This document shows positions 1-64,000 of a stretch of 64,000 bases of DNA, one piece after another. Made by a program: the position numbers and the translations under genes. The DNA is from a virus, in the IMG/VR virus record IMGVR_UViG_3300042898_004347, positions 62,001-126,000 of that record. The stretch is one strand, 5' to 3'. The notes beneath the pieces are model-generated. The model did not search any database, had not been told where the DNA came from, and saw nothing but the letters and a program-made list of their open reading frames with translations. Each line of letters begins with the position of its first letter. Positions within the stretch are counted from its first letter, which is position 1.

Positions 1-95
1 ATAACCTTAGAATTTTCGACAGGTTCATCGTTCCATGGATTACAGTGAATCAGTGTCTCGTCAAGATCGACAAAAATGTATTTGTTTTTTTCCAT
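1..95 (-). CDS. HAD/FCP1-like phosphatase, N-terminal fragment
   Basis: The gene runs off the left edge, so only about 31 residues are seen. They start MEKNKYIFVDLDETLIHCNP. DLDETL is the DxDx(T/V) nucleophile motif of HAD hydrolases, in the form typical of NIF/FCP1-type phosphatases, where the first Asp becomes phosphorylated. Substrate unknown: T4-like phages use HAD enzymes on nucleotides and on polynucleotide ends. The ATG lies 6 nt after a good -10 box, which supports this start. Confidence 0.6.
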   Translation of the reverse strand, partial: MEKNKYIFVDLDETLIHCNPWNDEPVENSKV

Positions 96-101
96 AAAAG
101 A

Positions 102-131
102 ATACTACATTACTTATCAAAATTTGTAAAC
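102..131 (-). promoter_or_regulatory. early promoter for the HAD phosphatase gene
   Basis: -35 GTTTAC (126-131), 18 bp spacer, -10 TAGTAT (102-107), then 6 nt to the ATG. The predicted transcript starts at or next to the start codon. The -35 box overlaps the T-tract of the terminator just upstream. Confidence 0.6.
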
Positions 132-172
132 AAAAAAGGCTCAATGAATTTATTTTTTTCATTGAGCCTTTT
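132..172 (-). terminator. intrinsic terminator closing the tRNA/OMP unit
   Basis: A perfect 15-bp inverted repeat (134-148 with 158-172, 9-nt loop) is followed on the minus strand by TTTTTTG. It lies 4 nt after the 3' end of the tRNA-Ala gene and ends the leftward stable-RNA transcript. Confidence 0.85.
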
Positions 173-175
173 AAG

Positions 176-251
176 TGGTGGACCAGACAGGGATCGAACC
201 TGCGACCTTCTGCTTGCAAAGCAGCTTCTCTACCAACTGAGATACTAGCCC
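176..251 (-). tRNA. tRNA-Ala(UGC)
   Basis: Full cloverleaf with acceptor GGGCTAG/CTGGTCC, discriminator A and an encoded CCA. The anticodon loop TTTGCAA gives UGC (anticodon at 216-218). T-loop TTCGATC. Last gene before the terminator. Confidence 0.93.
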
Positions 252-258
252 GAATTAA

Positions 259-927
259 TTAGAACTTGAGGGTAACAGCCGAACGGAGACCAACCGTGGT
301 CTTGTCAAGATTACCGTCCTGGAGGACAACAAATCCAGCCGAGAGGACTTTCCATGAAGCATCAAGTGAACCGCCGTAGTAGGCATTGGTGTACTTGATT
401 TCCTTGATGGTACGTGGGAGAGCATCATTTGCGTCGGTATAACCGGCAAATACTGCACCCGTGAGACCGCAGTTCTTACCAAACTTTACAGCCTGGGAGA
501 ATTTAGCTTCAAGGTTTGAAAGGTCAGATTCAACATCGTAACGACCAGTAACGGACAATGGTCCTTTACCGACCGAAACGAATGGACGGAAGTGTCCATT
601 TGAATCCTTACCTGGGCTATTCAACATCGAATACTCGGAGCCAACTTTTACGTTAGCAAGAGTCGAGAAGAATGTGTAACCACCAAGGAATTTGACCTGA
701 TAGAAATCAACAGAATCAATACCGTTGAGATGGGTATCAGCTGATGCTCCAACATTAAAACTACCGATGGAATAGTCGACTGCAGTCACAGCGGATCCTT
801 TTGCATCAGTAACTTTGCCAAAGTCAATTCCCTTTTCCTGGTAACCTACTGTAAGGGTTCCTGCCGCAAAAGCGGAAACGGAAGCAGTTAGAATTGCGAG
901 TAACGTTAGTTTGATTAGTTTGTTCAT
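259..927 (-). CDS. porin-like outer-membrane beta-barrel protein
   Basis: 222 residues. Residues 1-22 form a classical signal peptide: a Lys-containing start, a hydrophobic core and cleavage near AFA|AG. The mature part alternates polar and hydrophobic residues in short beta strands, is Gly/Asn/Thr rich, and ends in AVTLKF. A C-terminal aromatic is the outer-membrane targeting signal read by BamA. It should therefore insert in the host outer membrane. A role in permeability or in blocking superinfection is inference. A late promoter lies 7 nt before the ATG, so expression is late. No homologue recognised. Confidence 0.6.
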   Translation of the reverse strand: MNKLIKLTLLAILTASVSAFAAGTLTVGYQEKGIDFGKVTDAKGSAVTAVDYSIGSFNVGASADTHLNGIDSVDFYQVKFLGGYTFFSTLANVKVGSEYSMLNSPGKDSNGHFRPFVSVGKGPLSVTGRYDVESDLSNLEAKFSQAVKFGKNCGLTGAVFAGYTDANDALPRTIKEIKYTNAYYGGSLDASWKVLSAGFVVLQDGNLDKTTVGLRSAVTLKF

Positions 928-934
928 ACTTTAC

Positions 935-942
935 TATTTATC
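935..942 (-). promoter_or_regulatory. late promoter (GATAAATA)
   Basis: gp55-type late -10 motif GATAAATA on the minus strand, 7 nt upstream of the ATG of the beta-barrel gene. The predicted start site is at or beside the ATG. Confidence 0.65.
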
Positions 943-1015
943 TTATTTTTCTCCACTTGAGTATTGCCCTGACCCTTTGGGCGGTGGAGTAATGCTCAGG
1001 TCAAACCGAAAAATG

Positions 1016-1108
1016 AATCACGTGTAAGGCTCGAACTTACATCTTCAGTTTCGTTCAGGATGTACTTGTCCTGTAACACTGAAATCTTATCCTTTAGACG
1101 AACGTGAT
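1016..1108 (-). ncRNA. tRNA-like RNA with enlarged anticodon arm
   Basis: It has a 7-bp acceptor (ATCACGT/ACGTGAT), a D-arm with GG in the loop, and a T-arm with loop TTCGAGC, so the elbow looks functional. The anticodon stem TCAGT/ACTGA, however, encloses 28 nt instead of 7. Within those lies a second hairpin, CAGGA/TCCTG. A Val-type TAC sits after T33, and removing about 21 nt would restore a normal loop, but no splice signal is visible. CCA is not encoded. It may be a tRNA with a small insertion, a decayed tRNA, or an RNA that does not decode. Confidence 0.5.
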
Positions 1109-1109
1109 T

Positions 1110-1300
1110 TTTACTACTTTGTGATCTTCTATAGCCTCGTATTACTGATCTATTTTTAGTTGCACCGCGTTTCGTCGAAGCGCGCGAGGTTCAGTTGACA
1201 AGAAGCTTTTGTGCTATCCATGGTTTCGCTAAATTTCCTAGGGGATTATCCCACTAGGAAAGTCAAAATTAAATGTAAAAGAACTGAATTAACTATCTCT
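1110..1300 (-). other. structured leader between promoter and tRNA-like RNA
   Basis: No ORF of note. On the minus strand it begins with a boxA-like AATTCAGTTCTTTTA (1276-1290), followed by a strong hairpin at 1234-1261 (TTTCCTAG paired with CTAGGAAA around a GGG/CCC stem) and a smaller CGCG-containing hairpin near 1165-1190. The layout resembles the leader of the structured RNA at 2405-2832. Confidence 0.45.
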
Positions 1301-1329
1301 ATCCTAACAAAGCTGCATCAAAAGTAAAC
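1301..1329 (-). promoter_or_regulatory. early promoter of the left stable-RNA unit
   Basis: -35 GTTTAC (1324-1329), 17 bp, -10 TAGGAT (1301-1306). It reads into the structured leader, the tRNA-like RNA, the beta-barrel gene and tRNA-Ala. Confidence 0.75.
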
Positions 1330-1337
1330 AACAAAAA

Positions 1338-1574
1338 TCACTTTTTGTGCAATTCAATGAGTTTATCTAAAATGTAAAGAGCCAGTTGAAAACTTCCAGC
1401 ATCGATTGCTGCAATTAGTTCTTTTTTCAAATTGTGGACCTTTTCAGCGTTGGTCCACGCATCCATGCTATACGCAAGGGAATTCGGTGAGAGTGGAGAG
1501 TTATTTGCGTATGCCGTAGCAACCGTCTTCATGGACGGATTCATTGCCATTGGCTGTACAGGTGCTATCTCCAT
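1338..1574 (-). CDS. hypothetical protein, 78 aa
   Basis: No family recognised. The N-terminal half is Met/Ala/Asn/Pro rich and low in structure. The C-terminal half (about residues 40-76) is a probable amphipathic helix pair, KKELIAAIDAGSF...LYILDKLIELHKK. The start is fixed by a late motif CATAAATA only 5 nt upstream. It lies between an early promoter and tRNA-Val. Confidence 0.6.
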   Translation of the reverse strand: MEIAPVQPMAMNPSMKTVATAYANNSPLSPNSLAYSMDAWTNAEKVHNLKKELIAAIDAGSFQLALYILDKLIELHKK

Positions 1575-1579
1575 CTATC

Positions 1580-1587
1580 TATTTATG
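1580..1587 (-). promoter_or_regulatory. late promoter (CATAAATA)
   Basis: NATAAATA-type late motif, 5 nt upstream of the 78-aa ORF start at 1574. Confidence 0.6.
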
Positions 1588-1606
1588 GTATCGTAACACT
1601 TAGAGG

Positions 1607-1683
1607 TGGTGCTCATTGTAGGACTCGAACCTACGACCTATTGAATGTAAATCAATTGCTCTAACCAACTGAGCTAAACGAGC
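1607..1683 (-). tRNA. tRNA-Val(UAC)
   Basis: Acceptor GCTCGTT/AATGAGC, A73 and CCA encoded. Anticodon stem ATTGA/TCAAT with loop TTTACAT gives UAC. T-loop TTCGAGT. Confidence 0.93.
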
Positions 1684-1690
1684 ATAAATA
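1683..1690 (+). promoter_or_regulatory. late promoter (CATAAATA), plus strand
   Basis: Late motif 5 nt upstream of the ATG at 1696. It begins at the 5' end of the oppositely oriented tRNA-Val. Confidence 0.55.
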
Positions 1691-1695
1691 ACACT

Positions 1696-1875
1696 ATGAA
1701 ACTCAAATTTTGCGATTATACCTTTACCCTAATGTCGAATGGTGATATTGTCATGGATGACGCAATCACTGCAGATAAACTTGAAGTTAAATCTGGGGAT
1801 TTATTTGAAACTGTTATTACCCCGGATGGGGTCGTAGTATTTCAAAAGAAAAATGGTGGACCTGAGGGGAGTTGA
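1696..1875 (+). CDS. small hypothetical protein, 59 aa, antisense to tmRNA 3' end
   Basis: The predicted protein starts MKLKFCDYTFTLMSNGDIVM and is mostly beta, with ITADKLEVKSGDLFETV in the middle. It is one of the few plus-strand genes, preceded by a late motif. Its last 22 nt overlap the 3' end of the convergent tmRNA gene, so the final residues are imposed by the tmRNA acceptor/T-arm. Unknown function. Confidence 0.55.
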   Translation: MKLKFCDYTFTLMSNGDIVMDDAITADKLEVKSGDLFETVITPDGVVVFQKKNGGPEGS

Positions 1876-2222
1876 ACCCCTGTGTTCAGTACTTTTCCGA
1901 TAATTTTCTACAAGCTTAGTATTACTTAACAGTCCCCATGATACCGTAATACTGTATCATGATTGTTTTAGTGAGGATACGCATCTTGTACACCACTTCA
2001 AGATGGTCTCGCTTTTATGACGAGTGTAACACTTAGCGAGAATCCGTGTTATCTACTCGATCACAGTTTTTAGGCTGCGAGTGGCATTTCTTCGGCGAAA
2101 CCGAAGAAGTTGCTGAGGGCTTTATTAATGCCGTTTAACTTTTTACCAGTTTTTAAAAGGTGTCCGGAGAACCTTGCTTGCTTACTATAAGTCTATTACT
2201 GAGTCGAATCCAGTACAGGCCC
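1854..2222 (-). ncRNA. ssrA: tmRNA (one-piece)
   Basis: The 5' end GGGCCTG followed by TGGATTCGAC is the tmRNA hallmark. It pairs with the 3' end CAGGTCC, then A and an encoded CCA. A T-arm with loop TTCAACT precedes the acceptor. Between lie pseudoknot-rich segments and a tag reading frame at 2132-2070: GGC resume codon, GINKALSN...EEMPLAA, then TAA (20 residues, AA-ending like protease degrons). It rescues ribosomes stalled on truncated mRNA with SmpB, which is not encoded in this window. A boxA-like element lies 5 nt upstream. Confidence 0.92.
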
Positions 2223-2227
2223 ATAAA

Positions 2228-2244
2228 TTTAAAAGAACGAAATT
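2228..2244 (-). promoter_or_regulatory. boxA-like element before tmRNA
   Basis: AATTTCGTTCTTTTAAA on the minus strand, repeated exactly at 2810-2826 and in variant form at 1276-1290 and 8118-8133. In each case it lies just upstream of stable RNA. It resembles the rRNA boxA core (GCTCTTTAACA) used by NusB/NusE antitermination. Confidence 0.45.
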
Positions 2245-2317
2245 CAATTGTTTAATCCGTCCACGTTCACCGCGTAGCCCAAATCCCTTTTTGAAAAAGG
2301 ATACAGTTAAACAAAAT

Positions 2318-2391
2318 TGGATGCTGGGGATGGAATTGAACCATCAGCTCCGCGTTATGAGCGCGACGAGTTACCGTTACTCTACCCGGCA
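2318..2391 (-). tRNA. tRNA-Met(CAU)
   Basis: Anticodon stem CGCG/CGCG with loop CTCATAA gives CAU. T-loop TTCAATT, CCA encoded. The acceptor TGCCGGG/CCCAGCA has one C-A mismatch. One of three CAU tRNAs here (others at 4703 and 6233). Which is initiator, elongator or lysidine-type Ile cannot be fixed by eye. Confidence 0.85.
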
Positions 2392-2404
2392 ATAAAATGA
2401 ATTT

Positions 2405-2832
2405 GGGAGGGTTAATGATTACCTCCATCTAACAATTGTGTTTTCAGTTATTCAGTCATATGGTGCCGTCGCACCTTAATAGTCCGCTTGTCATTGTATT
2501 TCAGGCTTACAAGACTATACCTCTGGTTGCTTAGGTTGGCCGACCCAAGTTTTCAGCGTAGTACCTTACTTACTTACACATTGTAGAACTGAGTGATGTT
2601 CTTCACACCACCCATGCGTTAGCCCCATTAGAAAGGCTTTCTTCCGCCACAAAAATTTCTCTCATGTTACGGCAACGTCAGCATACAGTCCCGACCAGTG
2701 CCTATTCCACTATTATCGAGATTTTACAACTGTTGCAGACCGTGGTGACAATAGGTTCGTGAAACCAGTTGCCGCATGAGAGTCCAAGGTGATCAAACCT
2801 TGGAAAGTATTTAAAAGAACGAAATTGACTAT
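2405..2832 (-). ncRNA. unassigned structured RNA, about 430 nt
   Basis: No credible ORF. A strong early promoter (2839-2867) and a boxA-like repeat lead directly into it. A long-range 15-bp helix pairs 2659-2666 and 2670-2676 with 2775-2782 and 2768-2774, with one 3-nt bulge. Local hairpins include 2784-2790/2797-2803 (CCAAGGT/ACCTTGG) and 2462-2466/2471-2475 (GGTGC/GCACC). A GGAGG/CCTCC hairpin at 2406-2426 may end it. It does not show RNase P, 6S or tmRNA signatures that I recognise. Confidence 0.55.
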
Positions 2833-2838
2833 GGTACA

Positions 2839-2867
2839 ATCATACACATGTCACATCAAAAGTAAAC
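2839..2867 (-). promoter_or_regulatory. early promoter of structured RNA/tmRNA unit
   Basis: -35 GTTTAC (2862-2867), 17 bp, -10 TATGAT (2839-2844). One of the best early promoters in the window. Confidence 0.85.
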
Positions 2868-2879
2868 AACAAAATGTGA

Positions 2880-3503
2880 TTATGGCATATATGTTTTACA
2901 TTCATCTAATGATAAAATTATCTTTAAATTGGGCATAAGTTTTTTAATAACATCTAATTTTGTTTTTTGAACATTCGCCGCGTGCGGATTTTTAGGATCG
3001 AGATATATGTCATGATCCGGCAGATAAAAATCAGGAAAATAATTATGAGTTCTACCATCAATCATTACATATGAAATAGGAACTTTGGGACGAATCCAAT
3101 TGATTCCTATTTCATCCAACCGCATTGCTAGAATTTCTTCCCAGGATGAATCTAAAGTGACAATAGTTCCATCTTTCTTTGTATATTTTCTTATAGATCT
3201 AACTAAACGTCTATGTTTTGATGCTAGTGCTTTTTGACTCATTAATGCCTTACTTTCAGGGCTATGAGTTTTTCCTAAATTTGGACTTGAATAATCGACA
3301 TTATCATATTTCCCATCAGCATGAGCTTTTTTAATTCCAGCAATACGCTTTGCTTTAGCTTCAGGAGTGCACATTTGAGTGCAGTTGTTACTCATTTGAT
3401 ACGAAGATCGTTTTGGGTTTTCTTTACACCACCTACTATGATTTGCTTTATTAGCAGTTGATAGACCTTCAAAATCCTTTTTACAGTATTTACATTTAAA
3501 CAT
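2880..3503 (-). CDS. homing endonuclease, Zn finger + NUMOD3-like + VSR/EDxHD-like nuclease
   Basis: 207 aa. Residues 1-30 hold a C-x2-C...H...C finger (CKYCKKDF). A NUMOD3-like DNA-binding motif (GKTHSPESKALMSQKA) lies near residue 78. The C-terminal half (about 118-190) has the pattern W..R.....Y.......PDFYLPDHDIYLDPKN, shared with the ORF at 6978-7583. This matches VSR/PD-(D/E)XK-type homing endonucleases. It is free-standing, between tRNA-Arg and the structured RNA. It probably promotes inheritance of the RNA cluster, as SegB does in T4. Confidence 0.65.
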   Translation of the reverse strand: MFKCKYCKKDFEGLSTANKANHSRWCKENPKRSSYQMSNNCTQMCTPEAKAKRIAGIKKAHADGKYDNVDYSSPNLGKTHSPESKALMSQKALASKHRRLVRSIRKYTKKDGTIVTLDSSWEEILAMRLDEIGINWIRPKVPISYVMIDGRTHNYFPDFYLPDHDIYLDPKNPHAANVQKTKLDVIKKLMPNLKIILSLDECKTYMP

Positions 3504-3516
3504 ATTTTATAGAATT

Positions 3517-3591
3517 TGGTGCGTCTACCAAGACTCGAACTTGGAACAGGAGCTTAGAAGACTCTTATGATAGCCGTTTCACCATAGACGC
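3517..3591 (-). tRNA. tRNA-Arg(UCU)
   Basis: Perfect acceptor GCGTCTA/TAGACGC, A73 and CCA. Loop CTTCTAA gives UCU. The 27-43 pair is mismatched. T-loop TTCGAGT. It follows a late motif and precedes the homing endonuclease. Confidence 0.9.
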
Positions 3592-3600
3592 TTATATGTT

Positions 3601-3608
3601 TATTTATA
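3601..3608 (-). promoter_or_regulatory. late promoter (TATAAATA)
   Basis: Perfect late motif 9 nt before the 5' end of tRNA-Arg. It reads tRNA-Arg and the homing endonuclease gene. Confidence 0.6.
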
Positions 3609-3610
3609 AC

Positions 3611-3648
3611 AATGAAGATTTCTGTCCTATCCGTTGAACGATCGAGGC
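3611..3648 (-). pseudogene. tRNA 5' half (broken tRNA gene)
   Basis: GCCTCGA TC, a D-stem pair GTTC/GGAC around AACGGATA, and the start of an anticodon arm are intact. The sequence then stops matching a tRNA and runs into the TATAAATA motif. No matching 3' half was found nearby. Confidence 0.5.
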
Positions 3649-3652
3649 AGAA

Positions 3653-3727
3653 TGGAGCGGAAAAAGAGACTCGAACTCTCAACATCTTCGTTGGCAACGA
3701 AGTGCTCTACCATTGAGCTATTTCCGC
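3653..3727 (-). tRNA. tRNA-Gly(GCC)
   Basis: Acceptor GCGGAAA/TTTCCGC, U73, CCA encoded. Anticodon stem CTTCG/CGAAG with loop TTGCCAA. Confidence 0.94.
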
Positions 3728-3733
3728 GTGGAG

Positions 3734-3741
3734 TATAAATA
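3734..3741 (+). promoter_or_regulatory. late promoter (TATAAATA), plus strand
   Basis: Perfect late motif 7 nt before the ATG of the nuclease gene and just outside the divergent tRNA-Gly. Confidence 0.7.
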
Positions 3742-3748
3742 CATTCCT

Positions 3749-4168
3749 ATGTACCAATATTCTTGCAAAATTAATAAAGTGATTGACGGCGATACTGTTG
3801 AGATCGACCTCGACCTCGGATTCAATATCGTTCTTGCTGGCCAACGAGTCAGAATGGTTGGAGTAGACACTCCTGAGTCCCGTACTGCTGATAAAGAAGA
3901 AAAGGCTCGAGGCCTCTTATCAAAGAAGAAACTTGCTGAAAAACTTCCAGCGGGTTCCTATCAAAAGATCAATACTCAGAAACCCGGAGCAAATGACGAT
4001 AAGTTTGGCCGTATTCTCGGTATCTTCATCCTGGAAGATGGAACAAATGTTAACGAGTGGCTCATCGAGAACAATTACGCGGTAAAATATCTTGGCGAGA
4101 ATAAAGAACTCGTCCAAGAAGCCCATGCAGCAAATAAGAAAATTCTTATTCGCCGTGGCGAACTTTAA
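3749..4168 (+). CDS. staphylococcal nuclease-like (SNase) endonuclease
   Basis: 140 aa single-domain SNase fold. Visible motifs are VIDGDTVEID, RMVGVDTPES (equivalents of Arg35, Asp40, Thr41 and Glu43 of Micrococcus nuclease) and DKFGRILG (Arg87 equivalent). The family cleaves DNA and RNA with Ca2+. The ATG at 3749 is preferred over one at 3713 because a late motif lies 7 nt upstream and the earlier start falls inside the tRNA-Gly gene. No signal peptide, so a cytoplasmic or virion role is likely. Convergent with the 82-aa gene. Confidence 0.8.
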   Translation: MYQYSCKINKVIDGDTVEIDLDLGFNIVLAGQRVRMVGVDTPESRTADKEEKARGLLSKKKLAEKLPAGSYQKINTQKPGANDDKFGRILGIFILEDGTNVNEWLIENNYAVKYLGENKELVQEAHAANKKILIRRGEL

Positions 4169-4171
4169 GCC

Positions 4172-4420
4172 TTAGTAGCCCACAGATACCATGCGGCAAG
4201 ATGTCGCAGCGGTAATTGTAGAAAGGGGTGACTTTTCGAGATAGAGAACTTCACCCGGAGCAATCGTCACTGTGGTCGTGGCGGCGTCTGCAGTCGTAAC
4301 CGTAAGAAGTACCGCTGTGCCGTTGTTATTATAAACGCGTACGAGTGAGGCGGATCCGATAGTTGATGCTGTTGAAACTGCAGCGTCTGTTCCCTGAAGA
4401 TTGAGAATTGTTGAAATCAT
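4172..4420 (-). CDS. small beta-rich protein, possible virion component
   Basis: 82 aa, rich in Thr, Ala, Val and Ser. It has a repeated beta pattern (VRVYNNNGTAVLLTVTTADAATTTVTIAPGEV is the central part) and ends CRMVSVGY. The composition is like small head or fibre proteins of T4-like phages. A late promoter 26 nt upstream fits a structural role. No firm homologue. Confidence 0.55.
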   Translation of the reverse strand: MISTILNLQGTDAAVSTASTIGSASLVRVYNNNGTAVLLTVTTADAATTTVTIAPGEVLYLEKSPLSTITAATSCRMVSVGY

Positions 4421-4445
4421 TGAATTTTAGGATTAAGGTGTAATC

Positions 4446-4453
4446 TATTTATA
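4446..4453 (-). promoter_or_regulatory. late promoter (TATAAATA)
   Basis: Perfect late motif 26 nt upstream of the 82-aa gene, just left of the tRNA-Leu 3' end. Confidence 0.65.
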
Positions 4454-4457
4454 TGAA

Positions 4458-4535
4458 TGGTACCCACGGTGGGAGTCGAACCCACAGTTGAACACATTTT
4501 AAGTGTGTTGTGTCTACCAATTCCACCACGAGGGC
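4458..4535 (-). tRNA. tRNA-Leu(UAA)
   Basis: Anticodon stem ACACA/TGTGT, loop CTTAAAA. T-stem GTGGG/CCCAC, A73, CCA. The variable region is short for a Leu tRNA, and the acceptor has a U-U mismatch at pair 5-68. Confidence 0.85.
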
Positions 4536-4545
4536 ATAACATAAA

Positions 4546-4620
4546 TGGTACCACTACGGGGAATCGAACCCCGATTACTTGGATGAAAACCAAGTGTCCT
4601 AACCGTTAGACGATAGCGGC
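4546..4620 (-). tRNA. tRNA-Glu(UUC)
   Basis: Acceptor GCCGCTA/TAGTGGT with two G-U pairs. Loop TTTTCAT gives UUC. CCA encoded. Confidence 0.93.
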
Positions 4621-4625
4621 AAAAT

Positions 4626-4699
4626 TGGCTCCCCGACCAGGTTTCGAACCTAGACTAGATGAGTCAAAGTCATCTGTGCTACCATTACACAATCAGGGA
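4626..4699 (-). tRNA. tRNA-Gln(UUG)
   Basis: Acceptor TCCCTGA/TCGGGGA, G73, CCA. Anticodon stem GATGA/TCATC, loop CTTTGAC. Confidence 0.93.
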
Positions 4700-4702
4700 A
4701 AA

Positions 4703-4779
4703 TGGTGGACCCGGTGGGATTTTAACCCACGATCTAGGGATTATGAGTCCCTTGCTTTAGGACACTAAGCTACAAGTCC
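4703..4779 (-). tRNA. tRNA-Met(CAU)
   Basis: Acceptor GGACTTG/CGGGTCC, A73, CCA. Anticodon stem AGGGA/TCCCT, loop CTCATAA. The T-loop TTAAAAT lacks the usual C56, which is odd. Confidence 0.87.
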
Positions 4780-4785
4780 TTAAAA

Positions 4786-4860
4786 TGGCTGGCAAAGTAG
4801 GACTCGAACCTACAACCCTCGCATTAACAGTGCGATGCTCTGCCATTGAGCTATATGCCA
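4786..4860 (-). tRNA. tRNA-Asn(GUU)
   Basis: Anticodon stem TCGCA/TGCGA, loop CTGTTAA. G73, CCA. The acceptor TGGCATA/TTTGCCA has one U-U mismatch. Confidence 0.92.
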
Positions 4861-4864
4861 AAAA

Positions 4865-5095
4865 TTATCCGTCGTTGCCAATGGCACTTACGGGACAGCC
4901 CTCGAGGGCTTCCATACACATGTCAATGCCTGCTTGTGTTGTGGGTTGAGTATGTACATATGAAAAGCCGCCATCTTCTTCACGAGTAAAGAAGTCTGGA
5001 GCAGTTTCACGGCAAAGGTCGCAGTCGATACACTGAGTGTCGACATAAAACTTCCCTGCTGCGTTCTGTGAATATCTATCCGTATTGTTTGCCAT
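4865..5095 (-). CDS. ferredoxin-like [4Fe-4S] protein
   Basis: 76 aa, start MANNTDRYSQN. The motif CIDCDLC (C-x2-C-x2-C) near residues 21-27 plus a C-terminal EGCPV supplies four Cys for one [4Fe-4S] cluster. The short acidic body is like single-cluster bacterial ferredoxins. It would be a cytoplasmic electron carrier. The partner is unknown; phage RNR or a host reductase are guesses. It is embedded between tRNA-Asn and tRNA-Pro and probably co-transcribed with them. Confidence 0.75.
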   Translation of the reverse strand: MANNTDRYSQNAAGKFYVDTQCIDCDLCRETAPDFFTREEDGGFSYVHTQPTTQAGIDMCMEALEGCPVSAIGNDG

Positions 5096-5117
5096 AATGT
5101 ATTTACGATTTGATAAT

Positions 5118-5194
5118 TGGTCGGGGCGATAGGATTCGAACCTACGACCTTCTGGTCCCAAACCAGACGCTCTACCAAGCTGAGCTACACCCCG
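5118..5194 (-). tRNA. tRNA-Pro(UGG)
   Basis: Acceptor CGGGGTG/CGCCCCG, A73, CCA. Anticodon loop TTTGGGA between CTGG and CCAG. Confidence 0.93.
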
Positions 5195-5199
5195 AGAAA

Positions 5200-5319
5200 T
5201 TACTTCTTCAGTTTAGACTGAACGACTTCAACTGCAGCATCAACCTTTGCTTTGTTTTTGCGAGCAACAAGAAGACCAGCAACGAAACCGACAATGAGTG
5301 CGAGGAGTAATGAGAACAT
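5200..5319 (-). CDS. small single-pass membrane protein, 39 aa
   Basis: Sequence MFSLLLALIVGFVAGLLVAR then a basic/amphipathic tail ending SKLKK. One N-terminal transmembrane helix (residues 2-19) with a Lys-rich cytoplasmic tail. A late promoter lies 33 nt upstream. It may be a holin-like or inner-membrane accessory peptide; no family recognised. It overlaps nothing and sits between tRNA-Pro and tRNA-Asp. Confidence 0.6.
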   Translation of the reverse strand: MFSLLLALIVGFVAGLLVARKNKAKVDAAVEVVQSKLKK

Positions 5320-5352
5320 ATGTTTATTGAGTTGAGGTTAACCGTACATATC

Positions 5353-5360
5353 TATTTATA
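5353..5360 (-). promoter_or_regulatory. late promoter (TATAAATA)
   Basis: Perfect late motif upstream of the 39-aa membrane protein gene. Confidence 0.65.
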
Positions 5361-5367
5361 TGTAAAA

Positions 5368-5445
5368 TGGCGGGATGGACGGGACTCGAACCCGCGACCT
5401 TCTGCGTGACAGGCAGACGCTCTAAACCAGCTGAGCTACCACCCC
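5368..5445 (-). tRNA. tRNA-Asp(GUC)
   Basis: Acceptor GGGGTGG/CCATCCC, G73, CCA. Anticodon stem TCTGC/GCAGA, loop CTGTCAC. Confidence 0.93.
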
Positions 5446-5909
5446 TAAAGTTTCACACAGCCATTATTGCCATTGATGTAAATCAAGAGGACTACTGTGT
5501 ATGTTAAATTATTTGAATAGATGTAGCTTTGCTTTATATGACCACACTTCAGCGAGTTTCTTATTTACGCATAAGCTCCAACACGTTTAATGTTTCCCAA
5601 TAAACGTACTGTTATGAACTCAGAGGCTTTTCGTTACTTCCATGTTTTTCCGCTGACGGTTAGACCCCGTGCTCGTACCGAAGATGGAAACAATCTTCTA
5701 CATTCCGAGCTGCTATTCAAAATTGGATCCTTCTGCCATACAAGTCTTCCAGAACATTTCCAGAAGATGAATGCACTTGTATGCGTTACACTCTTAAACC
5801 CCCTAAAGGAACGCAACCTTTTAAATATGTGATTGCCCAGTTTCTTAGCAACATGGAGCTTTACCTTAGCGCCGGCGAATGTAACGGTCTGCATAAACAC
5901 AGAAGAAAT
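5446..5909 (-). ncRNA. unassigned structured region, about 460 nt, between two tRNAs
   Basis: Open frames exist on both strands but none has convincing composition, a promoter or a recognisable product. Instead many perfect hairpins are seen: 5583-5589/5601-5607 (7 bp), 5680-5685/5693-5698 (6 bp), 5737-5744/5776-5783 (8 bp), 5782-5787/5810-5815 (6 bp), and 5455-5460/5495-5500 enclosing 5473-5477/5482-5486. Strand is inferred from the flanking tRNAs. Confidence 0.4.
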
Positions 5910-5984
5910 TGGCACGGATGGAGGGAATCGCACCCTCATAAGGCAGTTTTGGAGACTGCTGCACTACTAATGTACCACATCCGT
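5910..5984 (-). tRNA. tRNA-Trp(CCA)
   Basis: Perfect acceptor ACGGATG/CATCCGT, G73, CCA tail. Anticodon loop CTCCAAA. T-loop TGCGATT (unusual T54-G55). Confidence 0.9.
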
Positions 5985-6066
5985 AAAAATTAAAGCAGCG
6001 GTAACCTAATCCGCGGATGGACGAACCGATTCCAGGGTTCAAACATGACCCATACTTTAAAATAAA
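5985..6066 (-). other. tRNA-sized spacer with weak structure
   Basis: About 80 nt, the length of one tRNA unit. It contains GGGT...ACCC and GCGG/CCGC pairings but no complete cloverleaf. I see no ORF. Confidence 0.3.
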
Positions 6067-6068
6067 TG

Positions 6069-6144
6069 GGGCGATCAACGGGGCTTGAACCCGTAACCCC
6101 GAAAATCACAATCTCGTGCTCTGGCCAATTGAGCTATGATCGCC
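6069..6144 (-). tRNA. tRNA-His(GUG)
   Basis: Acceptor GGCGATC/GATCGCC, C73 as required for His. Loop TTGTGAT. CCA is only partly encoded, and no G-1 is encoded. Confidence 0.9.
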
Positions 6145-6149
6145 GTAAA

Positions 6150-6226
6150 TGGAGCGCCAGACAGGGATCGAACCTGCATGTGACTGTTTTGCAAACAGAA
6201 GTTTAGCCTTTCAACAACACTGGCGC
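6150..6226 (-). tRNA. tRNA-Cys(GCA)
   Basis: Acceptor GCGCCAG/CTGGCGC, U73, CCA. Anticodon stem CTGT/ACAG with loop TTGCAAA. Confidence 0.92.
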
Positions 6227-6232
6227 TTAAAA

Positions 6233-6308
6233 TGGTAGTAGCGGTGGGAATTGAACCCACATAAAAGAGCTTATGAAACTCTTGCCTTGACCAATCGACC
6301 TCGCTACT
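6233..6308 (-). tRNA. tRNA(CAU), Met or lysidine-type Ile
   Basis: Acceptor AGTAGCG/CGCTACT, A73, CCA. Loop TTCATAA. Third CAU tRNA of the cluster. One of the three could be Ile2, if modified by host TilS. Confidence 0.87.
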
Positions 6309-6319
6309 GTAAATTAATT

Positions 6320-6427
6320 ATTCGGTCGGAACTTCAATCGAAGGTCTTATCGACCCGCGCGGCTCACTAAGCCGTCCTTCACGTCGTTAAGTGGTACGAC
6401 AACACGGACTTCTACCGTTAACCGAAT
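6320..6427 (-). ncRNA. unassigned multi-hairpin RNA, 108 nt, closed by a 7-bp stem
   Basis: The ends ATTCGGT/ACCGAAT pair like an acceptor stem. Inside are GTCC/GGAC around GTCGT/ACGAC, then CGGCT/AGCCG, GGTC/GACC and CTTC/GAAG hairpins. No T-loop or anticodon arm of tRNA type. It occupies a tRNA slot between tRNA(CAU) and tRNA-Phe. Confidence 0.45.
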
Positions 6428-6431
6428 AAAA

Positions 6432-6507
6432 TGGTGGGAGCTTCTGGTATCGATCCAGATTCTTGCCGTCTTCAGCGGCACGTGAGCACCTGCTTCACCA
6501 AACTCCC
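6432..6507 (-). tRNA. tRNA-Phe(GAA)
   Basis: Acceptor GGGAGTT/AGCTCCC, A73, CCA. Anticodon stem TGCCG/CGGCA, loop CTGAAGA. T-loop ATCGATA is non-standard. Confidence 0.9.
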
Positions 6508-6512
6508 TAAAG

Positions 6513-6588
6513 TGGTAGACCCGGAAGGATTCGAACCTTCAATACAACGTTCGTAGCGTTGCGTGATAATCCGTTTCACTACGGGTCT
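6513..6588 (-). tRNA. tRNA-Arg(ACG)
   Basis: Acceptor AGACCCG/CGGGTCT, A73, CCA. Anticodon stem CAACG/CGTTG, loop CTACGAA. A34 would need TadA editing to inosine. Confidence 0.93.
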
Positions 6589-6595
6589 ATAAAAA

Positions 6596-6692
6596 TGAGT
6601 AGTACCGATTGTTCCGAGCACGGTTACCTGTTGTTCAACATACTGAATGATAACACCGACTCCTGTTTTACGAACAACTGGATTTCTACTCA
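6596..6692 (-). ncRNA. unassigned RNA, 97 nt, closed by a 7-bp stem
   Basis: Ends TGAGTAG/CTACTCA pair. A second 7-bp helix GTTGTTC/GAACAAC encloses about 30 nt. Not a tRNA on either strand. Same spacing as the tRNA units on each side. Confidence 0.4.
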
Positions 6693-6695
6693 AAA

Positions 6696-6781
6696 TGGTG
6701 GGCACGCTTGGACTCGAACCAAGGGTTATCCGAAGAGGGGACATTTACAGTGTCCTGCAATAGCCGCTATGCGACGCGCCC
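6696..6781 (-). tRNA. tRNA-Tyr(GUA)
   Basis: Class II tRNA with long variable arm. Acceptor GGGCGCG/CGTGCCC, A73, CCA. Anticodon stem GGACA/TGTCC, loop CTGTAAA. Confidence 0.93.
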
Positions 6782-6783
6782 GA

Positions 6784-6837
6784 AAAATTGTCATTTGAGT
6801 CAACCTCAATTTCGCCAATGACGTGGCGTTTGCAAAA
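6784..6837 (-). other. two-hairpin spacer
   Basis: CGCCA/TGGCG and TTGAG/CTCAA hairpins in about 50 nt between tRNA-Tyr and tRNA-Gly. It may guide processing. Confidence 0.35.
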
Positions 6838-6912
6838 TGGAGCGGTATCCGGGTAACGATCCCAGAACTCAAGTTTGGAAAACTCGCGTGTATCCATTAA
6901 CACCTATACCGC
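6838..6912 (-). tRNA. tRNA-Gly(UCC)
   Basis: Acceptor GCGGTAT/ATACCGC, U73, CCA. Loop TTTCCAA. T-loop ATCGTTA is non-standard. Confidence 0.9.
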
Positions 6913-6917
6913 AAAAC

Positions 6918-6991
6918 TGGTGCCTTCGACAAGAATCGAACTTGTGACTAGCGCTTATCAAGCGCTGGTTATACCGTTTAACTACAAAGGC
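6918..6991 (-). tRNA. tRNA-Ile(GAU)
   Basis: Acceptor GCCTTTG/CGAAGGC, A73, CCA. Anticodon stem AGCGC/GCGCT, loop TTGATAA. Its first 14 nt overlap the 3' end of the homing endonuclease gene. Confidence 0.93.
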
Positions 6992-7583
6992 TTTTAATAT
7001 ATTCCACATTTATATCTTTATTTAAAAGAATGATTATTTTTACAGAATTCTGTTTTGCTGCTAATTGTATTTTTTCTGCATCCAAAATGGCTTTATAATC
7101 GTTTTTAGGATCTAAATATAAATCATATTCTGTTAGATAGAAATCAGCAAAATATCTTTTATTGTTGTATTTTAATGATTTCGGTCGAATCCATTTTATA
7201 TTCAATTCATTTAATAATGAACTACATCTTAATTCATATGTACTCTGTAGTGTAACTTCATTACCATATGAATCATTTACTTTAAATTTTTTACTTCTTC
7301 CAGCCAAAGGTTGGTAACCACCTAAACCTCGATCTTTTGCTATTTTTGATAATAGTGATTTAGTTTCTTGAGTATGCGCAGTTCCTGTACCGGGACCAGT
7401 TTTTGGTCTAAAACATCTAACATCGGACAATACAGTTTTACCTTTATTCCATGCAACCCTCTCTACTTTAGGTTTAATGACTTTAGGTTTATCGTGCCAC
7501 TTTAAATGACGATTGAATGCGAAAAGCGATACGGCATTTCCACATTTAGGACAAATAGATGTTGTTGTTTTACCTTTGGGCAT
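6978..7583 (-). CDS. homing endonuclease, Zn finger + VSR/EDxHD-like nuclease
   Basis: 201 aa, start MPKGKTTTSICPKCG. An N-terminal C-x2-C...H...H finger (about residues 11-29) is followed by a linker with a NUMOD-like segment. The C-terminal nuclease region has the pattern Y.LRCSSLLNEL.I.WIRP...Y....YFADFYL.EYDLYLDPKN, homologous to the ORF at 2880-3503. The start is set by a late motif 5 nt upstream. The stop codon lies inside the tRNA-Ile gene and a broken tRNA abuts the 5' end, so it looks inserted into the tRNA array. Confidence 0.65.
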   Translation of the reverse strand: MPKGKTTTSICPKCGNAVSLFAFNRHLKWHDKPKVIKPKVERVAWNKGKTVLSDVRCFRPKTGPGTGTAHTQETKSLLSKIAKDRGLGGYQPLAGRSKKFKVNDSYGNEVTLQSTYELRCSSLLNELNIKWIRPKSLKYNNKRYFADFYLTEYDLYLDPKNDYKAILDAEKIQLAAKQNSVKIIILLNKDINVEYIKSLCS

Positions 7584-7588
7584 TAATC

Positions 7589-7596
7589 TATTTATA
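7589..7596 (-). promoter_or_regulatory. late promoter (TATAAATA)
   Basis: Perfect late motif, 5 nt upstream of the homing endonuclease ATG and directly joined to the tRNA 5' half. Confidence 0.7.
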
Positions 7597-7634
7597 GAGG
7601 TAGACGATGCTCTAACCAACTGAGCTACTAGACC
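7597..7634 (-). pseudogene. tRNA 5' half (broken tRNA gene)
   Basis: GGTCTAG TA plus a complete D-arm (GCTC AGTTGGTTA GAGC) and the 5' strand of an anticodon stem. The match ends where the late promoter of the homing endonuclease begins. The 3' half is not present nearby. Confidence 0.6.
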
Positions 7635-7639
7635 GAAAA

Positions 7640-7729
7640 TGGCGGAAATAGAAGGATTCGAACCTTCGGGGCTTTTGAGGACCCGAGACTTTAGCAAAGT
7701 CTTGCCTTAAACCACTCGGCCATATTTCC
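7640..7729 (-). tRNA. tRNA-Ser(GCU)
   Basis: Class II. Acceptor GGAAATA/TATTTCC, G73, CCA. Anticodon stem AGACT/AGTCT, loop TTGCTAA. Long variable arm. Confidence 0.94.
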
Positions 7730-7734
7730 TAAAT

Positions 7735-7824
7735 TGGAGGAAGGGGTGGGATTCGAACCCACGGTCGTTTTTAGGCGACTCAAGTTTTCAAGACTAGCGC
7801 CTTAAACCACTCAGCCACCCTTCC
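7735..7824 (-). tRNA. tRNA-Ser(UGA)
   Basis: Class II. Acceptor GGAAGGG/CCCTTCC, CCA. Loop CTTGAAA gives UGA. Long variable arm. Confidence 0.93.
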
Positions 7825-7830
7825 TTAAAA

Positions 7831-7906
7831 TGGAGCCCTCGGACGGGATCGAACCGACGACAACCAGTTTACAAAACTGGTGCTCTACCAACTGAGCTAC
7901 AAGGGC
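7831..7906 (-). tRNA. tRNA-Thr(UGU)
   Basis: Acceptor GCCCTTG/CGAGGGC, CCA. Anticodon stem CCAGT/ACTGG, loop TTTGTAA. First tRNA of the large leftward cluster. Confidence 0.94.
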
Positions 7907-7915
7907 GAAATTGAA

Positions 7916-7980
7916 TCCCACCATGCACCTAGAAGCATTGCTGCTTTCACGGATGAACCCGACATTCAGTGCAGGTAGGA
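7916..7980 (-). ncRNA. long hairpin RNA element
   Basis: TCCTACC-TGCAC pairs with GTGCA-T-GGTGGGA (12 bp, one bulge) around a 40-nt loop holding AAGCA/TGCTT. Not a tRNA. It leads into tRNA-Thr. Confidence 0.35.
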
Positions 7981-8062
7981 AAATTGGAAAGGTAACGATA
8001 GCTCAGTGTTCTGGCTGCATATCGGTGCAGACGGCATTTCGTTTTTATCTAACACTTAGACC

Positions 8063-8103
8063 TTAAAAGAGCCCGGCAATTTATTTAAAGACGTCCGGGG
8101 CTC
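8063..8103 (-). terminator. possible terminator within the tRNA leader
   Basis: GAGCCC-CGG pairs with CCGGGCTC (one bulge) and is followed by TTTT on the minus strand. A boxA-like sequence lies 15 nt before it. Confidence 0.5.
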
Positions 8104-8117
8104 GTCTATTTTTATTT

Positions 8118-8133
8118 GAAAAAAGAACTAATT
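8118..8133 (-). promoter_or_regulatory. boxA-like element
   Basis: AATTAGTTCTTTTTTC on the minus strand, the variant copy of the element found before tmRNA and the 2405-2832 RNA. It precedes a terminator-like hairpin and the tRNA cluster. Confidence 0.4.
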
Positions 8134-8224
8134 TTACCCCTCTCAGCTTGTGCTGGTTTGGATACCCGTTATCGGACGTTTGGACTCCTTAAAGCCGGAG
8201 TCTGGCAGTGAAACTGAAAGTGAT

Positions 8225-8257
8225 AAAAAAACCTCTGAGCTTTATGGCCCAGAGGTT
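8225..8257 (-). terminator. intrinsic terminator of small leader RNA/ORF
   Basis: AACCTCTG (minus) pairs with CAGAGGTT over a 12-nt loop, followed by TTTTTTT. Strong terminator between the only visible promoter (8415-8443) and the tRNA cluster. Confidence 0.8.
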
Positions 8258-8290
8258 AAAGATAATTTCGATTTTAGATCGACCTTATTT

Positions 8291-8383
8291 TTAACCCCTG
8301 TAACCTGTTCCGCGTACGGACCAGAACAAGCCACAGCTATGTGGATTTTGTTCTGTATCTGATTTAATCTGTACCGTAAGCAT
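8291..8383 (-). CDS. possible 30-aa leader peptide
   Basis: Frame MLTVQIKSD...GLFWSVRGTGYRG directly after the combined early/late promoter and before the strong terminator. CCACA/TGTGG and GTTC/GAAC hairpins lie inside it. It could be a peptide or simply part of a small RNA. Confidence 0.3.
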   Translation of the reverse strand: MLTVQIKSDTEQNPHSCGLFWSVRGTGYRG

Positions 8384-8401
8384 TTGAAGTGTTTGTTGAT
8401 T

Positions 8402-8443
8402 TATTTATAGGACTATCATACTTAGTTTTGGTACAAAGTAAAC
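8402..8443 (-). promoter_or_regulatory. early promoter plus late promoter for the tRNA region
   Basis: -35 GTTTAC (8438-8443), 17 bp, -10 TATGAT (8415-8420). A perfect late TATAAATA lies at 8402-8409. The only strong promoters I see for the cluster at 3500-7906 besides internal late motifs. Confidence 0.8.
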
Positions 8444-8455
8444 AACAAAGCGCAA

Positions 8456-9169
8456 TTAGTGCATAAAAAGATATGGTTTCCATTCCTCGCGGATACCCAT
8501 ATCCTCGGGGATTTGAACGCCGATCTGGACACGGTTCTTTGGAACCACTTCCTTACCATTAATGTCAAAATACGGGAAAATGTTGTCCTTGGCAGCATTA
8601 CAGTCGCGGCAGGCAAGAACAAGGTTGAACCCGTCATTGGTACCACCCTTTGACTTGGGATGCACGTGATCCTTGGTGGCAACGCAGAAAGGTATCTTTT
8701 TGAGGCAGTACTGACAGGTGCCCTTATAGATGCTGTAAAGACTCCGAAGTGAGGTTTGCTGACCACGACGAACAGTATGTCCGAAGTGAGTAGTGCAGAC
8801 AACGATGGTCGGAATTGCCCATTGCTTTTCTTCGCCACTGATACGGTCCGGAGCGGAACGCAGACATGGCTGGTTGTCAAAGAGTTCTATGGTGTTCTTC
8901 GACCACGAATAACCGTCATTGTCCTCACGACCGTCCCATGGAATTGTGTTACCACTCGCGTCGATACCGTGAGCCCTACCATTCATCATGTGACGCATGC
9001 ACGCACGGGCCGTGAAGAAGGCATAGGCTTGGTAGGAACCGTCGAGCACCAGTGTGGTACGCGCAGAAGCATCAACAGGAGTCAATACATTAACCTGTAA
9101 TTGATTTAACAACTGAAGTGAAGCCTTTTCGTGGTACGTTGTATTTGCGAGCATTAGAGTAAGATTCAC
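8456..9169 (-). CDS. HNH endonuclease
   Basis: 237 aa. The C-terminal part carries a zinc-binding HNH domain: CQYC, then DHVHPKSKGG, NLVLACRDCN. These are the paired CxxC knuckles and the DH...N nuclease core. The N-terminal 120 residues match nothing I recognise. The start overlaps the upstream gene by 80 nt; an internal ATG at 9154 is an alternative. It may be a homing endonuclease or a host-DNA nuclease. Confidence 0.75.
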   Translation of the reverse strand: MNLTLMLANTTYHEKASLQLLNQLQVNVLTPVDASARTTLVLDGSYQAYAFFTARACMRHMMNGRAHGIDASGNTIPWDGREDNDGYSWSKNTIELFDNQPCLRSAPDRISGEEKQWAIPTIVVCTTHFGHTVRRGQQTSLRSLYSIYKGTCQYCLKKIPFCVATKDHVHPKSKGGTNDGFNLVLACRDCNAAKDNIFPYFDINGKEVVPKNRVQIGVQIPEDMGIREEWKPYLFMH

Positions 9170-9314
9170 CGTTGAGCACTTGGCAGTGACCAGCGGTTTT
9201 GTGGTCCCAGATCATGATACCAAAGCGGTTGACCTTGGTCTCACGTGGGACAAAGTTGGGGTCGGGTAGAATACCAGACCGAATAAGACTTTGAATGATT
9301 TTATCGTTGGACAT
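9090..9314 (-). CDS. hypothetical protein, 74 aa
   Basis: Starts MSNDKIIQSLIRSGILPDPN. Contains FGIMIWDHKTAGHCQVLNG. No family recognised. The 3' end is out of frame within the HNH gene. Confidence 0.55.
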   Translation of the reverse strand: MSNDKIIQSLIRSGILPDPNFVPRETKVNRFGIMIWDHKTAGHCQVLNGESYSNARKYNVPRKGFTSVVKSITG

Positions 9315-9316
9315 TT

Positions 9317-9511
9317 TTAGAAAGTAGACATACAAACACCCCAAGCTGGTGCGTTTTCATCTTTTTTAAAACCTGGGTAACCTGGATAAACAGGATGGAT
9401 ACGCACAACTGTATCATAGTTAGCATACTCAGGATTGTAGGCTACTGCTTCGACGTCTCCATGTTTGTCCTTGACAGCATTGAGTTCGTTAATTAATTCG
9501 GAGATTCTCAT
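9317..9511 (-). CDS. hypothetical protein, 64 aa
   Basis: MRISELINELNAVKDKHGDVEAVAY: a helical start followed by a beta segment, a pattern often seen in small phage proteins. Packed 2 nt from the next gene. Function unknown. Confidence 0.6.
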   Translation of the reverse strand: MRISELINELNAVKDKHGDVEAVAYNPEYANYDTVVRIHPVYPGYPGFKKDENAPAWGVCMSTF

Positions 9512-9517
9512 AAAATT

Positions 9518-9757
9518 TTAAGAACCTTGAAAAGAAGTTTCTAAATGAAGGGCATCAAAGTAACCCTTGCGCCATGCATCCATAAGTTTCATTAATTTCT
9601 TAGGCTCTTTGCGATACTCTTTCACGAATGCGTGGAAGTGAATGTCGCATTGCGAAGCAGCCATGATTCCGTTTTGGTAAGCCTCTTCGCCAAGTTTGAC
9701 AACGAACTTTAGATCCTGAGCGTAATAGTATCGTTTCATTTGTTTTGCGGTATTCAT
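9518..9757 (-). CDS. hypothetical protein, 79 aa
   Basis: Starts MNTAKQMKRYYYAQDLKFVV. Mostly helical, basic, with a GYFDALHLETSF end. It has its own early promoter 9 nt upstream. No family recognised. Confidence 0.6.
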   Translation of the reverse strand: MNTAKQMKRYYYAQDLKFVVKLGEEAYQNGIMAASQCDIHFHAFVKEYRKEPKKLMKLMDAWRKGYFDALHLETSFQGS

Positions 9758-9766
9758 TATGATATA

Positions 9767-9795
9767 ATCCTAAACTAAATTGGCTAAAAGTAAAT
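9767..9795 (-). promoter_or_regulatory. early promoter
   Basis: -35 ATTTAC (9790-9795), 17 bp, -10 TAGGAT (9767-9772), 9 nt to the ATG at 9757. The repeated CCTAAGTTGTTGATTATCA element lies just upstream (9808-9826). Confidence 0.7.
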
Positions 9796-9823
9796 TAATT
9801 AGATTGTCCTAAGTTGTTGATTA

Positions 9824-10069
9824 TCACTTGTTGTCCAGCTTGTTCATGGTCACCCACTTGGCGCGGTTGATCAGAAAGCGGACGCGAAGATCATTTTGAG
9901 GGTCACCCATAAGATGTTGAACATCAGAGAGAAGGGACATCACAATGTCCTGACCTGCAACGCGGTATTCATTAACAAATTCGTACCAACGGTTAATATC
10001 GGCGACGCCAAACTGTTCCATGTCGGTAACAGTTGATTCATACTTTTTAAAGGTTGGGTTGTTTAACAT
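9824..10069 (-). CDS. hypothetical protein, 81 aa
   Basis: Helical protein starting MLNNPTFKKYESTVTDMEQF. Unknown family. Its start is 6 nt after an early -10 box. Confidence 0.6.
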   Translation of the reverse strand: MLNNPTFKKYESTVTDMEQFGVADINRWYEFVNEYRVAGQDIVMSLLSDVQHLMGDPQNDLRVRFLINRAKWVTMNKLDNK

Positions 10070-10075
10070 GCTACT

Positions 10076-10104
10076 ATCCTACAACAAACCGCCAAAAAGT
10101 AAAC
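10076..10104 (-). promoter_or_regulatory. early promoter
   Basis: -35 GTTTAC (10099-10104), 17 bp, -10 TAGGAT (10076-10081), 6 nt to the ATG. Element CCTAAGCTGTTGATTAC at 10118-10134. Confidence 0.78.
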
Positions 10105-10177
10105 AAATACGATTTACCTAAGCTGTTGATTACAAACAGCCGCTTAAAATAACCCCAGGTTATTGAATACCAATAAC

Positions 10178-10798
10178 TTACTCGATGCCTTTTGTGGCTT
10201 TTTTCTTCTTCTTTTGAAGAATCTTTCTCCGAGCGTTGAGTCGATTCACAACCTCATTACCAGTCATCCAAATATCTTTGTTATCAAGAATTGATTGAAT
10301 CTCATCGGGCTTCAAAAAGTCCGAATAAATTTCCTGGAGTAATCCTTCAGACCATTTGCGTTCATGCTTGATCTGGTCGATCATCTCTCCGCCTTTACCC
10401 ATTGTGCCACCCGAATAATTGTGGAACATAAACATTGAATGAGCAGAGATTTCAAAGCTATCTGACATTAAAAAGACGATAGTTGCTGCAGACATACAGG
10501 CGCCCTCAACGGAGGCCATGACTGGAGCTTTGCATTCACGGATCACCCGCATGAACTGAATTGCTGACCATAGATCGCCACCCGAAGAATTGATGTAGAT
10601 TTTCACGAGATCATTTGGAGGACAATGACGAATCTGATTAAACCACTCGGTGTATTTCGAAGCTTCTTCAATTTGTCCCACGAGATAATACTCATGGATA
10701 TGCCCGAGGGGTTTATCTGTAAAGGCACATGTGGGTTTTTTTTCCTGATTTAGCATATCGAATAGGGGATGATCTAATTTTTTAACATCAGTCTTCAT
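10178..10798 (-). CDS. ClpP-like serine protease
   Basis: 206 aa of the ClpP/crotonase fold. INSSGGDLWSA (about 70-80) forms the oxyanion region, GACMSAA holds the nucleophile Ser103, and MFMFHNYSG the catalytic His126, with spacing as in ClpP. A basic C-terminal tail (KKKKKATKG) replaces the usual ring-contact end. The family degrades protein in AAA+-gated rings; phage members may process virion or host proteins. It lies in the early operon upstream of 10069. Confidence 0.75.
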   Translation of the reverse strand: MKTDVKKLDHPLFDMLNQEKKPTCAFTDKPLGHIHEYYLVGQIEEASKYTEWFNQIRHCPPNDLVKIYINSSGGDLWSAIQFMRVIRECKAPVMASVEGACMSAATIVFLMSDSFEISAHSMFMFHNYSGGTMGKGGEMIDQIKHERKWSEGLLQEIYSDFLKPDEIQSILDNKDIWMTGNEVVNRLNARRKILQKKKKKATKGIE

Positions 10799-10810
10799 TG
10801 GTAGTATGTA

Positions 10811-11488
10811 TCAGTTTCCGAAGATTTTTCTGCGCTTATATTCCTGGATGGTTTCTAGGAGTGGTTTGACCCAATTATCACGGTGTTCTTTAAACACTTT
10901 GGGTTCATTGTCATCGATTCCCATAATTGTCACGATGTTTGTAATTGGAAGTTTTGTGCGTTCCTCAAACATAATCGCATAGGCAGTTTCCTGCATGAAG
11001 TATGTATGAATATCTTCCTTCTCTTTGACTCGTCGAGATGTTTTGATGTCAATAATTGACCGGACACCGTCAAAGTCAGCAACAAGATCCACACGACCTG
11101 CAAGGCCCAGATGATCTGAATACAAAGGTTTTTCCTGCAGAATAATGTTATTGACTCTGGATTCCAGAATCGGACGAATCGTACTAAACATCTGCCAGAT
11201 ATGAGGGAGGAAGTTTTTAGATTCAAGGACTTCGTTATTTAGAAATCTCTCAGCAACCTTATGAATCTCTTCCCCACGGGCACACGCCCGCCGGGAGATA
11301 CGATTCGCCTCTTCTTCACCCACCTTCTGACGCCATTCACGAATACTATTCTCGCTTAGAATCCCAAGAACCGTGGTAATCGATGGATACTTAGGTCCCC
11401 TCGGAGTAGCATACGTGCGTCCACTTTCAAGGGTTTCGCACACGAGATCATTGTATCCTAGATCTATGGGATTATGAATAAATGTCAT
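10811..11488 (-). CDS. PD-(D/E)XK exonuclease (RecB/Cas4-like)
   Basis: 225 aa. GLAGRVDLVADFDGVRSIIDIKTS (about 128-151) contains the GxxD...D-x-K core, and a following Y..QE.AYA is the RecB-type motif. An upstream RGEEIHKVAERF helix supplies the His. Similar nucleases accompany replication genes of T4-like cyanophages. The ATGA overlap with the preceding 58-aa gene shows translational coupling. Confidence 0.75.
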   Translation of the reverse strand: MTFIHNPIDLGYNDLVCETLESGRTYATPRGPKYPSITTVLGILSENSIREWRQKVGEEEANRISRRACARGEEIHKVAERFLNNEVLESKNFLPHIWQMFSTIRPILESRVNNIILQEKPLYSDHLGLAGRVDLVADFDGVRSIIDIKTSRRVKEKEDIHTYFMQETAYAIMFEERTKLPITNIVTIMGIDDNEPKVFKEHRDNWVKPLLETIQEYKRRKIFGN

Positions 11489-11661
11489 TCGTCTAGGTCT
11501 TCAAAGTCTTCAAGAATATCTCCAGCATCAATTGGTCCATTGACCCGATAGTATTGTTCATCCTCATTGTTATTTTTTGATGGATGAACATTTTTCTTTC
11601 GCTGATGCTTTTGAGCTTCACGATCAAATCGATTTTGTTTTTCTTCTCGGTTCCTATTCAT
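11485..11661 (-). CDS. small charged protein, 58 aa
   Basis: MNRNREEKQNRFDREAQKH then an acidic end DILEDFEDLDE. It overlaps the phoH stop (TAATG) and the exonuclease start (ATGA), so it is a real link in the operon. Disordered; function unknown. Confidence 0.6.
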   Translation of the reverse strand: MNRNREEKQNRFDREAQKHQRKKNVHPSKNNNEDEQYYRVNGPIDAGDILEDFEDLDE

Positions 11662-12377
11662 TATTCGTTCTTTTTTAAGAATTCTTTTGTCATAATATAA
11701 TCTCGCACAATACCCGATCGAACAATATCCTGCCAGGTAAATTCAACAGAATAGAAATATTTCATCTGAGAGATGATCTTCATGAAGTCAATGATACCGC
11801 TTTTATCCTTGGATTTCTCCAGGTCTGATTGGTAGTAATCACCACACATGATGAACCGGCAATCCTCACCGAGACGGGTAATGATTGAATCTAATTCGTG
11901 AAAAGTAAGATTCTGCATTTCATCCACAATTACGATGGATTTACGAAGAGTAATACCACGGATAAATGAAGTAGCAAGGAATTCAACTGTGCCTTTGGCC
12001 ACAAGTTTATTCCATGCCATCTTATCTCCAAAGAGTTCTGATAGAATCGAAATGTACGGAGACAGATATGTTGCTTCCTTTTCCGCACGGTCGCCCGGGA
12101 GGAATCCAATATCACGTGTAGGAACGATGGAACGTACAATAATGATTTTTTCATATGGAGATTCCCCCTTCATGACTTCTTCAAGGGCAAGGTATAGCGC
12201 CATAAACGTTTTACCAGTACCAGCTGCACCAGAAAGGCAGAGATGATTTTTTTTCTTATAGGCAGCAAACACTTTCTTTTGAGTTAGCGTGAGAGGTTCA
12301 ATTTGCTTTAGATTCTCGTAGCGAACCGAAGGAATTGACGCAATAATTTGTTTTTGTTTAGATTTTTGTTTAGCCAT
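11661..12377 (-). CDS. phoH: PhoH-like P-loop ATPase
   Basis: 238 aa. Walker A GAAGTGKTF (50-58), Walker B IVIVDEMQN (149-157), then CGDYYQSD, as in PhoH/RNA helicase-like ATPases. Very common in T4-like marine phages. Role probably RNA or nucleotide-linked; the phosphate-starvation link is host-based. Long PTRDIGFLPGD segment is typical. Confidence 0.9.
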   Translation of the reverse strand: MAKQKSKQKQIIASIPSVRYENLKQIEPLTLTQKKVFAAYKKKNHLCLSGAAGTGKTFMALYLALEEVMKGESPYEKIIIVRSIVPTRDIGFLPGDRAEKEATYLSPYISILSELFGDKMAWNKLVAKGTVEFLATSFIRGITLRKSIVIVDEMQNLTFHELDSIITRLGEDCRFIMCGDYYQSDLEKSKDKSGIIDFMKIISQMKYFYSVEFTWQDIVRSGIVRDYIMTKEFLKKNE

Positions 12378-12381
12378 GAGA

Positions 12382-12642
12382 TTATTTTGTCCGAATTGTG
12401 TTGCCTCTTCCTGAGCCTCCCTTTATTTTCTGCTGGACTTCTTTCCAACCGTCACCCCCACGCGAGTACATGGATTTAAAGCCAGAATAGCTCAGTTGCA
12501 CTGCAGTGACTCCACGTAGGACTGCTCCAACCTTATGGCAGGATGGGCATTCATCGATCGTAGGTTTATCTCGATCAGCCATGGGCACCAATTGAGTGAA
12601 CTCGTGGTGGCATTCTTTACAATGATAGTCGTAGTTTGGCAT
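12382..12642 (-). CDS. FmdB-like zinc-ribbon protein
   Basis: 86 aa, start MPNYDYHCKECHHEF. Two Cys pairs, CKEC and CPSC, about 22 residues apart form a zinc ribbon of the FmdB regulatory family. The Gly/Lys-rich tail ends GSGRGNTIRTK. The start lies 1 nt after the upstream stop. Possibly a nucleic-acid-binding regulator. Confidence 0.7.
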   Translation of the reverse strand: MPNYDYHCKECHHEFTQLVPMADRDKPTIDECPSCHKVGAVLRGVTAVQLSYSGFKSMYSRGGDGWKEVQQKIKGGSGRGNTIRTK

Positions 12643-12643
12643 T

Positions 12644-13219
12644 TTATTTTGTAACGAACCAAGAAGGCGTGTTTCGTTTGGTCCAGACCATTTTGAATCT
12701 GCCTTGTTTTGTTTGATAGAATTCTTGATACGACCGCACAGGATCATCTGGATACATGCATTCCGGAGTTGATTTCATTGCAAGTTTGAACTGAGTCATT
12801 GGTACATCCGGAATGTTTTCTGGCGGATCTATGAGATCTTCTAGCAATAATGTTTCACTACTATGGATCTTACCATAACGGTAGGTGTATTCGTTGCAGA
12901 GCGCCTCAAAGTGCTGATGATGCCATTCATAGTTCTCAACGCTTTCCATGGTCCATACAGTACATGGATGATTCATATGAACCGCTTTGTAGAATTTGTC
13001 GTCTTTTTCGGGATTCGGAAGTAGCCATTCCTTACCTTTGCGCCAACGTGCAGGAAGAGAACCCGCAACATATTTCTTTGTTTCGCGCATCGTACCATCG
13101 AGTAGGCGATGCGCAGTCGAAAGCATCTGAGCTGATTCGACGATCATTTTGACCACGTGCTTATCGCATTGCAATTGCGCAGCAATCACGGGGTTTTTAT
13201 CCAGGACAAATATGTTCAT
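12644..13219 (-). CDS. conserved phage protein (CDKHVVKM family)
   Basis: 191 aa. MNIFVLDKNPVIAAQ, then CDKHVVKMIVESAQMLSTAHR and FYKAVHMNHPCTVW, a set of His/Cys motifs I know from many tailed-phage hypothetical proteins. Conserved Cys and His suggest a metal-dependent enzyme, but no reaction is established that I can name. Early promoter upstream. Confidence 0.65.
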   Translation of the reverse strand: MNIFVLDKNPVIAAQLQCDKHVVKMIVESAQMLSTAHRLLDGTMRETKKYVAGSLPARWRKGKEWLLPNPEKDDKFYKAVHMNHPCTVWTMESVENYEWHHQHFEALCNEYTYRYGKIHSSETLLLEDLIDPPENIPDVPMTQFKLAMKSTPECMYPDDPVRSYQEFYQTKQGRFKMVWTKRNTPSWFVTK

Positions 13220-13234
13220 AATCTAATGGTGTAT

Positions 13235-13264
13235 ATCCTACACCTACTTCAACGAAATGTAAAT
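13235..13264 (-). promoter_or_regulatory. early promoter
   Basis: -35 ATTTAC (13259-13264), 18 bp, -10 TAGGAT (13235-13240), 15 nt to the ATG at 13219. Confidence 0.65.
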
Positions 13265-13271
13265 CTTTTTA

Positions 13272-13451
13272 TTATGCCACCTGAAGTTCGGGTTCTTCAA
13301 CCTGAAGAGATTCAATCACTCCTTGCAGAAATTTCTGTTTTCTCTGCATTCCCGTAATTGATGTAATATTGCCTTCTTTCTGGAGACGCTGGATGTAATA
13401 ATCCAGCTCTTGATAATCTTGTTTAAGTCGGTCCAGCTGTGAGATGATCAT
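13272..13451 (-). CDS. small coiled-coil protein, 59 aa
   Basis: MIISQLDRLKQDYQELDYYI and a following helix with Leu/Ile heptads (LQKEGN...FLQGVIESLQV). No family recognised. It lies between the early promoter at 13235-13264 and the gene at 13504. Confidence 0.5.
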   Translation of the reverse strand: MIISQLDRLKQDYQELDYYIQRLQKEGNITSITGMQRKQKFLQGVIESLQVEEPELQVA

Positions 13452-13503
13452 TTTTTTCTATAATTAATATAGAAGATACCGTGTTGGTTCTTTCAGGAAA
13501 TTG

Positions 13504-13938
13504 TTATTTAAGAATAAGGCCGGGCCAGGTCTGCTTTACTAAATCTCGAGTAATTCCCGGATAAAGAGTTTCTAGTTTCTTATCCTTCATTGCAAGGATC
13601 ATGTCAGCATCTTTAGGATGAATAGTCTCTAGGATCTGTAGAAACATGTTTTCTCTCTTTGCCGGTTTCATTGCATCGCCCTGGCCACCTTTTACAAAAT
13701 AGTGGAATATTTTAATCTTTAATCTAAGAGAGGAAGAAGAATGCCCGGATTTGGAAAGTCTTCCGTCATATGTGGGTTTTCCTAATGGTAGATTCCATTG
13801 AATGCAATCGTCAAAAGATCCTCGAAGGACATCGCGCAATTCAAGTGAATCGTGCTGTTTCAGGAAAGCAGTTTTCGACTCTGCACTTTCCATTGCTGAA
13901 ACCTTCTGCAGTATTTCGTGTACGAGTAATGAGATCAT
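13504..13938 (-). CDS. conserved T4-like hypothetical protein
   Basis: 144 aa, helical, with WNLPLGKPTYDGRL in the middle and a C-terminal VKQTWPGLILK. A protein of this type accompanies RNase H in cyanophage-like genomes. The start overlaps the RNase H stop by 4 nt. Function unknown. Confidence 0.6.
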   Translation of the reverse strand: MISLLVHEILQKVSAMESAESKTAFLKQHDSLELRDVLRGSFDDCIQWNLPLGKPTYDGRLSKSGHSSSSLRLKIKIFHYFVKGGQGDAMKPAKRENMFLQILETIHPKDADMILAMKDKKLETLYPGITRDLVKQTWPGLILK

Positions 13939-14783
13939 TGTGAATTAAATTCTTCAGCGCATTCAATCAATTGTGTGCAGCGTTTAGAGATCAGATAATT
14001 AAGGATATTTGAATTCGGTTTGGCCGAATCAAATGTATTTATAATAGAGTCCTTCTTGTCCTGGGGAACTTTGCTCAGATCAATAAGAGCGGTATTGCGC
14101 TGGAAATTGCGGTATGTTTCTTGATTCATTACCGTATCCAGGGAAGAACGTGAGGCATACCATGCATCAACTTTTTTAGCAGAAACTGGCTTTTGGCGAA
14201 TCTTATCCACGAACGTATTGTCTGGAGAAAGAATGTTTGGAATACCGTCTCCACTATCTCCACGAACCGTATGGTCAAACAGATATTTGACTGGATCCTT
14301 CTCCTTGATGAAAGACTTAATCATAGGTGAGAACTGTTTTACATTGGAATACTGTTGAAGCTGGATGAAATCTTTATCCGAAGAAATGATCATCACTGGC
14401 TCGTGTTGACCAAAGTTCTGTGTCTTTTCTGTAAGAGTTCCAATGATGTCATCAGCCTCAATGTTGTTAATGTGAACAACCTTGTATGGAAAATTCTCTG
14501 CAATTTCATTGCGCACCAGAGTTAGAATGCGAAAGAATTCAGTCCAATCAAGACCGCTATCGTCTCGGTTTGCCTTTCGGTGAGCCTTGTACTGAGGATA
14601 GATCTGCTTGCGCCACGAACCTCCGTCACAGGCAATAACCATCTGACCGTATTCCTTACGATGCTTGAGGTTATACATCCTCAAGGAGTTTAGAATCATG
14701 TGGCGTATCAAATGCTCTGAAACATCCATCTTCTGTGTGAAGATGTTGGAAATTGCAATACCCGAATAGTCGACTAAGATCAT
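13935..14783 (-). CDS. rnh: T4-type RNase H (FEN-1 family 5' nuclease)
   Basis: 282 aa. MILVDYSGIAISN (metal Asp), VIACDGGSWRKQIYPQYKAHR, NIEADDIIGTL and ISSDKDFIQL carry the metal-binding acidic residues of flap nucleases. GDSGDGIPNI is the H3TH region. It removes RNA primers and adjacent DNA on lagging-strand fragments. The start lies 6 nt after an early -10 box. Confidence 0.92.
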   Translation of the reverse strand: MILVDYSGIAISNIFTQKMDVSEHLIRHMILNSLRMYNLKHRKEYGQMVIACDGGSWRKQIYPQYKAHRKANRDDSGLDWTEFFRILTLVRNEIAENFPYKVVHINNIEADDIIGTLTEKTQNFGQHEPVMIISSDKDFIQLQQYSNVKQFSPMIKSFIKEKDPVKYLFDHTVRGDSGDGIPNILSPDNTFVDKIRQKPVSAKKVDAWYASRSSLDTVMNQETYRNFQRNTALIDLSKVPQDKKDSIINTFDSAKPNSNILNYLISKRCTQLIECAEEFNSQ

Positions 14784-14789
14784 GTACCA

Positions 14790-14818
14790 ATCATACTACG
14801 CTAACGTCAGATGTAAAC
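14790..14818 (-). promoter_or_regulatory. early promoter of RNase H unit
   Basis: -35 GTTTAC (14813-14818), 17 bp, -10 TATGAT (14790-14795), 6 nt to the ATG. Confidence 0.85.
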
Positions 14819-14819
14819 A

Positions 14820-15239
14820 CTAAAGTAACGTTTTGCGGTATTTTGTCAACTGGTTTCTCGTGACTCTTACCCGAATCTGGTCGTTATAATACTCATCGGA
14901 AAGAATAGCTTTTCTTTCTACCTGTTCCTTCATCTCTAGGTAAGAACATTCGCTCTTACTGGTGCATAGGTGCAGAATAACCCTACGAAAATTTATTTTA
15001 CCGATTTCAGCGATATCCTTTTGAAGTGCATTGCTGGAACCATAATAGGTCTTCCAGTCCGACTCAACAAGGATGCGCTTCTTTTTCTTCTTGACCGTTT
15101 TAAAGCCCTTGAAGAAAAAGAGTTTCTTTCCGACGTACTTACGACCATTTACTAGGTTCTCTATTAAATAGACGAACCCGTAAATTTTCTTTGGGTCTAA
15201 TTCAATTGGTTCAAACGGAGAGTCATGATGAAGCCACAT
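14820..15239 (-). CDS. GIY-YIG domain endonuclease-like protein
   Basis: 139 aa. YGFVYLIENLVNGRKYVGKK (about 20-39) is a GIY-YIG core in which the tyrosines, Arg and Gly are conserved. A Lys-rich loop and SYLEMKEQ (metal Glu) follow. Could be a Seg-like homing enzyme, or the conserved single-domain GIY-YIG protein of T4-like phages. Late motif 7 nt upstream. Confidence 0.7.
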   Translation of the reverse strand: MWLHHDSPFEPIELDPKKIYGFVYLIENLVNGRKYVGKKLFFFKGFKTVKKKKKRILVESDWKTYYGSSNALQKDIAEIGKINFRRVILHLCTSKSECSYLEMKEQVERKAILSDEYYNDQIRVRVTRNQLTKYRKTLL

Positions 15240-15246
15240 AATGGCT

Positions 15247-15254
15247 TATTTATC
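15247..15254 (-). promoter_or_regulatory. late promoter (GATAAATA)
   Basis: Motif 7 nt before the GIY-YIG ATG. It overlaps the TGA stop of the upstream gene. Confidence 0.5.
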
Positions 15255-15435
15255 ACTCCTCGTCGATGTCGCCTTCTTCGCTGCAATGGTTGCCGCATAT
15301 TGGGCAATACTCGGGATAACTTTCCACCGAGGTATTATCCTCGTTCTCATCCACATCAGGATCAACAATATCCTCCGTGAATGAAATGGTAGAAATGCAA
15401 CCGCAACAATAGCAATTAATTTGTACTTTAGGCAT
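15253..15435 (-). CDS. acidic zinc-ribbon protein, 60 aa
   Basis: MPKVQINCYCCGCISTISF then an acidic linker and YCPICGNHC. Two Cys pairs (CxxC) could bind one zinc ion. It overlaps the nrdA stop by one base (TAATG), so it is probably co-translated with RNR. Function unknown. Confidence 0.6.
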   Translation of the reverse strand: MPKVQINCYCCGCISTISFTEDIVDPDVDENEDNTSVESYPEYCPICGNHCSEEGDIDEE

Positions 15436-17093
15436 TAGGCTTCGCATGACGCGCAGTTAAGTAGGTTACGTCCCAGCTCTTGGGCCGGATGCGTTCCACG
15501 TTGGTAATAGAGGGTTTTGATGTTATTTTCCCAGGCAAAAATCATGAGTTGATTTACTTCTTTCGGAGAGGTCTTTGGATGAACCATAAGATTCAGTGAT
15601 TGACCTTGGTCAATGTACTTCTGACGAGCAGAAGCCTGAATGATGATTTCTTTCTGAGAAATTTCTCCGAAGGTCTTAAAGACTTCTTTCTCTTCAGGAG
15701 TCATAAACTTCAGATGAAGAACGGAACCGCCATGAGTAAGAATTGACTTCCACGTATCCTCGTCGTTCTTATCATGCTTCTTAAGTACGTCTTTGAGATA
15801 GGGATTTTTATAGGCAAATGAACCCTTTGCCAGCTTCTTCATGAAGTAATTTGAATTCAACGGTTCAATCGAAGGTGATACCTGACCCAGAATAAAGCTC
15901 GACGACGTTGTTGGTGCCACAGCAAGAGTTGTGACATTACGACGACCCGTGCCCTTTAGAAGTTCCGGCTCACCAAACTTCTCTGCCAGTTCCATTGTTG
16001 CTTTATCTGCGCGTTCACGAATGACGCGCCAAATGCCAGTATTCAGCAACTTAGCCTCCATTGATTCAAAGCCAATCATCTTGGATTGAAGTAATGAATG
16101 CCAACCAAGAACGCCGAGACCCAATGCACGTTGATTCTTTGCAAAACGATGTGGAGCCTCCATGAACTTCATGCCAACAGTCTTGTCCACAAACTCCTGA
16201 TTTACGGAATCAAGGAAGTAGATCATCGTCTCGACGGCATCCGTTTCCTTTATTTCTTCCCAATGAAGAAGATTCAGAGATGAAAGGACACATACAAATG
16301 ATTCTTCGTCATTTGATGAAAGACAGATTTCAGAGCAAAGATTGGATGAATTGATCTTACGTTTCTTTTCTTTGTAGATTGCAGGAGCACTCTTATTCAC
16401 GGTGTCTGTAAAGAAGATGTAAGGATAACCAGTCTCAAAGCGTTTCTTAATCACCTTTGTCCACGTCTCGCGCTTCTCTTTATCACCTTCAATCATTGAC
16501 TTCATCCATTTGTCCGTAATTGTAACACCAATCGACATGTTCTGAATGGCATGGCCGTCTGAACGGATCTGAAGAAATTCTTCAACATCTGGATGTTCAA
16601 CTGGAAGATACGCAGCAAAAGAACCACGACGAGCAGAACCCTGTGAGATGACTTCTGCAATGGTGTCAAACAGTTCCATGAAATGCACTGGACCCGAAGA
16701 TTCGCCTCCCACGGAGATGGGCGTGCCACGTGCACGGAGGTCACCGAAATAGCCCGAAGTACCGCCACCATGTTTTGACATGATGCCAACCTCAGCCGCC
16801 TTATTCAAAATATCTTCCATCTTGTCGGAAATATGAGAATTAAAGCACGACACTGGAAGACCGCGGTCATTACCGTAGTTAGTCCATACAGGAGTAGAAA
16901 GTGAATAGAATCCACGCGCCATATAATTCTCAAACTTATCCGCAAATCCCTTCATGCCTAAAAGCTTTTCAGCATGCTCCGCAATCTGGCCGATACGCTT
17001 CTCAGGAGTCATTCCTTCCTTCAGGTATCCTCTTTCAAGGAATTGACGCGAGTGCGTGTTTAGCCAATAGTATTTTTCTTGTTCGGAACTCAT
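15435..17093 (-). CDS. nrdA: ribonucleotide reductase class I, large subunit
   Basis: 552 aa, shorter than E. coli NrdA because the N-terminal ATP-cone is absent, so dATP shut-off is probably lost. Active-site pieces: PVSCFN, SSNLCSEI (Asn/Cys/Glu), CVLSSLNL, and the C-terminal NCASCEA redox pair. Reduces ribonucleoside diphosphates with NrdB to supply phage dNTPs. Stop and nrdB order (nrdB first in transcription) are as in many T4-like phages. Confidence 0.93.
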   Translation of the reverse strand: MSSEQEKYYWLNTHSRQFLERGYLKEGMTPEKRIGQIAEHAEKLLGMKGFADKFENYMARGFYSLSTPVWTNYGNDRGLPVSCFNSHISDKMEDILNKAAEVGIMSKHGGGTSGYFGDLRARGTPISVGGESSGPVHFMELFDTIAEVISQGSARRGSFAAYLPVEHPDVEEFLQIRSDGHAIQNMSIGVTITDKWMKSMIEGDKEKRETWTKVIKKRFETGYPYIFFTDTVNKSAPAIYKEKKRKINSSNLCSEICLSSNDEESFVCVLSSLNLLHWEEIKETDAVETMIYFLDSVNQEFVDKTVGMKFMEAPHRFAKNQRALGLGVLGWHSLLQSKMIGFESMEAKLLNTGIWRVIRERADKATMELAEKFGEPELLKGTGRRNVTTLAVAPTTSSSFILGQVSPSIEPLNSNYFMKKLAKGSFAYKNPYLKDVLKKHDKNDEDTWKSILTHGGSVLHLKFMTPEEKEVFKTFGEISQKEIIIQASARQKYIDQGQSLNLMVHPKTSPKEVNQLMIFAWENNIKTLYYQRGTHPAQELGRNLLNCASCEA

Positions 17094-17095
17094 AA

Positions 17096-18067
17096 TTAAA
17101 ATAGATCAGATTGACTGAAGCTCTGCCCTTTCTTGGAATACTCAATGGGACGTGAATGGAAGAAGTCCGTCATATTGTTGCCTAGAATCTGTTCATCGAA
17201 CCAAACGGTTTTCTTGACCATTTCTTTATCAACTTCAAATAGCTTCTCAAAGCCAATCTGAACCAATGATTCATTCATACGGTTCTTGATGAACTCACGA
17301 AGTAAAGGCGTGTTGAGGCTTTCAACACTGTAACCATTCACGATCCAATCAATGATCTTGCACTCATATTCAATGGCGAGAAGGGACTCGGAGATAATCT
17401 TCTCATTGAGCTCAGCATCAAATAATTCAGGATGTTCATCGCGAATGGTATTGATGAGCTTGATGCCAATCATGGCATGAAGATTCTCCTCACGAGAAGT
17501 GTACTCCACCTGCTTGTTCGTATCCTTCAGAAGATTGCGGAAACGACCAAAGTAACTAATGGTGTAGAACTGACTAAAGAGTGCGATGTTCTCAACAAAC
17601 AACGTGAAGAGAATCAGAGAATAAACGAACTGCTTCTTTTTGTCCGGAGTAAATGGCTGGAGGTACTTGCGAAGATATGTCACGCGACCCCGGATAATAT
17701 CTTCTTGGAGAATACGATCAAATGAGTCATCAATGCCCAGAACGTCAAGAAGGCGTTCATATGCATCTCCATGGACCACCTCAGAATTTGCCATGACATA
17801 ACCCAGATCCGTGATAGTAGGATGTGGAAGATTTTCTCCAACCCTGGCCCAGAACTTCTTCACGGAGATTTCTAGTTGGCCGATTGTGGAAAGAGCCCGC
17901 ACGATGATTTCACGTTCCTGAGGAGTGAGGGATACTTTATAATCCTGAATATCACTTTGGAAATTAAATTCCCGATGGGTCCAAAACCCATTCTGCATTG
18001 CCTCAATGTAAGCCTGTGTCCATGGATAATAATCAGGTTTACGTGAAATTTGTTCTTCGAAAATCAT
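17096..18067 (-). CDS. nrdB: ribonucleotide reductase class I, radical subunit
   Basis: 323 aa. SEVVHGDAY (E96, H99, radical-site Tyr103), FVEN (E159) and REENLH (E194, H197) form the dimetal site. The first ligand position is Glu66 (QLEIS) rather than Asp, as in some non-Ia subclasses. It generates the radical for NrdA. Only 2 nt separate the genes. Confidence 0.93.
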   Translation of the reverse strand: MIFEEQISRKPDYYPWTQAYIEAMQNGFWTHREFNFQSDIQDYKVSLTPQEREIIVRALSTIGQLEISVKKFWARVGENLPHPTITDLGYVMANSEVVHGDAYERLLDVLGIDDSFDRILQEDIIRGRVTYLRKYLQPFTPDKKKQFVYSLILFTLFVENIALFSQFYTISYFGRFRNLLKDTNKQVEYTSREENLHAMIGIKLINTIRDEHPELFDAELNEKIISESLLAIEYECKIIDWIVNGYSVESLNTPLLREFIKNRMNESLVQIGFEKLFEVDKEMVKKTVWFDEQILGNNMTDFFHSRPIEYSKKGQSFSQSDLF

Positions 18068-18232
18068 AATTGGTTAAAGATTGATTGTAGGTTAAGTCCA
18101 GATCTAAGGTCGAGTATTATACTAACCTAACTATCTCGAACTGTACACACCAAAATAAATGATAACGAAGTTATGTGTGGTAGCCTATCTATACCAAGGG
18201 ACACTTCCAGCCCCTAACTATTTTATTTATTT
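18068..18232 (-). promoter_or_regulatory. nrdB upstream region with probable promoter
   Basis: Holds TATAAT near 18112-18117 with TGTACA about 20 bp upstream, so spacing is long, and a CACAC...GTGTG hairpin around ATAAC/GTTAT. No gene seen. Confidence 0.4.
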
Positions 18233-18550
18233 TTAGCCCCTACGGATCGCTCTTAAAGCTCCGTTATCCGAATTGCGAAGAACAATCACATGGTTAGGAT
18301 TCTTCTTGGCGTATTCATAAATGCTGGTGTGACCTTCATTTTGCATATCAAGGTACTTGGACCAATGTTCAAACTTAACTTTACCAGATTCAAATTTACG
18401 AAATAATTGTGAGTCAACGTCGAATGACTTATATTTACGGCGCATAAGACCACCAGATGTTGGTGGCATGGCAATATTTTCGCTATCACCCGTTACATTT
18501 ACGGGAGTTGCTACCGCATCTTCTGCAACACTTTCTAGGAATGATTTCAT
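18233..18550 (-). CDS. late hypothetical protein with capsid-targeting-like N-terminus
   Basis: 105 aa, starting MKSFLESVAEDA, similar to the MKTYQEFIAE|A signal of T4 internal proteins. The rest is basic (GGLMRRKYKSFDVD) and predicted soluble. Function unknown; likely packaged in the head. Confidence 0.55.
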   Translation of the reverse strand: MKSFLESVAEDAVATPVNVTGDSENIAMPPTSGGLMRRKYKSFDVDSQLFRKFESGKVKFEHWSKYLDMQNEGHTSIYEYAKKNPNHVIVLRNSDNGALRAIRRG

Positions 18551-19137
18551 CGTGTGATATCCTCGGTGGAAATGTAAATATGCTGATTCGTGGATTCGTG
18601 TAGAACTTTAAAAATTGGAGTGCCCAGAAATTTACCTGATGGGACGATTGCTTCTGCCACTTTAATCTTGCTACCTTTATGAGCAAGAAATTCAGCAGTA
18701 TGAATCAACGCGGTATCGCAACGGAGAGTATAACGACCCGGCTGGAGTTCTCCATTCTTCGTGAGAAACCAGGTGTTTTCATTTAAAACCATGTCAACCT
18801 CAACATCCTCGAGACGCTCGAAGATTTTCTGAAGTCCCTTCTCGGACATTCCAGTTTCCTCCTTGATGAGATAGAGTGCCGCAGCATAAGAGGCAATACG
18901 AGTGCGCCCGAATGGAAGCTTATTCAATAGTTTCTTAATATTGAATACCAGTCGGTGAAACATCGTGTAGGATGACTTTTCCTCCGATGTTTTGAGTTCC
19001 GAAGCTTTCTTTAGAATATTACCTTCTTTGTCAACGATGCCATACTTAAAGGCCTCCATTTTTTCCCACGGAGTGACAAGGATTTTTAAGAATCGAAAGG
19101 TATAATAGAGGTCCGCGGTCCTTGAAATGATGCTCAT
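18547..19137 (-). CDS. conserved marine T4-like late protein
   Basis: 196 aa. Contains LVTPWEKMEAFKYGIVDKEG and YTMFHRLVFNIKKLLNKLP, motifs I associate with a conserved protein in the head/core region of cyanophage-like genomes. No enzymatic motif. ATGA coupling to both neighbours. Confidence 0.6.
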   Translation of the reverse strand: MSIISRTADLYYTFRFLKILVTPWEKMEAFKYGIVDKEGNILKKASELKTSEEKSSYTMFHRLVFNIKKLLNKLPFGRTRIASYAAALYLIKEETGMSEKGLQKIFERLEDVEVDMVLNENTWFLTKNGELQPGRYTLRCDTALIHTAEFLAHKGSKIKVAEAIVPSGKFLGTPIFKVLHESTNQHIYISTEDITR

Positions 19138-19502
19138 AGTGATCTGAGAGTTTTTACAATGTATTCGTCCAGGGGAATTTCTACTTTTTCTTTTTCGGGT
19201 AGGTAATTAAGAAAGACCAAAAAGGGTTTTAATGAAGGCCATAACTCTTTTTCGATCTTGTAGAAGACCATGCGATTTGAAGCTTCGATTCCGAATACGT
19301 TATAGAGAACAATGAGGTGGTTAAGAACGAGTCTTTCTTGAATAAGTCCCGACTGCTGATACTTTCTCAGAAGCCTTTTGATGTATTTGAATCGGGCTAG
19401 ATCATCATAAAATTCTTCAATGTCCAAACACTGAGGGTTATTATAATTTTTAGAGGCGAATAGTAGGAAATTTTCTTCGGTTAGATCGTCAAATATTCTC
19501 AT
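19134..19502 (-). CDS. conserved late hypothetical protein
   Basis: 122 aa helical protein starting MRIFDDLTEENFLLFASKN, with LVLNHLIVLYNVFG in the centre. Conserved neighbour of the 18547 gene in related phages as I recall. No function known. Confidence 0.6.
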   Translation of the reverse strand: MRIFDDLTEENFLLFASKNYNNPQCLDIEEFYDDLARFKYIKRLLRKYQQSGLIQERLVLNHLIVLYNVFGIEASNRMVFYKIEKELWPSLKPFLVFLNYLPEKEKVEIPLDEYIVKTLRSL

Positions 19503-19517
19503 TATGTATATATGTCA

Positions 19518-19943
19518 TTAGCAGTTCCATTTCCTAAGAGCCAGAGCCTTTCGGCTTGGTTCTCCATTGGGCTTCTTCATTGGCCCTTTCACCCCGGACA
19601 TGCGGGCGCAGAATGACTTGCGGCGATTTGCGGCCTTGCTGCCCTTCTTTAATTTAGAAGGAGATGTTGTTACCGGAGCTTTAAGATTACCGCCCGTCTT
19701 GCGATTATAATGATCCCGACCTTTCTGAGTTAAACCGCCCGTGGAGCTTTTGTGCCCTTTAGCATCAATTGCAGCCTCGAGAAGTTCATGATCGTCTACG
19801 GATTCAAAATCTTCCCAGATCACATCAGAGTCTACGCCGTTCTTTTCGGCAATATTCTCGACCATTTCTTCGATGATATCAAACTGCGATTCAAGGAGAG
19901 CCGTCTCTTCAAGAAATTGACGATATACCGAAAATGGATTCAT
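19518..19943 (-). CDS. conserved late protein with GLTQKGRDHYNR domain
   Basis: 141 aa. N-terminal helix MNPFSVYRQFLEETALLES is followed by an acidic region. The C-terminal basic domain GLTQKGRDHYNRKTGG...RRKSFCARMSGVKGPM...ALALRKWNC occurs in many marine phages and binds no known ligand. FLEE|T is close to a gp21-type cleavage site. Confidence 0.65.
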   Translation of the reverse strand: MNPFSVYRQFLEETALLESQFDIIEEMVENIAEKNGVDSDVIWEDFESVDDHELLEAAIDAKGHKSSTGGLTQKGRDHYNRKTGGNLKAPVTTSPSKLKKGSKAANRRKSFCARMSGVKGPMKKPNGEPSRKALALRKWNC

Positions 19944-19947
19944 TCAC

Positions 19948-20331
19948 TTATAGCGCCGATTTAACAATTTTATTGACAATCTGCTGTTTGTTTTCTTTGC
20001 CACTAAGCTTGACACCTTCATTCTCAGCAATCACTTGAAGTTCTAATTTAGAAAGACCCTTGAGTTGTGCCTTCGTGCGAACAGGTTCAGCTGATTCTTC
20101 TTGGCTTTCTTCAACCGCAACTGGTTCTACTGCAGCAGGCTCGAGCAGATCTTCTTCATAGGAAGACTGAGGAACTGCTACTTCGGTATTGCACGTGCAT
20201 TCTTCTTCGTGACAAGGCATCTTTTGAACATCCTTGTTAGCGTCTAGTCTATAATAATAGTCAGGCTTCTGGTTAAAGAGACCGATAAAGTCTGCCCAAT
20301 GTAGTTTAATGGATTCAATCAATGATTTCAT
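19948..20331 (-). CDS. late protein with C-terminal SAP/HeH-like domain
   Basis: 127 aa. N-terminus MKSLIESIKLHW (LIE|S cleavage-like). A Cys cluster CHEEECTC follows, then an acidic low-complexity middle. Residues about 87-126 (TKAQLKGLSKLELQVIAENE...) form a helix-extension-helix typical of DNA-binding SAP/HeH modules. Possibly a head-internal DNA-binding protein. Confidence 0.55.
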   Translation of the reverse strand: MKSLIESIKLHWADFIGLFNQKPDYYYRLDANKDVQKMPCHEEECTCNTEVAVPQSSYEEDLLEPAAVEPVAVEESQEESAEPVRTKAQLKGLSKLELQVIAENEGVKLSGKENKQQIVNKIVKSAL

Positions 20332-20350
20332 ATAGGTGTTGGTTTAAGTA

Positions 20351-21556
20351 CTATTTTAATTTAACAGGAGAATCAACAATGGCAACCTTTGGAAGAGCAG
20401 CTGATGAATTGGCAGGAGCTGGTTTTTCAGCAGAATCAAGTTTATCCGCGCCGTCTTGCGCAGCAGTTGGAAGCATGTCTACAACTTCTGTTTCATCATC
20501 AGCATCATCTTTCATTTTCTGTGTTGCAGGATCCATGACTTCTGGACCCGCTTCTGCATCAGCCGCGGTACCTTCCTCAACTGATTTCTTTCCGTAGTGT
20601 TTTGCTGCTGCATCGCTTGCCTCTCTGTCTTGATCTGCCGAAACAAGATGAAGCATATGATGGTTGTACATACTCCGATGGAATTCATGATGGATATTAG
20701 CTGCACTTCGAATCTGTGGATCGCCTGCGTGGTGAGCGTACACGCGATAGTGTTCTGCTGCTAGATTGTGAGCATGCTGAGCATCCTCATGATGCGTGTC
20801 CGACCCGGACGAGTGAGCCAGGGCGGTTAACCCGTTTGCTTTGTTAGTGAGGTTATGTGCATGAGGATCTCCTGCAACATTCTCATTGACCATTGAAGCA
20901 TAGGTAGCAGCAACGGAAGCAATAGTTTGTTCGCCGGTCATTTTTGGCTTCTCATCTTCATCCTTCTCATCTTCTTTGTCTGCATCCTGATCGTTTGGCT
21001 CGTCCATGCCATCAGCATCGGGTTCTGCATCTTTCTCATCAGAATCTTCTTCCTTTTCTTCACTGCGGAGTTTCTTTAGATCATCTCCATCAACCTTGCC
21101 GTTTTTATTGACATCAAGCTTATGCTGATTGCCGACAAGCTCTTCTTCTACTTTGTCATCATCGAGTTTTGGCATTTCGTCAGCCTTTACTTCTTTCTCG
21201 TCGTGATTGTCCATCTTAATCTCTTCTGCATCCTCTTCCTTAACTTCCGCAGGAACTTCATCAGAAGGTTGCTTTGGTGCATTTTCTACTCCTGCGTCCT
21301 GAATCTTCTTGGCCTGGCCTTGATCTTCTTCCGAGGCCTCTTCCTTGATGCTCTTGATACCGTATTTCTTACCATTAAATTCAAAAGAAGCTTTCTTAGA
21401 ATTAGCAGCTTCAGTCACAGCCTGAACGAATGCAGTTACATTCTCTTCAGTAATTGATGTGGGTACCCATTTTGGACGAGCACCTGATGCTGCGGCTTTG
21501 GGCTTGAGCATTGCGAGGTATGATTCTGCGACTGACTGAAGTGATTTTAAGTTCAT
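20351..21556 (-). CDS. acidic, His-rich late protein with EF-hand-like loop
   Basis: 401 aa. N-terminus MNLKSLQSVAESYLAML (VAE|S). Residues about 70-210 are very rich in Glu/Asp/Lys. LDVNKNGKVDGDDL (about 146-159) is an EF-hand/dockerin-like Ca2+ loop. Residues about 230-320 are His-rich and helical (HHEDAQHAHNLAAEHY). Such acidic proteins act as scaffold or internal head proteins. Late promoter 26 nt upstream. Confidence 0.6.
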   Translation of the reverse strand: MNLKSLQSVAESYLAMLKPKAAASGARPKWVPTSITEENVTAFVQAVTEAANSKKASFEFNGKKYGIKSIKEEASEEDQGQAKKIQDAGVENAPKQPSDEVPAEVKEEDAEEIKMDNHDEKEVKADEMPKLDDDKVEEELVGNQHKLDVNKNGKVDGDDLKKLRSEEKEEDSDEKDAEPDADGMDEPNDQDADKEDEKDEDEKPKMTGEQTIASVAATYASMVNENVAGDPHAHNLTNKANGLTALAHSSGSDTHHEDAQHAHNLAAEHYRVYAHHAGDPQIRSAANIHHEFHRSMYNHHMLHLVSADQDREASDAAAKHYGKKSVEEGTAADAEAGPEVMDPATQKMKDDADDETEVVDMLPTAAQDGADKLDSAEKPAPANSSAALPKVAIVDSPVKLK

Positions 21557-21582
21557 GATTGTTTAAGAAGTGAAAGCTACCC

Positions 21583-21590
21583 TATTTATA
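21583..21590 (-). promoter_or_regulatory. late promoter (TATAAATA)
   Basis: Perfect motif upstream of the acidic protein gene; reads leftwards into the 18-21 kb late block. Confidence 0.7.
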
Positions 21591-21933
21591 AGGCTTTAAT
21601 GTTATGGTTTGTACCGTAAAAGCCCTTTCCAGAAGCTGTACGATTTACTTGAAATTGATGGCCCGTGGCTTTATGAGTATAGATGGATGTACCGGATCCG
21701 CCAAAGCCTGATCGAGTATGATCCACGCTATAGTCGGAATGAAATTTTTCTGCATCTTTCTGATGTTTTTCTGTGGGGCTAGTGGAGTGCTCGTGTTTAT
21801 GCCCAGAAACATAATGTTTTGCAAACTCAGCTGATCCTGCATCGTGTTCAACCCGATCGTCTGGGCTTAAGTTATATGCTTCGGCCATCTGATTATATTC
21901 AGAAACAAGAGAACGAATAAGTTGTGGTTTCAT
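21586..21933 (-). CDS. late His-rich hypothetical protein
   Basis: 115 aa, start MKPQLIRSLVSEYNQMAEAY. Contains HYVSGHKHEHSTSPTEKHQK and a Gly/Ser-rich beta end. No family recognised. Its last codons overlap the late motif of the next gene. Confidence 0.55.
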   Translation of the reverse strand: MKPQLIRSLVSEYNQMAEAYNLSPDDRVEHDAGSAEFAKHYVSGHKHEHSTSPTEKHQKDAEKFHSDYSVDHTRSGFGGSGTSIYTHKATGHQFQVNRTASGKGFYGTNHNIKAL

Positions 21934-21938
21934 ATGAA

Positions 21939-22238
21939 TTAGGGTTGGCGCATTAAATACGCGCCGATGAGAGTTGCAATGGTGCCGGAAAGAGCGATCC
22001 AGAAGATTCGATTGATTGCGGAGATTGTCGTTGAATTCTCGCTCAATGTTCGTTCCGTCTTTTCCATCCGTTCTTCTAACTTGATCATTTTGCCCATGAG
22101 AAATTTCTTATCTCCTTCAAGTTGCAGCAGCTTTTCTTCAGCTCGCGCCAGGGAGATGATCGCTTCCGCAAGTTTATCGATTTTGGCTTCAATGCGATCG
22201 AGGCGGTGGTCATTTTCAATTGATTTTGGAGAGGCCAT
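21939..22238 (-). CDS. coiled-coil protein with C-terminal membrane anchor
   Basis: 99 aa. Residues 10-72 are a long coiled coil (RLDRIEAKIDKLAEAIISLARAEEK-type heptads). INRIFWIALSGTIATLIGAYL (about 75-95) is a transmembrane helix. The same architecture is found in a conserved small protein of T4-like cyanophages. Function unknown. Confidence 0.65.
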   Translation of the reverse strand: MASPKSIENDHRLDRIEAKIDKLAEAIISLARAEEKLLQLEGDKKFLMGKMIKLEERMEKTERTLSENSTTISAINRIFWIALSGTIATLIGAYLMRQP

Positions 22239-22249
22239 AATTGTTGCGG

Positions 22250-23956
22250 TTATTTACGAATGACTGAGGAGCGAACCTTTGCGAATACGCTAGTGTCTCC
22301 AGTTATAATTGATATGAGACTCTGTAATAGCTCGAAGAGTGCCATTTTCTCAGCAATGTTATTAATTGGCATTTCGGTATCAAGCTTCTTGATTGCACGA
22401 GAAATAGTAGGAAGACTTTGCCGATCAAGGAGACCGAGGCGAATTAGAGCCTGGAGACGAGCCAAGGATTTCTTGTCATCATCCGACATTCCTGCAGTTT
22501 CTTCACCATCCTCGGTTTCCTCTGCAATGACCGATTCATCCATCGGAGTATCTTTGTCAGCTGCATCGTACTTCTCATCCTGAAGATCCTCATCATATTC
22601 GACATAGGAATGTACGTCATCTAATTCGTTATATGCAGTCGTGATCTTGTTTTGAATCCATGCCTCGAGTTCATCCTCGTCATCCATGGCTGCTGCAAGG
22701 TCTTTTGCCATGTCCACTACCTTAAGGAGCTGACTCTTTGCCATTGAAACTTCTTCCGAACCATCTGTTTCTTTTGTAGCTTCTGTTACTTCGACCGATT
22801 CATTCTTCAACTTTGAGACAATTGCAAGATGAAATTGCTGAGCCTGCTTGTCTCCACGTTTTTCAGCAGCGATTGCTTCCTGAGAATGTTGTGTGATCTT
22901 TGCATTCTTCTTTAAATCGATGGCCTCGGCAATTTCAACAGCCTCGTTCATATGTTTCTTGATGAGACGGTGAGCCATGAACTTATGCATAACTACCTGT
23001 TTATCGTGCTGCTTCACCATTGTCTCATGAGGAGTTAAATCTGCCGCGGAGGCTTTGTTACGAATGAGTTTATCCAGCTTCCGAGAATGAGAATTAGAAG
23101 CCTTCTCATGAGAATTTGCAGCCTTGATATGAGTGGAAATCGAAGGATTGTCCTTGGCCGCCTGAGAATGCATTGCGGCGGTACCGCTATGCTGCTTATA
23201 TCCGCTCGCCTCATTTAAATCAGTGCCACTTGCGCTATTGACATTTTCACCAATTTTTACTACTGGCTTCTTTGCGTTCTCCGCATCGCGCTTCTTGGCA
23301 ACTTCGAACTTGGCGTCCATGTGTTTATGAAACGCGTCATTGTCTCCTGCTTTCTTTGCAGCCTGAGCAGCATCATGATGCATTGCCATATCTTCTGATG
23401 CACCTTCTTTTGGTACGCAATTTGGAACTTTGCGGCCGTCTTTCATTTTCATGCCGACTTGTTTATAATCGCTCCAGCAAGCTTCATCAACTTCTTCATG
23501 CATTGGTTGACTATCCCATACTGTAAACTTTCCATTCGGATGAGCCTTCTGATGAAGAGACATCGCCTGATGATCAGCATCATTTTGATTCTTTGCTTTG
23601 ACAACATACTCATGTTTCTTTTCGCCCTCAGGATGTTCATGAGCAAATGTAACTTTAAAATTATTTTCCTCAGTCACATTAGAACTCTGGCCAGGAGTTG
23701 CATTCTTGTACTTGTTCGTTAACTCTGCGGTACCGAATTCTCCTGCGCCGTGTTCTTCTTCTTTCACTAGATTCTTATAGAGCCCACCCGGACCAGCAAG
23801 ACTTTTCTTGGCTGGCTTCTTCCATTTAGAATCAAATTCTGATTTAGACATGGCTCCAGCGTTAACGCGGGCCATATCCGAGCTCTTTTTCTTTGATGCT
23901 TCATCAATGTGTTCTTCAGCAAGCGCGGCGGAACGAATTTGTTTGAGGTTTTTCAT
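22250..23956 (-). CDS. large late protein with repeated gp21-type cleavage sites
   Basis: 568 aa. N-terminus MKNLKQIRSAALAEEHIDEA. CWSDYKQVGMKMKDGRKVPN followed by CVPK (about 160-184) is a conserved marine-phage motif. (I/L/M/V)xE|A sequences occur many times: IDEA, VDEA, LNEA, MNEA, IAEA, VTEA. They cut the chain into pieces that are His/Lys-rich or acidic. Looks like an internal head protein matured by the prohead protease. C-terminal 80 residues are helical. Confidence 0.6.
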   Translation of the reverse strand: MKNLKQIRSAALAEEHIDEASKKKSSDMARVNAGAMSKSEFDSKWKKPAKKSLAGPGGLYKNLVKEEEHGAGEFGTAELTNKYKNATPGQSSNVTEENNFKVTFAHEHPEGEKKHEYVVKAKNQNDADHQAMSLHQKAHPNGKFTVWDSQPMHEEVDEACWSDYKQVGMKMKDGRKVPNCVPKEGASEDMAMHHDAAQAAKKAGDNDAFHKHMDAKFEVAKKRDAENAKKPVVKIGENVNSASGTDLNEASGYKQHSGTAAMHSQAAKDNPSISTHIKAANSHEKASNSHSRKLDKLIRNKASAADLTPHETMVKQHDKQVVMHKFMAHRLIKKHMNEAVEIAEAIDLKKNAKITQHSQEAIAAEKRGDKQAQQFHLAIVSKLKNESVEVTEATKETDGSEEVSMAKSQLLKVVDMAKDLAAAMDDEDELEAWIQNKITTAYNELDDVHSYVEYDEDLQDEKYDAADKDTPMDESVIAEETEDGEETAGMSDDDKKSLARLQALIRLGLLDRQSLPTISRAIKKLDTEMPINNIAEKMALFELLQSLISIITGDTSVFAKVRSSVIRK

Positions 23957-24879
23957 GCGATTCTATTTTTACGGATTAAGCTAATTGGTGTTCCCTGGAG
24001 AGAAGGGGTGCGCACCGCAATCTCGGGAGATGATGTTAAAATGACTGGAAGTAATTGGCTTTCAAGAGTGATCTCTTTCTTTTCAAGGAGTTCAACCGCG
24101 GATAACCATTTACGAACTTTCTTTCCATCATTGAGTTCAACGATGAGGTAGTTGGATCCACAGTGAGTGATCTTGCCGAGTTCCTCGGATTCTTTAATGA
24201 CTACTTCATTGCCAACTTCAAATAAGTTTCCGGAGACGTAGGCCTCTCTGCGGTCACCCACAGATTCAAGTTGAATGTGTTTACGGAAGTTGCGAGACTC
24301 TTTGAGACCCATGCCATTTCGAACAGCATTAAAGAGTTCTTCGTGATCCTGGAAAGAAGAAGGGAGATTTTTTGCAAACGCCTCAAGATCATTCGACTTT
24401 GCGGCAGTATGCATTGCCGACTCGGATAGCTGCAGTGAGGAATTCTCAGATCCAACAACCTTGACACCTTCTTTAAAATTATAAAAGCCGTCATTTGTTT
24501 GAACACCGTTATGTCCATTAAGCAAAGCCTCAAATTCAAGGACGCGTGAATTTTCCGCCATCATTGTTACGCGAGTAAATCCCTGTTCGTATAATTTCGA
24601 ACATATTGAGAACACCGTGTTCACATCATCGCTCATTACATTTCGCGCATATTTCGGAAACACTTTGCGCATCCATTTTACCTTCTCTTCCAACTTTAGT
24701 GGATTCTTTTTGGCGTCTTCAAAGTGAGAACTGTAAATTCGATAGGCTGATCCCGCTGCAATTTCTGCGACTTGTTCAAGCAGTTTTTCGTGGGCTATTG
24801 TTGGAGGATTGAATCGCTCAAATACGAATACAACATCCTTGGGCGTTAGATCACTTACAAATTGTGTAAAGGACTTCAT
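23953..24879 (-). CDS. nucleotidylyltransferase-fold protein with SH3/KOW-like C-terminus, likely inactive
   Basis: 308 aa. N-terminus MKSFTQFVSDLTPKD. FERFNPPTIAH (20-30) is an (H/N)xGH-type nucleotide-binding turn, followed by KKNPL and a Rossmann body. The ISxxxxR position reads LSESAMH, so the catalytic Arg seems lost. Residues about 215-265 (FEVGNEVVIKESEELGKI) form a KOW/SH3-like barrel. Paralogue of the gene at 27834. Possibly a virion protein that kept only binding. Confidence 0.6.
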   Translation of the reverse strand: MKSFTQFVSDLTPKDVVFVFERFNPPTIAHEKLLEQVAEIAAGSAYRIYSSHFEDAKKNPLKLEEKVKWMRKVFPKYARNVMSDDVNTVFSICSKLYEQGFTRVTMMAENSRVLEFEALLNGHNGVQTNDGFYNFKEGVKVVGSENSSLQLSESAMHTAAKSNDLEAFAKNLPSSFQDHEELFNAVRNGMGLKESRNFRKHIQLESVGDRREAYVSGNLFEVGNEVVIKESEELGKITHCGSNYLIVELNDGKKVRKWLSAVELLEKKEITLESQLLPVILTSSPEIAVRTPSLQGTPISLIRKNRIA

Positions 24880-24882
24880 TAA

Positions 24883-25458
24883 TTAGATTGTTCCCGTCTT
24901 CACATTGTGTTCAACGCCACCGGCTCCAATATCAGCAATACGATAGCCCATTGGCTTCGTTACAGAAACCTTGACCATGGGTTTTTTCTTGAGACGGTTC
25001 CGCTTCTTTGTGCGGGCATCTGTTTCCTCTGCAAGACCAAAGTGTTTTGCCACGTGCGTGTCTCCGTGACGATGACGGAGGATATCGGCAATCATTCCTT
25101 TTTTACCGCCAACATCCGCGGGAGTATATTTTGATTGCACCTTTCCCTGAATGTCCCGATGAATCTTGTGGACTTCATCCGTGGATTTACCCATTAGGCT
25201 CTCGTGATCCTTTTTAATGTCGGCCTGTCTACGAGTATCAAGGGCATCGTTTGCTTCATCCACTGGCTTTGCCGCCTCAGCCTCTTTTACGTTATCCGCA
25301 ACCTTTAACTGTGGGTGCCGTGATTGCTTAAAGTTTGCCCGAATCTTCTCGGTGCCTTCTTCTGCAAGCGACCTCTTGCGTTTATACGCATAGAAATCTT
25401 GCATTTCGGTTTCGCCACCAGCATACTGGACTGTACTGAAATCTTTAAAACTGTACAT
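24883..25458 (-). CDS. late basic hypothetical protein
   Basis: 191 aa, start MYSFKDFSTVQYAGGETE. Lys/Arg-rich with RSLAEEGTEK, VKEAEA and VDEAND as possible prohead-protease sites. The C-terminus KVSVTKPMGYRIADIGAGG... resembles a conserved tail of other marine-phage proteins. Late motif about 60 nt upstream. Confidence 0.55.
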   Translation of the reverse strand: MYSFKDFSTVQYAGGETEMQDFYAYKRKRSLAEEGTEKIRANFKQSRHPQLKVADNVKEAEAAKPVDEANDALDTRRQADIKKDHESLMGKSTDEVHKIHRDIQGKVQSKYTPADVGGKKGMIADILRHRHGDTHVAKHFGLAEETDARTKKRNRLKKKPMVKVSVTKPMGYRIADIGAGGVEHNVKTGTI

Positions 25459-25517
25459 AATTGTTCGAGGTTCCCATTACCCGGAAAGTAGTTTTCCGAG
25501 TCGTTAATGTAGAATAC

Positions 25518-25525
25518 TATTTATA
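25518..25525 (-). promoter_or_regulatory. late promoter (TATAAATA)
   Basis: Minus-strand late motif, back-to-back with the plus-strand motif at 25553. It starts the leftward late block. Confidence 0.65.
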
Positions 25526-25552
25526 CTATCAACACTTTGAATTAGTGTAAAC

Positions 25553-25560
25553 TATAAATA
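25553..25560 (+). promoter_or_regulatory. late promoter (TATAAATA), plus strand
   Basis: 7 nt before the ATG of the lipoprotein gene. Confidence 0.75.
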
Positions 25561-25567
25561 TGTTCCT

Positions 25568-25876
25568 ATGCAATACTCAAAACATATTCTATCGGCAGTT
25601 GTTATTTCTGCCCTTCTCACCGGTTGCGGCACAGTCGATTCAGCTTATCAATCCACAAAGGGAATTGGTTCTGCTGCTATTGGTGGCGTTGGCAATATCG
25701 TAGGTAACGGAGCCTCCGATGCTTCCAAGACTCTTGGAGTTGCTTCGGATGCTGCTGGCAAAGTTGTCAGTGGCGCAGGCAAGGTTCTCGGTGGAGGTCT
25801 CGATCTCGTAGGTGGTGTCGTTAAAGGCACTTCCGATATCGTAGCTCCATCAGCTCCGGCTCCTAAGTCCTACTAA
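25568..25876 (+). CDS. lipoprotein with Gly/Ala/Val-rich repeat
   Basis: 102 aa. Signal peptide with lipobox LLTGC (Cys20) for lipid attachment. Mature part is a repeated glycine zipper-like stretch (GIGSAAIGGVGNIVGNG, KVVSGAGKVLGGG) ending in APAPKSY. Predicted outer-membrane or periplasmic lipoprotein, possibly interfering with phage adsorption or lysis; function is inference. Late promoter and its own terminator make it a single-gene unit. Confidence 0.7.
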   Translation: MQYSKHILSAVVISALLTGCGTVDSAYQSTKGIGSAAIGGVGNIVGNGASDASKTLGVASDAAGKVVSGAGKVLGGGLDLVGGVVKGTSDIVAPSAPAPKSY

Positions 25877-25900
25877 GACTGATTACAATTTAGCTCGATT

Positions 25901-25927
25901 AACCCTGAGAGAAATCTCGGGGTTTTT
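25901..25927 (+). terminator. terminator after the lipoprotein gene
   Basis: AACCCTGAGA pairs with TCTCGGGGTT around GAAA, followed by TTTTT. 25 nt after the stop codon. Confidence 0.85.
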
Positions 25928-25951
25928 CATGAACGCAATAAGTTCGGATTA

Positions 25952-25959
25952 TATAAATA
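25952..25959 (+). promoter_or_regulatory. late promoter (TATAAATA), plus strand
   Basis: 10 nt before the ATG of the ligase-like gene; reads the three-gene plus-strand cassette to 28454. Confidence 0.75.
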
Positions 25960-25969
25960 GGATATCACT

Positions 25970-27211
25970 ATGTTTTATCTGGAATCTCTTCGCTCAATTG
26001 CCAATACGTATTTAGAAATGATTTTGGAAAGTGCAGAGCCGCAAAAGCTCAAGCATATCCATCATGCTGAAGACCGTCCGCTTTTGCACGGATCCCAAGG
26101 TTTTGAACATGCTCATTCTGCACTCATGCATGCACACGAGCATATGAAGGCGAAGAAGTCTAGCTCGGATCTAACGATGAAATACGATGGAGCTCCATCG
26201 ATTGTTTTCGGTCATCATCCGGTAACTAAGAAGTTTTTCGTTGCAACGAAGTCCGCTTTCAATAAAGATCCAAAGTTAGCACACACTCCGGCAGATGTGG
26301 ACAAACACTATGGTCACGCTCCGGGTCTTGCTAGCAAGTTAAAAACAGCTTTAAAGCATCTTCCAAAAATCACTCCGAAGCACGGAGTATATCAGGGAGA
26401 CGTTATGCACTCACGTGAGGATCATAAGTTGCATGAGGCAGTTTCTTTTACTCCAAATACCATTACCTATACGGCTCATGGAGACGAAGAGAAGAAAGTA
26501 AAACGTTCTCATGTTGGAGTTGTGGTGCATCAGCAGTATCATCCGAATCCTACAAAACCAGGATTCGAACATATGTCTGTCAGTGCACATCCAGACACTC
26601 ACAATTTTACTCAGCATCCTGACGTTCATATGAAGACGGCAGAACACGATACGAGCAAGATCGATTATCCTAAGCATGATCAGGATGCTTTCCATAAACA
26701 CATGGCAGCTGCAAAGGCGATCCATGACAAACATGGACCAAAGATGTATGCAGCAACCCAACGCCATCAGGGCGAAAGCGGCCATCTTGCCACATACATT
26801 AACCATACGGTTCGCCACGATCAAACTCCAAATGCGTCTGGATTTAAGTCTCATCTAGCGGCACATCATGAGAAGATTGCTAGCAAATTAAAAAGTTCAG
26901 GTGGAATTCAAAAGGCAAAAGCAACTGGCGCAGAACATGCAGCTCATGTTCAAAAGCATGCTGGACATTACAACAATCTGTTGGCAATGCATGGACATCT
27001 TGCAGCGGCAAAACACACTTTGGTTAGAAACCTAGAAAAGCATGAAGGTGGTCTGGACCATCATATCAACGGCATAAAGTCAAAACCAGAAGGATTCGTC
27101 ATTAACCATACGCACGCTGGACATACGGAACCAACTAAATTAGTGAATCGTTCAGAATTTGCAAAGGCGAATCTATTAAAGGTTAAACCTTGGGCTGCTA
27201 AAAAACCGTGA
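25970..27211 (+). CDS. His-rich ligase-like nucleotidyltransferase
   Basis: 413 aa with 54 His. N-terminus MFYLESLRSIANTYLEMILES (ILE|S site). KYDGAPSIVF (71-80) fits motif I K-x-D-G of DNA/RNA ligases, with Lys71 as the AMP-acceptor candidate. GVYQGDVMHS may be motif III, EGFVIN motif IV, and a final KPW..KK the motif V region. So probably an ATP-dependent ligase-fold enzyme. The substrate is unknown. First gene of a late cassette with a HAD phosphatase and a nucleotidylyltransferase. Confidence 0.65.
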   Translation: MFYLESLRSIANTYLEMILESAEPQKLKHIHHAEDRPLLHGSQGFEHAHSALMHAHEHMKAKKSSSDLTMKYDGAPSIVFGHHPVTKKFFVATKSAFNKDPKLAHTPADVDKHYGHAPGLASKLKTALKHLPKITPKHGVYQGDVMHSREDHKLHEAVSFTPNTITYTAHGDEEKKVKRSHVGVVVHQQYHPNPTKPGFEHMSVSAHPDTHNFTQHPDVHMKTAEHDTSKIDYPKHDQDAFHKHMAAAKAIHDKHGPKMYAATQRHQGESGHLATYINHTVRHDQTPNASGFKSHLAAHHEKIASKLKSSGGIQKAKATGAEHAAHVQKHAGHYNNLLAMHGHLAAAKHTLVRNLEKHEGGLDHHINGIKSKPEGFVINHTHAGHTEPTKLVNRSEFAKANLLKVKPWAAKKP

Positions 27212-27831
27212 AGTCGTTCCTGGAGTTTTTAGCTGAGGCGGCTGAGCATGGCACTCTGCATTCATTTGACGTGGATGAAACGCTGTTTAAAACCAATGCA
27301 AAAGTTCACGTGATGCACGGACAGAAACACGTTGCATCTTTGAGTAATTCGGAATACAACACTCATAAATTATCTCCTGGTCACCACTACAATTTTAGCG
27401 AGTTTGAAGATTCTAAGAAATTTCATGATGAATCCCATCCAATCCACAAGATGTTGGCAAAAGTAAAAGCAATTCATAGTAACATTAAGAATTCGCCACA
27501 TCACAAAATTATCATTAATACGGCAAGAAGCGATATGAATGATAAAGAAACATATCTTGCTAAATTTAAAAAGCATGGTCTTCCCATGCACGACATTCAC
27601 GTTCACCGTGCGGGTAATGACAAGACTCCTGGTAGTGTTGCCCAAAAGAAAGCCCGTGTGATCGACCATCAGATTACTACTCACAAATTTAAAAACGTCC
27701 ACGTGTATGACGATAGCACTGAGAATTTAGATCACTCTTTGGCTCTAGGTGCAAAGCATCCGAATACAAAGATTCACGCATGGCACGTTCATCACGATGG
27801 AAGCGTTAAGGCATATCACGGAGCAAAATAA
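27208..27831 (+). CDS. HAD phosphatase with capsid-targeting-like N-terminus
   Basis: 207 aa, GTG start overlapping the previous stop (GTGA). N-terminus MKSFLEFLAE|AAEHG is a near match to the T4 capsid-targeting signal. DVDETLF (21-27) is HAD motif I, INTARSD motif II, and VYDDSTEN motif IV. 28 of 207 residues are His. Likely a phosphatase of nucleotides or polynucleotide 3' ends, by analogy with T4 Pnkp; inferred. Confidence 0.7.
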   Translation: MKSFLEFLAEAAEHGTLHSFDVDETLFKTNAKVHVMHGQKHVASLSNSEYNTHKLSPGHHYNFSEFEDSKKFHDESHPIHKMLAKVKAIHSNIKNSPHHKIIINTARSDMNDKETYLAKFKKHGLPMHDIHVHRAGNDKTPGSVAQKKARVIDHQITTHKFKNVHVYDDSTENLDHSLALGAKHPNTKIHAWHVHHDGSVKAYHGAK

Positions 27832-27833
27832 TC

Positions 27834-28454
27834 ATGAAATCGTTTAAACAATTTCTAAAAGAAGCAGCAGCCTCCGAATCGCATCACGTGTTGGCATTCG
27901 GACGTATGAATCCTATTACTAACGGACATGAAAACGTAGTGAACAAGGTCCACGAAATTGCAAAGAAGCATAATGCAGGACATACTGTTATTGTGTCCCA
28001 CTCGCAGGACACAAAGAAAAATCCTCTCACGGGCGCGCAGAAAGTAAAGCACGCCAAGCACGCCTTTCCAGGAACGAATATAATTTCATCCAGCAAAGAA
28101 AAGCCAACGATCCTTCACCATGCCGCAGATCTTTCTGACAAAGGCGTTCAGCATTTACACGTTATAATGGGATCAGATCGTGCAAAAGACACCCGCGCTT
28201 TACTTCATAAGTATAACGGAGTGTCTTCTTCGAGTGGCCATAAGGGTTACAAATTTAAATCAATTACCGTACATTCTGCAGGAGAACGTGATCCTGATGC
28301 GGAAGGAACTGCGGGCATTTCGGCTAGCAAGATGCGTGCACATGCAGCATCTGGAAATAAAAAAGCTTTCCATGCGGGTGCACCTTCAAAAATGACTGCT
28401 GCACATAAAGACGCCATGTATCATGACGTTCGTAAGGGAATGGGAATAAAGTAA
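27834..28454 (+). CDS. nucleotidylyltransferase with capsid-targeting-like N-terminus
   Basis: 206 aa. MKSFKQFLKE|AAASE signal-like start. FGRMNPITNGH (22-32) is the NxxTxGH nucleotide-binding motif of NMN/cytidylyltransferases, followed by KKNPL. ISASKMR near residue 160 matches the ISxxxxR motif, so it looks active. 20 His residues. The paralogue at 23953 has lost the Arg. Convergent with the gene at 28461. Confidence 0.7.
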   Translation: MKSFKQFLKEAAASESHHVLAFGRMNPITNGHENVVNKVHEIAKKHNAGHTVIVSHSQDTKKNPLTGAQKVKHAKHAFPGTNIISSSKEKPTILHHAADLSDKGVQHLHVIMGSDRAKDTRALLHKYNGVSSSSGHKGYKFKSITVHSAGERDPDAEGTAGISASKMRAHAASGNKKAFHAGAPSKMTAAHKDAMYHDVRKGMGIK

Positions 28455-28460
28455 CATCCG

Positions 28461-29729
28461 TTACTTTTTTAGTTTAAACCCAATCTTATTGCCGCCAGGA
28501 TTTGCGGCATTCGAGTGATATTCAAATATGAATTTACTCTCGGCAAATCCGCGAAGTTCGTATTCGGTACTACCCGGGGATAGGTAGATATAAAGCTGCT
28601 GGATATTATTTGAACTGACGACGTCTGTCAGGAATTTAGTATATTTTGGATTTTGATTTACTTCATCCACAAGTGCGTATGCCATTGGAGAAAGTATTGC
28701 GCCAGATTTCTTTTGGCTTGGCGACTTCCACATTTCGATTAATGTATTGACATTTGCGGCACGCTTAATTTTAGAATAGAGGTGTTGATCCAGAGCGGCA
28801 AAGGCTGCATTTCCGTCTTTAAAAACTTTTAACCATTCCTCAAGATCTGCTGCATTATATTGTGGTTTTCCAATAATGGTACCAACTCTACGATATAAAT
28901 CTGAATTGATTGCTTTGGCCGCCATGATAATTCCATCAGTACCGGAATTTTCCGTAATGGCTCCAATGAACTGATACATCAGTTTTTCATCACGATCATT
29001 GAAGTTTTTCCCCTGAATCATTGACCACACTGAAGAAATTGATGGGGCTGCACCGCCTCCAGCTTTAGCAGATACTGAAACCTTTAGTTTGTTCTTAAGT
29101 ACTCCGTAATAATCCACGAGCCGTTCATTGCTCTTTGACGGAAATTCAATGGCAATCACATCGGTATTCGTATAGTTATTTAAAAACCACCAAGCTCCAC
29201 TGATTTCTCCAAAGTCTTTTGCAATAATGGCAAGATCTTTATCGGAAATTTCTTTTGCGGCTTTTGGTGTAGAAAATTTAGACTTATCGCTATTTTCGGC
29301 TAGTTCCTTTAAGAACTCTTTAATATGTGGAGGTACTAAGTTATTTCTATCAATTGCCAGTCTAATTTCCTTTAGATAGTTAGACTTTAAAATAGTTTTT
29401 CCACCCAGGCCGAATCCATCCGGAGTAAGTGATTTGTTTGCGATCGTTTTAGCATTATCCGAACTGGTTTTACTTTTAACTCCAGGCTTCTGCAACATAT
29501 CAAATTTAACGCGGACTTTGCAAATTTTTCCACCAAATTTATAGATTACGCGCGGTTTTGGATCGTAAGTTTTAACCGATGGAACAGTTACTTCCTGACC
29601 TTGTTTAATGATACCAATCTCTTTTCCAGTTTTGTCATCGAATGCCTCAGCATCTTTCTTGATAACAGTCGAGACATCTCCTGCGAATTTGTAGTATTTT
29701 TCCCACGCTGATTTCCCGGTTGTTGCCAT
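28461..29729 (-). CDS. late hypothetical protein, 422 aa
   Basis: Begins MATTGKSAWEKYYKFAGDVS, with an SH3-like start (KQGQEVTVPSVKTYDPKPRVIYKFGGK). The middle is helical and ends with ESKFIFEYHSNAANPGGNKI. No motif I can assign. Late motif 6 nt upstream; convergent with the plus-strand cassette. Confidence 0.55.
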   Translation of the reverse strand: MATTGKSAWEKYYKFAGDVSTVIKKDAEAFDDKTGKEIGIIKQGQEVTVPSVKTYDPKPRVIYKFGGKICKVRVKFDMLQKPGVKSKTSSDNAKTIANKSLTPDGFGLGGKTILKSNYLKEIRLAIDRNNLVPPHIKEFLKELAENSDKSKFSTPKAAKEISDKDLAIIAKDFGEISGAWWFLNNYTNTDVIAIEFPSKSNERLVDYYGVLKNKLKVSVSAKAGGGAAPSISSVWSMIQGKNFNDRDEKLMYQFIGAITENSGTDGIIMAAKAINSDLYRRVGTIIGKPQYNAADLEEWLKVFKDGNAAFAALDQHLYSKIKRAANVNTLIEMWKSPSQKKSGAILSPMAYALVDEVNQNPKYTKFLTDVVSSNNIQQLYIYLSPGSTEYELRGFAESKFIFEYHSNAANPGGNKIGFKLKK

Positions 29730-29735
29730 ATGATC

Positions 29736-29743
29736 TATTTATC
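29736..29743 (-). promoter_or_regulatory. late promoter (GATAAATA)
   Basis: 6 nt before the ATG of the 422-aa gene. Confidence 0.65.
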
Positions 29744-29758
29744 AGCCTCAAAAAAGTA

Positions 29759-30244
29759 TTAGATAATATAATCAGTGTCTCTGATGTACCACCGTTTCTT
29801 GCTATACCGCTTATTGTGCACAAACATTTCGTATAGGCCGGTTTCTCTGCCATAAGCTTCAATTTCCCAGGGTAACTCCCAATAATTACCTTTATCCGTA
29901 TGATAGGATTGACCTTTCCATTTTGTGATGTAACAGTTGCCCGTATCACACATCTCGCGTTTCACAAACTGTTTGACGTGGACACACTCATGGGCCAGAG
30001 CTCTGAGCAAGCCGTGCATATTCATGCTAGAATCGGCTGTGATGTTAAATTCTCTTGGCTTATTCCGGTCATCTTCCCAGATACAATCTGCTTTAAGGCT
30101 TTCCTTTTTAAATAGATCCTTCCGCAGTTTGATTAAAACCATTACGCTATGTCCAGGGATGAGGTCTTTTAAATAATAATGAGCCGCCTCATTCACTAAT
30201 TTCTTCTGCAGCTTCGATCCTCCTGATACGATAATCTCGTTCAT
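29759..30244 (-). CDS. SprT-like zinc metallopeptidase
   Basis: 161 aa, start MNEIIVSGGSKLQKK. LAHECVHVKQF (83-93) is the HExxH zinc motif (H85, E86, H89), and WELPWEIEAYGRE supplies the downstream Glu/helix. Family members of SprT/Spartan type act on DNA-protein crosslinks; phage versions are unstudied. The start follows the upstream stop by 2 nt. Confidence 0.7.
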   Translation of the reverse strand: MNEIIVSGGSKLQKKLVNEAAHYYLKDLIPGHSVMVLIKLRKDLFKKESLKADCIWEDDRNKPREFNITADSSMNMHGLLRALAHECVHVKQFVKREMCDTGNCYITKWKGQSYHTDKGNYWELPWEIEAYGRETGLYEMFVHNKRYSKKRWYIRDTDYII

Positions 30245-30246
30245 GT

Positions 30247-30762
30247 TTATGGTAGAGGCTGCCATTTAATGGGTTGAGTTGAATTGACGCGAAATACCGC
30301 ATAGGTTCTATCAAAGAATTCCCTAGCGTTTATTTTCTCTCGATAGAATTGACCGACAGAAACTGTATGCAGGATCATGTAATCGTCATCCGAGGCCATG
30401 ATCAGAATCGCTGCATGCGCAGTATCCTTATTTACTCCGGGTACCTTTGCCTTTAATTCATCCGGAACAAGACCCACCCAGAAATAAGGCATGCCATACT
30501 GAATGTTGCAGTCAAATACTTCGGGTCCCTTTACAACCACATAGATGCATTGAAGCTTATCGCTCGGCATCCGTTTGTTCCATGCCTGCGTAGAGTCGTA
30601 GAGGGTTGGAGGCGTATTCTTATCCGGTACCAATCTCTTCATCCATTCCGCATACGATATCTGCACACCCATAAGACCCGAAAGAGTCTGGTAGGTAAGC
30701 GGTACGCAGTCATTTGCCCGTAATGAGCCAATGATGAATAGAATGCAGAGAAGGAGTCTCAT
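30247..30762 (-). CDS. secreted protein, possible C39-like cysteine peptidase
   Basis: 171 aa with signal peptide (MRLLLCILFIIGSLRA|ND). The mature protein begins NDCVPLTYQ, with a Cys followed by HAAILIMASDDDYMILHTV, which resembles the Cys...His arrangement of C39-like peptidases. Periplasmic. With two small membrane proteins upstream it could be a lysis or envelope module; inference. Confidence 0.5.
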   Translation of the reverse strand: MRLLLCILFIIGSLRANDCVPLTYQTLSGLMGVQISYAEWMKRLVPDKNTPPTLYDSTQAWNKRMPSDKLQCIYVVVKGPEVFDCNIQYGMPYFWVGLVPDELKAKVPGVNKDTAHAAILIMASDDDYMILHTVSVGQFYREKINAREFFDRTYAVFRVNSTQPIKWQPLP

Positions 30763-30947
30763 TTAGTTTTCTTTTTTTGTTCTGGCTTTGCGGTCCATAG
30801 AGAGTCACCTTTGTAGAGGAGGACCATGGCGGAACCAAACAGAGTCAGTCCCACCCATTTTTCATCAGACCTGCCCATAAGCCACATTGAGAGTAGGAAT
30901 AGACCAGCGGCAAATATATCAAATAGAATTGAATAGATTTTGTTCAT
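30759..30947 (-). CDS. small membrane protein, 62 aa
   Basis: MNKIYSILFDIFAAGLFLLSMWLMGR then a second hydrophobic segment VGLTLFGSAMVLLY; two transmembrane helices and a basic tail EQKKKTK. ATGA overlap on both sides. Holin-like size and topology but no proof. Confidence 0.6.
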   Translation of the reverse strand: MNKIYSILFDIFAAGLFLLSMWLMGRSDEKWVGLTLFGSAMVLLYKGDSLWTAKPEQKKKTK

Positions 30948-31114
30948 TTTTTTGCAGACATATAATTGATGACTGAGATGAGTAACCACAGAAACCAGCA
31001 CATGAGAACAAACTTAAACGCAATTACCGATATGGAGTAGAGAAGAGTCGCAATTGCAAGCGTACAGGCAAATGCAATTAAGCTCAGTGTTACAATTGAT
31101 AGGAAGTGGATCAT
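30944..31114 (-). CDS. small membrane protein, 56 aa
   Basis: Almost wholly hydrophobic (MIHFLSIVTLSLIAFACTLA then ATLLYSISVIAFKFVLMCWF): two transmembrane helices ending MSAKK. Overlaps the next gene by 4 nt. Holin/antiholin-like candidate. Confidence 0.55.
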   Translation of the reverse strand: MIHFLSIVTLSLIAFACTLAIATLLYSISVIAFKFVLMCWFLWLLISVINYMSAKK

Positions 31115-31118
31115 AACA

Positions 31119-31382
31119 TTAGATTCCGTGTTCTTTACGCCAAAGACCAAACAGATCGTGCGAATCAAGTGGACCAGCACCAATGCGGTTGGGCATGCGC
31201 AGATTGATCCAGAGGCGAATATCCTCAGGGGCCATCATCTCATATGGCGAAAAGTCACACGAGACGATGGTACCGTTTTCGTGAACAAAATCATGCCAGA
31301 TTTTGCTGCAGTCCGTATCGTAATCCTCGTAGGGTTGATACGTCCAACCCATGTAGCTATAATTTTCAGTTGCGGTAATCAT
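31119..31382 (-). CDS. hypothetical protein, 87 aa
   Basis: Start MITATENYSYMGWTYQPYED. Rich in aromatic and acidic residues; DFSPYEMMAPEDIRLWINLRMP in the centre. Conserved-looking small phage protein, no known function. Confidence 0.55.
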   Translation of the reverse strand: MITATENYSYMGWTYQPYEDYDTDCSKIWHDFVHENGTIVSCDFSPYEMMAPEDIRLWINLRMPNRIGAGPLDSHDLFGLWRKEHGI

Positions 31383-31383
31383 T

Positions 31384-31707
31384 TTAGTATTGTGTTTCGC
31401 TTGTGTAATTTGTTCCGAAGAGGCGAGTGCCGACTTCGGGTGGCATCCAGACACTTAGTTGGTTGAATTTAAGACTTTTTTTATAGTCCCAGATGGAACA
31501 TGGCACCTCACGGGCGCCTGCCATTGGAATGGCAGAAGGAACAGTGGCTTCAAATTGCCATTGAAACATCACCTTGCCGTCTCCGTCACCTACAGCAAAT
31601 GTAGCTGGAGGAAATCCAAGGATCTTAGTGACTTCATCGGCCGAGATATTGGATAGGATGCCAGTCCGATGCGATGAATAAAAGCCATGAGTTTGTTTGA
31701 TCTTCAT
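31384..31707 (-). CDS. hypothetical protein, 107 aa
   Basis: MKIKQTHGFYSSHRTGILSN, then VTKILGFPPATFAVGDGDGKVMF. A beta-rich fold seen in other phage proteins handling small substrates, but no assignment. Next to the 67-aa gene with a 3-nt gap. Confidence 0.55.
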   Translation of the reverse strand: MKIKQTHGFYSSHRTGILSNISADEVTKILGFPPATFAVGDGDGKVMFQWQFEATVPSAIPMAGAREVPCSIWDYKKSLKFNQLSVWMPPEVGTRLFGTNYTSETQY

Positions 31708-31710
31708 GTT

Positions 31711-31914
31711 TTATTCCTCGTTGGTGTTGATGAAGTTGTCAACGTTGTACTTCGTCATCTCAGAGACGACCGAAGCGGTCTCACGATCGCCGACCTGGAT
31801 AACTCCAAGGGCGAGAGCCTCGTGCTTAGCCTTGAGGGTTTTGCGAAGCTTCGCAATGACTGCAGCTTTGTTGACTTGGAATTTTCCGTTTGGGAGCTTC
31901 TTTGTTAATTTCAT
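31711..31914 (-). CDS. small basic protein, 67 aa
   Basis: MKLTKKLPNGKFQVNKAAVI and a helix of Lys/Ala. Early promoter with 6 nt to the ATG. Unknown function. Confidence 0.6.
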   Translation of the reverse strand: MKLTKKLPNGKFQVNKAAVIAKLRKTLKAKHEALALGVIQVGDRETASVVSEMTKYNVDNFINTNEE

Positions 31915-31920
31915 AAGATA

Positions 31921-31949
31921 ATAGTACTAAATTCTGGGTAAAAGTAAAT
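31921..31949 (-). promoter_or_regulatory. early promoter
   Basis: -35 ATTTAC (31944-31949), 17 bp, -10 TACTAT (31921-31926), 6 nt to ATG. Repeated element CCTAAGTGATTGATTACCAA at 31962-31981. Confidence 0.72.
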
Positions 31950-31998
31950 AACTACGATTTGCCTAAGTGATTGATTACCAATAGGGGCTAAAAATACT

Positions 31999-32352
31999 TC
32001 AAGGTTTAGTGACAATCTGAGCGTATTCTTCACCGTTTTTGGATAGGATGTACTTTCCATCCACGAGGCGGGCTTCGTAGCTGGTCGTTGATACCTCCGA
32101 GCTAGATTCACCCTTTGGCTTGTTGAAAGAAGCAACCGATTGCTCCTTCGTCTGTTTCACCTTTACGAACTCAGTCGATGCACTGGCAGAACCTACGCGT
32201 TTGCCTTTTTTAGACCTGAAGGTCTTTTCAAGCAGCTCTAGCGAGCCAGCCTTTTCGATCCGTTTCGAAATGTAGTCCCAACCACGATAGGTAACCAGCT
32301 CGCCGGTCACGGTGCATTTCAAAGTAAGTTTATTAATTTGTGTGTTATTCAT
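31999..32352 (-). CDS. hypothetical protein, 117 aa
   Basis: Starts MNNTQINKLTLKCTVTGELV; a CxxTG-type N-terminal segment, a Ser/Lys-rich linker and a C-terminal beta hairpin (ARLVDGKYILSKNGEEYAQI). No family recognised. Confidence 0.6.
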   Translation of the reverse strand: MNNTQINKLTLKCTVTGELVTYRGWDYISKRIEKAGSLELLEKTFRSKKGKRVGSASASTEFVKVKQTKEQSVASFNKPKGESSSEVSTTSYEARLVDGKYILSKNGEEYAQIVTKP

Positions 32353-32361
32353 TATGGTACA

Positions 32362-32390
32362 ATCCTACATTAATTCCTAGAAAAGTAAAT
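32362..32390 (-). promoter_or_regulatory. early promoter
   Basis: -35 ATTTAC (32385-32390), 17 bp, -10 TAGGAT (32362-32367), then TGTACCATA before the ATG. The same TTGTACCATAATG string follows the promoter at 54203. Palindromic element at 32403-32422. Confidence 0.8.
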
Positions 32391-32452
32391 AACTACGATT
32401 TACCTAAGTCGTTGATTACCAACACGAGACGAAAATACTTTCAGAAACAATA

Positions 32453-32487
32453 AGTGGCTGGTCCCCAATAACTTAGGAAACCAGCCA
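32453..32487 (-). terminator. possible terminator
   Basis: GTGGCTGG pairs with CCAGCCAC around a 19-nt loop downstream of the 94-aa gene. The T-run after it is poor. Confidence 0.45.
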
Positions 32488-32515
32488 CCTATGAATGAAC
32501 GACCTATGTCGTAGT

Positions 32516-32800
32516 TTACTTGCTCAGCTGATAGAGCTTTGCCGCAGGACCGCGGGAACCCTTCGCCTTAGGAGCATCGCCAACGATCTTACCGTTGGTC
32601 TTGACGTACTCGTAGATGTACCAGTGGTCAGCACCAATCGCGGTGACAATCTCTTTCAGAGTGAAAGGATTGGCTGGGAATTGGAACTTGCTGACGAGCG
32701 AAACCGCTTCAGACTTCTTGACACCACGACGAGGAGTCGTGGAGGCAGTTGCGCTGGCGGTGACGGTGGTATTAGACGAGGCGGTGTTATTAACTTTCAT
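32516..32800 (-). CDS. possible winged-helix protein, 94 aa
   Basis: Thr/Ser-rich start followed by VSLVSKFQFPANPFTLKEIVTAIGADHWYIYEYVKTNG, which looks like a small helix-turn-helix with a wing. Could be an early regulator; resembles the gene at 52619. Leader of about 70 nt. Confidence 0.5.
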   Translation of the reverse strand: MKVNNTASSNTTVTASATASTTPRRGVKKSEAVSLVSKFQFPANPFTLKEIVTAIGADHWYIYEYVKTNGKIVGDAPKAKGSRGPAAKLYQLSK

Positions 32801-32873
32801 GATGTATTTTATTGTTGTTGATTTGAAGAGAAAGGCTAACCGTATTGGTCAGTCGTCTCAATCGATACTGATA

Positions 32874-32902
32874 ACAATACTTAGTTCCTGCTTGGTGTAA
32901 AT
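32874..32902 (-). promoter_or_regulatory. early promoter
   Basis: -35 ATTTAC (32897-32902), 17 bp, -10 TATTGT (32874-32879). One of few promoters with a long leader (about 70 nt). Fullest palindromic element copy at 32933-32960. Confidence 0.65.
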
Positions 32903-32955
32903 AACAAAATGACCTATATGTGATCTAAAAAACTAAACCGTTGATCATCAACAAC

Positions 32956-33654
32956 TTAGGAAGTTTTGATTTCCGCAAATTCTGAGATCATTGGAAAGAT
33001 TGGAGCAAGGGCAAGAGCCATATTCTGCGCCAATTCCATATGTTCCTTCTGCGTCCCATTGCCCGAACGAACCTCGATGTAATGGATAAAGCTACGCAAC
33101 GTTCCAGAGACGTAAAGGCGCGAGACAGTATTACCCTCAGGTAGAATTGCGCGGGCTTGTTCCTTGGCAATACCGCGTTCCAATGCAGCTTTATAAGTTG
33201 TTGTTACTAAATCAATTACCTCTTGCTGTTTGTTTTCCCACCACAATTTTGTGGCGTCATCAGCAGTATTCAAGGAATTCTGACGATTCTTATCATCCTG
33301 AAGGCGAGCTTCACGCGTTACAAAGTCCAACTCTTTCACGGGATCCGCATAACGCTGGCTGAATTCTTGGAAAGAGAACGAGCGGTGCCGAAGAAGCTGA
33401 CGAGCAATATCCCGCGTCGTATTAACTTCTACGCAGGCAGACACCATCTCAAGTGGAGACCAATGCTTGTTGCGAATAAGGTAACGAATCAGTTTGTCCG
33501 AAGTCTCGGTATTGAACTGGTTCTTCGGATTCGAAACTCGTGCGCAAAATGCAATGAGATCCTGAAGGTCCATACTGAAATCTTCGATTCCAAGTGGTTT
33601 TAGGCCATCCGCCATCTTAGAGTGACTAATGAGTTTTACTTTTTTACTTATCAT
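32956..33654 (-). CDS. thyX: flavin-dependent thymidylate synthase
   Basis: 232 aa. RHRSFSFQEFSQRY (89-102) is the ThyX signature RHRxxSxxxxSxRY that binds FAD and dUMP; E/H-rich helices follow. It makes dTMP from dUMP using NADPH/FAD. The start at 33654 overlaps the upstream stop. Together with dCMP deaminase and gp42 this shows the phage controls pyrimidine nucleotides. Confidence 0.93.
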   Translation of the reverse strand: MISKKVKLISHSKMADGLKPLGIEDFSMDLQDLIAFCARVSNPKNQFNTETSDKLIRYLIRNKHWSPLEMVSACVEVNTTRDIARQLLRHRSFSFQEFSQRYADPVKELDFVTREARLQDDKNRQNSLNTADDATKLWWENKQQEVIDLVTTTYKAALERGIAKEQARAILPEGNTVSRLYVSGTLRSFIHYIEVRSGNGTQKEHMELAQNMALALAPIFPMISEFAEIKTS

Positions 33655-34084
33655 GATTGATTTTATGAGTGAGATAGTACCCAAGCATTTTTACGTTTTT
33701 CTGAGTAAAGTTAAACTGATCGCTGTAAATGCCACCATTACGTTGGATGAACTCTTCCGAGAAACCTTCCTTGCGCATACGGTTAATCATACCCCTATTG
33801 AGGATATATGCGCTAGAGCTCTTTTTCCCAAAATTAGGGAATACCATTATGGTACCCAGATCGGAATTGATTCTGGCTTTTGCAGCAATAAATGTTTGAT
33901 CAGAATTGATCGCCGTATCAAAATCAATGGATACCTTAATGTCTTTATTTTGAAGTTGCGCAGAATGAATAATGTCGTGAGCAAACTCCAGAACACACGC
34001 ATTGACATGAACGTCAGTTTTATATTGAGAATAGTCTATTTCTGGTTTTTCTTTTTCGTTATCGTCGTCGTCGTCGGCAAGCAT
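33644..34084 (-). CDS. hypothetical protein, 146 aa
   Basis: Acidic start MLADDDDDNEKEKPEIDYSQ, then a mixed alpha/beta domain (VNACVLEFAHDIIHSAQLQN). No motif recognised. Co-transcribed with thyX. Confidence 0.55.
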   Translation of the reverse strand: MLADDDDDNEKEKPEIDYSQYKTDVHVNACVLEFAHDIIHSAQLQNKDIKVSIDFDTAINSDQTFIAAKARINSDLGTIMVFPNFGKKSSSAYILNRGMINRMRKEGFSEEFIQRNGGIYSDQFNFTQKNVKMLGYYLTHKINHDK

Positions 34085-34088
34085 ATTA

Positions 34089-34772
34089 TTAGGTCCAGAG
34101 CTGTCTGCGGTTTTTAACTACCCATTCGCATACCTGAGTGTCGGCTTCTTCTAGTTTGGTTTCCAACTCGGTGACTTTATTATACTTTTCCATCTTATTC
34201 TGAGCAATATCGCTCATCATAAGAGGAACATCTTCCCACGCTTTTTCAATTTCATCCAGAATTTCTTGGCGACCCTTGGTGGCATAAACATGACACTCTT
34301 TTAATTGAGCCGCGAAGATTTTAACTGTCTCCGAATACTCGAATGTAATTTTGTCGAAGCACTTCTCGCGGTCGACATACTCGATGACACATTGCATGCA
34401 GAATTCCACAATGATGGAATCGAGGTCGCGGTACTGACGGATGAAGACCTTATCACGCATTTCTTTACGAGAACGTTTAATGTAAGGCTTTATCTTCCAT
34501 TTGATTCTTCTGACACTCGCTTCGATGTCCTGAAAGAAACCAATAACAGTATCACGGAAGAAGTATTGTACCGGATACTCCTTTTTAACGTACTCGTCAA
34601 ATTTTGTCCACTCGCCTATAAGATCAGCTCCAGCGCGGAGTGCGTAGGGTTTGATGTAAAGAGGGAATGGCCAATACCATACAACCAGCTCTCTGGATTT
34701 AAGAGGCATTGCTTTGTATTCGTCGAGAGTGCTCACCACGACGCAGTGTTTGTAGGGATTGTCGTTAAACAT
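34089..34772 (-). CDS. hypothetical protein, 227 aa
   Basis: MFNDNPYKHCVVVSTLDEYK; the centre is basic (IKWKIKPYIKRSRKEMRDK) and the C-terminus a coiled coil (KVTELETKLEEADTQVCEWV). No family recognised. Stop codon near the phosphoesterase ATG (8-nt overlap). Confidence 0.55.
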   Translation of the reverse strand: MFNDNPYKHCVVVSTLDEYKAMPLKSRELVVWYWPFPLYIKPYALRAGADLIGEWTKFDEYVKKEYPVQYFFRDTVIGFFQDIEASVRRIKWKIKPYIKRSRKEMRDKVFIRQYRDLDSIIVEFCMQCVIEYVDREKCFDKITFEYSETVKIFAAQLKECHVYATKGRQEILDEIEKAWEDVPLMMSDIAQNKMEKYNKVTELETKLEEADTQVCEWVVKNRRQLWT

Positions 34773-35481
34773 AATGAATTAAAGTTGTATTCTTTGTAGC
34801 AGCATCGATGTTAAAGGCAATTGGTTTGTTAATTGCAAAATATCCTTCATTGCAGATTGATGCATTAATATACGTGGTCTCACCAAGGATTGCGTGGCCA
34901 TAACCGGAATGGACATGCCCACATACGTGAACCTTTGGTTCAATCCGACGAATCTTCTTTGCAAGATCATTATCTCCAACCGATACCCAGGGTCCATTCG
35001 GATCTGTAAAATTTGGGCATTTATCCAATAGTCCATATGCTGGACCATGAGTAATAAGAACATCAGTTCCTTCAGGAATTAATTCCCAGTGTTGTCGCAG
35101 CGGAGTTCCGCGTGGGAGGTTAAACGCCCAATTGAAGAACTCTGGTTGCTGTGGAGAACCCCAGAACTTAATGCCTTCAATTTCACAACCAGAATTCCAT
35201 AGATAATGGAATCCATCAGACACTGGAAGAATTGCTTTAATGGCCGACTCGGAGCTTGGCTGATCTGTATGATCAGGATCCATGAAGAGATCATGATTTC
35301 CAGCAATGATAATCCGATGCTTATACGGAAGCGCATTAAACCAACCCAACGCTCTCATACATTCTTCCATGGATCCACGATTACAAAAATCGCCAGCATG
35401 GATAATGCCGTCAGCCTCGGGTAAAGTATGGGCCATGGACCGATGAAGTCCATGGGTGTCCGATATGCAAATAAACTTCAT
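34765..35481 (-). CDS. calcineurin-like metallophosphoesterase
   Basis: 238 aa. Motifs in order: ISDTHG (6-11), HAGDF, GNHDLF, THGPAYG and CGHVHSGYG, covering the dimetal ligands of this superfamily (MPPED-like). Hydrolyses a phosphodiester or cyclic nucleotide, substrate unknown. Early promoter 6 nt from the ATG. Confidence 0.85.
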   Translation of the reverse strand: MKFICISDTHGLHRSMAHTLPEADGIIHAGDFCNRGSMEECMRALGWFNALPYKHRIIIAGNHDLFMDPDHTDQPSSESAIKAILPVSDGFHYLWNSGCEIEGIKFWGSPQQPEFFNWAFNLPRGTPLRQHWELIPEGTDVLITHGPAYGLLDKCPNFTDPNGPWVSVGDNDLAKKIRRIEPKVHVCGHVHSGYGHAILGETTYINASICNEGYFAINKPIAFNIDAATKNTTLIHYV

Positions 35482-35487
35482 TCTACT

Positions 35488-35516
35488 ATCCTATCAAATT
35501 GTGAGTGAATGTAAAC
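35488..35516 (-). promoter_or_regulatory. early promoter
   Basis: -35 GTTTAC (35511-35516), 17 bp, -10 TAGGAT (35488-35493), 6 nt to ATG. Confidence 0.82.
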
Positions 35517-35523
35517 AGTAAAA

Positions 35524-35712
35524 TTACTTTTTGTTGACGGTAATTTTTGCGGCAAATAAACTAGACAAAACTACTGTTGCTGTCCAGGTTTCTAGTGTGA
35601 ATGGAATGGCAAACTTAAACAGCGTATTCATCGACCAAATGACAGCAATTGGATAGAATATAAAAAGGCCAATTACAAAAACAATTGCAAGAGCTATGAC
35701 GAATTCTTTCAT
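35524..35712 (-). CDS. small membrane protein, 62 aa
   Basis: MKEFVIALAIVFVIGLFIFY starts a transmembrane helix; a second hydrophobic segment (WTATVVLSSLFAAKI) ends the protein. Function unknown. Confidence 0.6.
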   Translation of the reverse strand: MKEFVIALAIVFVIGLFIFYPIAVIWSMNTLFKFAIPFTLETWTATVVLSSLFAAKITVNKK

Positions 35713-35713
35713 A

Positions 35714-36001
35714 TTAGGCGGTGGCCTCAGTCGTTGCAGCTTCTTCAACCTTTGGTGCAGACTGGCGACGATCTGAATCGGCACCATACGGAATACAGAA
35801 CCAACGGATGGTTCCACGATCCGGAATCATGGAAAGAAGTTTAGCGTGAGCTTCTTTTTCCTTCTGCGTAGCAGTGGATTTAAGTTGCTTTGGCTTTCCA
35901 GGAATCTTATTTAGATTCCGCAAAGACTTAATTGCTTCGGTAAACTTTTTCAGCTTACGGCGAAACGCAGGGGAGCTAGTTTTTTTATCGTAGTCGTTCA
36001 T
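35714..36001 (-). CDS. hypothetical protein, 95 aa
   Basis: Lys-rich helical start (MNDYDKKTSSPAFRRKLKKF) and acidic/Ala end. Contains RWFCIPYGADSDRRQSAP. ATGA overlap with the next gene. Confidence 0.5.
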   Translation of the reverse strand: MNDYDKKTSSPAFRRKLKKFTEAIKSLRNLNKIPGKPKQLKSTATQKEKEAHAKLLSMIPDRGTIRWFCIPYGADSDRRQSAPKVEEAATTEATA

Positions 36002-36576
36002 GGGAGTTTATAGGAAATTGTATGAAGAAAGGAACCTGTTTTGTAAAGGATAGTGGATAATTTACGGCGAACCCAGCGGTAGGGCGATGTGTGGAAAATG
36101 AAGCGGTTGTACCAACGAGAATTCTCATATTCTCGGTCTGCATGCCATTTGCGTTCTTGCTCTTTTCTGTCGGCACTTGGCACTTTTTTAAACTCAAAAA
36201 GTTCCGTAGAATCGACCTTACCGTCAATGAGTACAACTTTGAATTCAATGGTGCAATCCCAAAGACCAAGCACGTCATGACGGTAGTCATACATGTAAAT
36301 AGTTTCAGTGATTTTTTGAAGTTCAAGATATCGATCCGTGCGTTCAAGGGAACCCATACGGTCCATAAAACTCTTGCCTTTTGGGTCACCCTCGACCCAT
36401 TTCTCGCTCTTGTATTTTTCTAGAAAGAAATTACCGTCTTGAACAACATAGTTGGCCAGGCAGCAGTCAAGGTCTTTGGTCTGAAAGGACCAGTTGTTTT
36501 TATCGAGACCAAACTCCTTCATCTCTTCCGAGAAAGGTAGATTGTCGCCCCATTGAATTGTATCGAACATTCCCAT
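35998..36576 (-). CDS. conserved phage protein (MGMFDTI family)
   Basis: 192 aa. MGMFDTIQWGDNLPFSEEMK and FQTKDLDCCLANYVVQDG are motifs I know from many phage hypotheticals. Basic C-terminus with RWYNRFIFHTSPYRW. No function known. A weak AGGA lies 8 nt before the ATG, one of the few SD-like sequences here. Confidence 0.6.
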   Translation of the reverse strand: MGMFDTIQWGDNLPFSEEMKEFGLDKNNWSFQTKDLDCCLANYVVQDGNFFLEKYKSEKWVEGDPKGKSFMDRMGSLERTDRYLELQKITETIYMYDYRHDVLGLWDCTIEFKVVLIDGKVDSTELFEFKKVPSADRKEQERKWHADREYENSRWYNRFIFHTSPYRWVRRKLSTILYKTGSFLHTISYKLP

Positions 36577-36588
36577 ATTGTAGTTCCT

Positions 36589-36617
36589 ATCTTATACCGT
36601 TATTGCCTCATGTAAAC
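36589..36617 (-). promoter_or_regulatory. early promoter
   Basis: -35 GTTTAC (36612-36617), 17 bp, -10 TAAGAT (36589-36594), 12 nt leader. Confidence 0.72.
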
Positions 36618-36627
36618 AACAAAATGC

Positions 36628-36864
36628 CTACAATTTAAAATTAAGTTGCTCTCTAATTGCCTGCACGAAGACCCTACCAGCTTCGGAAGCCGATTCAAGA
36701 TCGGGAGCAATTACATTGCCATTTCGCTCAATTCTAAGTATTTCTTTGCCTCCCACGTTAAAGTCAAGAACGGAATCGGTAATCTGAGTGCCCACTGAAA
36801 GAGGGCTAAAGCTAATTAAATTGAAACTGGGTTCAATGTCTTTGAATTCTGTTTGTGTTTCCAT
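36628..36864 (-). CDS. hypothetical protein, 78 aa
   Basis: METQTEFKDIEPSFNLISFS; DFNVGGKEILRIERNGNVIAP forms a beta pair. Conserved-type small protein at the end of the gene 41 operon. The GKEILRIERNGNV pattern is widespread in T4-like marine phages. Confidence 0.6.
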   Translation of the reverse strand: METQTEFKDIEPSFNLISFSPLSVGTQITDSVLDFNVGGKEILRIERNGNVIAPDLESASEAGRVFVQAIREQLNFKL

Positions 36865-36868
36865 AGTA

Positions 36869-38233
36869 TTATTCGATTTTAAATCCGTTAAAGTTCCTCT
36901 CCTGAGTACCACTACGGACAGTTGGTTCTTTGCTTAAAGTCTGAGCTTTGTTTTCAACATCAAACAGTTTCATCTTGGCACGATCAACTCCAATGATAAA
37001 ACGCTTATTCTTGGTTGGATCGTTATACCGGTTTTTTAACTGTTTGACAATAAGTTGTCCCATCTTTTCAAGTTCTTCAGTTGAGATGAGGGCAAACATG
37101 AGATCTGCCGTTGCAGGAAGACCAAAGGATTCTGAGGTGTCAGTCAGTTCAACATCGCTATTGCCGAATCCACTACGAGTTGTCTGAGTCGCAGAGAAGA
37201 TTGGAACATTGAATTCCACAGCAAGACCACGAATTTCTTCCGCAATAGCCTTGATGAATGAGTAGGTATTGATTGAACCTCCCACGCCTTTCATACGAGA
37301 AGAAGCACAGATGTTAAGATAGTCAATAAAGATGACGTCAGGAGTAAAATCCTTCTTCAGCTTAAGTTCATTCAAAAGAGCACGGAAATGACCAGCATGT
37401 GCAGATGCAGTTGGATATTCCTTGATGATTAAAGATCCTACAGTCTTTGCAGCAATCTTCTTGATCTTGCTCTCGTACAAGTCCTTTGGAAGACTTGCAA
37501 GTTGATCAATTGGGATATTCATTAGATTCGCATCGATACGTTCAGCGATGCGTTCTTCTGACATTTCTAGCGTGATGTACAGCACATTCTTACCCTGTGT
37601 CAGATACGAAGAAGCCACATGACACATGAAGAGGGACTTTCCCACGCCCGTGCCGGCAAGACAGATATTCAACGTCTTACGTGGAACTCCATTCTTGGTA
37701 ATGGCATTGAACATCTCGAGATCGAATGGAGTACGATCTTCCACCTTGTGATAGAAGTCGAACCGATCCTCAAAGTCACCGATGTAATCGTGACCCACAG
37801 AATTGTCAAAGTTGATTCCAAGAGCCTTTTGAAGGATGTCTGGAATTGCACCTTGGCCAATATCTTTCTTCTTGCCATCGATGATCTGAATCGATTCCAT
37901 AATGGCCAAGAATACGGCACGGTCCTTACACCATTTTTCCGTATTCTCGATTAGCCATAGGTCTTCAACTTTGGGATTCTCACTGAGAGATTCAATAAGT
38001 TTGACTGTAGAATCGTATTGATCCTCTCGAATGTCAGTCTTGTCAAGATCAATGCCAAGGCTCGTCTGCGTAGGAAGTTTATTGTACTTGGCAATAAAAT
38101 CCAGGACGAGTTTGTAGACTGACTTATGAGAACCCTCAAAATACTCAGACTTAATGAATGGCAATACTTTTCTGCAGTATTGCTCATCATTAACTAGTTT
38201 CTGAAGGATTGTCGTTTGTAGGTTGTTTGTCAT
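36869..38233 (-). CDS. 41: replicative DNA helicase (gp41, DnaB-like)
   Basis: 454 aa. Walker A LAGTGVGKS (192-200), Walker B VIFIDY (300-305), SATQTTRSG sensor, and DRAKM at the end; RecA-fold hexameric helicase. Moves on the lagging strand and works with primase. The adjoining 38190 gene overlaps its start; uvsX follows in the operon. Confidence 0.95.
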   Translation of the reverse strand: MTNNLQTTILQKLVNDEQYCRKVLPFIKSEYFEGSHKSVYKLVLDFIAKYNKLPTQTSLGIDLDKTDIREDQYDSTVKLIESLSENPKVEDLWLIENTEKWCKDRAVFLAIMESIQIIDGKKKDIGQGAIPDILQKALGINFDNSVGHDYIGDFEDRFDFYHKVEDRTPFDLEMFNAITKNGVPRKTLNICLAGTGVGKSLFMCHVASSYLTQGKNVLYITLEMSEERIAERIDANLMNIPIDQLASLPKDLYESKIKKIAAKTVGSLIIKEYPTASAHAGHFRALLNELKLKKDFTPDVIFIDYLNICASSRMKGVGGSINTYSFIKAIAEEIRGLAVEFNVPIFSATQTTRSGFGNSDVELTDTSESFGLPATADLMFALISTEELEKMGQLIVKQLKNRYNDPTKNKRFIIGVDRAKMKLFDVENKAQTLSKEPTVRSGTQERNFNGFKIE

Positions 38234-38540
38234 TAGACCCTAATTTATAATTACCAGTATCGAAAGCGTTTTGAATAATGTGGCTAAGAATGTCGCCGAG
38301 ATGGTTATTGAAGTCGTTTGATTCTTCAAGTATTTCTACGGTCTGTGGAGCCGGAGATTCATCGACCTTGAATTGAAAAGAAAGGGTGGCTGATTCTTTG
38401 TCTTCGTTGACCTTTAAGGAAACCTTTCCATAGGTAACAATGACGCCAGACCATTGGCCAGTTTTCAGCTTCACCGAATACAATTCGGAAGTTGGCTTTT
38501 CAACAAAAGAATAATCGCTGTCAGTAATTTTAGGATTCAT
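38190..38540 (-). CDS. conserved hypothetical between uvsX and 41
   Basis: 116 aa, start MNPKITDSDYSFVEKPTSEL. Beta-rich N-half (VKLKTGQWSGVIVTYGKVSLKV) and a polar C-tail. The 38540 start overlaps the uvsX stop and the end overlaps 41, so it is translationally coupled. Found in the same place in related phages. Confidence 0.65.
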   Translation of the reverse strand: MNPKITDSDYSFVEKPTSELYSVKLKTGQWSGVIVTYGKVSLKVNEDKESATLSFQFKVDESPAPQTVEILEESNDFNNHLGDILSHIIQNAFDTGNYKLGSNDKQPTNDNPSETS

Positions 38541-39576
38541 CTTCATCAATAATTGAAATGTTGCTGGTGTTGCTTTGACCATCGACTCCGAGGGTATAGC
38601 GTTGACGAATGTATGCCTTGAACTCTTTCGAGTCTAAGATTCCATTCCAGAATTCTTTGTTATAGGTATCCTTTTCACGATACTTTGTCTCATCACCTTT
38701 CTTTGCATACCAGCCCATAGAAGGCTTTGTAACAAATCCGCCCTCAAGGGCAACGTCGAGAAGGCCCGAATACTTCTCAACGCCATTTGCAAACGAGACT
38801 GAGATAGGAACCTTGGACTTTTCTTTTACGAAACGAGACTTGTCAACGTTGATCACGAAGTGATAACCCTCAATGCCTTCATCACCCTTGTCTTGCTGAC
38901 GACCAAGAATCCATACGGTATTGGCAGAGTAATAAAGACCCGTGCCGCCCGAGAGAACATCCTTCGGATACATGTCCTGCGTCTTGTACGTATGACCAAT
39001 TGCAACAAGAGGAATATCTTTCATTGCAAGGTGTGGTGTGACCATGCGGAAAAGACTCTTAAAAGCTTTTGCACGAGTCATATCACCCACAGACTTCTCA
39101 TTCATTGCATCCTCAACTTCTTTCTTCGAAGCAAGATTACCCACAGAGTCAATCATGATGATGACCTTGTCAGTCTTCTCAATACCGTCAAGCTGCTTCA
39201 TGATGTCGAATTTGAGATCTTCAACATTCAAGATTGGACAATGAAGAACTCGGCTCGTATCAATGCCAAAGGTCTTGAAATAGGACTGAGGAGAACCAAA
39301 TTCAGAATCATAGAACAGCACAACGGATTCAGGATATTTGCGCATATACGCAGCAACCATGATGAGTGCGAATGAAGTCTTGAAGTGCTTCGATGGACCA
39401 GCAAGGACCGTAAGACCCGATGTGAGACCTTTGTCAAGGTCTCCGGAAAGGGCAACGTTAATCATAGGAACGTCTGTTGCGATGCTTTCGCTTTGATTGA
39501 AAACCTTAGAATCATCCAAGGTTGCAGCGGTATCAATTCGTGAATTCTTTTTTAATTTTGCGAGTAGTGATGACAT
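38530..39576 (-). CDS. uvsX: UvsX recombinase (RecA-like)
   Basis: 348 aa. Walker A GPSKHFKTS (60-68), Walker B VIIMIDS (138-144), RecA-core GHTYKTQ and GGTGLYYSA. Forms filaments on ssDNA for strand exchange and recombination-dependent replication, with UvsY (62130). The -10 box is 6 nt before the ATG. Confidence 0.95.
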   Translation of the reverse strand: MSSLLAKLKKNSRIDTAATLDDSKVFNQSESIATDVPMINVALSGDLDKGLTSGLTVLAGPSKHFKTSFALIMVAAYMRKYPESVVLFYDSEFGSPQSYFKTFGIDTSRVLHCPILNVEDLKFDIMKQLDGIEKTDKVIIMIDSVGNLASKKEVEDAMNEKSVGDMTRAKAFKSLFRMVTPHLAMKDIPLVAIGHTYKTQDMYPKDVLSGGTGLYYSANTVWILGRQQDKGDEGIEGYHFVINVDKSRFVKEKSKVPISVSFANGVEKYSGLLDVALEGGFVTKPSMGWYAKKGDETKYREKDTYNKEFWNGILDSKEFKAYIRQRYTLGVDGQSNTSNISIIDEDES

Positions 39577-39582
39577 AATAGA

Positions 39583-39611
39583 ACTATACTATAGTTGATT
39601 GATCCTGTACA
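39583..39611 (-). promoter_or_regulatory. probable early promoter of uvsX
   Basis: -35 TGTACA (39606-39611), 17 bp, -10 TATAGT (39583-39588), 6 nt to ATG. -35 is weaker than most. Confidence 0.55.
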
Positions 39612-39615
39612 TCTT

Positions 39616-40614
39616 TTATTGATTCCAGTGAGGATAAAATTCTCTGGATAAATGAACAGATTGTGGTTTTTCCATGCAGGCAAAATCTAATTCGCCTTTG
39701 AGATTCATTAGCTTTGAAATCCATTCAAACACCTTGACATTGCCTTTGGCATTCTTATGAAGCTGTTCAACGAAGAGATTTCGAATATCATTGCGTTCAT
39801 TCCAGGTACCATAGAATGGAGTTCCCTTGTAATAGCCAGTCTTTGGCAATTTGCGAGACTCGTTTTCAATTGGTAGAGGTTCCCAGATTGTCACTTTGCA
39901 GTTACACGTCTTTGCAAGATCCTCACATTGCTGAACATATCCAGCAACAAGATCTCGAGTAGCTGCCTCAGGATTACTCTGACGAAGCAGATGATGGCGA
40001 ATGTCAATGTTTCCGAAGTACACTTCAATCTCATCGTACTTCAGTTTATTTGGTAATACAAAAGATTTGAGACCCGAAGTGATAGCACCATAAAGAGTTT
40101 TATATGGGACGCAATTCAGTTTCCATCCTGGGCGATACATGGAAAGAGCATGAGAATCTCCGATTGCCAGTTTTGCGCTTTCTAATTCAAGATCCGTGTT
40201 GATTACCGTCGCAGATGTTTCAATCCGGGCCAGATTAATCCAGTCGACTAGTTTCCAATCTGGATGCGATGCTGGTTCTTTATCAACCCGGGGTTTAATC
40301 ATCTCAGAGTATTTTGGGAAATCAATTGTGAGGGAAAGGACTTTACCAGTGAACTTGGACAAACGGACAATCTGGTCAATTGCACCAAATTGCTTGACGC
40401 CTCCAAACATATTGACAGTACCGCCCCAATCATTCCCATGATAGACTGCAATCGTATCAAATGCATTGTAATCCTTAATCTTGCCACCATGGTTGACGGT
40501 AACATCGTATCCCATGCATTTAAGTTGATCAGCATAGATTGCAGCCTGCGCGGCACGATGCGATGAAATCCGCTCCGAGATTGGAGCCATCGGTGTAGTG
40601 ATTAAGACTTTCAT
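39616..40614 (-). CDS. SGNH-hydrolase/acyltransferase-like protein in the modification cassette
   Basis: 332 aa. AIGDSHALSM (150-159) has the GDS(H) nucleophile block, YFGNIDIRHHL (199-209) the GxND-like block with Asp/His, and a C-terminal HLSREFYPH the final His. N-terminal 100 residues resemble the Rossmann half of a glycosyltransferase (KVLITTPMAPISERISSHR). An acyl or glycosyl transfer onto a modified base is a guess. ATGA overlap with the PLP gene. Confidence 0.5.
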   Translation of the reverse strand: MKVLITTPMAPISERISSHRAAQAAIYADQLKCMGYDVTVNHGGKIKDYNAFDTIAVYHGNDWGGTVNMFGGVKQFGAIDQIVRLSKFTGKVLSLTIDFPKYSEMIKPRVDKEPASHPDWKLVDWINLARIETSATVINTDLELESAKLAIGDSHALSMYRPGWKLNCVPYKTLYGAITSGLKSFVLPNKLKYDEIEVYFGNIDIRHHLLRQSNPEAATRDLVAGYVQQCEDLAKTCNCKVTIWEPLPIENESRKLPKTGYYKGTPFYGTWNERNDIRNLFVEQLHKNAKGNVKVFEWISKLMNLKGELDFACMEKPQSVHLSREFYPHWNQ

Positions 40615-41558
40615 GATTTAAAATAAGCGCGATTCTCTTCCATATCCCCGAGATCTTTCCATTTACGCTGGCTATTAATTTTTGAAATATCCACTTTAGA
40701 TAGATTGCGGTTAATGTGTGCATCCGCACCCACATTTATAAAGATTGCTCCTGGTTTTCCTTTTTTTACAAACCCTTCCCATGCTTTTGCGTCATATGCC
40801 GCAGTTGTTGGGAACGGCATTTCATTTGCAATCGGATGAGCTTTAAGGAAAGGCATAGTTGCCGTTACAACTTCAGCATCGCCAATTTCACCATCATGGA
40901 TATTTCGAGCAACTGCAACCCCGTAGGCTTTTGCATTTGGCCAGCCAATTTGAAGTGCCCGAACCATTGTGCCTGTTGATACAGCACACCAAATTTCAGA
41001 AGGTTCATGCCCAATTAAATTAGTAACCATATTAGCCATGTTTGCAAGTCCAGCAGTCACTGTTGCATTTCCAGTAAGACCAAATGGAAGATACTGAGCA
41101 TTATTCTTTTCTGCCCATTTTTTCGCATAGGAATTCAATACTGGCATTGCAGCAATCTTAAAGAATCGCATGTCTGTATGTGCATAGGCAAAAAGAGCAC
41201 CTTGATGATTCGATACTTCAGATGAAGCTGGACAAAAGAAAACACATTTCTTATTATACATCTGAGCCAACATGGCGATGGCATCCGGAGCGTGACCCTG
41301 CCGCGGTGCACAGTAGACTAAAGTATCCTTAGGAGTTTCAGCAATAACTCGTTCTCCGCCGAATGCCTTTAATCCACCCGGAGCAAAATCTGCTCTAAGG
41401 ATGTATTTGTCTCCGAACTGTTCAACAACTGGAGGATCGATTCGAGTATTGAACGTCCCCCACAAGTTTTGATAATACTCTTTTGCCTGGCTACGCGACA
41501 TCCCTTTCGGAATATCCTTGTTAGATGTGTCTTGAGTTACTGTGTACATGTTTTGCAT
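40611..41558 (-). CDS. PLP-dependent enzyme, fold type II
   Basis: 315 aa of the tryptophan-synthase-beta/ACC-deaminase type. FAPGGLKAFGGERV (59-71) places the Schiff-base Lys64; PRQGHAPDAIAML corresponds to the SNH region and STGTMVRAL to the phosphate loop. Amino-acid elimination, replacement or desulfhydration chemistry is expected. Translationally coupled to the transferase-like gene (22-nt overlap), so acts on the same pathway. Confidence 0.75.
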   Translation of the reverse strand: MQNMYTVTQDTSNKDIPKGMSRSQAKEYYQNLWGTFNTRIDPPVVEQFGDKYILRADFAPGGLKAFGGERVIAETPKDTLVYCAPRQGHAPDAIAMLAQMYNKKCVFFCPASSEVSNHQGALFAYAHTDMRFFKIAAMPVLNSYAKKWAEKNNAQYLPFGLTGNATVTAGLANMANMVTNLIGHEPSEIWCAVSTGTMVRALQIGWPNAKAYGVAVARNIHDGEIGDAEVVTATMPFLKAHPIANEMPFPTTAAYDAKAWEGFVKKGKPGAIFINVGADAHINRNLSKVDISKINSQRKWKDLGDMEENRAYFKS

Positions 41559-42700
41559 AGTTCCTTATATTTTTCTGCCGTGACTCCAGCGCGGCTAATG
41601 ACATAGTCGTCTGATGGGTGTACATCGAGATCGTTAAACGACTTAATGAGACCGAGCTCGAGCATCGGCTTCTGCCGGCCATAGGGATGGTCGTGAATAC
41701 GATGTGATGACCAAAGATTATCTCTGTCCAGATGATTATATGCAGAGCCTGGACGAACGTAGTTTTCAACCCAACGGATGAAATCACAGCACACGTCTTC
41801 TGCGTTATAAGGGAATGCTCCGGTATCAGATTGAATTTTCTCCATGACAAGATCGAGGAAAGCCTCGGTCTTCATCTTTTTGTTTGGAACTGCAAGATAT
41901 GAAATACATTCAACAGCATTTGAACCATAGTAAAATGGGGTATCCCGATGGACATACTGAGGAAACCAATCAGCAACGTCAGCAACAACTGCTGCATATT
42001 GGAAAGCAAACCTACGCATTCCATTTGCTTGATTCCAGCTCAACATGAATTCGCCAATTTCGCGAAGTGTCTTTTTGTTTCCAGCAACTAAAAAATCTGC
42101 AAGCTCAGTGGCCAAACGTGGAGCAAATTCGCAGAGGTAGTAATCGCCACCACGTTTATAACCTGCGGGTGGTTTTGGAAATGCAGGAAACTGGTATCCA
42201 ACTGAAGTGTAAAACGGAGACTTCTCGGCTTTCACGATTTCCGTCATCTCTGGAATTGAAGAAGCAGTATGAAGCTTGAACAATAACGTATTATGGTAAC
42301 CGGATGGTTTGGTTGCATAATTGATGGCAGAACCTGTTACGCGGTGAAGAATGAATACGTACATCCATTCTGCAAGAGTGAACTTCTTTCCATTCCAACT
42401 CGTGGCCACAGTCTTACGTTGCGCAGTATGGTTTCCTGATGACATCTTCATCCAATAGGGGTGATCTGCATTCCAACCATAAAAGCAATCATTCACGATC
42501 TGCGAGAATCCAGCAAATTTACGTTCAACCACATCGTAGAGCTCAACATTTTCAAGCAAAGCATCACCCATTTTAGACTCGGCATGAGTAAGCATCCCAT
42601 AAGGAGGTCTAGATGAAACGTTGCATTTCTCCTGTTGATCCTTTGCTAATTGATAGTAGCGAAGGAATTCATCGTAATAGTGTGTAGTTGAAAGACTCAT
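41537..42700 (-). CDS. amino-acid:DNA transferase-like protein (aGPT-PPlase-like)
   Basis: 387 aa, helical. Middle and C-terminal pattern FAFQYAAVVADVADWFPQYV...YYGSNAVECISYL, then AEDVCCDFIRWVENYVRPG, resembles the helix-hairpin-helix-related alpha-glutamyl/putrescinyl thymine pyrophosphorylase group, which attaches amino acids or amines to hydroxymethyl-pyrimidines in phage DNA. Family call is from remembered patterns and is uncertain. Neighbours gp42, dCMP deaminase and a PLP enzyme support a DNA-modification role. Confidence 0.45.
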   Translation of the reverse strand: MSLSTTHYYDEFLRYYQLAKDQQEKCNVSSRPPYGMLTHAESKMGDALLENVELYDVVERKFAGFSQIVNDCFYGWNADHPYWMKMSSGNHTAQRKTVATSWNGKKFTLAEWMYVFILHRVTGSAINYATKPSGYHNTLLFKLHTASSIPEMTEIVKAEKSPFYTSVGYQFPAFPKPPAGYKRGGDYYLCEFAPRLATELADFLVAGNKKTLREIGEFMLSWNQANGMRRFAFQYAAVVADVADWFPQYVHRDTPFYYGSNAVECISYLAVPNKKMKTEAFLDLVMEKIQSDTGAFPYNAEDVCCDFIRWVENYVRPGSAYNHLDRDNLWSSHRIHDHPYGRQKPMLELGLIKSFNDLDVHPSDDYVISRAGVTAEKYKELCKTCTQ

Positions 42701-42703
42701 AAA

Positions 42704-43150
42704 TTATTCGAATTTGACAAATTCCCAGGTAATACCTGCTTCAGTGAACATCTGCTGAGTCAGATTCCACGACTCTTGCCACGTTGCAGGTATTTCCTGC
42801 CATGGCATAACGATGTTTTTAATTCCAACTTGGATGATGCCTTTTGCACATTCAGAGCAAACTGGCAATCCATGCACAAACAAAATGGATCCATCAAGCG
42901 AGACGCCACTATAACTTGCGTTGTAGATGGCATTCATTTCTGCATGAACCACATATTTGTACTTCGTCGGACGATCAGCATACCGATCCGGAGTATCTTG
43001 GATTCCACGTGGGAAACCATTATAGCCCTGAGCTAGTACCTGACCCTTCGACCCAATGATGACACATCCGATTTTTGTGGATGGATCTTTCGACCATCCA
43101 GCAATCTCTCGTGCTAACTTAAGGTAGCGACCTTTCCACTTATTATCCAT
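42704..43150 (-). CDS. cd: dCMP deaminase
   Basis: 148 aa, start MDNKWKGRYLKLAREIAGWS. HAEMNA (69-74) and PVCSEC (C98, C101) form the zinc site. Deaminates dCMP to dUMP for thymidylate synthesis (ThyX). Overlaps the gp42 stop by 8 nt and lies 3 nt from the transferase-like gene. Confidence 0.93.
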   Translation of the reverse strand: MDNKWKGRYLKLAREIAGWSKDPSTKIGCVIIGSKGQVLAQGYNGFPRGIQDTPDRYADRPTKYKYVVHAEMNAIYNASYSGVSLDGSILFVHGLPVCSECAKGIIQVGIKNIVMPWQEIPATWQESWNLTQQMFTEAGITWEFVKFE

Positions 43151-43820
43151 TAATAAGTGTGAAGTGCCGTTCATAGACGTGGAGCGAGCCGACGTGCCAG
43201 ATGAGGTCTCCCATTTCATAATTATTTTCTCCGAGCGTGTTTAGATCTTGCAGAAGGCGGGTTTGTACTATGTATTGCCAGGCACGATCATTCTTATAAC
43301 CGAAGACAACATCATTGCTTCGCATTTGGACGATGGCATGAAGTTTATTGTCTCGAATAAGATATTGCACAGCATTCGTGCACATGAAATCGGAACAGCC
43401 ATCTTCGCAATAATGCTGGTGCATCTCTGGCCGAGTATAGATCATTATGGCTCTGCGACTATTTGGATTTGCAATAAGCTCATTTCGCGCAGAATTATAT
43501 TGCTTATAATTGGTTTCTGAGTAGATGCACCAGCCATAGTTTGAATTAATCCAGCCATCTTTCGTTGCAACTTGTTTCCAGATCTTAGGAGCACCGCCAG
43601 GAATATCATTGACATTCAACGACTGGGAATCATACCATTGAAGTTCAGCATTGATGTACTCATAATTTGGTTTGCCAAAGATGGCTTCTTCATCTGCAAA
43701 GAATGATGCGCCACATAACTCGAGTGTTTTAACACCACTCTTGTCTGTCACATAGGCACCATTCGTTAGAGCATCTTTAAAATGCTGACGAATATCATTA
43801 ACTCTGGGTAGATTTAGCAT
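43143..43820 (-). CDS. 42: dCMP hydroxymethylase (gp42)
   Basis: 225 aa, start MLNLPRVNDIRQHF. Alignable to T4 gp42 along its length: SDFMCTN holds the catalytic Cys147 (T4 C148), and MRSNDVVFGYKND carries Asp178, equivalent to T4 D179, which selects dCMP over dUMP. Makes 5-hydroxymethyl-dCMP for phage DNA. It ends at HVYERHFTLING, about 20 residues before the T4 protein ends. An upstream in-frame ATG exists but homology starts here. Confidence 0.93.
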   Translation of the reverse strand: MLNLPRVNDIRQHFKDALTNGAYVTDKSGVKTLELCGASFFADEEAIFGKPNYEYINAELQWYDSQSLNVNDIPGGAPKIWKQVATKDGWINSNYGWCIYSETNYKQYNSARNELIANPNSRRAIMIYTRPEMHQHYCEDGCSDFMCTNAVQYLIRDNKLHAIVQMRSNDVVFGYKNDRAWQYIVQTRLLQDLNTLGENNYEMGDLIWHVGSLHVYERHFTLING

Positions 43821-44148
43821 TGAGATGGCGGTTAAGAAAGTCACGATCAGTGCGCTGGCCGTCAATACCTTTACGGCAGAATGACACAAAGAAGGATGAA
43901 TAGTTAATGAGATCCTTTGCAGAGTCTTCAAGGGAATCGAAATTAGGTGCATAGTTTGCATCATTCTCCATTGCCTCAAGGACAGAACGAAGACGCAGCA
44001 CCTTTGTGTTCATGATGTCAAGGATTGACGCAGCACCGCGTGGATAATAATCAGCTTGACGAATCGTACTATTTGGATTCTGATAATCGTTGGACTTTTT
44101 GAGTTGCAGATCTGCACACTCTTGGAGGACTTTGATGGATTCTTTCAT
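43798..44148 (-). CDS. MazG-like/Nmad1-type protein
   Basis: 116 aa. LKKSNDYQNP...ILDIMNTKVLRLRSVLE...DSAKDLINY matches the DUF1599/nucleotide-modification-associated-domain-1 pattern: KxxDY turn, helices with acidic metal sites. It probably binds or hydrolyses a nucleotide, perhaps dCTP or a modified dNTP. It overlaps gp42 by 23 nt. Confidence 0.55.
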   Translation of the reverse strand: MKESIKVLQECADLQLKKSNDYQNPNSTIRQADYYPRGAASILDIMNTKVLRLRSVLEAMENDANYAPNFDSLEDSAKDLINYSSFFVSFCRKGIDGQRTDRDFLNRHLNAKSTQS

Positions 44149-44161
44149 AATAAAGAGATAA

Positions 44162-44632
44162 TCATACACTAGTTATAGCAGTTTGTACAGTAAATTGTGG
44201 ACGAGAGCCAATAAAAGATGAACCATTCCAGTTCCATATTCCATAGAATTCATACTCATCAGAATCCATGGGATTCAAGAAAATGTAAATTCGTCGTGCC
44301 ACCGGAATACCTCGGGCAATTTTATCTGCCATTCCCTGCAATACGTTCCTGCAATTTGCAGCGCAGGTTGTAACCTTCACGTCAATCGATGTGATGCCAT
44401 CAGGCTCATACAGATCTTTGTATTTTCGATCATCGTCCACGTAACCTTGCGCCATAAGCCATAGCTCAGCGTAGTGGCCACGTAGGCACTGCTTTAGAAT
44501 TTCATCAAACGTACGATCCTGATGCACTGCAGGACTCGGATCCTCATGGATCCGTTTTGCCTCTTTTGAGGCGCGGGAATATAACGACTGTTGGTCGATA
44601 TCGGATTTCTTAAATGTGATAGCGTTCTGCAT
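44162..44632 (-). CDS. PD-(D/E)XK nuclease-like protein next to gp42
   Basis: 156 aa. RGHYAELWLMAQGY and EPDGITSIDVKVT (D..D-x-K) form a restriction-endonuclease-like core, with YIFLN strand at the end. Could degrade unmodified host DNA, as T4 EndoII/EndoIV do, while hmC protects phage DNA; inference from neighbourhood. Confidence 0.55.
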   Translation of the reverse strand: MQNAITFKKSDIDQQSLYSRASKEAKRIHEDPSPAVHQDRTFDEILKQCLRGHYAELWLMAQGYVDDDRKYKDLYEPDGITSIDVKVTTCAANCRNVLQGMADKIARGIPVARRIYIFLNPMDSDEYEFYGIWNWNGSSFIGSRPQFTVQTAITSV

Positions 44633-44640
44633 TCAATACA

Positions 44641-44669
44641 ATCATACACTTAGGCCTTAAAAAGTAAAG
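44641..44669 (-). promoter_or_regulatory. early promoter of the modification operon
   Basis: -35 CTTTAC (44664-44669), 17 bp, -10 TATGAT (44641-44646), 8 nt to the ATG. Palindromic element at 44682-44695. Confidence 0.78.
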
Positions 44670-44696
44670 CACTAAAAATTACCTAAAGTGTTGATG

Positions 44697-45647
44697 CTAG
44701 AGCATGACACTCTTGTAGGCAAACTCAATGGCACGTTCAGCTTCCACATTCAATGGTCGTTTTTGATAAAGCCTAGAGGTATCGCTATCGAGACCGCGGA
44801 TCATTTCTGCAATCTGCGATGCGGTAATAGGATATTTGCGCTTCACTGCATTGCACGCAATACTCGACATGATTTTGTAGATCATGCGGTATCTTCCAGA
44901 GCCATCAATCGATGAGATTGTCTTGTACTCATTGATCAGCTTTTTATTCACAAAAGGACAATCGGTATAGGATGACCAGCTTACAGAGTTATTGTTCAGT
45001 TGTTCTTTCCGATGATTCAGAATTTCTTTCTGAATGTTGGATGGAAGCTTATCAATGAAACTCTGAGATGGCTTTTCGCTGAATGGATGCATTGCCATAA
45101 TCTGGTCTGGATCCATGATCTCACCGGACCGAACCACGATAAAATTATCAGCATCTGGATATTGCGCAGGAACGTAATACATCCGGCTCAGATCTTTCGT
45201 CTGCTCATCCGCCATAGAATTAAAATGCTTATTCAGGGCATACCAAAAATGACGAATTTTATCAGGAGGTACTTCCTTGTTCAATTGAAATACGATTCGA
45301 AACTTCTTTTTGTCTGGACGAGATGACGCAGTCGAATAACAAATATGCTTGTACTGAGAATACACCTTTACTGCATCTGCAAATGAGCACTCATATTCGT
45401 CCACATCCAATGCAGCCCAACCACCCCAGGACGTTACATTGGCGTTGGATCGAGTTCCACCTTTGGCATAGACTGCTGGAGAAATGAGAGAAGATGATTT
45501 CTTCGTCTCACCCCTTTTAGCCTTATAGCCTGGCAATCTTGAAAGCATGAAAAGCAACTTTTCAAAGTCCGCCCAAGATTGACAGACTACTAGCTTATCC
45601 GTCTTATTGTCAAAGATGGAATCAAATACTGTGAGTGAATAGTTCAA
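44697..45647 (-). CDS. archaeo-eukaryotic-type primase (AEP/PrimPol-like)
   Basis: 316 aa. WAALDVDEYECS (77-88) gives the catalytic D81/D83 pair, and YSTASSRPDKKKFRIVFQL (104-122) the S..S..K.R.. triad of RepB/PrimPol-type AEPs. The C-terminal 80 residues are helical. T4 uses DnaG-type gp61, not seen in this window, so this may be its functional replacement. Confidence 0.65.
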   Translation of the reverse strand: MNYSLTVFDSIFDNKTDKLVVCQSWADFEKLLFMLSRLPGYKAKRGETKKSSSLISPAVYAKGGTRSNANVTSWGGWAALDVDEYECSFADAVKVYSQYKHICYSTASSRPDKKKFRIVFQLNKEVPPDKIRHFWYALNKHFNSMADEQTKDLSRMYYVPAQYPDADNFIVVRSGEIMDPDQIMAMHPFSEKPSQSFIDKLPSNIQKEILNHRKEQLNNNSVSWSSYTDCPFVNKKLINEYKTISSIDGSGRYRMIYKIMSSIACNAVKRKYPITASQIAEMIRGLDSDTSRLYQKRPLNVEAERAIEFAYKSVML

Positions 45648-46048
45648 TCGGTGAAAATAGGTCCAAGCAATCCTACGTTATCTGCGTGAGATGGTGCAGT
45701 CCAACCTTGAGGCTTAATTAGATCTGGAAGACCCAATGGATTTGGCCGAGACTCTTTTACTCCTACTTGTTTAGCGATGTTCGCTTCATATACCGCAGCC
45801 CAGGCTTTTTCAGAATCAACATCAAAAGCGTTGAGTGTGCCGATGGCAACAACGCAAAGATCGATGAGTGCATCAACCACATCATCAGCATTGTCTGCTT
45901 TCTTCATTTCATCGAGTTCTTCTTGCAAGAACTTAATGCGAAACTCCAGGAAAGCCTTAAGCTTTTCCTTGTCGAATTCACGTACGATTGGATTTACTCC
46001 AAATTTGCGATGCATATATTCAATGTCATGTACCCAATTAGTTTTCAT
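45644..46048 (-). CDS. MazG-like NTP pyrophosphohydrolase
   Basis: 134 aa. Helical start with FLEFRIKFLQEELDEMKKA and ADDVVDALIDLCVVAIGTL, the ExxE...D..D metal pattern of the phosphoribosyl-ATP pyrophosphatase/MazG fold. C-terminus has a conserved PNPLGLPDLIKP. Perhaps cleans dCTP or dUTP from the pool as T4 gp56 does; inferred. Confidence 0.75.
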   Translation of the reverse strand: MKTNWVHDIEYMHRKFGVNPIVREFDKEKLKAFLEFRIKFLQEELDEMKKADNADDVVDALIDLCVVAIGTLNAFDVDSEKAWAAVYEANIAKQVGVKESRPNPLGLPDLIKPQGWTAPSHADNVGLLGPIFTD

Positions 46049-46054
46049 AAGTTA

Positions 46055-46084
46055 ATAATAATTCAGCTGACGTTTATTGTAAAC
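46055..46084 (-). promoter_or_regulatory. early promoter
   Basis: -35 GTTTAC (46079-46084), about 18 bp, -10 TATTAT (46055-46060), 6 nt to the ATG of the MazG-like gene. Confidence 0.65.
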
Positions 46085-46086
46085 AC

Positions 46087-48612
46087 TTAAGTGAAGAATT
46101 CTTCAAGATTCGAGGTTTTCTCCATGGTCCATCCAATTGAATCAAAGATGATGGATAAAGGATCCAGGAAGGTTTTCTCAAACTGAAGCTCGTGATCAAT
46201 ATATCTATGCAGACCCAATTCTTTTGGAAGACCATCCACAAAAGAAATTACATTTTCTTGCATCGGGTTTGGAGTTTTAAGATAGATGAATTTGATCTTA
46301 TCACCGCTACGAATTAGTTGATGTTTCTTTTGCAGATTACACTTCACAACTTGATCATTGAAAAGCAAGCAGCCGCGAACATGGATCGGAGTTCCTTTCT
46401 TGTAAATTCCACCTTCTTTCTTGTTCGAATAACCTGAAACATCCGAGGCTCCACGCGGGAACGCAATCTCCTCAGGTGGCAATGAAATGAAGTTCTCACG
46501 GATTTTTACAATTTCACGTTGAGCTTCGACTTCGGATTTGGTCATAATAACCTCGAACATCTTCTTTAGGGCATCACGGCATACTGCTGGAGTTGAAGAT
46601 TTTACCGCTTCGATTCCCATGATCTTGATCTTGGGTTTAGCGTATTGAACACCTTCGTTATTGTGAACGTTAAGGATATAACGCTTCTTTGCTGTCCAAA
46701 TACCACGATCCGCAATTGCCTCACGCTTCATTCCCATACGATTTGTTGGACAGAACATTGTCTTCGACAACAGATCGTAGGATGCAGTTAGCATAGGCTC
46801 GACAGCCTTTGCACAAAATTCATCCAAGAACTTAACAGGATTCTTAGGACCAAAGTTTTGAACGATTGGATCCATTGAGACATATAATGAGTCAGTATCG
46901 ATAGCGATAACATAATCTTTGTCTTTCGATTTGAGGGTTTTATTTAAGAATTGATTCACTTCCTTTTCAGCCCAACGGATTGCCAATTGGCCTGATAGAG
47001 TTGTTGCCTCGGCAATTCGCATGTCGAAATACCGAAAGTACTGATTGCCCAGGGCGCCGTAGAGTGAGTTGAGAAGAATTTTAACTGCAATCTGCTGATT
47101 CTCGAGACGAGAGATTTCTCGTTCACATTTAAAATACTCAACCTTGTTACCTTTATCGATCGTCTCGAGACGCTTCTTTTCTTGAAGCATGGCTTTCTTT
47201 AGGATAACACGCTTGTCGTAGATCTCAGTGATGATTCGAGGGATTACGCCGATTTTATCTGTACGGAAATGAACACCATTTGCAGCCATAATGGTTCCGG
47301 GCATATGAGGTTCAAATGGTACATCATTCAGGATCACGTCAGGGGAAATACCCGGAGTCGTCTGAGACGTGATCGTCTCGGGTGACATGTTGTATTGAAT
47401 GATGAGATTCGGATACAGAGAATTTAAGTCGAATGAACATACCCAATTATGTAGACCCACTTTTGGTTCTTTCACATAACCGCCAGGATAATCGCCCTTA
47501 AAGTTTTCAACGGATGGTGGGATTGCAATTGCCTTACGGGCAAGATCTCGATATATGATTGAATCCCAGATTGCTGTGGTTCCAAGCGTATCATTGTAAT
47601 TCACGCCGCCAATGTAAGCAAGCGTGAGAACTAAAGTAATGAGACCTAGTTTGTCTTCGAGACGATCCACAATCTCAACGTCTTTGATGTTGTAGTCCAC
47701 GAAGGTTTGATAGTTCTCCTCGTAAAGGTTATGCAGGGAACCATATTCCTCATACGACAACTTTCCATCTCCAAGAACAACGTGTGCAATATGACCTAAC
47801 TTATAGGATTCTTGATTACCATACGTGTGAGTCGTAAACTTCTTGAATAGATCCATGTAGTCTAACTGAGAGATACCAGTAATCTCGTAGATCTTCATCG
47901 GACGACCTTTGATCATGGTTTCTTTGGGTTCTACTTTGCCAAAGGGAGAAAGAAGATTCACAGTCTCCTGACCACATATTGAAATGATTCGATTTACGAT
48001 ATACGGAATATCGAAGCCACGACTATTCCAGCCCGTGATAATGTCAGGATTGTTTTTTGGCATGGCGAACCATGTTACAAAATCCAGCATCATTGAACGC
48101 TCATCAACAAATTGACGATATTCAACCTGAGAATGAATTAGCTTTTTGTCAGCGTCATATGGTTTCGTGCCCCATACGTAATAGACATCATCGATGCTAT
48201 TTTTAACCGTGATGGTGATAATTTCGTGCAGCGCATCTTCGGGCTTTGGAAAGCCATCATTCGACATTACCTCGATGTCGAGGGTGGAAACATTAATGAC
48301 ACTACGATCAAAGTGGATTTCATCAGGAAAACGTTCTTGAATAAATTGCGCAACGTAACGAGTGTTTCCATAGATCTTAAAGGATTCAATGTTCTCGTAA
48401 GGAGCCATGAATTCTTTAGCATCCTTCATAGAATCAAACATCATGGGCTCAACCGGAGTGCCATCCAGCGCAGTCCAGATGGTTTTCTCATGCTTCGAAG
48501 GGAGATACATGGTGGGCTTAAACTTCACACGTTCGGTTACGCGCTTACCATTATCATAGCCCCGATAAAGGATGTGCGAACCCCATCTGCTCACATTGGT
48601 ATAGAATTTCAC
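46087..48612 (-). CDS. 43: family B DNA polymerase (gp43)
   Basis: 841 aa with a GTG start 6 nt after the -10 box. Exonuclease motifs LDIEVM, GWNSRGFDIPY and YNIKDVEIVDRL; polymerase motifs SFDLNSLYPN (A), KILLNSLYGALGN (B) and AIDTDSLYVSM (C). All catalytic acidic residues are present. The C-terminus ends TMEKTSNLEEFFT, a PIP-like tail that binds the sliding clamp (gp45). Confidence 0.97.
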   Translation of the reverse strand: MKFYTNVSRWGSHILYRGYDNGKRVTERVKFKPTMYLPSKHEKTIWTALDGTPVEPMMFDSMKDAKEFMAPYENIESFKIYGNTRYVAQFIQERFPDEIHFDRSVINVSTLDIEVMSNDGFPKPEDALHEIITITVKNSIDDVYYVWGTKPYDADKKLIHSQVEYRQFVDERSMMLDFVTWFAMPKNNPDIITGWNSRGFDIPYIVNRIISICGQETVNLLSPFGKVEPKETMIKGRPMKIYEITGISQLDYMDLFKKFTTHTYGNQESYKLGHIAHVVLGDGKLSYEEYGSLHNLYEENYQTFVDYNIKDVEIVDRLEDKLGLITLVLTLAYIGGVNYNDTLGTTAIWDSIIYRDLARKAIAIPPSVENFKGDYPGGYVKEPKVGLHNWVCSFDLNSLYPNLIIQYNMSPETITSQTTPGISPDVILNDVPFEPHMPGTIMAANGVHFRTDKIGVIPRIITEIYDKRVILKKAMLQEKKRLETIDKGNKVEYFKCEREISRLENQQIAVKILLNSLYGALGNQYFRYFDMRIAEATTLSGQLAIRWAEKEVNQFLNKTLKSKDKDYVIAIDTDSLYVSMDPIVQNFGPKNPVKFLDEFCAKAVEPMLTASYDLLSKTMFCPTNRMGMKREAIADRGIWTAKKRYILNVHNNEGVQYAKPKIKIMGIEAVKSSTPAVCRDALKKMFEVIMTKSEVEAQREIVKIRENFISLPPEEIAFPRGASDVSGYSNKKEGGIYKKGTPIHVRGCLLFNDQVVKCNLQKKHQLIRSGDKIKFIYLKTPNPMQENVISFVDGLPKELGLHRYIDHELQFEKTFLDPLSIIFDSIGWTMEKTSNLEEFFT

Positions 48613-48618
48613 ATTACC

Positions 48619-48647
48619 ATCCTATCACATAATCGGGGTTTGTAAAT
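48619..48647 (-). promoter_or_regulatory. early promoter of gene 43
   Basis: -35 ATTTAC (48642-48647), 17 bp, -10 TAGGAT (48619-48624), 6 nt to the GTG. -35 abuts the terminator T-tract. Confidence 0.82.
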
Positions 48648-48681
48648 AAAAAAGAGTGGTAACGTGAAAGTCACCACTCTT
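48646..48681 (-). terminator. terminator after hsp20
   Basis: AAGAGTGGT pairs with ACCACTCTT (9 bp) over 12 nt and is followed by TTTTTT on the minus strand. It separates hsp20 from gene 43. Confidence 0.9.
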
Positions 48682-48702
48682 GTAAGACTAACTAAGAGTT
48701 AA

Positions 48703-49119
48703 TTAGTCCTGGATGAAAGTTGAGCCAATCTCAATCTTCTTTGGACGTTCTGATTCTGGAACGACCTTGGCGAGTGGAATCGAAAGGATTCCATTCTTAA
48801 GGTCTGCACCTTTTACTTGAACGTATTCCGACAACGTGAAAGTTCTCGTGAACTTACGGGTCGAAATGCCCTTATGGTTGTAGACTCGATCGTCTTCCAT
48901 CTCACCGCTAACAGTAAGGACAGAATCCTTTAGCTGAATATCGAGGTTCTCCTTAGAGAATCCTGCAACGGCGATTTCCACCAAGAAATTATCGTCATCA
49001 ATGAAAACGATATTATGCGGTGGGTATGTATCTTCTTTTAAGGAGACTCTGTTGAGCTCGTTGAAAAGATGGTCAAAGCCTACAAAGGCTGACCGTGGGA
49101 ACGTGTATGTATTTGTCAT
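48703..49119 (-). CDS. hsp20: Hsp20 small heat-shock protein
   Basis: 138 aa. Alpha-crystallin domain about 38-128 with IVFIDDDNFLVEIAVAGFSKEN, KDSVLTVSGE and the GILSIPL (I-x-I/V-type) beta 9 motif. A short N-terminal arm with FDHLFNEL. Holdase probably protecting phage assembly; common in T4-like marine phages. Late promoter 88 nt upstream. Confidence 0.92.
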   Translation of the reverse strand: MTNTYTFPRSAFVGFDHLFNELNRVSLKEDTYPPHNIVFIDDDNFLVEIAVAGFSKENLDIQLKDSVLTVSGEMEDDRVYNHKGISTRKFTRTFTLSEYVQVKGADLKNGILSIPLAKVVPESERPKKIEIGSTFIQD

Positions 49120-49207
49120 CTGATTTACCTCCAGTTATGCAAGGTTATGTAATCTCCAGCAACCCCCGAAGGGCATTACCGGTTGATGGCGTGATTGCCA
49201 TCAAGGT

Positions 49208-49215
49208 TATTTATA
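49208..49215 (-). promoter_or_regulatory. late promoter (TATAAATA)
   Basis: Perfect late motif upstream of hsp20, just inside the downstream end of regA. Confidence 0.6.
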
Positions 49216-49683
49216 TCACTTCGTATTACCGATTGAATATTTTGCTAACAATTCCCAATTTATCTTGTCTCGGTGTGGGATAATCTTGATCTGACGTAAC
49301 GGAGCTTTATCTTTGGCCTGATCGTTGTTCACAATTGAAACTAAACCCCAGTCCGAGAGAAGAGTAGTGATGGTGTTACGTCTCTGCAAATCGTTCGTAT
49401 TTAAATTTGAGGGCTTGCCGTCAAGAAGGAATAATTCCTTAAAATGAACAATAAAATAACGTCCCTGCTTATGAAGAATATGGCAAGACTGATAAAGCTT
49501 GTTTGTGGTCTTTCGCGAGGCGACTCCAATTCGGGTCAGCGTCTCGCGTACTTTTAAAAAATCATCCGGTTCGTTCAGCAAGACCTCAAGCATCATCGCA
49601 GGTGTCCATTCTACAGGAGTGACATCGATTGCGTCATTCTGTATGGCATCAGTGCTTTGATTGTTTAATTCTGGAGCGTCCAC
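49216..49683 (-). CDS. regA: RegA translational repressor
   Basis: 155 aa. EPDDFLKVRETLTRIGVAS, KLYQSCHILHKQGRYFIVHFKELFLLDGK and RRNTITTLLSDWGL align with T4 RegA. An N-terminal extension of about 35 residues is extra. RegA represses early mRNAs by binding near their start codons. If mRNAs here are leaderless, RegA must bind within coding sequence. Confidence 0.9.
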   Translation of the reverse strand: MDAPELNNQSTDAIQNDAIDVTPVEWTPAMMLEVLLNEPDDFLKVRETLTRIGVASRKTTNKLYQSCHILHKQGRYFIVHFKELFLLDGKPSNLNTNDLQRRNTITTLLSDWGLVSIVNNDQAKDKAPLRQIKIIPHRDKINWELLAKYSIGNTK

Positions 49684-50053
49684 CTTGATAAATTTTAGTT
49701 CGTAGTACTTCTAGTTGTTCAGAAGACATGAGCGACGCAGCAGATCTAGCCTTTTCATTACTAAAGTCATAATATGCTTTGACAATCATTATCGCTTCTT
49801 GTTCCTGGGGTTTAGCCCATTTACTAAAGCGCTTCTTCTTACGTATGCTATTTATCAAAAAGTCGAACTGGAGTCGCTTATCCAGATGGTGATAACGGTT
49901 CATTTCGTTAGCGAACAAAACGGTATCAGAGAAATAAGACAGTCCACGATTCACCATAAATGGGACATACTGCTTTTCAGAAACATCATCCACCATGATG
50001 TCCTTCTTGGTATCATTGATGGAATTTAGGTAGTCGAAGAAGTTCATTTCCAT
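49649..50053 (-). CDS. 62: clamp loader small subunit (gp62)
   Basis: 134 aa. FDYLNSINDTKKDIM, PFMVNRGLSYFSDTVLFANEMNRY and LDKRLQFDFLINSIRKKKRFSKWAK are gp62 motifs. With gp44 it loads the gp45 clamp. 35-nt overlap with regA and 10-nt overlap with 44. Confidence 0.92.
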   Translation of the reverse strand: MEMNFFDYLNSINDTKKDIMVDDVSEKQYVPFMVNRGLSYFSDTVLFANEMNRYHHLDKRLQFDFLINSIRKKKRFSKWAKPQEQEAIMIVKAYYDFSNEKARSAASLMSSEQLEVLRTKIYQGGRSRIKQSKH

Positions 50054-50994
50054 TCAACCGATGCCATTAGCTCGGTCATGCATGCAACGAGATTCAGTTC
50101 GTGGTCAGCCACAAATGCATCCTTGTATTGGTAGTCAGCAAGAATTAGCACAATCTGAGGAACACTCTGAGGTTGAGCGTACTCAATCATGTTGTCATAG
50201 ATCTTGCGAAAGATTGCTGCAGGTTCTAGATCGAGGTTATTGACCACCCATCCACGCATGGTCTTAAAGTCTTTTGCTTTTAAGGCGGCAACTAAACTGG
50301 CAATATTTGCATCGCCAAGATTCGCAAGAATTCCAGTATCGATTTGACCAGATACGGAGTAACGCTGGCATTCGCCAATGACCCTGCGCCAGTCAGGCGC
50401 AAACTTAATAATAAGTTCAGCTAGAACCTTTGGCTCATGCTTGATACCTTCCTTGAGAAGGATACCTTCCATACGCTTCATAAAAGCACCAGCAAGACCC
50501 GCCAATTGCTTTTTAGACGTATTGAATTCGATTACAGAACATCTCGAATGAAGAGGTTCAATAATACGATTCTTGAAATTGCACGTCAAGATAAACCGGC
50601 AATTAGAAGAAAACTCTTCAATGAATCCACGCAGCGCAGGTTGCGTGGATTGTGGGTTGAGGTAGTCAGCCTCATCAAGGATGACTACTTTCGGCTTGTC
50701 CGAACCTTCGAGCGAGATGGAACTTGCAAATTGTCTAATTCGACCACGAAGGACATCAATGCCGGAATCTTCCGATCCGTTAATGACAATAGCATCGAGC
50801 CCGAGTTCATTGCAAAGAGCTTTTGCAACTGTAGTCTTACCGAGACCGGCCGTGCCACACAGTAGGAGGTTTTGCATTTCACCCGACGAGACGATACCCT
50901 GGAAAGTTTTGAGGAGGTGTTCCGGGAGGATACATTCGCTGAGCTTGGCTGGACGGTATTTTTCCGTCCAGAGGAATTCTTCTTGGTTTTGCAT
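50044..50994 (-). CDS. 44: clamp loader large subunit (gp44)
   Basis: 316 aa AAA+ ATPase. Walker A GTAGLGKT (47-54), DEAD (107-110), and SRC motif LHSRCSVIEF. Loads the sliding clamp with gp62. Confidence 0.96.
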   Translation of the reverse strand: MQNQEEFLWTEKYRPAKLSECILPEHLLKTFQGIVSSGEMQNLLLCGTAGLGKTTVAKALCNELGLDAIVINGSEDSGIDVLRGRIRQFASSISLEGSDKPKVVILDEADYLNPQSTQPALRGFIEEFSSNCRFILTCNFKNRIIEPLHSRCSVIEFNTSKKQLAGLAGAFMKRMEGILLKEGIKHEPKVLAELIIKFAPDWRRVIGECQRYSVSGQIDTGILANLGDANIASLVAALKAKDFKTMRGWVVNNLDLEPAAIFRKIYDNMIEYAQPQSVPQIVLILADYQYKDAFVADHELNLVACMTELMASVEWK

Positions 50995-51003
50995 GTCTTC
51001 ATT

Positions 51004-51261
51004 TTAAACTGAAGTTATGCTTTCGTACAACTCTTTAATCTCAGAGGTTTCGTTTTCGAACTGTACGACAGTCTGCTTATGGTATAATGCAGCAACCTTA
51101 CGGAAAGTCTTTGGAGCAACCTTGAACTTATCTTCAAGAGCCTTGAGCGTTTCATTAATCTGAACACGCTGGGTTTGAATCTCTGACATTGCCTCTGAAA
51201 TTTGATCAAGGGCAATGCGGATAGCTTTACGATCTTCTGGAGTTGAAGGAATGAGGCTCAT
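51004..51261 (-). CDS. dsbA: DsbA-like double-strand-binding late transcription protein
   Basis: 85 aa, coiled coil with VAALYHKQTVVQFENETSEIKELYESI, the pattern of T4 DsbA and its cyanophage relatives found next to 45/44. T4 DsbA binds DNA and stimulates late transcription; here this is by position and resemblance. Confidence 0.55.
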   Translation of the reverse strand: MSLIPSTPEDRKAIRIALDQISEAMSEIQTQRVQINETLKALEDKFKVAPKTFRKVAALYHKQTVVQFENETSEIKELYESITSV

Positions 51262-51325
51262 AATAAAAAATGGTGGGTTCTTTTACGACTGCCCCACCAA
51301 AAGTCTAGAACTGGAATCTAAAAGA

Positions 51326-51580
51326 TTAAGCTTTTGGCTCAATCATCTGAGCTGCTGGCTCTTCTTGCTTAGGCGTGCTTGCCTTCAAGAAGTCAGCAAA
51401 GCGAGTGCGCAATGCGCCAATCGCAGTTAATTCAGTACCTTCAAAAGCTCCACGGCGGGAGACGATATCAATAATCTGAACGACTGCGGCGAGATCGTTT
51501 AGCGCGAGTTGCGATGAACCTGCAGCTGGCATTCCAGGTTGTGGTGTTTGTTCTGTTGTCATAGGTATTACGTTGTCCAT
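51326..51580 (-). CDS. hypothetical protein, 84 aa
   Basis: Ala/Pro-rich ends around a conserved helix pair (LALNDLAAVVQIIDIVSRRG, AFEGTELTAIGALRTRF). Homologues occur beside gene 45 in cyanophages as I recall. Function unknown. Confidence 0.6.
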   Translation of the reverse strand: MDNVIPMTTEQTPQPGMPAAGSSQLALNDLAAVVQIIDIVSRRGAFEGTELTAIGALRTRFADFLKASTPKQEEPAAQMIEPKA

Positions 51581-51595
51581 AGTTAGTTATATATA

Positions 51596-52267
51596 TCAAC
51601 CTGAAAAGGTTGAAGTTTTCTCAAGAGCAATCCAATATTCCACTGGAAGATTGGTGTTCTTAAAATGACTGATTAGTTTTGAGCTAATTGATACGGTATA
51701 ATCACCAGGCAACATTTTAAGATTGCCGATGACCATGACGAATGAGAATACCTCTTCACAGGAGTTACTCTCATTTAACGTGATGGTGTATTTATTCGCT
51801 GTTGGATTCTTTTGATCCAAAATTGTGATAGAAACTTTACCTTTTTTACCTTCAATGGCCAGGGTTGAATGGCCAAATACTGCAGAAGCCTTCTTGATCT
51901 TATTGATCACGTCTGCCGTGAGATTAAGCACAACATCAGCCTTGGGCATAGTGACTGCCTTGGTTGGCGCAGTCAGAACCGAAGGACTCGAATAGAAATA
52001 CTTAATGGAGCTTTCATTATTCTTAATGATCACAGAATCTTCTGTAAAATTCACCTCAGGATCTTCGATCAAAGAGATAGCGGCAAGGAACTCGTTGAGT
52101 TCATAGATGCCAAACTCCTTTTCAATTTGCTCAGCAATCTGCGCGGAAGCAAGAATGTTCTTGGCCTCAGAAATTGTGCTAATGGTATTGCCAGGTTTGA
52201 AGACCATGTTCGGATTAATGGCGGAAAAGTTCTTCAGTAAATTGATAGTGTCTTCAGATAGTTTCAT
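51596..52267 (-). CDS. 45: sliding clamp (gp45)
   Basis: 223 aa. Start MKLSEDTINLLKNFSAINPN and the repeated beta topology with VLNLTADVINKIKKASAVF and VMVIGNLKMLPGDYTVSISS match gp45. Trimeric clamp for gp43 and co-activator of late transcription with gp55 and gp33. Confidence 0.95.
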   Translation of the reverse strand: MKLSEDTINLLKNFSAINPNMVFKPGNTISTISEAKNILASAQIAEQIEKEFGIYELNEFLAAISLIEDPEVNFTEDSVIIKNNESSIKYFYSSPSVLTAPTKAVTMPKADVVLNLTADVINKIKKASAVFGHSTLAIEGKKGKVSITILDQKNPTANKYTITLNESNSCEEVFSFVMVIGNLKMLPGDYTVSISSKLISHFKNTNLPVEYWIALEKTSTFSG

Positions 52268-52581
52268 AGGTCGGGATTGGCTTTACCCATATCATGTTCG
52301 CAGAGGAAAAAGAGGCATGCCGCAGCATGTCCAAGGTGATGTCTTCCAGTTTCAAGATCGAAACGCTCACCGCGTTTCCAGGCCCAAAGATGACGTTGGA
52401 GTGCATCAAAATACCGACGTTCGGCTTCTGGCACATGTCTCCAATTCTCACGGGCATATTTCTTTGCACCGACAGTCAGAACCGTCGCCAACTCTTCAAG
52501 AGTATGCGGAGGGATCAGTCCATATTCCGGTTTATCAGAATCAAACTTTCTACCTTCCGTTGGCGACGGTTCTGGTGTCAT
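52264..52581 (-). CDS. MazG-like dNTP diphosphohydrolase (DUF5664-like)
   Basis: 105 aa. KFDSDKPEYGLIPPHTLEELATVLTVGAKKY, ENWRHV, YFDALQRHLWAW and HHLGHAAACLFFL fit the dATP/dGTP diphosphohydrolase N-terminal family related to MazZ. It would shape the dNTP pool. ATGA overlap with gene 45. Confidence 0.75.
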   Translation of the reverse strand: MTPEPSPTEGRKFDSDKPEYGLIPPHTLEELATVLTVGAKKYARENWRHVPEAERRYFDALQRHLWAWKRGERFDLETGRHHLGHAAACLFFLCEHDMGKANPDL

Positions 52582-52618
52582 GATGAAAACAGTTGGGAAA
52601 TACCCAACTTAGTTGTTC

Positions 52619-52894
52619 TTAGCGGCAACCAGCGCGGGTCAACGAACGGCCTTGATGTGGGCCGTCAGCAACTGGACGAGCGGTATCGAGGCGATACTTG
52701 AAGACCGTTTGACCTTGGCTATTGGTGCGTTTGTTCGTGTAGATACGAGCGCCTTCATTGCGGAGCTCGGCGATAACGGCAGATGGGTTCGCGATGCTGA
52801 GACGCTTAGAGACTTCAGCAGTTGTAACTTCCTTGCCCTTGGCGAGGAAATTAAAGAGGCGAGCTTTCTGACTTGTGGATTTTGTGCTATTCAT
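52619..52894 (-). CDS. winged-helix protein, 91 aa
   Basis: SQKARLFNFLAKGKEVTTAEVSKRLSIANPSAVIAELRNEG (about 8-50) is a classical winged helix, followed by a beta wing FKYRLDTARP. Probable DNA-binding regulator. The mRNA has a hairpin/pseudoknot leader. Confidence 0.7.
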   Translation of the reverse strand: MNSTKSTSQKARLFNFLAKGKEVTTAEVSKRLSIANPSAVIAELRNEGARIYTNKRTNSQGQTVFKYRLDTARPVADGPHQGRSLTRAGCR

Positions 52895-52914
52895 ATTATT
52901 CTTAACTTATTCAA

Positions 52915-52960
52915 TAGTCCATTGAGTTGACTATGCTGATTGGACTAATCTCAGCATAGT
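52915..52960 (-). promoter_or_regulatory. hairpin and possible H-type pseudoknot in mRNA leader
   Basis: Stem 1: 52930-52939 with 52951-52960 (up to 10 bp). Its 11-nt loop contains TAGTCCA (52941-52947), which can pair with TGGACTA (52915-52921) downstream. 7-bp second stem gives a pseudoknot before the ATG at 52894. Confidence 0.5.
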
Positions 52961-52963
52961 AGA

Positions 52964-52992
52964 ATCATACACCAGTCATGCATGTTGTAAAT
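52964..52992 (-). promoter_or_regulatory. early promoter
   Basis: -35 ATTTAC (52987-52992), 17 bp, -10 TATGAT (52964-52969). Confidence 0.8.
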
Positions 52993-53020
52993 AACAAAAT
53001 GCATGCTGGCAGTTTATTTT

Positions 53021-54193
53021 TTAGAATGCGGTTTCTGCAGGTTCAGCAGGTGCAGCCACAGCAGGTTCAGCTGGAACTTCCTTTGGAATGATTGTAGGAT
53101 CAATCTTGGAGTAAAGATCCGAGAACGCAATCTTGGTGTCCTGATCAAAGCGAGCAATACACATGTCGATGGACTTCAGACGATCGCCGAAGATTGCAAA
53201 GGTGTGAGCGATATGGCAAAGACGACGAGTGGAAATGAGCTCATCCACGCCACCATCAGCAAACGTTTTGCGGATGACTTCAGCCCACGTGACGAGATAC
53301 TCAGCAAATTGCTCATCAACTTTCTTGAACTTTTCCATGTGCTTGAGCACAATCTTGCGTTCAGTAGCCAATGGAGGATATGACTGTTCGATCGTGCAGA
53401 CGAAACGCTCGAGGAAAGCCTCGTCGATTACCGTTGCAGAAACAAACCTGCCATCCTCAGAACCTTTGCCTTTGGTATTCGCAGTAGCAATCACATTGAA
53501 ACCAGTAGCAGGACGGATGACTTCACCCGTCTTTTTGATCATGATTGGTTTGCCTTCCAGCACACCTTGAAGACACATGATTTTGTTGGTGGAACGGTCA
53601 ATTTCGTCCACGAGAAGAATGGCACCACGCTCCATGGCTTTCACCACGGGACCTTTGGCAAACACCGTCTCGCCATTTACAAGGCGGAAGCCGCCGATCA
53701 AATCATCTTCATCCGTTTCTGGTGAAATCTGGACGCGGATGTACTCGCGCTCTGACTGAGCGCAGGCTTGTTCGACCATCATCGTCTTGCCATTACCCGA
53801 CAATCCGGAAATAAAAATTGGATAGAAAGCACGAGACTTAATAACCATTGCAATATCAGCATATTCGCCCCAGCGAATGTAGGTATCATCTGCATGTGGA
53901 ACGTACGTGTCCGTGTTCAGGATGGACGTTACGGGAGCAGAAAGTTTGAACGAGGTCAGAGCAGATTCATCTGCAACGTGAACCGGATCTTCCGGGCGCG
54001 TGACGCCCATCGGGAGAGAGTAGTCGTAAAGACCCTTTCGAATCTTGAAGCTATCTTTGAGAAGGTCCGAATACTCCTTGGGGGCAAACCCAAGTTGAGT
54101 ACCGATTTCGTCAATCGTCTTCCGGCGAAATTGAACTTTGTCTGGAAATTGAACCTTGAGAGATTCAATGATGGTTACTGATGCTGTTTTCAT
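53021..54193 (-). CDS. CobS/MoxR-like AAA+ ATPase
   Basis: 390 aa. N-terminal helical domain of about 110 residues; GLSGNGKTMMVEQ Walker A (about 140), LLVDEIDRS Walker B, and NVIATANTKGKGSEDGRF sensor region as in CobS/MoxR ATPases. C-terminal Ala/Pro/Glu-rich tail. Works with a VWA protein (next gene) on unknown targets; CobN-type cobalt chelation is not implied. Early promoter 9 nt upstream. Confidence 0.85.
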   Translation of the reverse strand: MKTASVTIIESLKVQFPDKVQFRRKTIDEIGTQLGFAPKEYSDLLKDSFKIRKGLYDYSLPMGVTRPEDPVHVADESALTSFKLSAPVTSILNTDTYVPHADDTYIRWGEYADIAMVIKSRAFYPIFISGLSGNGKTMMVEQACAQSEREYIRVQISPETDEDDLIGGFRLVNGETVFAKGPVVKAMERGAILLVDEIDRSTNKIMCLQGVLEGKPIMIKKTGEVIRPATGFNVIATANTKGKGSEDGRFVSATVIDEAFLERFVCTIEQSYPPLATERKIVLKHMEKFKKVDEQFAEYLVTWAEVIRKTFADGGVDELISTRRLCHIAHTFAIFGDRLKSIDMCIARFDQDTKIAFSDLYSKIDPTIIPKEVPAEPAVAAPAEPAETAF

Positions 54194-54202
54194 TATGGTA
54201 CA

Positions 54203-54231
54203 ATCATACTAAATTCACCTAGAAAGTAAAT
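54203..54231 (-). promoter_or_regulatory. early promoter
   Basis: -35 ATTTAC (54226-54231), 17 bp, -10 TATGAT (54203-54208), then TGTACCATA and the ATG. Palindromic element at 54244-54263. Confidence 0.83.
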
Positions 54232-54268
54232 CACTAAGAATTACCTAAGTGTTTGATAATCAATAGGG

Positions 54269-56548
54269 TCAAGCAATACTCTTGGCAAACTTAGAAACAA
54301 ACACGCGATTTACTTGTTTTGACTTGGAGAATTGAGAAAATGCGCGGGCCATTTTCGAACGGGTCATGTCAGAATCAATCACGAGCTCATCCTCATCCGT
54401 GTCAAGGTCAGAACCAGAAGCCACGATGAAGTACTCATCATAGTTCCAAGCGCCGCTGATGCAGATGGACTTCTCTTTAGAGTAGATAGAAGAATAATTC
54501 TTGCGCCACGTTTCATGGGCGACATTATACGCAACGCTTTTAGAGGTACTCGTCATTGCGGTAACGGCATGACGACCCGCACTGGATTTGCTGGAAGGAA
54601 TGAAGAATCCAATGACGTTGCTCTGCGTCGTAATCTTTAGATTTTTGACGAGTTCAGCAGTAAATTCATGGCTATTCATGCTGGAATTGATCGTACGACC
54701 ATTCAAATTAAGCTTAATCATCTCTTTGTAGGACGCATATTTTCCTGCAGCAGTATCGGCAAGATGACGCTCTTTGTTTGTGCGACACTGGATGCTTTGT
54801 CCCTCACCGTCCGTGAGGACGATCGTGGTCATTTTCTGTACCTTGTGCTGATCCTTGAAGGATTTCACGAGATGATGTGCAGCAATAAGAGTCTCATTTA
54901 AAGGCGTACTGCCTAGTTCCTCAACTCTGCCTTTTGCGCCGTGGCAACCAGCTTTGGCATAGACATTAGACTGAATGAAAAGGTCCTTAAGAGCCCGATT
55001 AAAATCGGACTTAGACATCGTGGAACTCACGAGTTGAAGAATGACGACCTCATCGGTAATAAGTTCATTGTCACGGCCATAACCACGCTCTCCGTGTGGA
55101 GTGGTAACATCTGGACGCGCAGCCGCATTTGCAGTGAAGCCATAGACTTCAAAAGGAATTCCACTAGATTTGCAGAAAAGACTAAGATTGATAATGTGCT
55201 TCAACACGTAGGGGAGAACGGTATTCATCGAGGAAGAATAATCCACAAACATCATCATTCCGTGATTCTTGGCATTGGCCAATTGGCTAACACTGAGGAA
55301 AATGTCATCAGAGTAGCGATAGTTATGCAACTTGTTGACATTTAAAATTCCGGTATCAGACACGGTGGATCGGCTATACTGATAGGCGGCTTTACGCATG
55401 TCAAATTCTTTTTGAAGGACAGACACAAATTTCTTTGTGGATCCCATAAATTCAGTAAAATCTTGATCCAATGAAGGATAGTTGATCTTTATGGTACGGT
55501 ATGCAATAGACACATCGCGCGACTTAAAAATTTCTTTGTAACCAATGCGCATTTTAGCATACTGATCCTTGGAAGGTTCAATCATGTAGCAGGTACGCTT
55601 TACGCCAACAGAAGTATCCAGAAGGCTTTTTGCATTTTGCTCAAAATTACGCTCCGTCTGAATTTCAGGTGCAGCTGAGGTAGGTTTATCGGTGGACTTT
55701 GCAGAAGTCGTGAGGTCGGATTCTTTCGAGTCCATCTTAGCCTCATTTTCCTTACGCGATTCACCGTCCTCGGAATTCTTTTTATTAGCATCGGACTTTC
55801 TGTCCGACTTCGAGTCGTCCTGCTCGGAGCTTTTATCCGCGCTATCATCTTCGGATTTCTTTGAAGACTTAGCCTCGGACTTTTGATCCGTAGGCTCATT
55901 AGTGACCTCAGTGTCACCAGTAGGATCCATCACAGAATTTTCACCTTCGCCTTCTTGAGATTCTGCAGGAATTTGAACTTGCCCATCTTCCTGCTTTTCC
56001 GCTTGAGCTTTAGCAAATTTCTCTAGGGCAACTGCAGCAGCCACAGTATCTTCCCACGTAACCACGCTCATCACTTGACTAAGAATTTCTTGCTCTTCTG
56101 AAGCGAATTGGATATTGGCCAACCGACCCAACTTAGCATGAAGATTGACGCGGTCGCCAATTCCAAGCTTCGAGGTGTCTTTACCCTTGGTGCCAAAGAA
56201 ATCTTCAGCATTGAGTACGCCATAACCACGACGGAAAGAACCCACGAGGCCAGGATATGTGGATTGAATCATACGCTCAATGCGGACGTCTTCCACAATG
56301 TTGAGATAGGACTTAGCGCATGGCAGCCTGCCATCTAGGCCATTTGAAGGGGTATAAAGAGCATGGCCAACTTCGTGACCAACAAGAAGATCGTACACGT
56401 CCTTGCCTTTATCTTTCCAGATTGGAAGTCCAAGGATACGTTCCTTGACGTCAAAAAAGGCGGTTGAGTAGTTGCCATGCTGCACCGAGATGTTCTCCTT
56501 TGACAGGAGTCGTGCCAGCATTGATTGGCTTTGCGATTCGTTCTTCAT
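54269..56548 (-). CDS. VWA-domain, CobT-like protein with HExxH motif
   Basis: 759 aa. Residues 50-70 hold VYDLLVGHEVGHALYTP: H58-E59-x-x-H62, like zinc metallopeptidases, with NIVEDVRIERMI downstream. An acidic, Lys/Asp/Glu-rich linker (about 200-290) follows. Residues 430-600 form a VWA fold with MMFVDYSSSMNT (DxSxS MIDAS) and TIVLTDGEG. Partner of the CobS-like ATPase; activity unknown. Confidence 0.8.
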   Translation of the reverse strand: MKNESQSQSMLARLLSKENISVQHGNYSTAFFDVKERILGLPIWKDKGKDVYDLLVGHEVGHALYTPSNGLDGRLPCAKSYLNIVEDVRIERMIQSTYPGLVGSFRRGYGVLNAEDFFGTKGKDTSKLGIGDRVNLHAKLGRLANIQFASEEQEILSQVMSVVTWEDTVAAAVALEKFAKAQAEKQEDGQVQIPAESQEGEGENSVMDPTGDTEVTNEPTDQKSEAKSSKKSEDDSADKSSEQDDSKSDRKSDANKKNSEDGESRKENEAKMDSKESDLTTSAKSTDKPTSAAPEIQTERNFEQNAKSLLDTSVGVKRTCYMIEPSKDQYAKMRIGYKEIFKSRDVSIAYRTIKINYPSLDQDFTEFMGSTKKFVSVLQKEFDMRKAAYQYSRSTVSDTGILNVNKLHNYRYSDDIFLSVSQLANAKNHGMMMFVDYSSSMNTVLPYVLKHIINLSLFCKSSGIPFEVYGFTANAAARPDVTTPHGERGYGRDNELITDEVVILQLVSSTMSKSDFNRALKDLFIQSNVYAKAGCHGAKGRVEELGSTPLNETLIAAHHLVKSFKDQHKVQKMTTIVLTDGEGQSIQCRTNKERHLADTAAGKYASYKEMIKLNLNGRTINSSMNSHEFTAELVKNLKITTQSNVIGFFIPSSKSSAGRHAVTAMTSTSKSVAYNVAHETWRKNYSSIYSKEKSICISGAWNYDEYFIVASGSDLDTDEDELVIDSDMTRSKMARAFSQFSKSKQVNRVFVSKFAKSIA

Positions 56549-56557
56549 TCTGCAGAT

Positions 56558-56587
56558 ATACTAGACTGTCCGTAGGCAAAAGTAAAT
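56558..56587 (-). promoter_or_regulatory. early promoter
   Basis: -35 ATTTAC (56582-56587), 18 bp, -10 TAGTAT (56558-56563), 9 nt to ATG. Palindromic element half at 56628-56646. Confidence 0.72.
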
Positions 56588-56652
56588 AGCTAAACTCACA
56601 GAATCTAGCGCGATTTTGCGCGACCCTTGACCATCAACAACTTAGGAAATTC

Positions 56653-58362
56653 TTACCTGCAGTAACTGAAGTTCTTTTCTTTGTAAAACTCGAGCTTTGC
56701 CTTAAATTTTCCATCCAATGCATCATGCTTATGGCTAATGATGAAGACGTTGGTGTCGCTTTCAAGCGTACCCAGAATTTTAATTAGATTCTCAACACCA
56801 TCAGCATCAAGAGAAGAATCAAACGTTTCATCCAACACCAAGAGATTTGTTGAGGTAGAATTCTTCATTCTAGCAATCTGTCTCCACGTGAATAGAAGAG
56901 CTAGGTCAATTCTGGATTTTTCACCTTCAGAGAATGACGAATAAGTGAATGAATCCCGATGCCGAGATTTAATGGTTTCCTCAAAGGATTCGTTAAGGTT
57001 AAAAGAAACGAAGAAGTCAAGAACCTGTAGGTAGTTATTGATCAGCTTATTCATGATGGGAAGATACTGACGAATAATCTTGGTTTTGATTCCAGTATCC
57101 TTCAACATTTCTGCAATAGCCTGATTGTACGTACCTTCCTCGTAATAACCAGCACGGCGGTTATTTAGGTCTGCTGAATTGGAATTAAAATCCGATAGGG
57201 CAGTTTCTGCAGAAGCAATGTCGGTATTCTTACTCTTGGCGGATTCAGCTTCCAGTAGTTTGATTTGCTTCTGGATTGAAGACACCGTCATATTGTTTGA
57301 AAAGATTATGTTATGCAGCTTTGAATAACCATTCAGCTTTTCGGTAGCAGCATTAATTTCATCGGCAACGGTATTCAGCTCATCAATAAGATCATTTCTT
57401 GCCTGAGACAGTTCATCGTTCTTTAGCTTTACCTTACCCAACTTTTCTTCCTTAAATGCCGCATCGAGCACCTGTGCACACGTTGGGCAATTATTGTTCT
57501 CCTCATAGAACTTGGCGTCACGGACCAATGCTTTAATCTTGGCTTCAATCTGAGTCTGATACGTTGCCAACTTACTCTTCATGTTTGTGAGCCTCAGCGA
57601 TTCTTTCTTTACGGCTTCAAGCTCATTACCTATGGTCTTATTGATGCCATCGTTTTCCGATATGAGCTCATCAATCTCCTTCTGAAGCTCTTGAATCTGT
57701 ATTACATTCTTTGCGACATTCTCGGCATCTAGATTCTTAAGGTCGCCAATGTACTTCTCCTGCATCTTAATCTTTTCACGAATAAGATCAATCTCATAGT
57801 TTGTATTGGTGAGGAGTTCTCTTAGCTTTGCACTACGTTCCTTGAGCACAATGTTCATCTTGGTGAAGATGTTAATGTCCAATAGATCCTCAATGACCTC
57901 TCTCCGAGCGTTATTGGGCAACTGCATGAAAGGGATGAATGACGACGAACCTAGCACCACGATCTGGTGAAATGACTTATGGTTCAGCTTGAGAATGTTT
58001 TGCTCAAGGATTTTCTGATAGTCTCGGCTGTGGGACTCCTGATTGATTAAGACTCCATTCTGGATAATCTCAAACTTATTAGGCTTGATTCCACGGGCGA
58101 CTTTAAATTCAGTCTGTCCAACACTAAATTCAACCTCAACCTCGCAATCACGATTATTGATTGAATTAAGAAGTTGTGGTTTCTTAATATCACGATGTGG
58201 CTTACCGAAAAGAGCAAAAGACAGGGCATCCAGCAAAGTAGATTTGCCAGAACCATTCTGACCAACAATCAGAGTGGATGGAGATGCATCAAGCTCAATT
58301 GTGGTAAACTTATCTCCAGTCGAAAGGAAATTTCTGTATTTGCAACGCTTAAAGACGATCAT
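56653..58362 (-). CDS. 46: recombination endonuclease subunit (gp46, Rad50/SbcC)
   Basis: 569 aa. Walker A GQNGSGKST (34-42), zinc hook CPTC (about 291), signature SFSEGEKSRIDLALL (about 475) and Walker B LLVLDETFDSSLD. With gp47 resects DNA ends for recombination. 4-nt overlap with 47. Confidence 0.95.
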   Translation of the reverse strand: MIVFKRCKYRNFLSTGDKFTTIELDASPSTLIVGQNGSGKSTLLDALSFALFGKPHRDIKKPQLLNSINNRDCEVEVEFSVGQTEFKVARGIKPNKFEIIQNGVLINQESHSRDYQKILEQNILKLNHKSFHQIVVLGSSSFIPFMQLPNNARREVIEDLLDINIFTKMNIVLKERSAKLRELLTNTNYEIDLIREKIKMQEKYIGDLKNLDAENVAKNVIQIQELQKEIDELISENDGINKTIGNELEAVKKESLRLTNMKSKLATYQTQIEAKIKALVRDAKFYEENNNCPTCAQVLDAAFKEEKLGKVKLKNDELSQARNDLIDELNTVADEINAATEKLNGYSKLHNIIFSNNMTVSSIQKQIKLLEAESAKSKNTDIASAETALSDFNSNSADLNNRRAGYYEEGTYNQAIAEMLKDTGIKTKIIRQYLPIMNKLINNYLQVLDFFVSFNLNESFEETIKSRHRDSFTYSSFSEGEKSRIDLALLFTWRQIARMKNSTSTNLLVLDETFDSSLDADGVENLIKILGTLESDTNVFIISHKHDALDGKFKAKLEFYKEKNFSYCR

Positions 58363-59423
58363 GCTGTTTCTAGATTCTGAGCTTCAATGAATAATTCGCG
58401 AAGGCGTGTTTTAATAACATCTTTGTCCAGGTCCGTCTGAGTAGCATCGACATATGCGCCAATAAGCTCAGAAGTATCTGACACTTTCTCCAGGTCTTCG
58501 CTATCCACATTTGATCCCAGAAATTCATCAAAGTTCTCTGCAATTTTAATTTCAAAGACGTCTTGCTTTTGAATACGATCCAGAAATCGATCAAACGCAA
58601 AGAGATCAGACTTATTAACCACAAGAATTTTAATAAATTTATGACGTAGATCAGTAACATCGTAACCATCATAGTCAAATTCTTTATCGTTGTAAATGAT
58701 TTTAGTAAAGATTGTCAGCGGATTTAGTACTGGAGTCAGCTCTCGAGTTTCAGTATCAAACACGTGAAAAAATTTAGGATCATCCACATCTGACCAAAAC
58801 ATTTCAAACTGAGTACCAAGATAATTGATATTGCCCTTGGTAGACTTAGTATGGTAGTGTCCAGAGAGAACCATTTCAAATCGACTAAATGGATCTGTTG
58901 GCATTCCATGAGAGCATGGCATACCTTTCATCATTTCAAATCCTTCAAGTTCTAGATGTGCACCAAGAATAGATGCCTCACACGTTTCCACAAACTTCAT
59001 GGAGTCTGCATAGTTCTCAGGATTAATCCATGGAAGCATTGCAATCTTGCAGCCAGCGTAATCCATCACCTTTGGCTCCATGATAATGTTTACGTTCTCA
59101 ACGAAATAACCCAGCAATTCCTTTAAGGAACATAGTTCATTCGTGTTCTTATAAACCACATCATGATTGCCCGGAATGATGTCCATCGACATTCCATTTT
59201 CACGCAGCGGTTCCAGGAACGTCTTGCGCGAATGATGAAGGGCTTTAAAGTTAATGTATTTCCGATGATCGTAGAAATCACCCAGATGGATAATCTGCTT
59301 TATGCCATTCTCTTTGCAATATGGAAAGAAGACATCAGAATAAAACTTTCCGATGTAATTAAGAAATACGTCTGAAGCATTTCTTGCTCCAGTATGGGTG
59401 TCATTCAGAATTGCCAGTTTCAT
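58359..59423 (-). CDS. 47: recombination nuclease subunit (gp47, Mre11/SbcD)
   Basis: 354 aa. Phosphoesterase motifs NDTHTGA, HLGDFYDH, IPGNHDVVYKN and SGHYHTKS. Nuclease partner of gp46. Stop overlaps the 46 start and the 55 stop overlaps its own start. Confidence 0.95.
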   Translation of the reverse strand: MKLAILNDTHTGARNASDVFLNYIGKFYSDVFFPYCKENGIKQIIHLGDFYDHRKYINFKALHHSRKTFLEPLRENGMSMDIIPGNHDVVYKNTNELCSLKELLGYFVENVNIIMEPKVMDYAGCKIAMLPWINPENYADSMKFVETCEASILGAHLELEGFEMMKGMPCSHGMPTDPFSRFEMVLSGHYHTKSTKGNINYLGTQFEMFWSDVDDPKFFHVFDTETRELTPVLNPLTIFTKIIYNDKEFDYDGYDVTDLRHKFIKILVVNKSDLFAFDRFLDRIQKQDVFEIKIAENFDEFLGSNVDSEDLEKVSDTSELIGAYVDATQTDLDKDVIKTRLRELFIEAQNLETA

Positions 59424-60040
59424 TCAGAAGGCATGAAGAACTCAAGGTCAGTCTTAGCTTTCTTTTTAAACTGTTTGATGGCAATATCAGTTTCTTTGAC
59501 CTTGCCAATACGCTTCTTTAGCACATCGATAAAGCCATCAGCATAACCACTCATGATGTCTTGTCCATCGATTGATTGAGACATGAAATCTTCAATGCCA
59601 GCGTGTTCAATGTAACGGAACTTAATGTCCTGCTGTTTCTTCTCCTTCATGATACGGCGAATGAAGGCATAGTAATTGATCTGAGTAAAATAGGCAAATG
59701 CATTTGGAGAACCAGTACGAGTGGCTGCTTCCACATTGTAATTCATAATGGCTTTAATGCAGTTCTCAACGCCATCCATCACCATCTCTTCGCGATAGGT
59801 ATATCTCACAAAGTTTGGCTTATGAGATAGACCTTCAGCAATGCGAAGAAAACACCGCCCAATGTATTCGGTAATACGAGGAATCTCGGTATTAGTCGCC
59901 TTGGCTTTCTTGACTAGATTTACATAGTCAACGACTGCCTGAGAGAACTCTTTATTATTCACGTAATGCACGCCCGCACGCTTTGCTGCGATCGTCATTT
60001 TAGGTTTCACATTCGGGTCTAAATTATCAGTGGTACTCAT
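59420..60040 (-). CDS. 55: late sigma factor (gp55)
   Basis: 206 aa. GVHYVNNKEFSQAVVDYV and NAFAYFTQINYYAFIRRIMKEKKQQ (sigma region 2-like) match gp55. It recognises the TATAAATA late promoters so abundant here, with gp33 and the gp45 clamp. Confidence 0.93.
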   Translation of the reverse strand: MSTTDNLDPNVKPKMTIAAKRAGVHYVNNKEFSQAVVDYVNLVKKAKATNTEIPRITEYIGRCFLRIAEGLSHKPNFVRYTYREEMVMDGVENCIKAIMNYNVEAATRTGSPNAFAYFTQINYYAFIRRIMKEKKQQDIKFRYIEHAGIEDFMSQSIDGQDIMSGYADGFIDVLKKRIGKVKETDIAIKQFKKKAKTDLEFFMPSE

Positions 60041-60074
60041 TATAAAATTATGGTGTAGTCATTTATCAGAATCA

Positions 60075-60103
60075 ATCTAACATATCAAGCTTGAATTGTA
60101 AAC
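60075..60103 (-). promoter_or_regulatory. probable early promoter for the 55-47-46 unit
   Basis: -35 GTTTAC (60098-60103), 17 bp, -10 TTAGAT (60075-60080), 34 nt leader. The rest of 60104-60214 has a 9-bp hairpin (TTAGTTTTA/TAAAACTAA) and a TGTACA pair; no gene. Confidence 0.6.
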
Positions 60104-60214
60104 ACTTAGTTTTAAGTTTTTGTGTAAAACTAAATGATGTTCATGTACAATTAAGATGTACACATTGGCTCATCATTCTTATAATCTATCTCTGTTCACT
60201 TAACAGTATTAGGA

Positions 60215-60613
60215 TTAACTATTAAATCTTTCCTTAGGATCAATCTTAAAGTTAAGGTCGTCCCATGGATTTTTAAAAGATTTGCTGGCTTTCTGTTTTA
60301 TAGAAGGATCTTTCGATTCAGTTTCAAAGTGATGAGAAACAATCTCCGAGTATTGCTCCTTGATTTCATCGTTTGGAATTGCAGCACTCAGCACGTGGTC
60401 TTTACGAATCATATGGACTCGAGAGCTGGCTCCAAGAAACCAAGGAGAATAATATGTGGAGGAACGAATTCCATCAACAGTTGAAACGCTGATCGTGTTT
60501 ACTTGAACAGGATCACGAACCAACATATTTTTATCCGTATCAGATAGCACCTGACACACAATCGTATCTCCTGAGGTGAGCTTAAAAATGACTGCAAGAT
60601 CGTAGAGACTCAT
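60215..60613 (-). CDS. Sm/Hfq-like conserved hypothetical protein
   Basis: 132 aa. LKSGDTIVC-type strand pair (AVIFKLTSGDTIVCQVLSDT) then a polar tail. The start is typical of Sm-fold proteins of cyanophages next to uvsW. The function is unknown. 4-nt overlap with uvsW. Confidence 0.6.
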   Translation of the reverse strand: MSLYDLAVIFKLTSGDTIVCQVLSDTDKNMLVRDPVQVNTISVSTVDGIRSSTYYSPWFLGASSRVHMIRKDHVLSAAIPNDEIKEQYSEIVSHHFETESKDPSIKQKASKSFKNPWDDLNFKIDPKERFNS

Positions 60614-62133
60614 AGCGCCACCTCATGGATTACATAGTTAAACTTTTCTTTTGAATACAACTTGATTCTTTCCGATGCATGATCCAGCGTATAGTTGCGT
60701 GACTTCTTCCAGTGCAGGTCATCAGCAATGTCAAATACCTTTGTGGCAACGCCGTTATCAGATTTACGAAGCCCACGTCCAATAGATTGAAGAATACGAA
60801 TCTGAGATTTTGAAGGAGAGGCAAACACGATGTTATGCAGATTACGTATATTTATACCCGTAGAAAACGTACCCATAGAAGCCACAATGATTGCATCCTT
60901 TTCGCCCTCGGTAATCTCACGAATACGTTCACGTTCATCAGTATCTACTCCGCCCGACACAAAAAAGAGTTTGCGAGTCCGTCGGGGCAATTCATTTAAC
61001 TTTTTATCGATTAGATCGTACAATGGTTTGCCATGCTTTTCGACGTAATTATAAAGGATCAACGTATTGCCTTCCTGCGCCAATGCTAGATTGCGAATAA
61101 ATTTATTTCGCGGTGCATGAGACACGATAAAATCAATCTCAGCCTGATAATCGAATTGCTTTGCTGCCTGACATAACTCGTCACTATACTTCATCAATAA
61201 TACCGAAATGTCAAGATCTGAAAGAGCGTTCTGTTCAATAAGAGTTTTTGTGGTAGTCACCTGATAGACGGGACCAAATAATCCTTCAAGTACAAGCTTA
61301 TGTGTTTGAGTTCCATCCAATGTGCCAGTAGTACCAATGCGAAATTTAGCATCTCTTAGTTTCTCTAGAATTGCTGCCAATGATTTGGCTTTAAAGTTGT
61401 GAGCTTCATCTCCAATGACCATGCCATACGGTTCGAACCATGTGGCCTGCATCTTATAGATGGACTGCCATGTGGTAATAATTACACGCTGGCTAATGTT
61501 GATTTTCTCTTTACCCGAATAGATTCTATGGCATGTTTCCTCAACACCCCACGTTTCATCGAGTGTGGCATAATCTGCAAAGTCCTTATACATCTGTTCC
61601 ACGAGGGAAGTTGTTGGCACAATCAGCAGTACTTTTTTATCGTATTTGGAAAGATACCATCGAATTAGAATGTAGATGATGAGTGACTTACCCGAGGCGG
61701 TGGGACTCAGCAGCAGTGCTCTCCAATTTGTGAGTGCATGCATTACTGCCTCAACCTGATACTCTCGTGGATCAATCGATTTACCGTGAGCATACAGATT
61801 CAGGCTCGCAATGAATTGAGCCAGTTCATTTGAGTCAATCAGTTCTTGAGAGTTTGGTCTTCCGTAGTATGGATCATCCACCCATTCTACTTCACATTTT
61901 CTAACCTCAGCAAACTCTTTGATGTAGGGAATTAAACCGCCATAGATTGTCTTGAGTCGAGAATCAAAGAGACGAATCTTTCCATCCCATACCTTATTAC
62001 GGTATGCTGGCATAAACTTATAGCCAGGAACGAAGAAAGTAAAAAAGTCAGACAGTTCATTTGCAACAGATGGATCACAGTCCACCCGAACAAATACCTC
62101 ATTCTTCTTCTGGATCTTAATAAGATCGCTCAT
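60610..62133 (-). CDS. uvsW: UvsW RNA-DNA/branch-migration helicase
   Basis: 507 aa SF2 helicase. Walker A SPTASGKS (143-150), DEAH (242-245), TGTLDGTQ (motif III), and QSIGRGLRKSDNG (motif VI). N-terminal UvsW-specific domain about 1-110. Unwinds R-loops and regresses forks; switches origin use to recombination. Confidence 0.95.
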   Translation of the reverse strand: MSDLIKIQKKNEVFVRVDCDPSVANELSDFFTFFVPGYKFMPAYRNKVWDGKIRLFDSRLKTIYGGLIPYIKEFAEVRKCEVEWVDDPYYGRPNSQELIDSNELAQFIASLNLYAHGKSIDPREYQVEAVMHALTNWRALLLSPTASGKSLIIYILIRWYLSKYDKKVLLIVPTTSLVEQMYKDFADYATLDETWGVEETCHRIYSGKEKINISQRVIITTWQSIYKMQATWFEPYGMVIGDEAHNFKAKSLAAILEKLRDAKFRIGTTGTLDGTQTHKLVLEGLFGPVYQVTTTKTLIEQNALSDLDISVLLMKYSDELCQAAKQFDYQAEIDFIVSHAPRNKFIRNLALAQEGNTLILYNYVEKHGKPLYDLIDKKLNELPRRTRKLFFVSGGVDTDERERIREITEGEKDAIIVASMGTFSTGINIRNLHNIVFASPSKSQIRILQSIGRGLRKSDNGVATKVFDIADDLHWKKSRNYTLDHASERIKLYSKEKFNYVIHEVAL

Positions 62134-62576
62134 GCTCCGGATGTAAACTTGCGCCAGTCAATCATGTTCTTAATATGAGTATGGCGCCAGCGCAGAGTAC
62201 CCATAATCTCCTCAAGCGTTTCTACCAGAGTTTTGAGATAGATAATCTTTTCTTCTGACTTCTGAAGCTCAGGATCAGCATTAAAATAATACTCAAGGTC
62301 CGTCTTCATGATCTTAAGACCGTTGAATGGATCAAATGGCCAACCACGAGTGGCAATCTCAGCCTGATCCATCTTACCGTTGAAGTAGAGCCATTTGTCC
62401 TTTAAAAGGATCTTTTGTTCAAGCTCTTTCTTCTTTAGCTGAAGTTTCGTAATCGAGATAAGTTCCAGGTATTTACCATGGATCTTTGCAATTTTCTGAG
62501 AAGATTCATCGAGATTCATCTCATCAATCTCAGAATCCTTTTTCCACATTTCAATCAAACCATCAAGTGTAATCAT
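62130..62576 (-). CDS. uvsY: UvsY recombination mediator
   Basis: 148 aa, helical. Start MITLDGLIEMWKKDSEIDEM and DKWLYFNGKMDQAEI...GWPFDPFNGLKIMKTDLEYYF, as in UvsY. Helps load UvsX onto gp32-coated DNA. 4-nt overlap with uvsW. Confidence 0.93.
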   Translation of the reverse strand: MITLDGLIEMWKKDSEIDEMNLDESSQKIAKIHGKYLELISITKLQLKKKELEQKILLKDKWLYFNGKMDQAEIATRGWPFDPFNGLKIMKTDLEYYFNADPELQKSEEKIIYLKTLVETLEEIMGTLRWRHTHIKNMIDWRKFTSGA

Positions 62577-62589
62577 AATATAATAGAAG

Positions 62590-62597
62590 TATTTATC
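62590..62597 (-). promoter_or_regulatory. possible late promoter (GATAAATA)
   Basis: Motif 13 nt before the uvsY start, between the gp19-like gene and uvsY. Confidence 0.45.
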
Positions 62598-62605
62598 TTA
62601 AATTT

Positions 62606-63073
62606 TTAGGTCAGAAATTCGAAGTAGGTATATTCCAACTGAGCATCCAACGTCACATATTCCACATCCGTGTTTTGAGTATGCAGTTCAAGTTCACCCA
62701 GAGAAACTGGAAATGCATCAACATAACGAATCTTTTTTGTAATGTTATTATGACTCGACATAATGTGAAGGATCACATCGCATTTCTTAAATGTTGATTC
62801 AACGGAATTCAGTTTCATCCAGTTAAAAATCTCAATGTAATTCTCCATATTCTCCGAGACCATGAACTTCATAGTGAATGCAGGATATTCAATGCGGTCA
62901 CCCGAGATTCTATTTTGATTGCCACGCCATGGCATATTCACGGGCGTCAGCGAAATTCCAGGAACTGTGGCATGAGTACAGAAATACTCGAGATTTGAAA
63001 ATTCCTGAGAATTGATAACCACCTTAAACCCGGTGGGACTCAGGTAGTTTTTATTTGTGGTAAGGTTATTCAT
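62606..63073 (-). CDS. gp19-like tail-tube family protein
   Basis: 155 aa. SPTGFKVVINSQEFSNLEYFCTHATVPGISL and RIEYPAFTMKFMVSENMENYIEIFNWM are the two conserved blocks of the T4 tail-tube family. It lies between 23 and uvsY rather than beside 18. Could be a second tube-like or cap protein such as gp54-like. Strong late promoter 7 nt upstream. Confidence 0.75.
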   Translation of the reverse strand: MNNLTTNKNYLSPTGFKVVINSQEFSNLEYFCTHATVPGISLTPVNMPWRGNQNRISGDRIEYPAFTMKFMVSENMENYIEIFNWMKLNSVESTFKKCDVILHIMSSHNNITKKIRYVDAFPVSLGELELHTQNTDVEYVTLDAQLEYTYFEFLT

Positions 63074-63080
63074 ACATCTA

Positions 63081-63088
63081 TATTTATA
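63081..63088 (-). promoter_or_regulatory. late promoter (TATAAATA)
   Basis: 7 nt before the ATG of the gp19-like gene, directly after the gp23 terminator. Confidence 0.78.
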
Positions 63089-63091
63089 GGC

Positions 63092-63118
63092 AAAAAAAGG
63101 GGCTCCTTTCGGAGCCCC
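63092..63118 (-). terminator. terminator of gene 23
   Basis: GGGGCTCC pairs with GGAGCCCC around GAAA (minus strand) and is followed by TTTTTTT. It sits 31 nt after the 23 stop. Confidence 0.92.
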
Positions 63119-63149
63119 TTCTCAAAGTATTTAAAATACTTAAACGTAA

Positions 63150-64000
63150 TTACGTGTCGAGCAGACCCTTTACGCCGAAGATACGGAAGTATTTATTCGA
63201 GCGATTTGTGCCAACGCCGTTCACTGGGGCAGACTCAGCGAATGGATTTGCAACCATGCCGTAACGAGTCTTGAACCCGATACGTGGTTGGAAATCAGCC
63301 GGATTTACTGCGCGTACCATTGTGAGTGGGACGTATGGAGCATAGAACATACCCGCATCATACGGATTTGTACCACGGTATCCAACAGTGACATAATCAT
63401 CCGTTGCATATGGATCGATATAAACCTTGGTACGACCATTGAGAACACCAGCAAAGGTGCTACCAGTGTCGTCAACTTCGAGGTTAGTCGAAAGAGCTGG
63501 GGTATAGTCAAGAACGCCAGCAGCAACAAGAGCTGAAGCAACGTCGCTTGAGCAAAGGATGAAATTACCCTTACCACGACGTGTAGCTTTTGCAATTGCA
63601 TTGGCTTCGCGTTCGATTTGAAGGATCATACCCTTGAACTTTTCAACAGACCAACGACCATCAACATCGGTCGTCAAGTTAACTACACCTGGGACGGTGC
63701 AATTTGCAGACTGTGCACCAAGGATCGCCTTGATGTTGATCGTGCGAATGACTTCGCGATTGATTTCCGCAAGGATTTCAGCCGAGAGGATGTTAGCGAG
63801 CTCTGACTCAGCATCGAGACCGTGAACGGCCTTCAAGTCCTGAGCGAGTTCCATTGTGTACTCGGCCTTGAGGGCGCGTGTACGGGCAGTGACCGTTGCT
63901 TTCTCGATTGAGAAGGCCATTTCGCCGAAAGCCGCACCTGAACCGCCGAGTGCTTCTGACTGCGCTGTGGTCATACCATGAGCACCTGCATCGCCAGTAA
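63150..64000 (-). CDS. 23: major capsid protein (gp23), C-terminal part
   Basis: At least 283 residues, running off the right edge. SEALGGSGAAFGEMAFSIEK, TRALKAEYTMELAQDLKAVH, ESELANILSAEILAEINREV and the end YFRIFGVKGLLDT match gp23 of T4-like phages. It forms the hexameric capsid shell after gp21 cleavage of its N-terminus, which is outside the window. Confidence 0.95.
   Translation of the reverse strand, partial: TGDAGAHGMTTAQSEALGGSGAAFGEMAFSIEKATVTARTRALKAEYTMELAQDLKAVHGLDAESELANILSAEILAEINREVIRTINIKAILGAQSANCTVPGVVNLTTDVDGRWSVEKFKGMILQIEREANAIAKATRRGKGNFILCSSDVASALVAAGVLDYTPALSTNLEVDDTGSTFAGVLNGRTKVYIDPYATDDYVTVGYRGTNPYDAGMFYAPYVPLTMVRAVNPADFQPRIGFKTRYGMVANPFAESAPVNGVGTNRSNKYFRIFGVKGLLDT

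Follow-up and report, generated by a model that had tools for sequence, protein, structure and literature searches.

A genuine, structurally complete one-piece tmRNA is encoded in the virus record studied here, and its 20-residue tag belongs to a family of conserved long phage tags, which is the new finding. The tag extension sits ahead of a degron of the host type and, within the searches made, was seen only in phages. The stretch of DNA that was analysed (the window, 64,000 nucleotides) corresponds to positions 62,001-126,000 of a record of 140,053 bases, which was placed among the T4-like phages by its DNA polymerase and gp23. The features discussed are collected in Table 1.

Table 1. Features of the tmRNA gene and the ClpP-type protease gene (positions of the window).
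Feature	Position	Strand	Evidence
One-piece tmRNA gene, complete, 369 nt, CCA encoded	1854..2222	-	ARAGORN; RF00023 full model
Acceptor stem 5' strand GGGCCTG, with G3 of the G-U pair	2216..2222	-	pairing; invariant in 20 relatives
Pseudoknot PK1, upstream of the resume codon	2146..2175	-	window pairs; covariation
Tag reading frame GGC..TAA, GINKALSNFFGFAEEMPLAA, 20 codons + TAA	2070..2132	-	ARAGORN; codons
Tag extension INKALSNFFGFA, net ten codons over Verrucomicrobiota tags	2094..2129	-	tmRNA alignment; homologous extensions
Hairpin within the tag frame, TTCTTCGG/CCGAAGAA, 8 pairs	2088..2108	-	pairing; local fold
Host-type degron EEMPLAA	2073..2093	-	same residues, almost same codons in Verrucomicrobiota tmRNAs
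Helix H5, containing the final tag codons and the stop codon	2056..2081	-	window pairs
Pseudoknots PK2, PK3, PK4	1918..2051	-	window pairs; covariation
T arm, 3' acceptor strand CAGGTCC and encoded ACCA	1854..1881	-	pairing
ClpP-type serine protease, possible tag partner (inferred only)	10178..10798	-	PF00574; phrog_1827

Structure of the tmRNA gene

A one-piece tmRNA with the tag GINKALSNFFGFAEEMPLAA* was called by ARAGORN, and the same bases were matched by cmscan to the full RF00023 model (1-374), continuously from 5' to 3', with a score of 102.6 bits (gathering score 47) and an E-value of 5.9e-39. A two-piece (permuted) form was ruled out by this continuous match. The preliminary description had recognized a complete one-piece phage tmRNA from the acceptor, the encoded CCA and the 20-codon tag and had proposed the covariance model as a check; both programs and the fold agree with that description. 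In the tRNA-like domain, all seven pairs of the acceptor GGGCCTG/CAGGTCC are formed, G3-U included, and the T loop of the T arm reads TTCAACT. TGGATTCGAC and the encoded CCA are present. The G3-U acceptor pair is an identity signal for alanine. The tag frame has a hydrophobic end and is closed by a stop codon.

The minimum free energy of the RNA was -101.5 kcal/mol (z -3.4), and none of 100 shuffles was equally low. PK1, H5 and PK2-PK4 can all be drawn on the RNA. To probe this structure, it was written by hand for the window and compared with a plain alignment of 20 relatives. With PK1, H5, PK2-PK4 and the end helices, the structure was 82% paired, compared with 32-46% when the partners were slid, and 21 pairs were altered on both sides, compared with 11.5 in shuffles. 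Covariation was detected in the first stems of PK1-PK4, the second stem of PK4, the T stem (two pairs altered on both sides) and the near-end helix; the first stem of PK1 was 100% paired, two of its pairs being compensatory. Low scores were obtained for PK2b, PK3b and part of H5, where the plain alignment does not keep the register, and PK1b is also poorly probed by it owing to gaps and register shifts. For PK2b, the complementary strings TCTCGCT and AGCGAGA can be seen in relatives of both groups. A sigma-70 promoter scan near the gene gave no site on the minus strand.

The RNA shares the G-U acceptor, T arm, CCA, a resume codon and a tag frame with the E. coli ssrA-type one-piece tmRNA, as well as PK1, H5 and PK2-PK4. 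It differs from that type in its 20-codon tag, Gly resume codon, in-frame hairpin and phage origin. Other phage-encoded tmRNAs are those of Bxz1-type mycobacteriophages and of Streptomyces, Gordonia and Enterococcus phages, and one of the mycobacteriophage tags, ATDTDATVTDAEIEAFFAEEAAALV, is long as well. In blastn, the T arm of the window matched many annotated phage tmRNAs; about 30 T-arm bases were in common and nothing else, and the tags of the cultured phages are unrelated to the family described below. Like the window, marine T4-like phages (Melnitz, pelagimyophages; PMC9004378) combine a tmRNA with a T4-like phage of aquatic bacteria, but theirs is permuted, two-piece and of the alphaproteobacterial type, whereas that of the window is one-piece with a Verrucomicrobiota-type degron. 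Permuted tmRNAs were also observed in two viral contigs, L078 (G022:14268-14602) and L084 (G023:52735-52790), with the tags AANDDYYGDVALAA and ANNNFAPSGYALAA. The carriers are distant T4-like relatives (polymerase 51-52%), so both forms occur within related phages.

SmpB was found neither in the window nor in the rest of the 140-kb record, in line with the earlier remark that no smpB is seen, and the SmpB of the host must therefore be used. The absence of the gene from the phage would also suit a role as an inhibitor or as a decoy titrating SmpB. A TLD-only RNA is reported from mycobacteriophage DS6A, as is the inhibition of tmRNA by a similar molecule (PMC4131195). However, the whole mRNA-like domain and the tag frame are present and constrained, which is needless for a decoy, and we consider such a role very improbable.

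The long-tag family

The tag is composed of G, INKALSNFFGFA and EEMPLAA, i.e. it contains a net insertion of ten codons ahead of an unchanged degron. The "Phe-rich centre" pointed out in the preliminary description falls in this insertion, upstream of the degron. In the tmRNA database, tags of 10 residues are the commonest (PMC11915505).

The closest RNAs, 96.5% identical and with an identical tag, were found in the viral contigs L006, L008 and L009; a 308-nt fragment at the end of another contig (L010) is fully identical. The 3'-end pattern was matched by 34 viral stretches, and homologous extensions were identified in L007, L092, L108 and L305-L329. Beyond the window group, about 25 viral contigs carry homologous tmRNAs, the readable tags of which are 21-29 residues long and all start with GI. 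The tag of L309 and L325 is GISNVIEAIFGTRTEELQLAA, that of L308 is GIIQSLKSVVASVKESFSFPGTEAFALAA, and many of the others follow GII[QN]SLKNAVASV...FALAA(A). The C-terminal degrons vary within the family and are placed after the extension. Of its first eight residues, the window tag shares just G, I, L and N with the GII group. L315 and L316, two contigs matched by the same 3'-end pattern, carry tags of the ordinary kind with 11 residues, so the long tags are not a search artefact. Many matches of a viral pattern scan were rejected as chance matches or other genes.

The gp23 identity to that of the window was 85% in the record of L325 (G421) but only 36-37% in the records G422 and G427, indicating that tmRNAs of this family are spread over distantly related T4-like phages. 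Neither two tags searched by tblastn nor one homologous tmRNA searched by blastn had a match in 50,697 deposited phage records. Among the newly found long-tag tmRNAs, only those of L309 and L325 were called by ARAGORN. The standard finder thus overlooks many phage tmRNAs, and published counts are probably too low. Even the 2021 count, 402 of 18,146 phage genomes or about 2.3% (PMC9004378), together with the many T-arm matches above, contradicts the earlier view that just a few genomes are known to have a phage tmRNA.

Two sequence deviations were observed in the family. The T loop of L305, L310, L311, L314 and L319 is GGCAGTA instead of TTCAANT, and most of the long-tag group has CAGATTCGAC instead of TGGATTCGAC. 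These changes may bear on the contacts with SmpB or the elongation factor, and on the tmRNAs missed by ARAGORN.

The host-type degron

Bacterial genomes were scanned with a pattern built on CTGGATTCGAC...AAACGGC, and the results are to be taken as a sample. Among the matches listed, tags of the form G[TN][FYTI]EEMPLAA occurred in Opitutaceae and other Verrucomicrobiota; one EEMPLAA-tag MAG among them was labelled Akkermansia (Verrucomicrobiota) and one "bacterium". Outside Verrucomicrobiota, the genome matches were mostly due to chance or to genes of another kind. In an evenly drawn set of 387 Verrucomicrobiota genomes, the short EEMPLAA tag was present in 12, and a pattern search for a long tag ending in EEMPLAA found it in none. 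The sole match of the long pattern, in G321, proved to be a short tag of the usual kind, ACGG being present upstream of it by chance.

The Opitutaceae-type tmRNAs (GTFEEMPLAA, GTYEEMPLAA, GNTEEMPLAA) have, like the window, a Gly resume codon after AAAC, and they share EEMPLAA with nearly the same codons. In contrast, their acceptor is GGGGGTG, the other parts of the RNA are unlike those of the window, and the extension occurs in none of the genomes seen. From the degron to the stop codon, 24 of 25 bases are the same as in one host copy (CGAAGAAATGCCMCTCGCAGCCTAA), which speaks for a common origin. When the whole window tmRNA was compared with the 387 genomes, the matches were confined to short segments, in most cases of the T arm or the degron. 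Either the window tmRNA has diverged far from those of Verrucomicrobiota, or only the degron segment would have been exchanged. Judged by the degron alone, the host is probably a member of Verrucomicrobiota. The preliminary description had compared the tag with ANDENYALAA of E. coli; the more fitting comparator is the Opitutaceae-type tag, the last seven residues of which are likewise EEMPLAA, and the degron therefore looks matched to the host rather than redirected.

Since the degron codons almost equal those of the host group, a host ssrA gene that was recently captured and is now decaying, or the remnant of an integration site, was considered as the source of the gene. The genes of tmRNAs are common integration sites. 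The full structure, the covariation and a tag that stays identical in relatives with a rearranged tRNA cluster are at odds with decay, and the sharing of the RNA family with phages of such low gp23 identity (G422, G427) also speaks against this origin. This origin is the least probable of the readings discussed here.

Constraint on the extension and the hairpin in the tag frame

In 15 distinct tags of the GII group, pairs of which are not independent, the pN/pS of extension codons 2-13 was 0.12. Variable were 10 of the 12 third positions, compared with 4 of the 24 first and second positions (Fisher p 0.0002). The evidence for constraint comes mostly from the GII group; the group of the window contributes one substitution, namely the single difference between the tags of the window and L006, which is synonymous. 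The tags of L309 and L325 differ at three sites, all synonymous. The pattern is plain and points to purifying selection on the extension as a peptide in the family. As a helix model, the extension would be amphipathic, which is suggestive only: its hydrophobic moment exceeded that of shuffles in three lineages (p 0.044, 0.013 and 0.025) with the segment ends chosen by hand.

The same codons take part in a hairpin, which is present in every member of the set. In the window, TTC TTC, which encodes Phe-Phe, is base-paired with GAA GAA, which encodes the two Glu residues of the degron, and this pairing may partly explain the "Phe-rich centre". A similar hairpin is found in L309 and L325, the mutual differences of which preserve its pairs, and its stability there is beyond that of peptide-preserving codon shuffles (p 0.006 and 0.000). 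These properties would be expected if the tmRNA were an ordinary phage tmRNA with an extension that is neutral or serves the RNA only, the hairpin compacting the longer frame and the peptide having no role of its own. However, the predominance of third-position changes in codons 2-13 argues for selection on the peptide, and the hairpin of the window is not clearly above what its peptide allows (p 0.22; 0.05 in L006). An extension of the RNA only is therefore regarded as unlikely.

Probable fate of the tagged proteins

The account that we consider likely is that of a working phage tmRNA which uses the SmpB of the host, and the tag of which joins a host-type degron to a phage extension under selection. 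The tmRNA would be charged with alanine through its G3-U acceptor, pair with the host SmpB, enter stalled ribosomes during infection and add Ala and the 20-residue tag to the stalled product. The EEMPLAA end would be recognized by ClpXP of the host, or else by ClpX in a complex to which the phage contributes its ClpP. Ahead of it, the N-terminal extension would be a phage module, kept by selection at the peptide level and folded as a hairpin in the RNA. Most likely, it would act as a spacer or a second contact, and it could improve tagged proteins as substrates or send them to an adaptor or protease chosen by the phage. More tentatively, and on balance doubtfully, the tag could consist of two parts, an amphipathic GI.. 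module of the phage and a degron that follows the host, the module being read by a partner and giving the phage control over nascent chains. An adaptor, the phage ClpP complex or the membrane, of phage or host origin, are candidate readers of such a module. If the likely account is true, the phage may have partial control over ribosome rescue and the disposal of proteins in the infected cell. This bears on why phages carry a tmRNA, as the role of the extension becomes simply testable by comparing tags with and without it.

The possible protease partner is a ClpP-type protein, which matched PF00574 with 39.6 bits (E-value 6.6e-10, cutoff 20.2 bits) and phrog_1827, an ATP-dependent protease, with 2.8e-61. 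Its catalytic Ser, His and Asp align with those of ClpP. The protein was rejected as the prohead protease, since the record has its own Peptidase_S77 (PF03420), which leaves ClpP free for another role. The gene is kept in the relatives G003, G010 and G006 and occurs in four carriers of long-tag tmRNAs (G419, G421, G422 and G426). It was not found in G420 (140 kb), G423, G424 and G427, several of the records being fragments, and G021 and G022 have neither ClpP nor a long-tag tmRNA. The lack of ClpP in G420 and the shorter carriers indicates that a fixed pair of tag and ClpP is not required. ClpP-like matches are also widespread in phages (1,621 records). A link between ClpP and the tag can be put forward as a hypothesis based on small numbers.

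The preliminary description had suggested that the tag may redirect stalled peptides to a different protease. A phage ClpP with a conserved triad, occurring with the long tags and free of prohead processing, provides a candidate for such a protease. In contrast, the host-type end of the tag does not fit redirection, and neither do the carrier without ClpP (G420) and the commonness of ClpP-like proteins in phages. Redirection from the host proteases to the phage ClpP is accordingly judged improbable, more so than an extension serving the RNA only.

The tRNA cluster and other observations

The tmRNA gene is placed within a tRNA cluster, all on the minus strand, and 23 tRNAs were counted in the 140-kb record. 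An additional tRNA at 6155-6224(-) of the window was detected by Rfam with 32.4 bits and is absent from the ARAGORN output. Two putative endonuclease-like genes, 2880-3503 and 6978-7697(-), are inserted in the cluster. The former has matches to NUMOD3 and Phage_endo_I, both below the threshold, and the latter was judged endonuclease-like from its sequence only.

A tRNA-like cloverleaf with an elongated anticodon arm and without CCA was observed at 1013-1107(-); it had no Rfam match up to an E-value of 1. The corresponding sequences in L006, L008 and L009 are 88% identical, and several of the differences in the acceptor and T stems are compensatory. It may be a new tRNA-like RNA or else a tRNA whose anticodon loop carries an insertion.

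A conserved, structured non-coding stretch (fold z -3.0) lies between tRNA-Met and the endonuclease gene at 2396-2825(-). Its identity was 94-96% in L006, L008 and L009 and 75% over 250 bases in L309 and L325. The stretch matched the manA RNA (RF01745) weakly, with 19 bits against a cut-off of 55, and may be a divergent manA RNA.

Follow-up and report, generated by a model that had tools for sequence, protein, structure and literature searches.

The window, a stretch of 64,000 nucleotides, comes from a 140-kb IMG/VR virus sequence (IMGVR_UViG_3300042898_004347) with T4-type gene order; the phage is T4-like, of freshwater origin, and known from metagenomes alone. In this record gp41, a gp40-like gene and uvsX are followed by a cluster of six genes and then by gp43; the equivalent interval of T4 reads 41-40-uvsX-segA-b-gt-42-imm-imm.1-43. 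The cluster lies on the minus strand at window positions 44148-39616 and encodes, in this order, an Nmad1/MazG-like protein, a gp42-type dCMP hydroxymethylase, a dCMP deaminase, and three proteins called P3, P2 and P1; the landmark gene beside P1 (38530-39576, minus strand) encodes a UvsX-like recombinase, identified by comparing the gene order with that of T4. The tight coupling claimed in a preliminary description of this DNA is confirmed: all the named genes are present on the minus strand, and neighbours overlap or stand a few nucleotides apart.

The hydroxymethylase and the pool enzymes

The gp42 gene (43143-43820, minus strand; ATG at 43820, stop at 43143) encodes a protein of 225 amino acids that is 58% identical to T4 gp42 in alignment and matches the thymidylate synthase/hydroxymethylase family Thymidylat_synt in Pfam (6.9e-17). 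Its residues C147 and D178 align with the catalytic Cys148 and the cytosine-selecting Asp179 of T4, which agrees with its earlier designation as a dCMP hydroxymethylase; the selecting position holds Asp, not the Asn of a dUMP-specific hydroxymethylase. The further claim that this Asp implies 5-hydroxymethylcytosine (hmC) needed other evidence, since Asp179 alone does not establish a hydroxymethylase. In Mosigvirus, 5-hydroxy-dCMP is made by a homologous enzyme (Durham phage paper, PMC13390438), and ORF048c of phage RB69, taken by annotation to be the enzyme of this type, has both C148 and D179; the pair is therefore insufficient for a hydroxymethylase call. The RB69 protein carries F60, A94, F96 and E145 instead of Glu, Ser, Tyr and Asp, and W82 is missing from it as well. 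All five of the corresponding T4 residues (E60, W82, S94, Y96 and D145) are kept in the window gp42, where E59, S93, Y95 and D144 are the equivalents of E60, S94, Y96 and D145. In the structure of T4 dCMP hydroxymethylase, Asp145 activates the substrate water, and Ser94 and Tyr96 have been probed by mutation (PMC6400193). The equivalents of C148, D179 and D145 are conserved in 45/45 gp42 relatives, counted as distinct sequences from the collected loci, and those of E60, S94 and Y96 likewise in all 45. These active-site residues led to the rejection of an RB69-type 5-hydroxycytosine base. The phage also encodes ThyX (32956-33684), so that gp42 need not supply dTMP. Since the hydroxymethylase active-site residues are kept and ThyX is present, 5-hm-dCMP is a well-supported predicted precursor, and hmC stands as the probable base.

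The Nmad1/MazG-like protein (43798-44148, minus strand), whose gene overlaps that of gp42 by 23 nt, is a nucleotide pyrophosphatase-type protein and a candidate dCTP/dNTP pool enzyme; it matches PHROG hydrolase families (phrog_18404 at 1e-11), and its Pfam match to Nmad1/DUF1599 (0.014) lies below the curated cut-off. The dCMP deaminase (42704-43150, minus strand) is recognised by PF00383 (1.6e-18) and phrog_174 (1e-41); its open reading frame opens at 43219, with translation more likely to begin from the ATG at 43150. Among six T4 queries only gp2 was matched in the 140-kb record; homologues of gp1 and gp56 were not found there, and these absences, like that of the c7 gene described below, are weak because the record may be incomplete. 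None of the Walker-A candidates in the record resembles a modification kinase, and the Carbam_trans_N/carbamoyltransferase domain had no match anywhere in it.

P1, P2, P3 and the additional gene c7

P2 (40611-41558, minus strand; 315 amino acids) is a predicted PLP-dependent enzyme of fold type II. P2 falls in phrog_7093 ("threonine dehydratase") at 3e-73; the Pfam match to PALP (5e-4) falls below the curated cut-off. In profile comparison it pairs with gp52 of Pseudomonas phage M6, which is the PLP enzyme in that phage's thymidine-hypermodification cluster (hhalign probability 98%, E=1e-13), while plain BLAST recovers a short match only. The lysine at position 64 is invariant in 16/16 diverse P2 members, M6 gp52 included, and is a candidate for the PLP Schiff-base lysine. 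The PHROG and profile matches bear out the earlier assignment of P2 to the PLP enzymes of the thymidine-hypermodification type, and P2 is, on sequence grounds, homologous to M6 gp52. The M6 gene has ADDT (gp51) as its neighbour, and genes of the radical SAM, HMUDK_hel and UDG-like kinds lie close by.

P1 (39616-40614, minus strand; 332 amino acids) had been described as SGNH-like, which holds for its C-terminal half; a purely SGNH reading was replaced by one of two domains, based on fold matches, on the Pfam family PF09198 and on profile alignment with T4 beta-glucosyltransferase (BGT). The N-terminal domain (approximately residues 1-145; 40180-40614, minus strand) resembles the BGT N-domain: PF09198 matches 13/33 members of the P1 family (best 2.4e-4), a scan of the whole 140-kb record with this model found the P1 gene alone, and hhalign against T4 BGT gave E=5.8e-5, compared with 0.08 or worse when the P1 family was aligned in this way with unrelated families. 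N70 and F72 of BGT penetrate the DNA where the base is flipped out, and its catalytic base is D100. P1 residues N68, F70, G72 and D98 align with BGT N70, F72, G74 and D100 (NxFGG motif); position 98 is Asp in 26/33 members, and the alignment stops near residue 99. The statement that no T4 glucosyltransferase is seen at this locus therefore needs correcting: it was incomplete, because P1 holds half of one, its N-terminal half being homologous to the BGT N-domain. Its gene, moreover, takes the place next to uvsX that b-gt has in T4.

The remainder of P1 (approximately residues 146-332; 39616-40179, minus strand) has an SGNH/GDSL fold in the AF2 model, which is of good quality (pLDDT 86). Foldseek aligned this half with the GDSL lipase 3p94 (E=2.7e-4, prob 1.0), and the fold-match list for P1 also contains T4 BGT structures, among them that of the D100A mutant (1nzd). 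The SGNH motifs are GDSH (152-155), GNID (201-204) and H321; GDSH with its S154, G201 and H321 are each conserved in 33/33 family members, and N202 in 28/33. The D-x-x-H arrangement of SGNH block V is missing, the residue at -3 to H321 being Q318 and the nearest acidic residue E315. The C-terminal UDP-glucose-binding domain of BGT was not recognised in P1, and no glycosyltransferase family in Pfam matched over this SGNH-like half. P1 is, judged from profiles and the predicted model, a homologue of the BGT N-domain joined to an SGNH fold. In the Aeromonas phage 44RR2.8t, a P1 homologue (35% identity) forms the N-terminal part of the 795-aa protein ORF233c, annotated just as a hypothetical protein; it differs from P1 by its fusion to a C-terminal part that is weakly HMUDK_hel-like. 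On marine contigs, P1 adjoins an HMUDK_hel protein (4.5e-9) as well as C5-methyltransferase-like and myo-inositol-1-phosphate-synthase-like genes; P1 therefore associates with DNA-hypermodification enzymes even where P3 is absent.

P3 (41537-42700, minus strand; 387 amino acids) is a helical protein and a candidate amino-acid:DNA-transferase/HMUDK-like enzyme. It gave no convincing match to a Pfam or PHROG family, either alone or across 34 diverse members, and relatives were absent from a collection of 50,697 phage records from which those closest to the window are left out. It is encoded by at least 479 IMG/VR stretches and by four contigs of metagenome-assembled genomes. The Pfam model ADDT (PF18724) matches the controls from ViI, M6 and PhiW-14 and has no match in P3, in the 34 family members or in the 140-kb record; HMUDK_hel (PF18723) likewise recognises its controls and nothing in the record. 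In searches of the BFVD database with the predicted structure, which is helical and of moderate quality (pLDDT 68), Foldseek placed nearest to P3 a 62%-identical protein named "Amino acid:DNA transferase domain-containing". That name is also borne by a protein of 10% identity (E=1.8e-3), and the 5-hmdU DNA kinase helical-domain protein of PhiW-14 was matched at prob 0.54. The informatively named remote fold matches are thus amino-acid:DNA transferase (AADT) and 5-hmdU-kinase proteins, with UniProt names that may be automatic. Against the PDB, neither fold nor sequence comparison returned anything significant (weak DNA-glycosylase matches, prob 0.06-0.21), and hhalign of P3 with AADT and 5-hmdU-kinase alignments stayed at noise level, the M6 PALP negative control scoring equally high. 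Proteins of the gp42/TS type were the best non-self matches of the P3 profile, at E 0.1 or worse, and were taken as chance. Relatedness of P3 to amino-acid:DNA transferases, as earlier proposed, or to 5-hmdU kinases is plausible only, because the names may be automatic, the PDB search was negative and the profile comparisons stand at negative-control level; the fold search and a chain of similarity through c7 are suggestive, whereas the Pfam AADT and kinase models and the profile comparison do not bear the proposal out.

This additional protein, c7 (approximately 330 amino acids), is encoded between P3 and P2 or P1 in most relatives; it was found neither in the window record nor in 7/9 other contigs searched, several of them long and carrying P3. 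A copy elsewhere in the genome that could serve as the missing kinase was not found. Comparison of c7 with P3 gave hhalign E=0.0056, and the best non-self matches of the c7 profile are mostly P3 members (E 0.4 or worse); the two proteins may share a distant origin. A kinase profile ranks c7 members near the top, and the c7-kinase alignment brings together GTG/GPG and IExxxC motifs, at E=0.2; c7 would be the likelier candidate for a kinase.

Linkage and allele exchange

Conservation of the cluster was assessed at those 25 distinct loci of P3 that have 5 kb or more of sequence upstream and 4.5 kb or more downstream. P1 is present at 25/25 of these loci, P2 at 24/25, gp42 at 20/25 and the deaminase at 19/25; c7 occurs at 14/25, and c3, a UDG-like gene that stands beside P3 in relatives and has a UDG-like counterpart in M6, at 11/25. 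The frequencies of P1, P2 and gp42 place the association beyond chance. In some larger phages that carry the arrangement P1-P3-c7-P2, the TS-family gene encodes an ordinary thymidylate synthase or a divergent enzyme of the Asp type, and in others none was found; since the module thus sometimes occurs without a T4-type gp42, hmC may not be its sole substrate. Phages closely related to that of the window have a 38%-identical allele in place of P2, while P3 and P1 are 92-98% and 78-97% identical; selection for a changed end group would fit this exchange. The system appears to be common in uncultured T4-like phages and its enzyme families mostly absent from cultured ones; the phage-record collection contains neither P3 nor c7, and the system has therefore been missed by reference databases.

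Proposed pathway, rival readings and known systems

As a whole, the cluster is probably best explained as a pathway in which hmC is made by gp42 and then decorated by P1, P3 and P2. In this pathway gp42 would convert dCMP to 5-hm-dCMP, to be built into DNA, with the MazG/Nmad1-like proteins and the deaminase presumably shifting the dCTP pool. On the polymer, the BGT-like domain of P1 would recognise, flip out and deprotonate hmC, and its SGNH domain could carry out an acyl-transfer or ester-type step; P3 would attach an amine or amino acid at the 5-position of hmC, and P2 would reshape the adduct, for example by decarboxylation or loss of a side chain. In many relatives c7, as a second helical enzyme, would take part. 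The sequences support a hydroxymethylase-type gp42, the homologies of P2 and P1, and conserved linkage. The decoration of hmC appears to be other than plain glucose and may be amino-acid-like in nature; the activating step in a phage that lacks c7, the amino-acid donor, the order of substrates and the product are points that we infer. A wider reading, which we offer tentatively and hold to be somewhat short of probable, sees here an hmC counterpart of the thymidine amino-acid pathway, with P3 and c7 as new helical families, a BGT-SGNH chimera of acyl-transferase type, and a PLP gene whose exchange among near-identical phages varies the end group.

A different division of labour, in which hmC O-acylated or esterified by P1 is the main product while P3 and P2 make the acyl or amino-acyl donor, seems unlikely: P1 is the sole protein that combines a recognisable base-handling domain with an SGNH domain of acyl-transfer type, and it is found with partners other than P3 and P2, but the nearest relative of P2 with known context belongs to an AADT cluster whose substrate is DNA, and the fold neighbours of P3 are named DNA transferase or DNA kinase. 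It is improbable, too, that P1 is an esterase-type eraser or editor, with a bulk base of hmC that carries a group from P3 or from the host. Most SGNH enzymes matching the P1 model are hydrolases, as such a role would have it; yet a biosynthetic partner fits P1 better, because it is linked to P3 at every full locus and, in 44RR, its homologue forms one protein with a kinase-like domain.

Very little probability is likewise assigned to a sugar decoration, for which P1 would be a very divergent glycosyltransferase with a superficial, Rossmann-like similarity to SGNH enzymes. The BGT N-domain homology, the b-gt gene position and the BGT structures among the fold matches would suit this reading; against it, the top fold matches are GDSL lipases and esterases, GDSH, N202 and H321 are conserved as described, and the C-terminal half is without a glycosyltransferase match in Pfam. 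Decoration of hmC by P1, P3 and P2 is the reading preferred here.

The pathway so proposed combines features of several known systems. With the thymidine-hypermodification clusters of M6 and Salmonella phage ViI it shares a TS-family base hydroxymethylase, a homologue of the PLP enzyme (P2/M6 gp52), a UDG-like neighbour (in relatives of the window phage) and a helical partner that may be transferase-like; it differs from them in its dCMP rather than dUMP hydroxymethylase and in the extra P1, no radical SAM gene was seen beside the cluster, and P3 and c7 go unrecognised by ADDT or HMUDK_hel models. With T4 it shares the uvsX-42 slot, an orthologous gp42, and the match of the P1 N-domain to BGT, including D100; in contrast to T4, the nucleotide-sugar domain of BGT is replaced by SGNH in P1, and two extra enzymes are inserted. 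The 5hmC carbamoyltransferase clusters found by MetaGPA likewise have a gp42-type enzyme, a dCMP deaminase and PRA-PH/MazG neighbours (PMC8670742), and differ by the carbamoyltransferase domain that is absent from the window record. A chemical precedent for amino-acid decoration of phage cytosine comes from CmoA/CmoX/CmoY, which make 5-carboxymethylcytosine-glycine with an ATP-dependent ligase and a homologue of C5-methyltransferases and form the handle on DNA (PMC12783734), whereas the handle in the window phage would come from hm-dCMP. In the literature surveyed, the decorations reported for phage hmC are sugars and carbamoyl, and the cytosine amino-acid amide has carboxymethylcytosine as its base; a pathway of PLP/transferase type acting on hmC, if true, would extend phage DNA chemistry and might yield new means of labelling hmC, which is of broad interest in epigenetics. 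The predicted BGT-SGNH chimera connects glucosylation with a different chemistry at one and the same base, a connection that can be tested directly.

P2 exchange and the gene beside the cluster

In the relatives L006, L007 and L050, where the surroundings are otherwise closely similar, the place of the window gene for P2, the PLP fold-type-II enzyme (40611-41558), is taken by an allele with 38% identity to it. A P2-like PLP region also occurs inside a long protein of Erythrobacter phage R6L, gp1 (L066:4810-7241), annotated as a DNA modification methylase. Beside the cluster, the 156-aa protein P7 (window 44162-44632) looks by eye like a PD-(D/E)XK-type nuclease, possibly one directed against unmodified DNA; a Pfam search of P7 returned no match, and in the relatives L173 and L185 its slot is filled by other proteins.

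P1 and P3 in other phages

The BGT-like/SGNH-like protein P1 recurs in other settings. ORF233c of Aeromonas phage 44RR2.8t (L065:6001-8388) unites a P1-like half and a half resembling the 5-hmdU DNA kinase helical domain (HMUDK_hel) in one protein; its neighbour is an SSF sodium:solute symporter-like gene. A marine cluster adjoining the recombinase gene uvsX (L061:2-5550 and L063:763-6461) could represent a different hypermodification pathway. It holds genes for myo-inositol-1-phosphate-synthase-like and PNK-like proteins, an HMUDK_hel protein and P1; C5-cytosine-methyltransferase-like and sugar-epimerase-like genes are also present.

In the large phage of L258, a CitG-like (triphosphoribosyl-dephospho-CoA synthase) gene (L258:3935-4732; PF01874, 8e-11) is flanked by P1 on one side and the helical protein P3 on the other, and the dCMP hydroxymethylase gp42 was not detected there. 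In the P3-bearing, 256-kb phage record behind L302 (G016), a thymidylate synthase of the ordinary, Asn kind is encoded as well as a gp42-like protein that is divergent and of the Asp type.

The tRNA array

An array of 23 tRNA genes (window 176-7906) encloses a phage-encoded tmRNA (1854-2222) with the tag GINKALSNFFGFAEEMPLAA.
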